Positions 1 to 34,665 of a stretch of DNA of 34,665 nucleotides are shown piece by piece; position 1 is the stretch's first letter, and each line of letters starts with the position of its first letter. Origin of the DNA: Dysgonamonadaceae bacterium (GTDB lineage Bacteria; Bacteroidota; Bacteroidia; Bacteroidales; Azobacteroidaceae). The stretch is from NCBI GenBank assembly GCA_031267385.1, contig JAIRZF010000088.1:1-34665 (forward strand), in the 5' to 3' direction. Made by a program: the position numbers and the translations under genes. A model generated the notes under the pieces. That model made no database searches. It saw nothing but the letters and a program-made list of their open reading frames with translations, and had not been told where the DNA came from.

Positions 1-870
1 ACCGCTGATATTGACAACATCATCTCCCTGATATTTTACAGTACATTCTTCGATGGTCGGCCCGACGACGTCGAATTTACAGTGAAAACCGTCGGCTCTT
101 GCCGAGCGTAACTGCTCTATTGGCCGGCCGGGATGATTTCTCTTCCGGTTTATTTCACACTGATAATAATGGGAATTCTCACATCCGCCTTCAACAAAAC
201 CCATACTGGGAGAATCATAAAGCGTTATCTTTTCGAATTTTGTATTTTTGCTGTATTCGGTAATAATAGCGTGTCCTCCGCCATTTACATTATTGAAATC
301 AATATAGTCGCCGACTTTATATACGCCGCTTTTGGCTCCACCGATATCCAGCGTAACTTTTCTTGTTTCGTTATCAACCTGTATGGCGCTTGCAGCATAA
401 GTCGAATGGAAATTTTTCACTAATTCTTTTGTTTCGCCGTCATATATTAAAATGCTACTTTGAGTCAAAGAAGGATCAAGCATCGGATATCCTTCATGAA
501 TTTCCACTTCCAGCGTTTTGTTTCCGTTTGATATGCCGGTAATCGTGCCTTGCGTAGAGCAGGGCGAATCGTATTCTATGAAAAAATCAGAGAAAGTTAC
601 ATTTTCACAATTATTAAAATGAAAAGCGGTCGTCTGTTTATTGCATATCAACGTGGAGCCATTGCCGTTAATATGCAAATTTTTCTTGCCGGTTATATTA
701 AAACTTCCACGTTTGTCCAAATCCAAGGTGTAGACGTCCTTTGGAATATTTACAATCCCCTGCTCAGGAAGCGTCCCAATTGTATTATAAAAATCAGGGT
801 AATCACCGGCAGCCATTTTTGCGCCCGAGAGCAACAAAATCAACAACGAAATAAATCTTATCATATACAT
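1..870 (-). CDS. Parallel beta-helix glycosidase-like protein, GH110/GH28-type, C-terminus cut by window edge
   Basis: This reading frame is open from the ATG at 870 to the window edge (290 codons, no stop), so the C-terminus is missing. A second in-frame ATG lies at 864, and either could start translation. Residues ~3-22 form a signal peptide (IRFISLLILLLSGAKMAAG). The body has the short repeating beta-strand/Asn pattern of right-handed parallel beta-helices (for example INGNGSTLI, FHFNNCENVTFSDF). Near the visible end, an Ala-Asp pair (Asp260) is followed 23 residues later by Asp283-Asp284 in a GDDVVNISG stretch. The GH110 protein at the other end of the locus has the same spacing (Asp315, Asp338-Asp339), and an ungapped 32-residue comparison gives 11 identities. 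GH28 polygalacturonases have a similar D...DD arrangement. It lies 30 nt after the sialidase and is probably co-transcribed. Likely a periplasmic or surface glycoside hydrolase; substrate unknown. Confidence 0.8.
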   Translation of the reverse strand, partial: MYMIRFISLLILLLSGAKMAAGDYPDFYNTIGTLPEQGIVNIPKDVYTLDLDKRGSFNITGKKNLHINGNGSTLICNKQTTAFHFNNCENVTFSDFFIEYDSPCSTQGTITGISNGNKTLEVEIHEGYPMLDPSLTQSSILIYDGETKELVKNFHSTYAASAIQVDNETRKVTLDIGGAKSGVYKVGDYIDFNNVNGGGHAIITEYSKNTKFEKITLYDSPSMGFVEGGCENSHYYQCEINRKRNHPGRPIEQLRSARADGFHCKFDVVGPTIEECTVKYQGDDVVNISG

Positions 871-900
871 TTAATTATTTATGTTATTTTATCAAAAAAT

Positions 901-2115
901 TTACAATTCAGATTCTTTACAATTCTCTTTGTTCACTACAAAATGCCGATCTTTTCCATCAGTTAACCACTCAAGATTAAATGTGGCAAGTATCAGACTG
1001 TATACATTCTTTCCTTCTTCATTAATTGATTTTCCTTCATAAAGGCAATGGATCAGACCGTCGGGAGTAACAGTTATATCGGAATAGGCAGAAAAACCGG
1101 GATCAATTACTTTTGTTACAGGCCATGTAATCCCTTCATCATAACTCATGCGCATGGTAAGGTTGGAACGGCTACGGGTAAAAGCAGAACGCGGGGTATC
1201 TTTTAATACCATAACCGGATTCTGCCGGCTATCAGGATTACAGAATAAAATACGATTTTTCGGTTCATCCGGCTGAATTGTATATCTACACAGGCTTGCT
1301 GCACATATCGGTTCAAAAAAAGCATCGGCAAATAATGGTTCCGACCAGTTCGACACCCCATCAGGACTATAATTTACTAATCTTCTGTAATTATGTGATT
1401 CGTTCCTTGAATTAAACATTACCCTTCCGTCAGCTAATTGAACACAACAGGCTTCATTGGGGATCACCGTAGTATCATTATCGCTTACCGCCATATCGCC
1501 GGCTTTCCATGTTTTCCCGTGGTTATCGCTATAAACCGGTACTACAATAGACGGACGATGGCTTTTTCCTCCATTTGACAACCAGAAAGGTACTATTAAT
1601 CTGCCGTTGTTTAATTGAATGCCATGTCCGGGACCGGGCGCTAAAACATTCCATGGATAAATTTTATTAAATCCGTCAATTGCAGGGGTTATATCTACCG
1701 GTTTTGTCCATGTTTTTCCATCATCAGTTGATTTTATATAAAAGCATTTTGCAAAATTTAAATGATAAAGTAAATGAATTTCATTTGTCACATAATCTAC
1801 GACAGGAGTAGGATTTTCGCAAGGAAGGCCATTTCCAAAAGCTATTGATTGTATTGCACTCCATGTTTTACCGGCGTCTTCACTTCTTCGCATAACAATA
1901 TCAATTGGCGCCCAGTCTCCTCCATCTCCATTACGGGCTCCGCAAAATGCCAACAATACTCCATTTTTTGTAGAAACAATGGAAGGGAGACGATAATTAA
2001 AATAACCATCATTACCGGCAGTGAATAGAATTTGTTTTTTAAACTCTCCAAAATCCTGTCCCAAACAAGCTATTGTTACAAACAGAAGGTTCACTATAAT
2101 ATACAGTATTCTCAT
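901..2115 (-). CDS. GH33 exo-alpha-sialidase
   Basis: A 404-residue secreted sialidase that should remove terminal sialic acid from glycoconjugates, probably in the periplasm or at the surface. The N-terminal hydrophobic segment (residues 1-19) is a signal peptide. The family hallmarks are all visible: the YRLP form of the FRIP motif with the first Arg of the triad (Arg42), an acidic region with probable acid/base Asp67 (GARNGDGGDW), the Glu221...Arg237 pair, Arg316 as third triad Arg, and Tyr344 (AYSD) as the nucleophile. Asp-boxes are at 78-85 (SEDAGKTW), 129-136, 196-203 and 324-331, giving a six-bladed propeller. The length is that of a catalytic domain alone, with no lectin or CBM module. 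It follows the HTCS by 68 nt and precedes the beta-helix gene by 30 nt. Activity on Kdn or another 2-keto acid cannot be excluded. Confidence 0.9.
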   Translation of the reverse strand: MRILYIIVNLLFVTIACLGQDFGEFKKQILFTAGNDGYFNYRLPSIVSTKNGVLLAFCGARNGDGGDWAPIDIVMRRSEDAGKTWSAIQSIAFGNGLPCENPTPVVDYVTNEIHLLYHLNFAKCFYIKSTDDGKTWTKPVDITPAIDGFNKIYPWNVLAPGPGHGIQLNNGRLIVPFWLSNGGKSHRPSIVVPVYSDNHGKTWKAGDMAVSDNDTTVIPNEACCVQLADGRVMFNSRNESHNYRRLVNYSPDGVSNWSEPLFADAFFEPICAASLCRYTIQPDEPKNRILFCNPDSRQNPVMVLKDTPRSAFTRSRSNLTMRMSYDEGITWPVTKVIDPGFSAYSDITVTPDGLIHCLYEGKSINEEGKNVYSLILATFNLEWLTDGKDRHFVVNKENCKESEL

Positions 2116-2183
2116 AAATTGATTTTTAAATTATTTTTTTCTTAAATATAAATTTGAACAAGAACAAACTTGCGTGCGTCTAT

Positions 2184-5100
2184 TTATTTTTTCATTCCTA
2201 ATACTTCTCTTGGTGAAATACCGTTCACTTCCGTAAAGCGATTGGAAAAATAGGAATAATTAAAATAACCAACCTCATACATTACTTCCGTTATGTTCAG
2301 CCCTTTTCCTTTGAGCAATTCATACGCTTTCTTCATTTTTATTTCTTTAAGATATTGAGAAGGTTTTTTGCCGATAATGGCCGCCATTTTTCGATAAAGC
2401 TGCATCCTTGACACATACATTGTTTTACAAATATCTTCTATTCCAAACTCCGTTTTGGAAATATTTTCCAAAACGACACTTTCAAATTTTTCCAGGAACA
2501 AACGTTCTTTTTCATTCAACTCGGCTTTCCCTTCATTTATATTTTTTACCTCTTTTTGAGTTAATTTCAGGAGATTTTTAATTCTCAATTTCAGAATTTG
2601 GGCGTTAAACGGTTTCGTAATGTAATCATCAGCGCCATAACTTAGTCCTTCTATTTCGCATTCTTGCGTTACGTTTGCGGTAAGTAAAATAATGGGGATA
2701 TGGCTGGTTGCTATATTTTCCTTACATTTTTTTGTCATTTCAATACCATCCATAACAGGCATCATAATATCACTTACAATCATATCAGGGATGTTATTGA
2801 GCGCCATATTATATCCTTCTTCTCCATTTTTCGCCATAAGTACCGTGGCGTTCTCTTTTAAAAGTTTTTCCATGTAATCCAATAATTCGTAATTATCTTC
2901 TACAACAAGTATTATCGGTTTCGTCTGAGGTTCTGTCATTGGGGATTCATTATCAACAGTTATCGCATTATCGTCTGCTTCCGGTTGAGAGTCTTTTATT
3001 TCGTATTCCTTATATTCGTTTCTGCCGACAGGTATTTCTAATGTAAAAATAGATCCTTCGCCTATTCTACTTTTCACAGAGATATTGCCTTTATGAATTA
3101 AAGCCAGTTGCTGACTCAGATTTAATCCGACGCCGCTTCCTCCCAATGTTCCGGGTATTTGATAAAACCGGTTAAATATTTTATCAAATTCTTTTTCTTC
3201 TATCCCGATTCCGGTATCTTCAATTGAAATATATAATTTACTATTATCGTGGTTTTGATAGGCGTAAATAGATATTCTCTTCTGATTATCCGTATATTTT
3301 ATCGCGTTCGACAGCAGATTGGAACATATTTTTGTGATTATTTCCTTATCGCACCAGCAGTAAATAGAGCTTAAATCATTATAATACTCTATGTTTATCT
3401 TTTTTTGTATGGCAATGCTCAGAAAATAATTCTTGATATCGTCTAAAATAACAGAAATGTTTTCTTTTCTGATATTAAGCGTATATTTTTCATTCACGAT
3501 TTTCCTGAAATCCAGAAACTGATTAATCAATTGCATCAGCCTGTTAGCATTATTTTTTATAACATTCAATTGAGTGTTAAGATATTTATCGTTATATGAC
3601 TTATTTAAAAGTTCATTTACAGGAGCGATGATTAGAGAAAGCGGCGTTCGTAGCTCATGAGTAATGTTTGTATGGTACATAAGTTTTGCCTCCGTTATTT
3701 CGATTTCCTTTTTATGTTCAATCTGCTTTAGAAAGAGTTCGTTTTTAATTTTTCGCCTGTCATTAACATATTTATAAATAAGGTATAGTAGGATTGCGAT
3801 CGTAGTAATGTAGAATAAATACGCCCAAATGGTATTCCATGGAGCCGGTTTTATCGTAATATCCAAGCTTCGCGATTCACTCCAGACGCCGTCTCCATTG
3901 GCACTCTTCACCAATAATGTATATTTCCCGGAGGGAATATTAGTAAATGTTGCAGAGCGCACTTCATTATTTACGTATATCCAATTGTTATTAAAGCCTT
4001 GCAACTTATAGAAAAAACTATTTTTCGAAGGATTGCTGAAATGAAGGGAAGCAAATTCGAGCGTAAAGTTATTTTCATTATATTTCAATACAATTTTTTC
4101 TGTCGATTCAATAGAGCTTTCCATGATTACCCGGCCATTATATTTTTCCCTCAATAAAATGGTCGAATTATTTACGCTCAAGGATGTAAACTGGGTTTCC
4201 GGGGCAATGATATTTTCATTTAAAGAAGACAGATCAACAATATTAATTCCATCTATTGATCCAAGATACAATATGTTATTTTTTGAATCAAACATACTTC
4301 CTTCGCTCAAAATGTTGGTATTTAATCCATCGGTATTGAAAAACTGAGTTACCCGGCCATCTTTCGGGGAGTAGCGCAGTAATCCCATGCCTGTGCTCAG
4401 CCATAAATTTTGATCATTGTCTTCAATAATAGCAACAATTTTGTACGTCCGGAGACGTGAATCGCCTTCTATATATCCTAATTGAAAATTTCCAACAGAA
4501 TCGGTTGTCAATTTTTTCAAACCGGAATCGGTTCCAATGTAAACGGAATTGTCGGAAGTTTTCAGCATCGACCAGATATGTTCTTCTTTTTCTTTTAATT
4601 GCAGCGGGTCTAAAGGGATGATTTTTTCGACGTCCCCGATATCCGAAAGATTCGCAAATAAGATTCCGGCATTTTTTGTGCCGATCAAAAGGGAATTCGC
4701 ATTTTCATCGAAATGAATAAGCGTAATATTGTTGATTGCATGAAGCGATTCATAGGGTTGAATATCGTTCAAGCAAAAAACCGGTTCGCCGCCGGTATTA
4801 TTTATCTGCAAAATACCGCTTCGCATCCCTATCCATATAATATCTCTTTTCTTATCCTGGCAAATGGCATAAGGGCCATTAAAGGGATAGATATTTTTGG
4901 GCAGATTGTATTTTTCATTCAATTTTTTTATCTGATTGATGTTTCCTTGAGGTGCAAAATAGATGTTATGAAGAGTAGTGATCCAGATATTGTTATGTTT
5001 ATCTTCCAAAACTCCGTAAACTATTTCATCAATTCTTTCTATTTTAATTGTTTTCCCATTATTTTTCTCTTTAACAAACAAGCCGTTGCCCAATCCGATC

Positions 5101-6230
5101 CACATCCGGTTTTTACTGTCGACAATGATCGTTTGTATGAAATTCTTGTCTTCCGCCTGCGGGTGATTCAACGGATACCGGTAGATAGACTTTGCATTCA
5201 AATCAAAACGCGCAACTCCATCCATCAATGAAGTCAGCCAGACATTCATGGACTTATCCAACATCAATGTTTTCAGGTTGTTGTTTTCAAAAAAATTATT
5301 TTTGGAAAAGGTTATTTCTTCAAAAAAATAATTATTATAGTTGTGTCTTACCCAAAACACTTTTTTGGTGGTGGCAAGAATTAATAAATTCTCGTTGACT
5401 GAAATGATTCGCCGGTTCTCATCAGGAGATTTAAAGTCCAGGATATATGGATTCGCCAAGTAATTCTGCATTTTTTGTACAGATACGGAATAAAAATAAA
5501 TCTTCGTATCAGATAAGACCCATATATTTCCGACCTCATCTTTCATTACATATTTTATATTTTTATCCATTGTCTGAACCGGCTTGAAATCTTCCTCATT
5601 GACTCTTTTCCAGTAAAGACCTTTTGCTGTTCCTGCTATTATGTTTCCCAAATCATCATTGGTAATTGTTAATACTTGCTGCAAAATAGTTCCGTTATTC
5701 TTATTTCCTGTTAATTTGTAACGAGTTATTGTGGCTTCATTATTTTCTGAAAATGTTAAGAGAAGAGGGCCGTCGGAAGTTCCTATCCACAGTCCCACCT
5801 CTGTTTTATGCAAGCAGGATATTTGATTTTCGGTCAGGCTATTTTCACAGACCGGATTCACGGAATAGTGCTTGAATTGCTCTGTTTTCAGATTATAACA
5901 ATTCAAGCCTCCTCCGTCCGTGCCAATCCATAGTTCGTCTCTCTCCGGCCATTCCAATAACGCCAGAATTCTATTGCCGCTGATTGAATTTGAAGTTCCG
6001 GGAATATGCCGGTATTGTTTGAATTTATTTCCATCATATCGATTCAGTCCATCATAAGTTCCAATCCATATAAAACCATACTTGTCCTGCACGATACACT
6101 CCACATCCTGTTGCGACAGTCCATCATTACAGGACAATAACGTAAGTTTGTAATTGTTTCCATTCAAGTGTCCGAATGTAAAAACAGAGAACAAGGATAA
6201 AATTAATCTGAAAGAAAAAAAACGGTTCAT
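2184..6230 (-). CDS. Hybrid two-component system sensor/regulator (HTCS), PUL activator
   Basis: A 1348-residue one-protein signalling system that senses a glycan fragment in the periplasm and activates PUL transcription. Domain order: signal peptide (1-~24); periplasmic reg_prop beta-propellers (~30-690) with repeated WIGT.dGL-type blades; Y_Y_Y domain (~715-795); a transmembrane helix at about 800-822; coiled-coil linker; histidine kinase with His858 in the HELRTP H-box and a GSGVGL ATP-binding loop; receiver domain with phospho-acceptor Asp1154 (SDIMMPVMDG); C-terminal AraC-type helix-turn-helix (~1240-1348). All key residues are present, so it looks functional. Its start is 20 nt after the GH97 stop and it sits inside the co-directional gene run instead of being transcribed separately, so it may be partly autoregulated. 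The actual inducer cannot be read from sequence. Confidence 0.96.
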   Translation of the reverse strand: MNRFFSFRLILSLFSVFTFGHLNGNNYKLTLLSCNDGLSQQDVECIVQDKYGFIWIGTYDGLNRYDGNKFKQYRHIPGTSNSISGNRILALLEWPERDELWIGTDGGGLNCYNLKTEQFKHYSVNPVCENSLTENQISCLHKTEVGLWIGTSDGPLLLTFSENNEATITRYKLTGNKNNGTILQQVLTITNDDLGNIIAGTAKGLYWKRVNEEDFKPVQTMDKNIKYVMKDEVGNIWVLSDTKIYFYSVSVQKMQNYLANPYILDFKSPDENRRIISVNENLLILATTKKVFWVRHNYNNYFFEEITFSKNNFFENNNLKTLMLDKSMNVWLTSLMDGVARFDLNAKSIYRYPLNHPQAEDKNFIQTIIVDSKNRMWIGLGNGLFVKEKNNGKTIKIERIDEIVYGVLEDKHNNIWITTLHNIYFAPQGNINQIKKLNEKYNLPKNIYPFNGPYAICQDKKRDIIWIGMRSGILQINNTGGEPVFCLNDIQPYESLHAINNITLIHFDENANSLLIGTKNAGILFANLSDIGDVEKIIPLDPLQLKEKEEHIWSMLKTSDNSVYIGTDSGLKKLTTDSVGNFQLGYIEGDSRLRTYKIVAIIEDNDQNLWLSTGMGLLRYSPKDGRVTQFFNTDGLNTNILSEGSMFDSKNNILYLGSIDGINIVDLSSLNENIIAPETQFTSLSVNNSTILLREKYNGRVIMESSIESTEKIVLKYNENNFTLEFASLHFSNPSKNSFFYKLQGFNNNWIYVNNEVRSATFTNIPSGKYTLLVKSANGDGVWSESRSLDITIKPAPWNTIWAYLFYITTIAILLYLIYKYVNDRRKIKNELFLKQIEHKKEIEITEAKLMYHTNITHELRTPLSLIIAPVNELLNKSYNDKYLNTQLNVIKNNANRLMQLINQFLDFRKIVNEKYTLNIRKENISVILDDIKNYFLSIAIQKKINIEYYNDLSSIYCWCDKEIITKICSNLLSNAIKYTDNQKRISIYAYQNHDNSKLYISIEDTGIGIEEKEFDKIFNRFYQIPGTLGGSGVGLNLSQQLALIHKGNISVKSRIGEGSIFTLEIPVGRNEYKEYEIKDSQPEADDNAITVDNESPMTEPQTKPIILVVEDNYELLDYMEKLLKENATVLMAKNGEEGYNMALNNIPDMIVSDIMMPVMDGIEMTKKCKENIATSHIPIILLTANVTQECEIEGLSYGADDYITKPFNAQILKLRIKNLLKLTQKEVKNINEGKAELNEKERLFLEKFESVVLENISKTEFGIEDICKTMYVSRMQLYRKMAAIIGKKPSQYLKEIKMKKAYELLKGKGLNITEVMYEVGYFNYSYFSNRFTEVNGISPREVLGMKK

Positions 6231-6250
6231 CCCTTGAAATTTAGAATAAA

Positions 6251-8221
6251 TTATTTTATTTTCTTGAAATATACAGCAGTTCCGCCAATTGACGCCATAT
6301 TAATTTTCAATTTAGTTTTTTCATTTACTTTGACGGTTTTAATATCAATTTTTTTCGGATATTCTCCGCTATCCGGCCTGTCGGAATAGATTTCGGCCAT
6401 ATAATTTCCGTTATTGAGAAAACCGAGAGGCAATTCAAAGCTCCGCTCCGCCCTGTTGGTCATAGCGCCGAGAAACCAATCTTCTCCTTTTTGGCGTGCA
6501 ACGGTAATATATTCTTCAGGATAACCATTCAGAACTTTTGTTTTATCCCAAGTAACAGGAACCTGTTGGATAAATTCAAACGACGCTTCGCCCCGGTAAT
6601 GTTCCGGCCAATCCGAAACCATTTGGAAAGGAGAATCGTAAACCACATACATTGCCAGATGATGCGCTCGAGTTCCCATAACCATCGGTTGAACGAAACG
6701 GCCTTGAAATTCTTCAGGGGTTACATTATTAAACCCGCCCGGCGTATAATCCATCAATCCCTGAAGCATCCGGGTATAGGGGATTATCAGTCGGTTTTCG
6801 GCATTATCGCGTCCGGCTTCTTTCGACATTTCCATACCAATTACGCCTTCAAATCCTACCACGTTGGGATAAGTGCGTTCAATACCCCAAGGCTTGCATG
6901 CTCCATGAAAGTCAACGATTAATTTATGCTTCGCCGCTTTTTCCGCTACACGATAATAAAAAGCAATACCGGCTTGGTCGTCGCGATCTATAAAATCAAT
7001 TTTCAGTCCGGAAACGCCCCATTTTTCATACAAAGGAAATACTTCATCTATCCTGTTCCATAAATGCGCCGCCCGCAACCAGACTATTATTTTTACATTT
7101 TTCGATTTTGCATATTGCACAATTTCGGGAATATCCATGGATGGCTTATATTTACTAATGTCTCCGTCATTCCAGCCTTCATCAATAGTCATATATTTAA
7201 TCCCGGATTCGGATGCGAAGTTAACATAATATTTTATGTTTTCGGTAGAATATTCTACTTCTCCTTTTTTGTTTAAACTTCCACTCCACCAATCCCATGC
7301 TGATTTTCCGGGTTTAATCCACGATGTATCGGAAATCCGGTTATCAGGATTTAAGTTGGTAATAATGTTCGACTCAATAAACCGCCCGGGGTCGTCTGCA
7401 ATCATAACAATCCGCCAAGCTGATTGGTGAGGCAATTCGCCGACAACCGAGATTTCCGGATGAGTCAGGTCGGGCGATACGAATGTATCGAAAAAGGCTG
7501 TTTTGGAACCGCCCCGGAAATTCGACACATACATTCCCGAATTGGTTTCAAGGTTGGCTTCAGTCAGCGCTACCCATGCAATGCCTTCCATATTCATTAA
7601 TACGGGCAGCGCTACCAGCGAACGGAAATGATTACCGTGCAGCGTTGAACCGGTTCCCGACATTTTCAGATATTCACACTCGTAACCTGAAGTAAAGTTG
7701 GGGACAACTTGTGCATAAGTTACCGGATCTTTAGCCATGATGAATTCAGTTTTTTCATTTTTAAGGCGATATTCAATCAATGAGCGCTGTTTGGGGACAA
7801 GATACCTGAACGCGATTCCATCATTATAAGCGCGCGCCTCAATGTTCATTTTCCTGCCTTGAAAACCTTGTTCAAGCACTTCAATAGTAACACTATTGTA
7901 TTGTTCCGAAACATGGCTTGTTTTTCCCGTCAACAAATGATAATTATCTTCGCCTTTTTTTATCGAATAATTGGTAATCAGCACATTACTTCCTAAAATA
8001 GGGCTGTTTTCCAATTCAAGTCCTAAAAAAGAGGGTCGTATTACCTGTTTTCCTTTGAAGTTTATTTCATATACCAACCGGTTTCCTTCCGTACGGAATG
8101 TAATATTCAAGCCATTATTCGGAGCATTTAAAACAATATCCTTTTCCTGGCCGGACACATTTGCCGCTATTCCCACTACAAATACAATGATTACAATTAA
8201 TATCTTAACACAACTATTCAT
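6251..8221 (-). CDS. GH97 retaining alpha-galactosidase-type glycoside hydrolase
   Basis: A 656-residue GH97 enzyme with a signal peptide (1-24), an N-terminal beta-sandwich (~30-290), a TIM barrel (from ~305, GKSAWDWW) and a C-terminal beta domain. GH97 contains inverting alpha-glucosidases (SusB type, no Asp nucleophile) and retaining alpha-galactosidases (BT1871 type). This protein has Asp409 in LKIDFIDRDD, where the retaining group has its nucleophile, and Glu464 (GMEMSK) 55 residues later. That matches the Asp415/Glu470 spacing I recall for BT1871. An alpha-galactosidase is therefore the better prediction, consistent with the GH110 gene in the same locus. It is probably periplasmic, processing imported oligosaccharides. 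It sits between the PKD lipoprotein (37-nt gap) and the HTCS (20-nt gap). Confidence 0.93.
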   Translation of the reverse strand: MNSCVKILIVIIVFVVGIAANVSGQEKDIVLNAPNNGLNITFRTEGNRLVYEINFKGKQVIRPSFLGLELENSPILGSNVLITNYSIKKGEDNYHLLTGKTSHVSEQYNSVTIEVLEQGFQGRKMNIEARAYNDGIAFRYLVPKQRSLIEYRLKNEKTEFIMAKDPVTYAQVVPNFTSGYECEYLKMSGTGSTLHGNHFRSLVALPVLMNMEGIAWVALTEANLETNSGMYVSNFRGGSKTAFFDTFVSPDLTHPEISVVGELPHQSAWRIVMIADDPGRFIESNIITNLNPDNRISDTSWIKPGKSAWDWWSGSLNKKGEVEYSTENIKYYVNFASESGIKYMTIDEGWNDGDISKYKPSMDIPEIVQYAKSKNVKIIVWLRAAHLWNRIDEVFPLYEKWGVSGLKIDFIDRDDQAGIAFYYRVAEKAAKHKLIVDFHGACKPWGIERTYPNVVGFEGVIGMEMSKEAGRDNAENRLIIPYTRMLQGLMDYTPGGFNNVTPEEFQGRFVQPMVMGTRAHHLAMYVVYDSPFQMVSDWPEHYRGEASFEFIQQVPVTWDKTKVLNGYPEEYITVARQKGEDWFLGAMTNRAERSFELPLGFLNNGNYMAEIYSDRPDSGEYPKKIDIKTVKVNEKTKLKINMASIGGTAVYFKKIK

Positions 8222-8258
8222 ACATACAATTATTTAATTTAATATTCAATCTATCCTA

Positions 8259-9602
8259 TTACTTAGCTAAAGAAACTTCTCTGATTTTTACTCTTCCCCG
8301 AACCTGATTCGTAATAACAAATCCTACCGTGATTGTTTGTTTCGTATTCAATGTAAATTCAATTTCTTGCTTTTCATCACCTATTTCATCGGAATTCCAG
8401 TTGAACTTTCCAAGCACATCTGCATCGGAATTCATGTTTTCAATATCGGGCAATCCGGTTCCTGATGCTACTACGGCAAAACAATCGTTTTCTCCAATTA
8501 AGGAATATTGAACAAAACCAAATTGGTAATGGCCGGCTTCCAGTTCGAAAGTTTGATATATCTTGGCATTTTTCAATCCATTGGGAGCCGTAGTCGGATT
8601 GGCATAAAAATCCATCACTCCATTGGCGTCGCCCTGCCAGCCTCCAATATTTCGTCCGCCGGTTACCGTTGTCAAAACATTAGAAGTATAATCCCAACCT
8701 TCAACCATATCCACCCTTCCCGTACTTACAACACCGGCTCTCCTAAACGGATTTCCCGGATTTTTGATATAATCGTTCGTGATGACGTCCCAAACTACGA
8801 CGTCGCGAATATATACATTGGGTTTTCCATCAATGCCGGTAGACGTTAATGATACTGTATACGTACCGAAATCATCATAAACATGCACATCCGGATTTGC
8901 ATCGGTTGATTTTTGATCATCGCCAAAATTCCATTCATACGAAAGGCCATAAGTCGACAGATTCGTGAATGTGAAAATTTTAGCGTCTTCTTTTGTGGCT
9001 TTGAAGTTAAAAAGCGGTCTTGCTCCGGTAAAGCGCGTGTCAAAATCAACGATTACCGTATTGTAGTTATCACTTACGCGCTTAGAAGATTCATTAATTT
9101 TTATGGACAGTGCATATCTTTTACCTAAATTGGCCTGAATAAAAGGAAGATCGATTTCTAAATTAAAAATTGCATAATCATTGCCATCCTTAATTTCAAC
9201 AACAGAAGGGATTTGATAACTTTCCTCCGGTAAAATTTCAGGAAGCATTGGGTTCGTTTCCAAATTGAATGCTTCGAGATCAATTAAATCCGCAATGGTG
9301 TCATTGTATGTGCCTAAACCAATAGTAACATTTCCTTTACAATTAACGCCCGAACGATATATTCCTAAGGGAATAAGAAATTTACTATTCGCCGGATCCA
9401 TAATATAACGGGCTAACGGATTTTCCCACTCCGTTGTGTCATTCACCTCATAGATTCCCATACGGGATATGGGCATATAAACTTCCTGTTCAGGATAATT
9501 TACATCAACAATTCCTCTTTCTTCGCAGGAAATCATTATTCCGGAAAACGCCATACCTAACAGAAGAGTTTTACTTAACCACTGTTTGATTATCTTATTC
9601 AT
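8259..9602 (-). CDS. Surface glycan-binding-type lipoprotein (DUF1735-like, PKD and C-terminal beta-sandwich)
   Basis: A 447-residue lipoprotein encoded directly after SusD 2, the usual position of a SusE/F-like surface glycan-binding protein. The signal peptide ends in a lipobox at Cys26 (IMISCEERG). The acidic residues after the Cys are typical of surface-exported Bacteroidota lipoproteins. Residues ~30-190 resemble the DUF1735 (BT_3987-type) domain of PUL lipoproteins. A PKD-like domain follows at roughly 195-270, with the diagnostic YEWNFGDD strand and a GTYTVSLT end. The C-terminal ~170 residues look like a DUF5013/jelly-roll-like beta-sandwich that may hold the carbohydrate-binding site. 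No catalytic motif is visible. Role as a glycan-binding protein is inferred from context and architecture. Confidence 0.82.
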   Translation of the reverse strand: MNKIIKQWLSKTLLLGMAFSGIMISCEERGIVDVNYPEQEVYMPISRMGIYEVNDTTEWENPLARYIMDPANSKFLIPLGIYRSGVNCKGNVTIGLGTYNDTIADLIDLEAFNLETNPMLPEILPEESYQIPSVVEIKDGNDYAIFNLEIDLPFIQANLGKRYALSIKINESSKRVSDNYNTVIVDFDTRFTGARPLFNFKATKEDAKIFTFTNLSTYGLSYEWNFGDDQKSTDANPDVHVYDDFGTYTVSLTSTGIDGKPNVYIRDVVVWDVITNDYIKNPGNPFRRAGVVSTGRVDMVEGWDYTSNVLTTVTGGRNIGGWQGDANGVMDFYANPTTAPNGLKNAKIYQTFELEAGHYQFGFVQYSLIGENDCFAVVASGTGLPDIENMNSDADVLGKFNWNSDEIGDEKQEIEFTLNTKQTITVGFVITNQVRGRVKIREVSLAK

Positions 9603-9631
9603 GATTGCATTATTTAAAAATTAATTATTCA

Positions 9632-11398
9632 TTATTCCCAACCGGGATTCTGTCTCCATTTCGCAGCAACAACCTGTTCATTGAGCATCACATTGAGCGG
9701 TATCGGATAAAAATACATTTTCGATTCATCGAAAACTCTGTTTTCCAACACTTCCTTACGATAAGTAAATCCACCGCCTTCTACTGGAGTAACCACCATT
9801 TTATACAACGCACCACCAATAGCTTTAGCGGCTATTTTCCAACGCAGTGCATCCCAATAGCGATGGTCTTCAAAAGAGAGTTCAATCCGGCGTTCATTCC
9901 TGATTTTCTCACGCATTTCATTTTGTGATAAATCGCCTGGAATCGGAGGCATATTTACACCGGATCGGCCGCGAGTCATACTTGCATACCCGGCAATGTC
10001 GGGATTACCCGGATCATATTCATTGAGCGCTTCTGCGTAATTCAAATAAATTTCACCCATCCTGAAAAAAGTCCAGGTATGATAACTGGCTCCATTTGAA
10101 CTGAGATTTAGATTCGGGTCTAACAATTTTCTCAGATAATACCCCGTAGTCGTAGCGTTAGGTTGTCCAGAACCATGCAAACCTCCCTGATAAATCTCTA
10201 ATGTTACAGGATTCGGAGAACCGAATACGCTTCCGTTGTGAAGTACCGTAAGATTCAAGCGGGGGTCCCTGTTTCCATAAGGATTTGCGGCATGTATGGG
10301 ATTATTCCAGTCAAATTTGGAGCCATCCAGCATTTCGAAATCATCCACAAGGTTTTGAGACGGGGTCACATTACCCTGCCCCCGATTGTTTCCTATCGGA
10401 TAATTCAATCTTTCAAATGTATTGCTGCTTCCCGATGGACGATAGACCAGTAATATTTCATTATTGCCGGAACGGTCATACCTTAATCCTATGTACTGAT
10501 AATAATTAGACGCAATGGAATAAGATATGCCGCCAATATTATAATCAATCAATTCTTTCGCCGCATCTGCCGCCGCTTTCCATTTTTCCCTGCGATCACC
10601 CGTAACGGATATCAAACTCAAAATTTCGGGGTCGGAAGTATTCGCCCAATCCGGATCGTTCCACAAGTCACTCGCTGCATACAACAGAAGGCGGCTCTTC
10701 AACGCTAAGGCGGCGCCTCTCTCAACCCTGCTCATTTCGCTTTCCCTGTATACGGGCAATAAACCGTCATTTCCGCCTAAATATTCACATTCGCTTACAA
10801 TAAAATCGATACATTCCTGCAAGGTATTTCGTTTTATCCTGGAATAGTCGGTATTCTTAACAACCGGATCCGTGATAATAGGAACTCCCCCAAAACGCTT
10901 TATCAATTCAAAATAGAAATATGCCCTTAAGAAACGCGCCTCTTTTGGAAAATTTTCCACATCAACAAGCCGTTCCTGGTATTTAATCTGACCTCCTTCT
11001 GAAAGATCCTGCTGCCAATCGCTCAAATCTACTTCAATACTGGAAGCCAAAAAATCATTTACTCTATAGATACCTTGAAAATAGCGGGTCCAGGAACCGT
11101 TATCCGGATTTGTCGCCGCATTCCACGAACCGGTATTGAAACTTTGTGTAGCGCCTTGGTAAGTATGTTTTGCTTCATCGGTAGCCGAAGCCCTCATGCC
11201 GTTGCCAAGTATGGTATAACCCTCTTCGAGCGTTGTGTACAATACATTACACTGATTTCTCCGGTATGTATACTGTCTTTCCAGGTCTTCCTTATCGTAG
11301 GTATTCGAATATTCCCTGTCCAAGTCGGCGCATCCGCCTACCATGAAAATTCCCATTAGCAGGGTCGACACAATTATTATGTTTATTATTCCTTTCAT
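9632..11398 (-). CDS. SusD-like outer-membrane lipoprotein (pair 2)
   Basis: A SusD/RagB-family starch-binding-like lipoprotein that caps the neighbouring SusC porin and delivers glycan to it. I place the start at the ATG at 11398 (588 residues). A longer reading from 11440 would overlap the end of the SusC gene and add MQKFSFNKLNKEKK ahead of an otherwise standard signal sequence. From 11398 the signal peptide is normal and ends in the lipobox VGGC (Cys23). Family features include the TPR-like helical N-terminal half (RFLRAYFYFELIKRFGGVP), a central variable binding region and the C-terminal IRNERRIELSFEDHRYWDAL stretch characteristic of SusD. It starts 22 nt after SusC 2 stops, the usual tight susC-susD arrangement, and is followed after 29 nt by the PKD lipoprotein. 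Confidence 0.94.
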   Translation of the reverse strand: MKGIINIIIVSTLLMGIFMVGGCADLDREYSNTYDKEDLERQYTYRRNQCNVLYTTLEEGYTILGNGMRASATDEAKHTYQGATQSFNTGSWNAATNPDNGSWTRYFQGIYRVNDFLASSIEVDLSDWQQDLSEGGQIKYQERLVDVENFPKEARFLRAYFYFELIKRFGGVPIITDPVVKNTDYSRIKRNTLQECIDFIVSECEYLGGNDGLLPVYRESEMSRVERGAALALKSRLLLYAASDLWNDPDWANTSDPEILSLISVTGDRREKWKAAADAAKELIDYNIGGISYSIASNYYQYIGLRYDRSGNNEILLVYRPSGSSNTFERLNYPIGNNRGQGNVTPSQNLVDDFEMLDGSKFDWNNPIHAANPYGNRDPRLNLTVLHNGSVFGSPNPVTLEIYQGGLHGSGQPNATTTGYYLRKLLDPNLNLSSNGASYHTWTFFRMGEIYLNYAEALNEYDPGNPDIAGYASMTRGRSGVNMPPIPGDLSQNEMREKIRNERRIELSFEDHRYWDALRWKIAAKAIGGALYKMVVTPVEGGGFTYRKEVLENRVFDESKMYFYPIPLNVMLNEQVVAAKWRQNPGWE

Positions 11399-11420
11399 TT
11401 TTTTCTCTTTATTTAGTTTG

Positions 11421-14294
11421 TTAAAACTGAACTTTTGCACCTAAGCTGAATGTCCTAACGGCAGGATATCCTCCTATTGCTTCCGGATCATAATCTTTTA
11501 CCTTATCAATGGAGAAAATATTGCTTCCGTTAACGAATACACGAAGATCGGAAAGCTTTGCAGAGAATATCTTTTTAAAAGTATATCCTATTTCCAGATT
11601 TCTCATTTTTAAGAAATTGCCATTGCACACCCAGAATGTTGAACCTTGATAGTTGTTTTGCTCCTGAGTCAGGGATAAGCGGGGAAATTTTGCATTCGGA
11701 TCGGGATTTTGCTCTGTCCATCTGCCGTCAAGTACATACTTCGACACGCCGCTATTTCCTTGAAACGGTCTGTAATACAAATTACTGAGATAAACGCTTC
11801 TGTTTAGAGCGGCTGCTAAGAATGTGTTAAAATCAAATCCTTTATAAGAAAATCCCAAATTCAGCCCCATGGTTATTTCCGGGATTGCCGTATAACCGAA
11901 AGCGCGTACATCATATTGATCAATAATCTTGTCGCCGTTCTGATCTTTGTATTTAATATCTCCGGGCAATACATTTTTCCATTGAGGTTTAGCTACCTCC
12001 GGATTATCAATTTCTTCCTGCGTATAAAGCCCTGTAGCCTCATAATAAAACGGCTGATCGATCGGATAACCTTCCCTCGCCAGATAGTCGTAAAGCCGTA
12101 CTTCTTCCGACTGATAAACCAGCGTGTTTTTAGCCATCCATGCACTCAGCTGGGCATAATACTTAAAATCTTTATTGTCGCCTCCTTTGTAAGCGATTGA
12201 GGCTTCAAAACCATGATTCTTGGTTTTTCCCAGATTAAGATAAGATGTTGGAATTCCGGCATACGAAGGAATCGTTCGCGCAGGAGTTGCTAATATATCT
12301 TGTCTTCGATTCTCAAAATAATCAAAAGCAACATCCAGACAGCCCAATAAATTCGCATCCAGACCGACATTGAATTTTTTTTCTTTTTCCCAGGTAATAT
12401 CAGGGTTGGTTAGGTAAGTCTGACGCATTCCCGAAGCTTGCGTTGTCGTTTTTCCGAAAAAATAGTTTTCGGCATAATCATAACTCGGCAGATATAAAAA
12501 CCGATAGTTAGCCGTATAACTCTGCAAGCGGTCATTACCTGTTAATCCGTAAGAAGTTCTTACTTTCAGGAACCTTAGAAACCGGTTGTTTTTTAGAAAA
12601 TCTTCTTCGGAAAGTATCCATCCGATAGAAGCGGACGGAAAGTATCCTGTTCTTTTCTCTTTTGCAAAAATTTCAGTTGCTTGTATGCCCAAAGACGCTT
12701 CGGCAATATAACGGCCGTTTAATGTATAATTCAACCGGGAACTGAAGCCTTCATGACGATAATTCTGTAATTGTCCCGGCCGGTGGTTTAGATCGAACGG
12801 ATAGTATTCGTCTTCATAAGTATAAACAGCAACCGCCTCCAAATCATGGACGCCGAATTTCCTGTTGTAATTCAAAAATGCCTGCACAGAAACATTTCGC
12901 CATTCATTGTAAGAGCCTTCATCCACTGTAAGCGTTCCTTTGTTTCCTAATTCTTCTGCAATTTCCGGTTCTCCATCGGCGCCTTCCCGCAAACTTTTAT
13001 ATAAATATTCCTTGCTTTTAATTGTATAACTTGTATGATAACTGTTAAAGCCTATCAATGCAGACGCGCTCAAGCCCCGGGTAATAAAATCCAGTTTCTC
13101 GGTTAATTTTAATGAAGACGTGAGATTACGCAGATTTGAAACCCAATACCCTCTATCGGAAATATTTGCCAAGGGATTCGAATAGGTCGAAGTTCCTCCC
13201 CATGAACCATCCGGATTTTTTACAGGAAAAGCATTCGGAGGGGTTACTTGTACCTGATAAATCACATCACCCGTATTTCTTCCATAAGGATTGAGCTTAT
13301 CTTCAATTACCAATCCGATCGTTGCATGCACCGAAAAATTATTTGACGCCTGAATATCCACATTCGATCGAATATTATATCGCTCAAACGTGGAATTTTC
13401 AGCTGTTTCGGTTAATCCTTTCGTATTCGTTAATAAACCGGCATTGTTCAGATAGTTTAAAAGGACAAAATATTTAACCGTACTTCCGCCACCCTGAAAA
13501 TTCATATTTATATTGTAAACAGGCGACAAATCCCGGATAATTTCCTTGTACCAGTTAACGTTGGGATATAAAGACGGACTATCGCCATTTTTATAATGCT
13601 CCAAAGCTTGTTGACTGTAAAAATCCACATTTGTCTGATTGGTATTCCTGTAGGCTTCATTATATAAAGTCGCATAATTATAAGCATCCAGAAATTCGGG
13701 AATACGGGTGGGCTGTTGAAATCCAATCTGTGCGGAAGCATTTATTTTCAAGGGCGAAATTTTCCCTCGTTTGGTCGTAACCAATAAAACGCCATTCGCC
13801 CCTCTCTGACCGTACACAGAGGTTGCAGAAGCATCTTTCAACAAAGTGACTGACTCTATTTCTTCAGCAGCCAGTTGCGATATTATGGTGCGCCAACCGT
13901 AATCCACCGCTGAACTACCGGAGATATCCCGGTTATGGTAAACAACTCCATCGATTACCAGCAAGGGATCTCTAACACCCATATAAGTTCCGGTACCTCT
14001 TACCCTCAAGGTATTATCGACAATTCCGGGTTCGGCTGAACTTTGTGTAACGGTTAAGCCCGGAAGTCGTCCGTTTAATTTATCAAATAAATTGGGTGTA
14101 AAGGAATGGGGCAACTCATCACCGGAAATAACAGAAACAGCGCTCGTTATTTTATATTCCGGCTGCGAATAATATCCTATCTGTCTTACATTCAGTACTG
14201 TATCTTCCGGAATATTTACTTCCTGAGCTTTAATGGCGGAAAACATACATGACAAGACCATTGACAATATCAAATAATTCTGTTTAAATCTCAT
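11421..14294 (-). CDS. SusC-like TonB-dependent receptor (pair 2), lacking the N-terminal CarboxypepD_reg domain
   Basis: A 957-residue outer-membrane TonB-dependent porin of the SusC/RagA family. After the signal peptide (1-23) it passes through a short stretch (~24-50, a possible degenerate TonB-box region) straight into the plug (~50-170: LFDKLNGRLPGLTV, LRVRGTGTY, PLLVIDGVVY, LLKDASATSVYGQRGANGV). The 22-strand barrel follows and ends in the aromatic residue used for outer-membrane assembly (GAKVQF). Unlike the SusC at 16112-19333, it has no carboxypeptidase-regulatory-like N-terminal extension, which explains its shorter length. It is paired with the SusD at 9632-11398 and follows SusD 1 after 55 nt. 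A second pair suggests uptake of a second or differently branched oligosaccharide. Confidence 0.95.
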   Translation of the reverse strand: MRFKQNYLILSMVLSCMFSAIKAQEVNIPEDTVLNVRQIGYYSQPEYKITSAVSVISGDELPHSFTPNLFDKLNGRLPGLTVTQSSAEPGIVDNTLRVRGTGTYMGVRDPLLVIDGVVYHNRDISGSSAVDYGWRTIISQLAAEEIESVTLLKDASATSVYGQRGANGVLLVTTKRGKISPLKINASAQIGFQQPTRIPEFLDAYNYATLYNEAYRNTNQTNVDFYSQQALEHYKNGDSPSLYPNVNWYKEIIRDLSPVYNINMNFQGGGSTVKYFVLLNYLNNAGLLTNTKGLTETAENSTFERYNIRSNVDIQASNNFSVHATIGLVIEDKLNPYGRNTGDVIYQVQVTPPNAFPVKNPDGSWGGTSTYSNPLANISDRGYWVSNLRNLTSSLKLTEKLDFITRGLSASALIGFNSYHTSYTIKSKEYLYKSLREGADGEPEIAEELGNKGTLTVDEGSYNEWRNVSVQAFLNYNRKFGVHDLEAVAVYTYEDEYYPFDLNHRPGQLQNYRHEGFSSRLNYTLNGRYIAEASLGIQATEIFAKEKRTGYFPSASIGWILSEEDFLKNNRFLRFLKVRTSYGLTGNDRLQSYTANYRFLYLPSYDYAENYFFGKTTTQASGMRQTYLTNPDITWEKEKKFNVGLDANLLGCLDVAFDYFENRRQDILATPARTIPSYAGIPTSYLNLGKTKNHGFEASIAYKGGDNKDFKYYAQLSAWMAKNTLVYQSEEVRLYDYLAREGYPIDQPFYYEATGLYTQEEIDNPEVAKPQWKNVLPGDIKYKDQNGDKIIDQYDVRAFGYTAIPEITMGLNLGFSYKGFDFNTFLAAALNRSVYLSNLYYRPFQGNSGVSKYVLDGRWTEQNPDPNAKFPRLSLTQEQNNYQGSTFWVCNGNFLKMRNLEIGYTFKKIFSAKLSDLRVFVNGSNIFSIDKVKDYDPEAIGGYPAVRTFSLGAKVQF

Positions 14295-14349
14295 GATTTT
14301 TATTATTATAATTTCACATGTTATTTACTAACTTTGTCATACAACATCC

Positions 14350-16101
14350 TTAATATCCCGGATTTTGTATTATATATCCTTTGTTAACTTCATTCTGAAG
14401 GAATGGAAGTCTATACATCTTTCTGTTGTAAGTTCTGGTTGTAGCAGTATACACCACATAACTTACTTCAGAACCGCTTTTAGTGAGTTTAAATCCCAGC
14501 ATATCGCCGGTCATTACGCCATCTTCTTCGGCTATCATCCAACGCTGAATATCCCACAATCGGTGACCTTCATTACAAAATTCAACGGCCCTTTCATTCC
14601 TCACTTTTTCCCGGAATTGCTCTTTGGTGAGATTTTCAGGTAATGAAGCTACTCCGGCGCGATTTTTGACAAGATTAATATATTTATAAGCATCAGCAGG
14701 AGGGGTATCGTAATATTCATTCAAAGCCTCCGCATACATCAGATAGAGATCAGCTAAGCGGAACAGGATTCCTTTGGGTATTATTCCCGGGGAAGAGGAG
14801 GAGGTAAGCGCATAAGGATAGGGTTTATGTATAATCAAACCTGTTTCGTTATTTTGATTGCCTCCGGCACAATCCAGTGCGGGATATTCTTGTGTCCAAT
14901 AAGAACCATGATAAGAAACCGTTTGGTGGAAACGAGGCTCCAACTCTTTGATTTTTTTCATGAAATCATTTCCCGATCTTTCCCAATCCTGAGGATTTCC
15001 ATCTGCTTTGGAATATTTCTGTAAAAAATTAAACGTCATATAATATCCGCCTGATCCGCCAAGCAGAGGCGAGCAGGAAAAGTTCCATGGAGCATGCCCA
15101 AATCTACGATTTATATAAGGCTGATCAGCAAGAATAACCTCTTCATTATCTACTGTTTCCCACACATACCGGTACGGAATTTCTTTTGTTTCGTTATTCT
15201 CAATAACTGTTTTATTTCTTACCAACGCTATTCCGTTTCCTTCGGCTGCATCTATTGTTTCTTTAGCTGCATCAGCGGCTTGTTTCCACCTATCCTTGCG
15301 GTATTCTCCAAAAATGATTAATTGGTTATTTTCGCCAAAGGGTAGATAAGGCGTTGCCGTATTAAATAAGGGACTTGCCGCATACAACATCAGTTTGGCT
15401 TTTAAATGCATGGCTGCAACGTTGCTGAGCCGTCCTCTGCGATTATCGGGTATATCGCGGGGATTGGGAAGTAAAGCGATAGCCGCCTCGCAATCTTCCA
15501 GTATAAAATCATACGTTTCCTGCAATGTAGCGCGTGGAATTAAAAGGTCGTCGCTCGATAACAACCTCTTTTTCACCAATGGAACCCCGCCATACATTTT
15601 GAAAAGATCAAAATATTGCATAGCCCTGATCATAAACGCTTCTCCTTTCGATGTTTTTTTCAACTCATCGGCATAAGCCGGTGAAACATCATCGAACTGA
15701 GCGTCATCGATACGTTCCAGTATAATGTTACACCTGCGTATAGCTCCCCAATAGGTAGACCATCTTGGGTCGCCGGTATTGCGATTACTTGTTGGGTTCA
15801 TATTAGCAGTATTCCATACAAGCATATTGTAATACCAGGTATAAGTGTTATTTATGGATTCATCTGTGGAGGTGGATGTACTGCAATCGAATTTTGCCCG
15901 TGCATCGAAATAAGGGAGATCGCTCATTACTCCCCACCAATAAGTACCATACACAAAATATTCAAACTGCTTCGCACTTGAAAAAATCGTATCTTCCGTT
16001 ACATCTACTCCGGGAGGCTTTTCAAGAAAATTATCACACGAAGAATTAGTTAATATTACGAATATGAATACAATGAATATATAATATATTACGTTTTTCA
16101 T
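14350..16101 (-). CDS. SusD-like outer-membrane lipoprotein (pair 1)
   Basis: A 583-residue SusD/RagB-family lipoprotein. The signal peptide ends in a lipobox at Cys22 (NSSCDNFLEKPP), and the CDNFLEKPP-type start of the mature protein is very common in SusD homologues. The N-terminal half contains the TPR-type helices (FMIRAMQYFDLFKMYGGVP). The C-terminal part has the conserved RLADLYLMYAEALNEY and VRNERAVEFCNEGHRLWDIQ segments. It starts 10 nt after the upstream SusC stop, so the two are clearly translated as a pair. The central binding region differs greatly from the other SusD of the locus, consistent with a different ligand or a different part of the same glycan. Confidence 0.95.
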   Translation of the reverse strand: MKNVIYYIFIVFIFVILTNSSCDNFLEKPPGVDVTEDTIFSSAKQFEYFVYGTYWWGVMSDLPYFDARAKFDCSTSTSTDESINNTYTWYYNMLVWNTANMNPTSNRNTGDPRWSTYWGAIRRCNIILERIDDAQFDDVSPAYADELKKTSKGEAFMIRAMQYFDLFKMYGGVPLVKKRLLSSDDLLIPRATLQETYDFILEDCEAAIALLPNPRDIPDNRRGRLSNVAAMHLKAKLMLYAASPLFNTATPYLPFGENNQLIIFGEYRKDRWKQAADAAKETIDAAEGNGIALVRNKTVIENNETKEIPYRYVWETVDNEEVILADQPYINRRFGHAPWNFSCSPLLGGSGGYYMTFNFLQKYSKADGNPQDWERSGNDFMKKIKELEPRFHQTVSYHGSYWTQEYPALDCAGGNQNNETGLIIHKPYPYALTSSSSPGIIPKGILFRLADLYLMYAEALNEYYDTPPADAYKYINLVKNRAGVASLPENLTKEQFREKVRNERAVEFCNEGHRLWDIQRWMIAEEDGVMTGDMLGFKLTKSGSEVSYVVYTATTRTYNRKMYRLPFLQNEVNKGYIIQNPGY

Positions 16102-16111
16102 TTCTCTTGTT

Positions 16112-19100
16112 TTAAAAATTAATATTGATTCCTGTATTAAAAGTTCTTACAACCGGATATTCCGTTGAAGTCCCGGAAGGCATTTCAGGGTCGATACCTT
16201 TCCATAAACTACTAAAAGTAAGCAAATTGGTGCCATTCAAATAAATCCTGGCAGATTGCAATCCTAATTTTCTCAGAAAAGCGCCCGATAGCGTGTATCC
16301 AATTTCAGCATTTTTTAATCGGATATATTTCACATCCTTAATCCAAAGAGTAGAACTCTGGTAATTATGATCCAGATTCCCTGAAGCAGACGGACGCGGT
16401 AATTCTATCCTATCGCCGTTGGCATATCTTTCATACGTCCAGCTCCAATCCTTTACAAAGTCGATTGTCGATCCGTCTTGCTGAAATCCCCGTCGATAAC
16501 TTGTAGGTAATTCATAAGAACTGTTTGAAGAACCTTGCAGTAAAATCGAGAAATCAAAGCCTTTGATATCTCCTCCCAGCGAAAAGCCATAAGATATTTC
16601 AGGGAAAGGGGTATAACCTATTGGCGCCATATCATCCTGATTGATAATTCCATCTCCGTTAATATCCCTGTATTTCACATCTCCCGGCTGGAGGTTATTT
16701 CCATTCCAAATGGATTCGGGACGGTTAACGTCATTTACTTCCTCCCATGTATTGTAGAAACCTTCGGCAACCAATCCAAAGTATTGTTGATGCGGTAGCC
16801 CTGTCCATATCTGGTAGTCATATTGTCGCGGTATTTCTTCCCGGTACAAAACTTTATTTCTTGCAAATGTAAAGATACCTTTTAGCCAATAAGTCAGCGA
16901 ATGGACTTTATCCCGGTAGCTGATTTCCCCATCCACTCCGCTATTTTGCATCCGGCCTAAATTATAAGCGGGAAAGTTAGCCCCGACTATATTAGGAATG
17001 ATTGACCTGCTGGTTAAAATATCAGTACGTCTTTCATAAAAGTAATCTGCAGTAAGTTTCAATTTATCGTTAAAGAACTGAACGTCAATACCAATATCCA
17101 TTTTTCTCGCTCTTTCCCAGGTAAGATCAGGATTACCCAAAGCGCCTTCACTGGCCACTTTTTCCATCTGTTGCACACTTCCCGGAATGGTACCGAACAC
17201 ATAAGAAGGCAGGTAAGCATTATAATCCAAACCTTGTGGATTTTCAACGATATATCGTGTTGGCAGGTACATAAACCTTTCTCCTCCAATCTTATCGTTT
17301 CCTACTTCGCCGTAAGAGCCTCTGATTTTAAAAAATGATATTACGTCTTTGGAGAAAAATTGTTCTTCGGATAAAACCCAGCCTGCTGAAAATGCGGGGA
17401 AAAAACCGAAACGTTTCCCTTTGGCAAAATTTTCCGATCCGTTGTATCCCATATCAAATTCCGTAAGATATTTGTTGTTATAAGAATATATTAGCCTTCC
17501 GACAAGTCCCTGATTCGAAAATGGAATCTTATAATTCAAATCGGCCGAAGGATTGTACAATTTCGTCTGATTGTATAATACCAAAGCGCTTACATTATGC
17601 AGGTTGAATTGGCGGGAATAGTTTATTCCCCATTCCATGTATGTCCGCCTCCTTTTCGCATTATCGGCAATTCCCAATGTATGAACATTTCCATCGTCCC
17701 CTTCGCTGGCCGGAACAATTAAAGGAATGGGGTTATCCGGATCGTTCGGATCTCTTTCGGCTTTCCATTCCTTTACTTCCCGCGTAATTCTTTTCCGGGA
17801 GAAAGTGTAATTCTGATAAGACATTAAGCCATGAACAACAAGCCCCTTGGTAAGCAACCGGCTCAAGTCATAGGATGCTTTTACGGACGTCTGAAGATGG
17901 TTGTTATAATCTTTTAATAATCCGTTACGTGGACTGAAATTAGTCAAAGGCGGATTAGCCACTAAAGAGTACCGTCCCAACACATTCTGAACAATCTTTC
18001 CTTCATACATGCCGGGGCCGGATACAGGAGGATGAGCATAGGCATTACCGAATATGTTTGTAGCGTTATATTGCGGATGATTCCTAAAATCCATCTGATT
18101 GGAGAATTGCACCGCCATCTTCAAATCATTTGTAACATCAAAATCGAAGTTTGTGCGGAAATTGTAACGCTCATATTTTACCTGCGTATCAATTTCCGCT
18201 TTCCCTCCGGATTCATATTTCGTGTGATTATATAAGCCTCCTTGCGTAAAAGCGCCAAGCGAAACAAAATATCTTACGTCCTTAGTCCCTCCCGACACAT
18301 TGACATTATGTTGCGTTTGTATACTCTGTTCCTTAAACATCATATCTACCCAGTCACTGTTGGGGTAAAATACGGGGTCTGAACCATCCAGAAACTTTTG
18401 AACCTCTGCGTCGGTATAGGCTGGAATATAAGCGCTACCTAAGGTATAAGCATCATACTGTTTAGCTTCATTAAAACTTCTTGCATAATCATACGAATTC
18501 ATATTCTCCCTCATATTTGTAAAAGAAGAAACTGCAGCATTAGAAGAGAAGCTTACTTTCGGTTTTGATATATTTCCTCTCTTGGTAGTGATTAATATCA
18601 CGCCATTGGCTCCTCTGACCCCATATACGGCCGTAGCGGAAGCATCTTTCAATATGGCAATGTTATTTATTTCATTGGCGTCGATATTGTTCCAGTTATC
18701 CACTTCAATACCATCTACCATTACCAGCGGATTCTGCAGTTCGCTATCATATCCGGCGGCATAAGTCCCAATCCCCCGAATACGAATAGTGGATTCGTCC
18801 ATTCCCGGTTCACCGCTTTTTTGTACAGCAGTAAGACCCGGCAAACGTCCGACTAAAGCATTGCTTACATTTGCTTGTGGAGATTGGAGCAACTGCTTGG
18901 AATCTACCGAGGCGATAGCTCCTGTTACAGTCGCTTTTTTCTGGGTGCCATAAGCAATCACACTAACTTCCTCCAAAGAGATATCCATTGATTCCAAAGT
19001 GATATTGATCATACTTCTTTCACCAATAGCTTCTACTTTAGTTTTCGTTCCCAGGTAGGAAATTTCCAATGATACGGCATTAGCCGGAATATCAAGTGCA

Positions 19101-19333
19101 TATTTGCCGTTTACATCGGTTACTGTTCCAATGTTTGTTTTTGCTACTTTCACCGTAGCGCCGATTATTGGCTCTCCACTGACCTCGCTGACTGTACCGG
19201 TTACTCTCTGTGCAGGATTCTGCGTTTTTTCAGCATAAACATTCAATGGAATAATTACCGTTGCAAATATTATCAGTAAGAACATTATCTTACTTCTTGC
19301 CCCGAATAAACAGATTTTTTTGTCATTTTGCAT
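16112..19333 (-). CDS. SusC-like TonB-dependent receptor (pair 1)
   Basis: A 1073-residue SusC/RagA-family outer-membrane porin that imports oligosaccharides using TonB energy. Order: signal peptide (1-~35, ending ...NVYA), CarboxypepD_reg-like domain (~43-115: VTGTVSEVSGEPIIGATV, GTVTDVNGKYALDI), TonB-box region (EEVSVIAYG), plug domain (~130-260 with IRIRGIGTY, PLVMVDGIEV, ILKDASATAVYGVRGANGV), then the beta-barrel ending in Phe (GININF). Every hallmark is intact. It begins 48 nt after the GH78-type gene and overlaps nothing. A 7-bp inverted repeat lies in that gap. It forms the complete canonical susC-susD pair with the next gene, 10 nt away. Confidence 0.97.
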   Translation of the reverse strand: MQNDKKICLFGARSKIMFLLIIFATVIIPLNVYAEKTQNPAQRVTGTVSEVSGEPIIGATVKVAKTNIGTVTDVNGKYALDIPANAVSLEISYLGTKTKVEAIGERSMINITLESMDISLEEVSVIAYGTQKKATVTGAIASVDSKQLLQSPQANVSNALVGRLPGLTAVQKSGEPGMDESTIRIRGIGTYAAGYDSELQNPLVMVDGIEVDNWNNIDANEINNIAILKDASATAVYGVRGANGVILITTKRGNISKPKVSFSSNAAVSSFTNMRENMNSYDYARSFNEAKQYDAYTLGSAYIPAYTDAEVQKFLDGSDPVFYPNSDWVDMMFKEQSIQTQHNVNVSGGTKDVRYFVSLGAFTQGGLYNHTKYESGGKAEIDTQVKYERYNFRTNFDFDVTNDLKMAVQFSNQMDFRNHPQYNATNIFGNAYAHPPVSGPGMYEGKIVQNVLGRYSLVANPPLTNFSPRNGLLKDYNNHLQTSVKASYDLSRLLTKGLVVHGLMSYQNYTFSRKRITREVKEWKAERDPNDPDNPIPLIVPASEGDDGNVHTLGIADNAKRRRTYMEWGINYSRQFNLHNVSALVLYNQTKLYNPSADLNYKIPFSNQGLVGRLIYSYNNKYLTEFDMGYNGSENFAKGKRFGFFPAFSAGWVLSEEQFFSKDVISFFKIRGSYGEVGNDKIGGERFMYLPTRYIVENPQGLDYNAYLPSYVFGTIPGSVQQMEKVASEGALGNPDLTWERARKMDIGIDVQFFNDKLKLTADYFYERRTDILTSRSIIPNIVGANFPAYNLGRMQNSGVDGEISYRDKVHSLTYWLKGIFTFARNKVLYREEIPRQYDYQIWTGLPHQQYFGLVAEGFYNTWEEVNDVNRPESIWNGNNLQPGDVKYRDINGDGIINQDDMAPIGYTPFPEISYGFSLGGDIKGFDFSILLQGSSNSSYELPTSYRRGFQQDGSTIDFVKDWSWTYERYANGDRIELPRPSASGNLDHNYQSSTLWIKDVKYIRLKNAEIGYTLSGAFLRKLGLQSARIYLNGTNLLTFSSLWKGIDPEMPSGTSTEYPVVRTFNTGININF

Positions 19334-19360
19334 ATTCTAAATAAAATTAAAAGATTAATC

Positions 19361-19383
19361 AACTATTGACTTAAATAATAGTT
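19361..19383. repeat. 7-bp inverted repeat between GH78-type gene and susC 1
   Basis: AACTATT (19361-19367) and AATAGTT (19377-19383) are perfect inverted copies separated by 9 nt. The right arm overlaps the stop codon of the GH78-type gene and the hairpin precedes susC by 27 nt. It is AT-only apart from one C/G pair and has no following T-tract on the minus strand, so it is unlikely to be an efficient terminator. It could be an mRNA stem-loop setting different expression of the susCD genes, or a chance palindrome in AT-rich DNA. Confidence 0.4.
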
Positions 19384-21646
19384 ATTGGACTGTTATCTTG
19401 TATTCGCCTCCATCCAAATGATACAAGGTATAGTTATCGCTTTTTCCTTCGGATAATAGTGATTTACCATTTGCCGTTACCTTTTTGTATTTCGAGGGAA
19501 GATAAATAACCGCGCTACTATTTTCAGGAACCATTAACTCCATATTCATACCCGATCTGTTTTTTACAATTTTTACAGATATGTTGCCCGCCACCGTTTC
19601 ATTTCCGGTTTCCACATATTCCAGGTTTCCCATTTGAGGTTTTACCATGAACTTCCGCCATGCAGGTTCTAAAGGAGCTAATCCGCATACATATTGGGAA
19701 AGGATGGTTAATCCTCCTCCACTCCAGGCATGATTATTTGTTCCAAAATCAGGCATGGTATCACCAAAGTGTTCATATAAAGTTGTAAAGGGAGATTCGT
19801 TAACTACCTTATCATAGCGTTTTTTCATCCGTTCCAGTCCAAACTTATCCTCTCCCATGATAAACAGCGCTTCCAACACGTATTTTTCCATATAAGCGCT
19901 TGCTAAATAAGATGTTTTTAAGACGTCAAGTATTCTTTGGTATTTATCCCTGCCGGCTAAGCCGGAAACTACGGCTAATGCTTGTGCGCGGTCATCGTAG
20001 CTTCCTTCATATTCTTTGGTTCGATATCCTTTGCCATCCCAGAATACGCGATTGAAAGCCGTCTTGAAAGCGTCCATTTCTTTCAGAATTTTATCCGCTT
20101 CATCCTTTTCATTCAAAAGTTCCGACATGTAGTAAAATCCTTTGAGGGCAATATAATACCAGGCATTATACAGCAATTGTTTATCAATCTTTATTCCCCA
20201 GTCGCCCCAATACCAGCCGCCGTAACGTTCTACCAATGTTCCGTCGGCTTTTAACTTCCAGACATCCAAATAACGCTTAACTCCGTCATACACTTTTTCA
20301 ATGGTTTCTTTATCTCCCGTATTCAGGTAATAATTCCAAAAGCCGTAGTACCCGACAGCGGCAAGCATTTGTCCGGGCAATTCTCTATTCCAGTTTCCTT
20401 CCGGTATTGGAGAATAGATCGTACCGTCCTTTCGTTGCCAGTTAATCAATTCCAGCATCCCTTTCTTGGTAATATCCGCAGACGAAGGACTTAGCGCATA
20501 AAAAGATTCGCCGCTTTCATTGACAATATCACCCCACCATTGTGCGCGTTCCCTGTCGGGACAATCCATATAGGTATCACGCATGGTAACATACAGTGTA
20601 CGGGTAGCCATTTGCCATAATTTGCTATAGAAACCGTCGTTACAATTGAAATGACCTGTAAATTCACAATTATAACCGGTTTCCCTGTATTTCAGGGATT
20701 TGATCTTAACGCCTTCGGGAATCAGATATTTTACAATATGACCGTTCATCCAACCCAAAGATTCATAATATTGCCGCCCTTTTTTAGTCACATACTCCGC
20801 TCTGACCGAGGCGACATTCAATCCCATATAATCAAAATTATCGGTTTGAATTTTGATGGTCAGGTTCTCAGGCGCTTCAATATCAAGAACAGGAGTAATG
20901 TGACAATTATATGGTAATTGGCATACAATCCAATTGCCGGAGCCTTCCGCCGGAATTTCTGCGGCGTTTTCATATTCGCGAATACCATAATCTTTAAAAA
21001 GAGGTATCGGTCTTTTCACCAAGCGATTCCATGGCGCTGACTCGGCGTCTCCGATGATACCGGCCGGCCTGAATCCTTTGAGTTCCGTTTCCGGTTTTAT
21101 CCAGTCAAAATCATCGGTTTGGGCATTGAACCTGATATTAGATTCAGAAAGGCGGTAGTTGGGATTTTCCCAGTTGGTCTTTTCAAAAGCCCTGTTTAAT
21201 TTAGACGTCCATCCGGTGTCGCTGATTAAATTCAATGCATCGCATTGGAAAGCCAAACCTGCTTGTCCGCTACTGTTATGTGAAAAACCATCTTTCCCGA
21301 AGTACCAAACTAAAATAGCAATGGTATTTTTTCCTTTTCTCAGAAAAGGAGCAATCTCTACTTCGTCATAATAAGTATCATCCGGCGTCGGGCCTCTTTT
21401 CAACAGTCCTTCAAACACGGCCAATTCTCCATTTATCCACATCCAGTACTTTGAGTCACAGGCGATTTTAGTCAAGGCTGTTTGAGGCAAAGCGCTTACT
21501 TCTATCTCCTTTCTGAAATTCATCCATGTGTTCGACTCATTCTGAGATTCTTCATGCGTAATCCTTTTCGCTTTCCACGTTTCGCTTTGTGCAAAAACCG
21601 GTAAGCAGATAAAAAAATAACAGATAATAATTGTAACCTTTTTCAT
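19382..21646 (-). CDS. GH78-type alpha-L-rhamnosidase-like enzyme
   Basis: A 754-residue secreted enzyme (signal peptide 1-19) of the GH78 type. The N-terminus contains beta-sandwich domains (~25-345), the first resembling rhamnosidase N-terminal lectin-like modules (KYWMWINGE). An (alpha/alpha)6 barrel (~350-660) and a C-terminal beta domain (~665-754) follow. The catalytic loop is DCPDRERAQWWGD with Asp361, Glu366 and Asp373. The +5/+12 spacing equals that of Asp567/Glu572/Asp579 in Bacillus rhamnosidase B as I remember it. The candidate general base is Glu625 in TTLYEHFGD. The intervening residues differ from the common DCPQRDERLGWTGD form, so the sugar specificity may not be L-rhamnose. 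It follows the serine hydrolase fusion by 23 nt. Confidence 0.85.
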   Translation of the reverse strand: MKKVTIIICYFFICLPVFAQSETWKAKRITHEESQNESNTWMNFRKEIEVSALPQTALTKIACDSKYWMWINGELAVFEGLLKRGPTPDDTYYDEVEIAPFLRKGKNTIAILVWYFGKDGFSHNSSGQAGLAFQCDALNLISDTGWTSKLNRAFEKTNWENPNYRLSESNIRFNAQTDDFDWIKPETELKGFRPAGIIGDAESAPWNRLVKRPIPLFKDYGIREYENAAEIPAEGSGNWIVCQLPYNCHITPVLDIEAPENLTIKIQTDNFDYMGLNVASVRAEYVTKKGRQYYESLGWMNGHIVKYLIPEGVKIKSLKYRETGYNCEFTGHFNCNDGFYSKLWQMATRTLYVTMRDTYMDCPDRERAQWWGDIVNESGESFYALSPSSADITKKGMLELINWQRKDGTIYSPIPEGNWNRELPGQMLAAVGYYGFWNYYLNTGDKETIEKVYDGVKRYLDVWKLKADGTLVERYGGWYWGDWGIKIDKQLLYNAWYYIALKGFYYMSELLNEKDEADKILKEMDAFKTAFNRVFWDGKGYRTKEYEGSYDDRAQALAVVSGLAGRDKYQRILDVLKTSYLASAYMEKYVLEALFIMGEDKFGLERMKKRYDKVVNESPFTTLYEHFGDTMPDFGTNNHAWSGGGLTILSQYVCGLAPLEPAWRKFMVKPQMGNLEYVETGNETVAGNISVKIVKNRSGMNMELMVPENSSAVIYLPSKYKKVTANGKSLLSEGKSDNYTLYHLDGGEYKITVQ

Positions 21647-21669
21647 ATATATCGGATTTATTAATTATT

Positions 21670-24600
21670 CTAAGGTAGTTTATTGAATCCTTCCTGTTTC
21701 ACAACCCATTGCCCGTTTCCCGGAAATCCGGGAGCATTGCCTTCCGATCCGTCCCAACCGGCTGCCATCATAGCCACTGCCGTCAGTAATCCCCCATTGG
21801 AAGGAAAATAGGGGAACGGTCCGCCGGTAGCTAATCCATGTTCATCAAACTGAAATCCTTTGGATTCATGCAATAACATATCTATCGCTATTTCCCGGTT
21901 TCCAGTACGGGCAGCTGCCATGGCAACCATCGGGAAATCCCATCCCCATGTGCGGTTGAAATCCCAAACAGTAAATACTTTATTAAGCGTAGCATTGAAA
22001 ATACCTAAATTAACGCCATCTCCCGGAAGCATTCCATATATCCCCGTAAGCCCGGGATGCTCCCACGTATATTCCGTCCACATATTGGGGATACCTTCAT
22101 AAGTAACATATACTCCTTTTTCAACCGGCAGTGAAGACAATTTTTCCAAAACATCGTCCCATTTATCTTCCCTGGGCAATAATAGCCGTTCTTTCCATGT
22201 TTGAGCCACTCGCAATCCGAATTTCCAATAACTAAGTTCATAAGCCGGATTTACCGTGATCTTGGGATTTGTATTTTCCGATACAATGAAAACCGGCGGG
22301 CCAAGTACATAACGGTCGGTTTTCTCATCGTAAAAAGCAAAATCGGCCATAAATTCGGCAGTTTCAAATACAATCTCTTTCCATTTATCAAGAGTAGCCT
22401 GAACGGGATGTAAGCGGTAATCCAATTCGGCAAAATAAATCGGATGTGGCTGTTGCCATATCAATGTGGCATGAATAGGATGCGGCCAGTCGCGATCGAA
22501 ACCGGCAGTACATTTAGGCCACCGTGCTCCTTTATAACCTTGTTTTTTGGCTCTTTCAACGGAAGTCGGTAAAAAATCGGAATATACATGCAGGCTTTTG
22601 TCAACTAATGCCCACCGGTTCCAAAGAGCGTAATGGACGCCATGCCACCAAATCATTTCGAAATGGAATCGTCCGTACCAACCGTTATTCACAAGTCCGC
22701 TTTCCTGGGGCGGCCAATTACCGGCTTCGTTGGCTTTCATCAGGTATTGTGAGAGCGCTATTCTTCTTTCCAACTCTTTCCACCGGACGTCTTTACTTTC
22801 GGACAAATCAATTGCAGCGCCTGATTCCCAGTATTTTTTCCATTCATTAACAGAAGATTCTAAACATTCGTCCAATGTCAAAGGGGATACTTTCTCCGAT
22901 TTCCGAGTAAATTCGAAAACAAATTCCAATTTTTTGTTTTTGCCGGGAACCAGACGGAAAAAATGAGGTTTTTCAGCCGGCGACAACTTAGCTTTCGATT
23001 TCCAGCTAATTGAAACTCCATATAAAACATCATCCATTATTCGTTCGAGAAAGGCAGATTGTTTACCGGAATAAAGTAGTTTGGATGCAGAGGCGTCCGG
23101 ATAATCATAGCGACTGTTAACCTGCTCGGATTTGTCGGGATAAGGGAATGAAAATTCAACCTCAAGTTGTCCGTTTTCAAATAAGGGTGACTCTACTTCA
23201 ACAGCGATAGCATTGCGATCGCCATGACAAATTGTTTTAACAATTACCGGTATTTGATCCAGTTCGAATCGACTTGTAAGCGTTCCTGTCCATAAATCCA
23301 GTTCTTGTCTTGTATTCTTCAGATCGCTTAGCAAGGCTACTTCACCATTTTTCTTTTTCAGTACAAAGCCTGCACGTCCCAGATTAAACCGATGAGGATT
23401 TCCAGCCAACCAAGCGGATAATTCAGGCTGTTCTTCATTTCCTATCCAATATTGCACCGGTCGCCCGTGTGTGTCCCATACCTGCCCGTTGAAATCTTCG
23501 ATTCTTAATCCTTCGGGCAACGGAAAACTATGCCAACTCCAATGCGACAGGGTATAATGCGGCCGAAAGGTTTGAAGTCCTGTGATATCGGCTCCGAATG
23601 CAAACGATCCATTGCCAACCTGCGCCGGACTCTGCGGGTTATCAACTGTAGTAATAAGCTTGTGACGGTCAATAACCGCTTTCCGGTCTATTTTTCCCGA
23701 GCCGGAAGTACTTTCGACAAGTCCGTATTGTTTTTCTATCTCTTGCCAAAAAATCCGGAATGCTTCTTTATATTTCGGAATATCCTGCTGCAAAATAAAA
23801 AACATCGCCACTAATCCGTTTTTATAAATTCTTGATTCTGTGCCGTAAGCGCCACCGTGTCCCATCCATTTGTCCGACAAAGCCCATCCTAACCCCCATC
23901 GACCTTCCACTTTTTCACCTGTTTGGTCTTTTCCTATTTCAAGAACCGATGCTTCGCTCAAATACCTTTTCCCCTCAAATTCACCTTTATTCGCAATCAT
24001 CCGGTAGAATTTCACCAAGTCAACCGGCGAAGAAAAAAGGCCTCCGGCTGCCTCGGCAAAACGTTTTGTCTTATCTTCTAACGGATACTGCAACTGTCCG
24101 ATGGTTGTTTCAACTAATTCCCCATTTTCACCGAGTTTATAGGGAATAACCAATTTATCCAATTGTTTTCCTGCCGGCCAAAATGTGGTATTCTTCATAC
24201 CGAGAGGATCAAATAATCTTTTTTGAAGGAAATCGGCATAAGACATTCCCGAAACCCGTTCGACAACGGTGGCTGCAATGTTTATTCCTTGATTGGAATA
24301 AATGATTTTCTCGCCGGGTTCGGCAACAAAAGGGGTCATAGCCGTTGCATAAAGGCTGATATTAAAAGGCAGTACATCTATTTTACCCATTTGATTCTGT
24401 ATGCCTGCAACCCATTTCATTCCACTGGTATGCGTAAGAAGACGTCTCAACGTGACCGGTTGGGAAGCCAATTCTATTACCTGCCATTCTTTGCGGTTGA
24501 TGCGGCTTACTTGCATGTCTTTCAGTTCAGGAAGATAGGTAGTTATCGGCTCATCGAGGTCTAATTTTCCTTCTTCAACCAACATCATAACGGCAACCCC

Positions 24601-24849
24601 GGCAAAAGGCTTGCTTTGGGATGCAATCCAGAAAATGGAATTGGAATCCATTTTTTTGTTTTTCCCGATGTTTTGATACCCCAGACATTCGACGCCAAGT
24701 ACTTTATCCGGCGTAGCGACAACAGTCACAATACCGGGCAATTCACCCGAATCAATAAAAGGCTGCAACAATTCACCGGTATTTTGTGAAAAAACAGGCG
24801 AATACATCATTACTAAGAATAGAATAAATAAAAGTCTACTATTTTTCAT
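21670..24849 (-). CDS. Fusion: beta-lactamase-type serine hydrolase + six-hairpin (alpha/alpha)6 glycosidase-like module
   Basis: A 1059-residue secreted two-module protein (signal peptide 1-21). Module 1 (~25-365) is a class C beta-lactamase/penicillin-binding-protein-like serine hydrolase with Ser77-x-x-Lys80 (SQSK), Tyr184-Ser-Asn186 and HGG at 331-333, in the correct order. This family includes esterases and D-amino-acid hydrolases. After an SGSGK linker (~375-385) comes module 2 (~390-1059), with a GH65/GH95-like layout. It has an N-terminal beta-sandwich (VGNGSFAFGADITGLQTF) and a helical barrel with a conserved aromatic/acidic stretch, GRFHFEMIWWHGVHYALWNR. Module 2 resembles stand-alone, functionally unassigned six-hairpin glycosidases. 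The single uninterrupted frame and interleaved signatures argue for a true fusion. One possibility is coupled de-esterification and glycan cleavage. The 1-nt gap to the upstream gene implies translational coupling. Confidence 0.85.
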   Translation of the reverse strand: MKNSRLLFILFLVMMYSPVFSQNTGELLQPFIDSGELPGIVTVVATPDKVLGVECLGYQNIGKNKKMDSNSIFWIASQSKPFAGVAVMMLVEEGKLDLDEPITTYLPELKDMQVSRINRKEWQVIELASQPVTLRRLLTHTSGMKWVAGIQNQMGKIDVLPFNISLYATAMTPFVAEPGEKIIYSNQGINIAATVVERVSGMSYADFLQKRLFDPLGMKNTTFWPAGKQLDKLVIPYKLGENGELVETTIGQLQYPLEDKTKRFAEAAGGLFSSPVDLVKFYRMIANKGEFEGKRYLSEASVLEIGKDQTGEKVEGRWGLGWALSDKWMGHGGAYGTESRIYKNGLVAMFFILQQDIPKYKEAFRIFWQEIEKQYGLVESTSGSGKIDRKAVIDRHKLITTVDNPQSPAQVGNGSFAFGADITGLQTFRPHYTLSHWSWHSFPLPEGLRIEDFNGQVWDTHGRPVQYWIGNEEQPELSAWLAGNPHRFNLGRAGFVLKKKNGEVALLSDLKNTRQELDLWTGTLTSRFELDQIPVIVKTICHGDRNAIAVEVESPLFENGQLEVEFSFPYPDKSEQVNSRYDYPDASASKLLYSGKQSAFLERIMDDVLYGVSISWKSKAKLSPAEKPHFFRLVPGKNKKLEFVFEFTRKSEKVSPLTLDECLESSVNEWKKYWESGAAIDLSESKDVRWKELERRIALSQYLMKANEAGNWPPQESGLVNNGWYGRFHFEMIWWHGVHYALWNRWALVDKSLHVYSDFLPTSVERAKKQGYKGARWPKCTAGFDRDWPHPIHATLIWQQPHPIYFAELDYRLHPVQATLDKWKEIVFETAEFMADFAFYDEKTDRYVLGPPVFIVSENTNPKITVNPAYELSYWKFGLRVAQTWKERLLLPREDKWDDVLEKLSSLPVEKGVYVTYEGIPNMWTEYTWEHPGLTGIYGMLPGDGVNLGIFNATLNKVFTVWDFNRTWGWDFPMVAMAAARTGNREIAIDMLLHESKGFQFDEHGLATGGPFPYFPSNGGLLTAVAMMAAGWDGSEGNAPGFPGNGQWVVKQEGFNKLP

Positions 24850-24850
24850 T

Positions 24851-26797
24851 TCATTTTTTTTGATTTGATGGAGATAACACCGGTTCCATTAACCAGGCTA
24901 AATTAAACCGGTAATAAAACTGGCTTGAAACAATATGGATCATATTATCAGGAGTTTGCGTTCCAGAAAGATATCCTCCGAATGGCGAGGTATAAGGATC
25001 TGAAGCTTTTATAGGAATTAATTTCCGATGTACCCAAGTCTTGCCTTCGTCAAACGATAGCGCCGAGAATAAACCGTAAATTTGCTGAACCCGCCCGTTT
25101 TTGTCAATCACTTCAATTCCTTTTTGGGTTTTATCAGCATAGCTGGCGCCCAAATCGGTAAACGACGTCAGAAGAAGCGGGCCTTCATTTAATCGTTTTA
25201 TAATGGAGCGCTGCCATGAACCAATGGGAGGAAACGGACTGGCTTCGTAAGTCCAACTCTTCCCTTTGTCGTTAGAGATACTGAACGGGGAATGTCCATT
25301 TATATCGCTATACCGCCCCAATGCAAGAAAATTGCCATCTTTTAATTCCACAAAAGAAGCATGAATTCCGGCAATCCAGCCTGAAACGCCATCGGTTTTA
25401 GCAAATTGCTCTTTATTCCATTCATAACGGGTAATCTCTTCCCAGGAATCGCCCGAATCATTGGACGCAAATAGGATGGTGCCATTATGAACATCTGTGG
25501 GAAAAGCCAAACGTCCATCGCTTAGTTTTACCATATCAACCTGCGCCCAAAAGGGCGCAGAAGTAAATCGTTCATTAACTATCACAGGTTCGCTCCATGT
25601 AACGCCATTGTCCTTACTAACCCGTTTGGTGACAGAGAAATTATAACATTTTTCCGGCAGGCTGATTGAATTATAATGATGAAGTTCCCCATTCGAATCA
25701 TGCCATAAAACCGCGCTGTTTACACTATGATCAGGCGCTATGAAAAACAATGCCGGAGGATCCCATTGATTGGCGCCATCGCGTAATCTCGACGTCAAAA
25801 CAGCAATCTGGGTTAAATGATCGTCAGCTGCAGTAAATGCGGTAGCTAAAATATCTCCGTTGTCGCACCATGTAATACATGGAACATGATGTCTTCCCCA
25901 GTAAGGGACGTTACCCGGTATTGCATCCGCACGGATAAAATCCATTGCATCATGAAAAACAGGTTTATCTTTCGGTACAAGTTTCCATTTTTTCTTTGTC
26001 TGTTTTACATTTTGGAACACTTTCCCCGGTTTTTGCGCTTCATAAAAACCATTTGCAGGGAAAGGAGCCTGTACAACCCGAAAACTCAGGGTTGTAAATC
26101 GATCGCCCCGGACTGTTCCCCAACGGTTGGTCGCCCGTTCACTTCCACGAATAACTTTAACATAACCCGATTTAGGCCCTGTTGGATTTGTAAGTTCTTT
26201 ACCGGGATAAATATCCCACCAATCATAACACCATTCTGTAATTTCATTATCAGTATCCTGTAATCCCAGCAATTCTGCTTGCTTTGCTGCATATTCCCAT
26301 TCAGCTTCCGTCGGGAGGCGATAAGGTTTTCCTTCTTTTTGGGTCAGCCATTCACAAAATGCAACAGCATCATCCCAGGTAACCATTACTACCGGATCTA
26401 AATCGCCGGAAGGCGCTTCATGATATCCGCGATACGATTTATGTTTCGGATCAAATTCTTCATACAATGCATTAACTACCTTCTTTGATGATATTTGAAA
26501 CGAATAATCAATTCTTACTTCATGAACAGGCGCTTCGTCCCAGTCGGGTCCGGTATGTTCCACCAACCGGTTGAAACAATCAAGATTTGGTTGAGCCCCC
26601 ATCTTAAATGATCCGGGACTAACAGATACCAACGATATTCCGGATTTGTTTTCTGCCTCTAAAACGTGCTTTTCCACACGCTTCTTTCCAACTGCCATCT
26701 CTCCCGAAAAAAGGAGCAAACTACTTCCCAATAAGAAATAACAGATATCTTTCCGAAGTTTTTTTCCGATGATTTTCATATTTTTTTGTATTTCCAT
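24851..26797 (-). CDS. Fusion: FGE-sulfatase-like domain (no catalytic cysteines) + Asp-box sialidase-like propeller
   Basis: A 648-residue protein. A basic N-terminus and hydrophobic stretch (18-31) form a signal sequence; the in-frame Met7 (26779) is an alternative start. Residues ~52-245 are a formylglycine-generating-enzyme-sulfatase (SUMF1)-like domain: GSFKMG at 62-67, PVVMVTWDDAVAFCEWL at 135-151, RLPTEAEWEYAA at 160-171, TEWCYDWW at 187-194, IRGS at 216-219 and FRVV at 239-242. The usual ~40-50 residues between EWEYAA and the GLYDM-like segment are missing. No Cys lies between 217 and 242, where real FGEs carry their active-site pair. Residues ~285-640 are a BNR_2-type propeller with Asp-boxes SKDNGVTW, SNDSGDSW, SNDKGKSW and SFDEGKTW. 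The FGE-like part may be a binding or structural module. Propeller activity is unassigned. Confidence 0.85.
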   Translation of the reverse strand: MEIQKNMKIIGKKLRKDICYFLLGSSLLLFSGEMAVGKKRVEKHVLEAENKSGISLVSVSPGSFKMGAQPNLDCFNRLVEHTGPDWDEAPVHEVRIDYSFQISSKKVVNALYEEFDPKHKSYRGYHEAPSGDLDPVVMVTWDDAVAFCEWLTQKEGKPYRLPTEAEWEYAAKQAELLGLQDTDNEITEWCYDWWDIYPGKELTNPTGPKSGYVKVIRGSERATNRWGTVRGDRFTTLSFRVVQAPFPANGFYEAQKPGKVFQNVKQTKKKWKLVPKDKPVFHDAMDFIRADAIPGNVPYWGRHHVPCITWCDNGDILATAFTAADDHLTQIAVLTSRLRDGANQWDPPALFFIAPDHSVNSAVLWHDSNGELHHYNSISLPEKCYNFSVTKRVSKDNGVTWSEPVIVNERFTSAPFWAQVDMVKLSDGRLAFPTDVHNGTILFASNDSGDSWEEITRYEWNKEQFAKTDGVSGWIAGIHASFVELKDGNFLALGRYSDINGHSPFSISNDKGKSWTYEASPFPPIGSWQRSIIKRLNEGPLLLTSFTDLGASYADKTQKGIEVIDKNGRVQQIYGLFSALSFDEGKTWVHRKLIPIKASDPYTSPFGGYLSGTQTPDNMIHIVSSQFYYRFNLAWLMEPVLSPSNQKK

Positions 26798-26833
26798 ATT
26801 TAATTTATAACATACCTGACATTTGTCCGGTTT

Positions 26834-29800
26834 TCATTTATTGAGTTCAAGAACATAACTAACCGCTCCTGCAACAATCGCCGGATAATACATGCCATTG
26901 CGAAAACTTCCGGTAGTTGCGCCGATTTTCTTACCGGCAATATCAAGCGCGCTTACGTTTACCGGAGGATTATCAAGAACGATTGCAAATTGTTGCGTAT
27001 TAAAAGGAATAACCTCTATTGAATGCTCTCCTTTATTTTTCAGGATAATTAATTTTCCATCGCTTGCTCCCCAAGGCGTTTCAAGCCACTTACCCCTTCC
27101 ATCCATATAATCATAAGCTGGAGCATGTACATAATCAGCCCTGCTCCCATTGATTAATGCGCTGAAAACGATTAATTTTCCTTTGGTATCTTTTGCATAA
27201 TAACCATTGGGCGGCAGGATTGCATCCGGCGTTTCCCAATGGTCTTCATTATGTCCGTTTACCCATATTATCAAGCCGTTATCATATTTTATTCTCAACT
27301 GCGACCTGCGATAAACATCCGTCGCTACGGCAGTAGAAATATCCATTAAATTTCCGTTTTTATCCGCATAAAGAATTTCTTTTACCAACGCTTTGGCATA
27401 GGAAGATTGTAATTGTTGGAGCATATAATAGCTGCGTAATGATATAGGTTTCATATCATCTCTATAGTCCAAAAATTTCCCCAAGTGCCCATAAGCAATA
27501 GTTCCTGCAAAAAAGCGATCCCAACTATCGTCATTTACCATTTGTCTGTCGTGGACAAAGCCGACGTCACAACCCAGCGGATGTAATTTGAGAAGATCAA
27601 AGTCAACTAACCACGGATTATCGGAAATATTATACCCCCGGTCATCTCCATTACTTCCGGTAATAAGACCATTATAATAATAATGATTCCCGCCTTCGCT
27701 GAACGTAGGGCCATTCCATACCTGCTGTTGATGAAGCATCAACTGTCCAAAATCATAAAATTGCGACAATAATGTGCCTGCTCCGGGAACCCTTTCGTCA
27801 TAGTCAACTCTCATCCACGGAGTAATAGCGGTATGTACATCCAAACAACCTGCATTAAGATTGAATTTCTTTTGAATTTCGGACGTAATTTTTGGCTCCA
27901 TGCTTACCGTTTTTTGTGATTTCGGAGCATAACAACGAAACCAGGCTGTTTCCCAGGAGCCATCGGGCAATCTCACTACCAAATCTTCGCTCCAATGCTC
28001 GTTTACCGGAATCAAATCCGTATAATTATTGTAAATTCCGTAACGCATGCCTAACTTCCGTACCCTATCGGCATACTTTTTCTGCCCTTTATTGCCTCCT
28101 TTCCCTGGAGCCGGAATTGTGCGGAAAGTAAAGCTTTCGGCGCCGTCTCGCCATCCTACTTCATGATCCATTACTATCAGTTTGCGTATTCCATAGCGAG
28201 CGGTCAACTTCCAATGTTCATAATCTTTTTCCCTGTCCATGCTTGCTCCCCTGTTAAATACCAAGTATTCGGAAGCAATATCACGCCATACGGAAGGTGG
28301 ATTATCCACTGTTGGCAGTATTTCTTCAAAACGTGGGGAAACCGTAAGGAAAATCCGTTCATAACAATCATTTCTTTCGCCGTTTGTTTTAGGTATGTAG
28401 GAAGTTCCTCCGGAACAGACTGCCGCTTCTTTTTCTACCTTATTCTGAAAATAAAAACGGGAGGCTCCTGTACGGTAATGATCGGCAAATACAGTCATAA
28501 ACAATGGCTTATCTGCAGTTCCCATAACAAGGACAGCCGGTCGTTCTTTATTGGCGCCGATATCCTCGCCGGTCCAATAGGGGACATGAACTAATCTGGG
28601 GTTTTGTATGCCTTTGGCTGCGCCAAACGAAACTTCGCCTATTTGTCCGCCGGAAGAATATACATCAATAATCAAGGATTTTTGCCATAAACGGAATACA
28701 TATTCAACTTCAGCGGATTGTTCTTTACCGTAAATTTTCCATCTTGAAAAAGCGTTATCTCCTCTTACTCCTGATTCTATCAGTTCTATTTTTTCCGGAG
28801 CAACCGCTTTTACTTCTTTAGTTATGTAAGCGCCATATCTGTCGATCAATCCTTCTACATTATTATCGACTGCAATCCTCACGCCGCCTTCATTCATAGG
28901 ATAGAATTTATTTACGGCGCCATTCTCCCAAAGAGTCGTTATATCGCTGAAATCACCTGATTGAGGCCGATACCTGTACTCCAATGTGCCGTCGGGGCCT
29001 TTGTATCTAAACACAAAAGCATTGTTTTCCTGAAGAAATTCGGTAGTAAATTTTTCTTCCAAATTTACAGGCAACATGGTTTCCTCTCGTGTCGGGAAAG
29101 GGAGTCGTTCGCTGCCGGTGTGAACACCCAAACGCTGTCCTTCCGGAAGATCAATTCCGGGCTTCGGTTCTACTTCAAAATGCAGCGGAGGGAATTCTTC
29201 CCGATAGAAAGAAAGATTGTCAAAATAAACCGACAATTCATCCGAACGTTTACAATTACTTAGACGAAGACCTTTAAAAATGCCTCCCCGCGAAAATGCT
29301 TCCCGTTGTTTTCCCGAAAGTCCGACATGAAGCAAATACCATTCAGGCCAGTCTAATTCCCGAGGAAAAGGTATTTCATAGGCCTCGCCGGTAACCGTTT
29401 CAAGTAGGACGCCGAGTACTGCCCTGGGTTCATTCCTATCCTTTGCCCACTGGAAGTGCCAATTCCAAACCCAGATGTTTATTGCAGTAAAAGCTTCCGG
29501 TATTTTTATCGGCTGCGGAGGACTGATTATAAAATCCGCTCCGTCGGGAGTTCCCGAATAAACAATTTTCCCGGAATATTTACCCCAGATAAACTGCTCG
29601 CGGGAACGCTCAAACTTAGCGCTACCGCCATTAGCTTCCAATACCCAGTCGTCCGGATTCTCAAAGTCGACAAGCGACGGATGGGTATCTTCAAACCTGC
29701 CTGCCCAATCCAATTCGTAAGGACGTTCCCATTGCCTGAGTTGGTCTTGTTCCATTTTTACGGATTTCTTGTCGAAACAAGCGGCTATAAGCATGTATGA

Positions 29801-29845
29801 TAACATGCACGCCATAGCAAGTATAAGTATAAATATTCGTTTCAT
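26834..29845 (-). CDS. Orphan lipoprotein: CBM-like domain + TIM-barrel glycosidase, possibly GH101/GH129-like
   Basis: A 1003-residue lipoprotein (lipobox IAAC, Cys23), so probably outer-membrane anchored. Residues ~45-215 look like a galactose-binding-like jelly roll (VDFENPDDWVLE at the start, VYFDNLSFYREE at the end). A large beta-sandwich region (~225-520) precedes a putative TIM barrel (~535-830) and a C-terminal beta domain. I do not recognise the family with certainty. The strongest active-site candidates are Asp669 (GCLDVHTA) and Glu717 (GPTFSEGGNH), 48 residues apart. This order and spacing recall the Asp/Glu pair of GH101 and GH129, which cleave alpha-GalNAc linkages; that is inference only. 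Its start follows the upstream orphan's stop by 3 nt, and the next gene follows after 36 nt. Confidence 0.75.
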   Translation of the reverse strand: MKRIFILILAMACMLSYMLIAACFDKKSVKMEQDQLRQWERPYELDWAGRFEDTHPSLVDFENPDDWVLEANGGSAKFERSREQFIWGKYSGKIVYSGTPDGADFIISPPQPIKIPEAFTAINIWVWNWHFQWAKDRNEPRAVLGVLLETVTGEAYEIPFPRELDWPEWYLLHVGLSGKQREAFSRGGIFKGLRLSNCKRSDELSVYFDNLSFYREEFPPLHFEVEPKPGIDLPEGQRLGVHTGSERLPFPTREETMLPVNLEEKFTTEFLQENNAFVFRYKGPDGTLEYRYRPQSGDFSDITTLWENGAVNKFYPMNEGGVRIAVDNNVEGLIDRYGAYITKEVKAVAPEKIELIESGVRGDNAFSRWKIYGKEQSAEVEYVFRLWQKSLIIDVYSSGGQIGEVSFGAAKGIQNPRLVHVPYWTGEDIGANKERPAVLVMGTADKPLFMTVFADHYRTGASRFYFQNKVEKEAAVCSGGTSYIPKTNGERNDCYERIFLTVSPRFEEILPTVDNPPSVWRDIASEYLVFNRGASMDREKDYEHWKLTARYGIRKLIVMDHEVGWRDGAESFTFRTIPAPGKGGNKGQKKYADRVRKLGMRYGIYNNYTDLIPVNEHWSEDLVVRLPDGSWETAWFRCYAPKSQKTVSMEPKITSEIQKKFNLNAGCLDVHTAITPWMRVDYDERVPGAGTLLSQFYDFGQLMLHQQQVWNGPTFSEGGNHYYYNGLITGSNGDDRGYNISDNPWLVDFDLLKLHPLGCDVGFVHDRQMVNDDSWDRFFAGTIAYGHLGKFLDYRDDMKPISLRSYYMLQQLQSSYAKALVKEILYADKNGNLMDISTAVATDVYRRSQLRIKYDNGLIIWVNGHNEDHWETPDAILPPNGYYAKDTKGKLIVFSALINGSRADYVHAPAYDYMDGRGKWLETPWGASDGKLIILKNKGEHSIEVIPFNTQQFAIVLDNPPVNVSALDIAGKKIGATTGSFRNGMYYPAIVAGAVSYVLELNK

Positions 29846-29848
29846 AAA

Positions 29849-32278
29849 CTATTCATTTTTTATAATCCATATTTCTGAAACCGCAGGGCCAATCTGCCCT
29901 TCTCCGCAAGTCCATACCAATTTCAAAATACCATCTTTGTTTACTGTTCCTGCCGGAATCGGAAATTCATAAATAGCCTGTATTCCCGTTTTTATAAAAT
30001 CGTGTATTAAAACGTCATTTGCAGTCAATTTCATCACCGGCTTTGAACTCCCCGTATAAGTAACTCTTAAAGTATATGCACTCTCCGGATCTATATTATC
30101 GTACAAAATAATCAGCGGTACATCGTGGAATGTTACAATCTGGTTCATCCAGGACAGTGGAAACCTGTTTTCAAAATCTCTTGCATTGATGTGATTCATC
30201 CAGGCATTTTCATAAAGCCCAATTCCATAACCTACTCTTGGAGATCTTAATCCTCCCGGATCTTCTTCCCATGTAAAATTAGATTTCACTCTTTCCCAAC
30301 TTTGGGGCGATCCCATATTGTCATAAAAACCACCGGGTCCCGGATTATTTCTGTTTAGGATTTTTGTTATCTCTTTCAATCGGATGCTTTCATCGGGTAA
30401 TTGTTCAATTTCGGAAAGCCGTCCGGAAAGCCACCTGGCGTCATTCAACGGAAAGTCAATATAATCTATAAAATTTCCACGACCGTCTTGCCCATGAAGC
30501 CTTTCGACGGTCAACTGTGCGCCAATACTTTTATATAACGAATCGGCCAGCGCAAAACATCGTTCTCGTAATTCTATGGCGACTTTTTGCTCTGCGGCTT
30601 TCAATAAAGTTTCTTTAGCCTTCCGGACGACAGAAAGCGAACCGCTTGGGCCGGCTTTCGACAGAATCTCATAAGCTTCCTGTTCCAAACAAGTTTCGTA
30701 CAATAAGCGCCTGTAAATATATGCGTCATAATAGGCTCGGATCAATCCCATTTGAAAACGGGGATTGCATAATACTTCGTCCGAAGCATTTTTCTCAATG
30801 TCTTGCCACTGCAACAAGGTTCTCATCACTCCGTCATTGCTTAACAAGCTTCCTTGCAGGTTTTTTTCCAAGGCCATTAACCCCTGAGTTACAGATTCAA
30901 CATACTCGCATCCAATGAAATACCTCACATAATCCCGTATAGTTTCTATAACCGGAGTTTCAACATTCCAATCCTGGTCGCTCCATACCATTTTATTCAC
31001 ATCATCATTGCTTCCCTCCGAATAGCTGATGCTCCCCTGAGCATACGGAGCAAATACATTGTGAATCTTTTTTTCATCATTGGGGCGCGGATTGATACAC
31101 TCCCGTCCTAAAGTAATGGCATAGGCCAAATCCCACTTGGGTATCGGGTACTGGCTTTCCATACTGTGGGTAATATCTTCATATCTCCGGATAGGGATTT
31201 CCGGTACGATCCTTTCCCTGACCTCCATAATCGTATGTTTTACCCACGGTCCATATACAACTCCTCCCAGCCAATTGTATCCTTTATTGATATGGCTGTA
31301 GATTTTATCCAGCCAGTTGTTGGTCGGACGATATATCTGCGGGGATACCCATATCTTTGCATGGGGATGATATTCCTGTAACACTTCGGCAACGTTGGCA
31401 AGCCAGGGAAACATTATATCAGGGTCTAATTCGCCGGGATCGCCTCCCGGAACGAATACGCAATCAAGTTTAGGTAAAGTCTTGAAAACCGTTCTACGGT
31501 CTTCCAGTTCTTTTGCCACAATGTCGGGATTAGTATAATCCGTTTCCATATTCGGGTACCATATCCAAACGTCCATCCCGTAAGAAGCGGCAATTTTGGA
31601 TTGCTCCACCATCATATCAATTACCGGAAGTTTCATATTAATACTTGTGGATTTATCATCAGTATACGGTGGCACAATTTCAATACTATTAGCGCCAAAA
31701 ATGGCTAAGTCCCGAATATAGGAGTCGAATTGCGCAGGAGTCCATGCATCATAAGAATTTGTTTTAGCCCGGTAGCCAAGCTGATGGCCGCGAATAGGAT
31801 ATTGGGGTGTGGAAGAAATATTCATATCTGCCGGCGCCAATACTCGTCCTTTTTGCATCTCCATTTTTCGCAAAAGTTTTCCAATGCCGTAAAGAACGCC
31901 GCGGCTGTCATACCCAATTACTAAAACAGTCGTTGATTTTTCGTCAACAGCAATTTTATAGCCTTCGCTGCCCGCCGGATCCATTTGGGAAACAAGATTC
32001 CGAAAGTCAACCGGAAACTTTGTCAAATCATGTTCAAGACCGACGGCTATTATAGGATGCTTTCCTTTGGGCCAATTCCGACTGAGAGGAAGCGCTATGC
32101 CGCTTCTTTTTTCGATTTCTTCCTGCAAAACGGCAACAGATTTCAAGACAAGTTTGTCTTTCGATTCGCAGCATACAACTTTGGCATTCGACAAATCGAT
32201 TGTATTTGCGTATCCTTTACTCAAGAATAAAATATTACAACTTGCAAATATTGCTAAATATGCGACGGTTTTTATCAT
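29849..32278 (-). CDS. Orphan TIM-barrel glycosidase with GH20/GH67-like N-terminal domain
   Basis: An 809-residue secreted protein (signal peptide ~1-24). Residues ~28-135 resemble the GH67N/GH20b alpha-beta domain found in front of alpha-glucuronidases, hexosaminidases and GH84 enzymes (VLQEEIEKRSGI, VLVIGYDSRGVLYGIGKLLR). The segment PQYPIRGHQLGYR marks the entry into a TIM barrel (~145-470) with FGANSIEIVPP as an early strand. The GH20 Asp-Glu catalytic pair is not present. Its place seems to be taken by GGDPGELDP, with Asp280 and Glu283. A helical region (~475-640) and a C-terminal beta-sandwich (~655-809) follow. It is not a GH163/DUF4838 or a canonical GH67 protein by eye. It begins 16 nt after GH110 and ends 3 nt before the next gene. 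Role: an exo-acting glycosidase of unknown specificity, by inference. Confidence 0.75.
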   Translation of the reverse strand: MIKTVAYLAIFASCNILFLSKGYANTIDLSNAKVVCCESKDKLVLKSVAVLQEEIEKRSGIALPLSRNWPKGKHPIIAVGLEHDLTKFPVDFRNLVSQMDPAGSEGYKIAVDEKSTTVLVIGYDSRGVLYGIGKLLRKMEMQKGRVLAPADMNISSTPQYPIRGHQLGYRAKTNSYDAWTPAQFDSYIRDLAIFGANSIEIVPPYTDDKSTSINMKLPVIDMMVEQSKIAASYGMDVWIWYPNMETDYTNPDIVAKELEDRRTVFKTLPKLDCVFVPGGDPGELDPDIMFPWLANVAEVLQEYHPHAKIWVSPQIYRPTNNWLDKIYSHINKGYNWLGGVVYGPWVKHTIMEVRERIVPEIPIRRYEDITHSMESQYPIPKWDLAYAITLGRECINPRPNDEKKIHNVFAPYAQGSISYSEGSNDDVNKMVWSDQDWNVETPVIETIRDYVRYFIGCEYVESVTQGLMALEKNLQGSLLSNDGVMRTLLQWQDIEKNASDEVLCNPRFQMGLIRAYYDAYIYRRLLYETCLEQEAYEILSKAGPSGSLSVVRKAKETLLKAAEQKVAIELRERCFALADSLYKSIGAQLTVERLHGQDGRGNFIDYIDFPLNDARWLSGRLSEIEQLPDESIRLKEITKILNRNNPGPGGFYDNMGSPQSWERVKSNFTWEEDPGGLRSPRVGYGIGLYENAWMNHINARDFENRFPLSWMNQIVTFHDVPLIILYDNIDPESAYTLRVTYTGSSKPVMKLTANDVLIHDFIKTGIQAIYEFPIPAGTVNKDGILKLVWTCGEGQIGPAVSEIWIIKNE

Positions 32279-32294
32279 TTCCCAAATGAATTAT

Positions 32295-34094
32295 TTACTG
32301 TTTTACTTCTCTATTTTCATGGAACCCTTCTATATCCACATTGTCGCAATGTTCAACGACAAAATGCGGTTTATCCTGATTTTGAGGCAAATAATCTGTC
32401 GACAACTCAATCTTGTTATTCCGGAAGATTAAACCGTCGGTAGAATAAAAATTAAGAATCCGGTTATCAAAAATCTTAAAAGTATTATTTTCAATCACTA
32501 TATTTTTATTATACCGGTTTTCGGCGCGTTTCGACGCATCAATTCCCGGACGGGTTTCAATACACGCCCAGCCCCATACTCCGTAATTACAATTATCGAA
32601 CACGTTGTTACGGATTTGCAAATCACGGACTCCCGCCTGCTCAAACCAATAACGGGCGTCTCCTTCGAGCAGGATTGCAGCCCCGGGCGTATGGAAAGTA
32701 TTACCTTCAACAATGGTTTTTCCTCTTGAATTAAGAAGAATTCCCCGCGCCCTGTTTTTTCCAATGAAACAATTTGAGATAATAATTTCGGGAGCTATGG
32801 AAGCGTCGCATACGGCGTCGCCGATTTTGACGTCTTCAGACAGTTTCGATTCCAACGTAACCCGGGTAATTTCCTTATTTATACGCTGCACGTTTTTAAC
32901 CTTATTGACATGGTATGTATTCATACTCATTCCATCGACAAATTCAAGCTCCATTCCCGGTTTGATAAAATCAAAACCGAATTGCTGATTGTGAATCAGC
33001 CGCACATCAATAACATCCTGATCCGAAACAATCCTTTTATCAATGATTTGAACATAAATACCATGTATATTGGTCGCATCGTCCATCTGGTTCTCAAAAA
33101 GACATTCATTCAAAACGATACGTCCCGAACAATTAACAAAATGAGTGGCGTCGGCCGGAATACTGACTATCCGGTCTTTGCCGGGAGATGGAGTAATCTT
33201 GCAATGATGTAATTCAATATCCCGGCAGCGTTGTCCAATGACTCCCATACCCCCGCAATGGTAAATATGGATGTTCTCAAACCGGATATTTTCACAATCG
33301 GAAAGAGAAAAGGCGGGAATATTGCGGTTACAGGCTCCAAAAACCATCATGTTTCCTACCGTCGCTTTCACTCCTTTCCTAAAAATACGCACCTTGCGGT
33401 CGCCCAACGCCAGGGCGGGAACCGTACCTAAAGCGCTGATACCATAATCCCAAGCCTGAAAAGCGGTTTCTCTTTTCCCGGCGTCAAACTCAAGCATTCC
33501 ACGAACAGGATATATTTCATTTTCTTCACGATTAAGAGTGGTTTGAATCGCACGCGGTCCCTTATCGGTTGTTTTCGATGGAAAGCCGGTAAAAACCAAC
33601 ATTCCTTGAATAATTTTGTACGGATATTCTTCACTGAAACGGACGTCAAGATATTCTTCATTAACATCAAGAATCTTGCCTTCACTGTGAAAAGTCCGCT
33701 TCCAGTCAATATTGAAATTACGAAATGTAATATTTTTACATCTGTTCAAGACAAACGGATTTAAAAAACCGTGAAAAATAAAGGTCGCCCCGTTACCGTC
33801 GAACTCGACGTCTGAGAGTTCATCCCAAAGAAATACAATTCGCTTAAGTCCCTCGTCGTTATTGCTGACAAACATATATTTTTCGTTCGCAAAATCAGGA
33901 TAGAAATCGTATTGTCCGGGATCAAACGTGATCTTTTTAATAATTTTTGCTTTACCTTTTTTTCCCATATCTCTGGAAAAATCGACGGCGTCACAGGTAG
34001 AATCATCCGCTTTTCCGTTGTGATAGATGGCTACGCGTTGTTCTCCACAAGCCGCCAACAAGCACATCATACAAAGAAAACCTATCTTTTTCAT
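32295..34094 (-). CDS. GH110 alpha-1,3-galactosidase lipoprotein
   Basis: A 599-residue lipoprotein (lipobox LAAC, Cys16), first gene of the run. It matches GH110, the inverting alpha-1,3-galactosidases that act on blood group B and, in one subfamily, on linear alpha-1,3-galactosyl ends. The fold is a parallel beta-helix with an early LSDVEFDGNGATFIFHGFLNPF stretch split over residues ~95-115. The candidate catalytic residues are Asp315 (PADATHF) and Asp338-Asp339 (QMDDATNIHG). The 23-residue spacing matches the Asp321/Asp344/Asp345 set I recall for the Bacteroides GH110 enzyme. Later beta-helix coils carry NCxxG/GNTFHTPGAAILLEGDARYWFE-like repeats typical of the family. Whether it belongs to the blood-group-B-specific or broad subfamily cannot be told by eye. 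It is preceded by a probable promoter about 75 nt upstream. Confidence 0.92.
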   Translation of the reverse strand: MKKIGFLCMMCLLAACGEQRVAIYHNGKADDSTCDAVDFSRDMGKKGKAKIIKKITFDPGQYDFYPDFANEKYMFVSNNDEGLKRIVFLWDELSDVEFDGNGATFIFHGFLNPFVLNRCKNITFRNFNIDWKRTFHSEGKILDVNEEYLDVRFSEEYPYKIIQGMLVFTGFPSKTTDKGPRAIQTTLNREENEIYPVRGMLEFDAGKRETAFQAWDYGISALGTVPALALGDRKVRIFRKGVKATVGNMMVFGACNRNIPAFSLSDCENIRFENIHIYHCGGMGVIGQRCRDIELHHCKITPSPGKDRIVSIPADATHFVNCSGRIVLNECLFENQMDDATNIHGIYVQIIDKRIVSDQDVIDVRLIHNQQFGFDFIKPGMELEFVDGMSMNTYHVNKVKNVQRINKEITRVTLESKLSEDVKIGDAVCDASIAPEIIISNCFIGKNRARGILLNSRGKTIVEGNTFHTPGAAILLEGDARYWFEQAGVRDLQIRNNVFDNCNYGVWGWACIETRPGIDASKRAENRYNKNIVIENNTFKIFDNRILNFYSTDGLIFRNNKIELSTDYLPQNQDKPHFVVEHCDNVDIEGFHENREVKQ

Positions 34095-34595
34095 AATAGC
34101 TTCTTACTATACTTTTTAATTTTGGGTCAAATGTAGAGCGGAATTTTACTTTTAAGGTGTTATTTATTCCCAAATATATTTTATTATGTAACGACCAACA
34201 AGAGGGCAAAAAAAAAGCCCGCCATGCAGGATCTATTCTATCCGGATATTTCCGGTTTGCAGGTTTCGGACAAGAAAATATTTAATGATATAAAAGACTT
34301 TTTATTCAGTTGTCTATAATTTATATTTATATGAAAATCAACGATATATCAAAATATCAAGAGGGATAAAAATTTCATCTGCATGTGCTGGGCTTGAAAA
34401 AAATTGCTTAAATTTTTGTTATTTAAATTTATACCTTTTTCTTTGCCTCGATTTACGAAACAAACAATGACAAATTTCTCATATACCGGCACAAATAGTT
34501 TAATAATTGCTTCCCGCTTTTTTAACACTTTAAATGCGAAAATTAAGAAGCATATATTACATTCAAAATAAATAAGTTAATGTAAAATATTCGGT
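34095..34595. other. AT-rich non-coding region upstream of the PUL
   Basis: About 500 nt without a convincing coding frame, the only long gene-free stretch in the window. It contains the probable promoter near 34171-34202, a short hairpin CCGGA-TATT-TCCGG (34242-34255) and an A9 run flanked by GGGC and GCCC (34204-34220). The remainder (34260-34595) is strongly AT-rich with runs such as gatatatcaaaatatcaa. It is the likely place for HTCS binding, but I see no clear direct-repeat operator. Confidence 0.6.
34171..34202 (-). promoter_or_regulatory. Probable Bacteroidota sigma-ABfr promoter of the PUL
   Basis: On the minus strand TATATTTG (34178-34171) matches the Bacteroidota -7 consensus TAnnTTTG exactly. 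CTTG (34202-34199) lies 20 nt upstream and matches three of four bases of the -33 element TTTG. Transcription would start near 34164, leaving a leader of about 70 nt before the GH110 start. A second perfect -7-like TACATTTG (34135-34128) lies closer but lacks a -33 partner at the right distance. Confidence 0.45.
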
Positions 34596-34665
34596 ATGAT
34601 TGCGGATATAGGCGTTATCGGCGTTTTTCTCGCGATTGAAGCGACTCAAAGCCATTCTACTCGTA
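34596..34665 (+). CDS. Possible start of a divergent gene, cut by window edge
   Basis: From the ATG at 34596 an open frame of 23 codons (MIADIGVIGVFLAIEATQSH...) runs to the window end. Base composition becomes clearly more GC-rich here than in the preceding 300 nt, and codons follow a G-first pattern typical of coding DNA. It would be transcribed away from the PUL. No ribosome-binding site or promoter is obvious. An alternative minus-strand frame ending at a TGA at 34565-34563 is also open to the edge (34 codons). No function can be assigned. Confidence 0.25.
   Translation, partial: MIADIGVIGVFLAIEATQSHSTR

Follow-up and report, generated by a model that had tools for sequence, protein, structure and literature searches.

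The principle of multicatalytic enzymes encoded in polysaccharide utilization loci (PULs) is not new. A PF00144-type module and a glycosidase share one chain in RmNag3, a GH3 enzyme with a beta-lactamase domain (PMC6987092), and an esterase is joined to a glycosidase, or to a second esterase, within one secreted Bacteroidota protein in BeCE15A-Rex8A (PMC8417218) and in the acetyl-feruloyl esterase fusions (PMC7110780). The protein described here, encoded in a gut-type Bacteroidales genome, resembles them in these respects, combining an S12 serine hydrolase (N-module) with a GH65-like glycosidase module (C-module). RmNag3 differs from it in having another glycosidase, an S12 module at the C-terminus and a chitin/peptidoglycan context, whereas the other fusions have other folds on both sides and are directed at xylan, not at rhamnose-containing glycans. 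Our literature search found no report of an S12-GH65-like fusion, and this pair of folds is new within the databases and literature searched.

Each half also has described relatives of its own. The family VIII S12 esterase EstU1 (4ivi) shares the SxxK and Tyr motifs with the N-module (overall E 4e-28); the fusion differs from it in motif III and in its linkage to PUL genes. On the other side, the GH65 alpha-1,2-glucosidase FjGH65A (7fe3; PMC8626586) and clan GH-L have the same beta-sandwich, linker and (alpha/alpha)6 barrel as the C-module, with the acid Glu in register, whereas the C-module has no Pfam GH65 match, carries F-E in place of W343-D344 and has an S12 fusion partner. GH95 and GH139 (alpha-L-fucosidase / RG-II 2-O-methyl-fucosidase) show the same two-domain fold and are PUL enzymes acting on plant glycans, but identity is 13-15% and their Z scores lie clearly below those of GH65.

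The fusion gene, its junction and its locus

The window, that is the whole stretch of 34,665 nucleotides that was analyzed, is a polysaccharide utilization locus with two SusC and two SusD genes, a hybrid two-component regulator, GH97 and GH78, and it also holds a GH28-like end, BNR proteins and a GH110-like protein (Table 1). The gene upstream of the fusion gene ends 1 base from its start codon, and the fusion gene is therefore part of a dense operon. Homologs of the 1003-residue neighbor were not found in 94 genomes. A role in a defense system was ruled out, as there was no PADLOC match.

Table 1. Positions of the fusion gene, its parts and its neighbors in the window
Feature	Residues	Positions	Strand	Basis
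Fusion gene, S12 serine hydrolase + GH65-like glycosidase module	1059 aa	21670..24849	(-)	ORF, Pfam, model
Signal-peptide-like N-terminus, MKNSRLLFILFLVMMYSPVFS	1-21	24787..24849	(-)	by eye from sequence
N-module, PF00144 / S12 serine hydrolase	25-377	23719..24777	(-)	Pfam; end set by stand-alone orthologs
Motif I, S77-Q-S-K80, nucleophile Ser77	77-80	24610..24621	(-)	sequence; SQSK or SQTK in six relatives
Motif II, Y184-S-N	184-186	24292..24300	(-)	sequence; kept in relatives
Motif III, H331-G-G, replacing K-T-G	331-333	23851..23859	(-)	sequence; HGG/HAG/HSG in relatives
Linker, VESTSGSG	378-385	23695..23718	(-)	sequence; model pLDDT
C-module, GH65-like glycosidase family without Pfam model	386-1059	21673..23694	(-)	searches, alignment, model
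Beta-sandwich part	about 398-648	22906..23658	(-)	DSSP of model
(alpha/alpha)6 barrel	about 659-1030	21760..22875	(-)	DSSP of model + PDB matches
E858, candidate general acid, equivalent of FjGH65A Glu472	858	22276..22278	(-)	invariant in 71 rows; alignment
D971 of invariant WGWD, candidate general base	971	21937..21939	(-)	conservation + weak alignment
Upstream neighbor, FGE-sulfatase domain + BNR repeats in one protein		24851..26797	(-)	ORF list, Pfam
Downstream neighbor, GH78-type alpha-L-rhamnosidase		19382..21646	(-)	Pfam; synteny
Two SusC + two SusD genes		9632..19333	(-)	family models for both SusD and the first SusC; 11421-14294 by Plug domain

The earlier note on this DNA had described a serine hydrolase joined in frame by a Ser/Gly linker to a glycosidase-like module. 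The ORF list and translation confirmed a single continuous reading frame on the minus strand, with an ATG start and no internal stop codon, while the plus strand of the same interval has stops throughout and no comparable frame. The linker was likewise borne out (STSGSG at residues 380-385), and residues 378-384 had a pLDDT below 50 in the full-length structure prediction. The first 21 residues were the sole signal-peptide-like stretch seen by eye in the fusion protein. Two catalytic-type modules, assigned by family and fold, thus lie in one secreted chain beside SusC/SusD, as in a multicatalytic PUL enzyme.

The junction reads ...EKQYGL-VESTSGSG-KIDRKAVIDRH... and has no in-frame ATG, GTG or TTG near it, which rules out an internal start or a pair of overlapping genes. 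Comparison with stand-alone relatives placed it where the natural end of the N-module meets the mature start of the C-module. L377 is the end of the module in the six aligned N-module relatives: five of the six stand alone and stop there or at most 2 residues away, and the remaining one (L126) runs on past this position into GH127. Relatives of the C-module have a signal peptide and then start at the same KIDRK as in the fusion, where the signal peptide of the second module is absent and 8 residues stand in its place. This layout strongly suggests that the fusion arose from two separate secreted enzymes, the first having lost its stop codon and the second its signal peptide. In the full-length model the relative orientation of the modules was not fixed (pTM 0.67), the N-module being poorly modeled from 7 sequences. 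Each half is also found alone elsewhere and the junction falls at natural boundaries, which favors a genuine secreted protein with two catalytic modules, their roles assigned by family and fold, over an assembly error.

Fold and candidate active sites of the two modules

The Pfam search matched PF00144 to residues 27-343 (E 7.9e-56, 190 bits against a cut-off of 27), and the SxxK, YSN and HGG motifs were all found where the earlier note had placed them. Its label of a class C beta-lactamase holds for the fold, but not for true class C identity, since H-G-G stands in place of K-T-G; the NCBIfam class C beta-lactamase model gave 51 bits against a cut-off of 415. The W-x-G that defines motif III in family VIII esterases (PMC6995599) is absent as well, HGG being found there instead. 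The best solved matches in the PDB sequence search were 7uda/7u1b (E 2e-34), with 4ivi (EstU1) and 7pp3, an esterase, also found. All are esterases or unnamed S12 proteins, supporting the view that the N-module is closer by sequence to solved esterases than to beta-lactamases. 7uda/7u1b may belong to the Caulobacter esterase EstG, a link that serves as a lead only. For EstG, a glucose hexamer closed into a ring has been described as the substrate (PMC11389396). Peptidases and amidases are found among S12 enzymes too, and ester cleavage by the N-module is therefore uncertain; among NCBIfam models, D-aminopeptidases and PBP4B/AmpH-type proteins matched the module weakly. Close relatives are rare, with one at 70% identity in a Parabacteroides acidifaciens-like genome and further ones at 51-56% in a few other Bacteroidales.

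The C-module matched no Pfam family at a threshold as loose as E 5 and no NCBIfam family either, and membership of GH65 by Pfam was thereby ruled out. Its predicted structure (AlphaFold, 71-sequence alignment) had a pLDDT of 95 and a pTM of 0.94, and the best structural match was FjGH65A (7fe3; Z 38.5, rmsd 2.9, 585 aligned residues, 15% identity), ahead of GH95 (7kmq, Z 27.4) and GH139 (9hyq, Z 27.3). The fold class given in the earlier note, an (alpha/alpha)6 glycosidase, therefore stands, but the model adds a beta-sandwich to what had been read as a barrel alone; this two-part fold is common to GH95 and GH139 and so is not specific to GH65. A search with the C-module profile found kojibiose phosphorylase (E 9.4e-7). 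The single sequence, run against the PDB, gave one chance match only. An hhalign comparison of the profile with Bacteroidales GH65 was full-length and collinear, if weak (probability 7%, E 0.0048).

E858, D971, H729, E731, H736 and many other residues are invariant over 71 diverse sequences. In HMMER alignments E858 falls in register with the GPDE/ADE of 3wiq and 7fe3, although the weak hhalign run shifts that stretch. The catalytic acid of FjGH65A is Glu472 (PMC8626586), and we propose E858 as the catalytic general acid of the C-module. The column of the GH65 hydrolase base, Glu616, holds no clear Glu in the C-module. D971 is our candidate for the general base; the WGWD in which it lies adjoins, in a weak alignment of two profiles, the Ser-Ser columns of the GH65 phosphate site. 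One alignment (E 0.00053) pairs W343-D344 of the GH65 -1 subsite with F730-E731. Because of this replacement and because Glu616 is not obviously conserved, the sugar bound by the C-module may differ from glucose. The same F-E for W-D exchange and the lack of a clear counterpart of the base would place the C-module near GH65, not within it, and led us to put forward D971.

Recurrence of the fusions and gene neighborhoods

Both halves of the fusion occur as separate proteins elsewhere. Among the 593 pattern matches in the genome collection, 582 encode a relative of the C-module. The 80 best, at 42-67% identity, are spread over Bacteroidota, Verrucomicrobiota, Planctomycetota, Acidobacteriota and Actinomycetota, among other groups. 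Most of these 80 stand alone and are preceded by a short N-terminal extension, which resembles a signal peptide wherever it was read. Copies on plasmids carry only the annotation hypothetical protein. Five relatives (L069, L079, L080, L081 and L083) have 95-244 extra N-terminal residues ahead of the module, in which the two scanned (L069 and L080) showed no enzyme domain.

Other partners share a reading frame with the C-module: GH43+GH43_C2 in one genome (G040), with an ortholog in another (G041); GH78 in G011, in a copy that, compared with the query, carries a deletion and an in-frame TAG; GH28+GH88 in a 1602-residue frame (G431); and a GDSL-type acylhydrolase (L108, in G307). The S12 module in turn lies in one chain with GH127 in the related genome G011 (L126), a GH3-S12 protein is present in the same genome as the fusion, and the bacterial family of the window has many S12 frames of ~1000 residues. 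The statement of the earlier note that the two folds are as a rule separate proteins is thus right for the exact pair and too broad for S12-glycosidase fusions in general, which were already known. The six fused C-modules on a tree of 98 require 5 state changes, and well-supported branches force at least 4 of these. Since fused and unfused forms are interleaved on this tree, separate origins would be the simplest reading, with losses possible. Of the C-modules in the family of the window, 4 of 10 were fused, compared with 2 of 62 in the rest of the phylum sample (Fisher p 0.003, or p 0.013 if two of the four, which are orthologs, are counted once; genomes were not weighted for kinship). The unrelated esterase-type folds S12 and GDSL, both attached to the same C-module family, would fit a scheme in which a decoration is removed and the glycan then cleaved.

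The neighborhoods of the two module families were explored in hand-picked flanks, so that the cases given here are examples and not rates. Homologs of the neighboring GH78 gene also lie near C-module genes in three other loci by synteny (L014, L018 and L039), and relatives of the S12 module lie beside GH78 in two (L136 and L138). C-module genes were found next to GH106+GH127 (L007), a GH78-GH43 fusion (L017), and GH28 with the L-rhamnose isomerase RhaA (L125), and others adjoin GH92, GH31, GH29, GH3 or division genes. Many, and also the one at C74 of P. acidifaciens, lie outside pectin loci or outside PULs altogether. The variety of these neighbors indicates that the C-module family is not restricted to a single substrate. 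In P. acidifaciens (G151, L123) one strand carries SusC-SusD, then a C-family gene and then an S12 gene (69% identity); this C-family gene is divergent (37%) and is not the closest C-module relative there. This gene order independently supports a functional link between the S12 and C-families.

Proposed function and alternatives

We favor, with a probability of about 0.55, a bifunctional exported PUL enzyme that would act as a de-acylase and an inverting exo-glycosidase on a rhamnose-containing, pectin-like plant glycan. It would be periplasmic or associated with the outer membrane, the whole chain being exported by the one N-terminal signal peptide read from the sequence. In the S12 module, Ser77 activated by Lys80 and Tyr184 would remove an ester-linked group such as acetyl by an acyl-enzyme route, as the motifs and the nearest solved esterases suggest. 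The GH65-like module would then act with inversion on the non-reducing end, once this is de-acylated, and release an alpha-linked sugar, E858 serving as acid and D971 as base; this step is drawn from the fold, the invariant residues and the alignment. The predicted target, a rhamnogalacturonan-type rhamnose-containing pectic glycan or similar, is suggested by the fusion partners and neighbors of the modules, and import would proceed via the neighboring SusCD pairs.

The fusion could also be an artefact of assembly or mutation that joined two neighboring or unrelated genes in this contig. The exact pair was absent from 48 family, 393 order and 395 phylum genomes and from the best 80 genome-collection loci; it was seen in this contig only, in a single metagenome-type assembly of 332 contigs that is 86.75% complete, and the earlier note had named uniqueness to the contig as evidence against the fusion. 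Still, the clean boundaries and the analogous fusions make an artefact unlikely. Both modules are complete and meet at their natural limits with 8 residues in place of the second signal peptide, and similar junctions occur in other species with other partners. A source for recombination is missing as well, the genome having no second C-module and only weak S12 paralogs (28-33%), and the two sides of the junction agree in third-position G+C (0.40 and 0.39) and codon usage (r 0.90).

If the fusion is genuine, the activities assigned to its two halves can each be read differently. It is rather unlikely that the S12 module is a peptidase or amidase trimming peptides or N-acyl groups, and that the protein works on a glycoprotein or a cell-wall-type glycan instead of pectin. 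D-aminopeptidases and PBP4B/AmpH-type proteins belong to S12, and the BNR, FGE-sulfatase and GH110-like proteins of the locus would be atypical for a simple pectin locus. GH3-S12 fusions have moreover been tied to peptidoglycan turnover (PMC6987092). However, the closest solved relatives are esterases, and both modules have plant-glycan enzymes, with rhamnosidases recurring among them, as partners and neighbors. A C-module that is a phosphorylase, or a carbohydrate-binding or scaffold remnant, would agree with the GH65 phosphorylases among the nearest folds and with a hydrolase base, Glu616, that is not clearly conserved. We nevertheless find this distinctly unlikely, as the protein is secreted and phosphorolysis outside the cytoplasm brings no phosphate economy. 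Gly-Trp, not the phosphate-binding Ser-Ser, also occupies those columns in a weak alignment, and the invariance of E858, D971, H729, E731 and H736 argues for a live active site and against a remnant.

With less than even confidence, we suggest that the C-module represents a new family of glycoside hydrolases beside GH65, common in Bacteroidota and found also in Acidobacteriota, Verrucomicrobiota, Planctomycetota and Actinomycetota, whose specificity would be for one sugar in acylated glycans of the rhamnogalacturonan type; the repeated fusions would then reflect a substrate that needs de-acylation or trimming at the same spot. The fusions with S12 and GDSL suggest that acyl groups block the target of the C-module, and the independent fusions are a direct lead to its substrate. 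The lineage of the window fuses its PUL enzymes unusually often. Of more value than the S12 pair is the uncharacterized GH65-like family with its fusion partners: a large, widespread and well-folded enzyme family, without a Pfam model or an assigned activity, that is tied to pectin and rhamnose enzymes by fusion and by neighborhood.

Proteins encoded upstream of the fusion gene

The 1003-aa protein is an orphan of the polysaccharide utilization locus (PUL), having neither a Pfam match nor a PDB sequence match and no relatives among 94 genomes of the order. A single frame covers both parts of the 648-aa protein's relative in genome G055 (loci L165/L166), and the weak N-terminal domain of the 809-aa protein was the only one seen in it.

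Features in the window and in other loci
Feature	Locus	Position	Strand
FGE-sulfatase (formylglycine-enzyme-like) domain + BNR repeats, single 648-aa protein	window	24851-26797	-
Secreted-type protein, 1003 aa	window	26834-29845	-
809-aa protein, N-terminal domain weakly GH20b/GH67N-like	window	29849-32278	-
GDSL acylhydrolase + C-module	L108	643-3477	
GH78 + C-module	L127	1866-5849	
GH28 + GH88 + C-module, single 1602-aa protein	L130	3853-8658	
C-module, stand-alone, P. acidifaciens	L124	7325-9436	
S12 relative + GH127, genome G011	L126	6827-9964	
GH3 + S12, window's own genome, outside the window	L003	1-2145	

Partners and settings of the GH65-like C-module

The GDSL enzyme is a second esterase-type partner of the C-module, unrelated to S12. 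The GH78 fusion carries an in-frame TAG and is missing a stretch of the C-module; this copy is a broken gene or an assembly error. The stand-alone gene lies outside any PUL setting; its neighbours encode FtsA, FtsZ, a Mur ligase and CstA.

S12 hydrolases joined to other glycosidases

The GH127 fusion, with an S12 part at 52-55%, adjoins GH20 and SusD genes. S12-bearing frames of ~1000 aa are common across the window's bacterial family.
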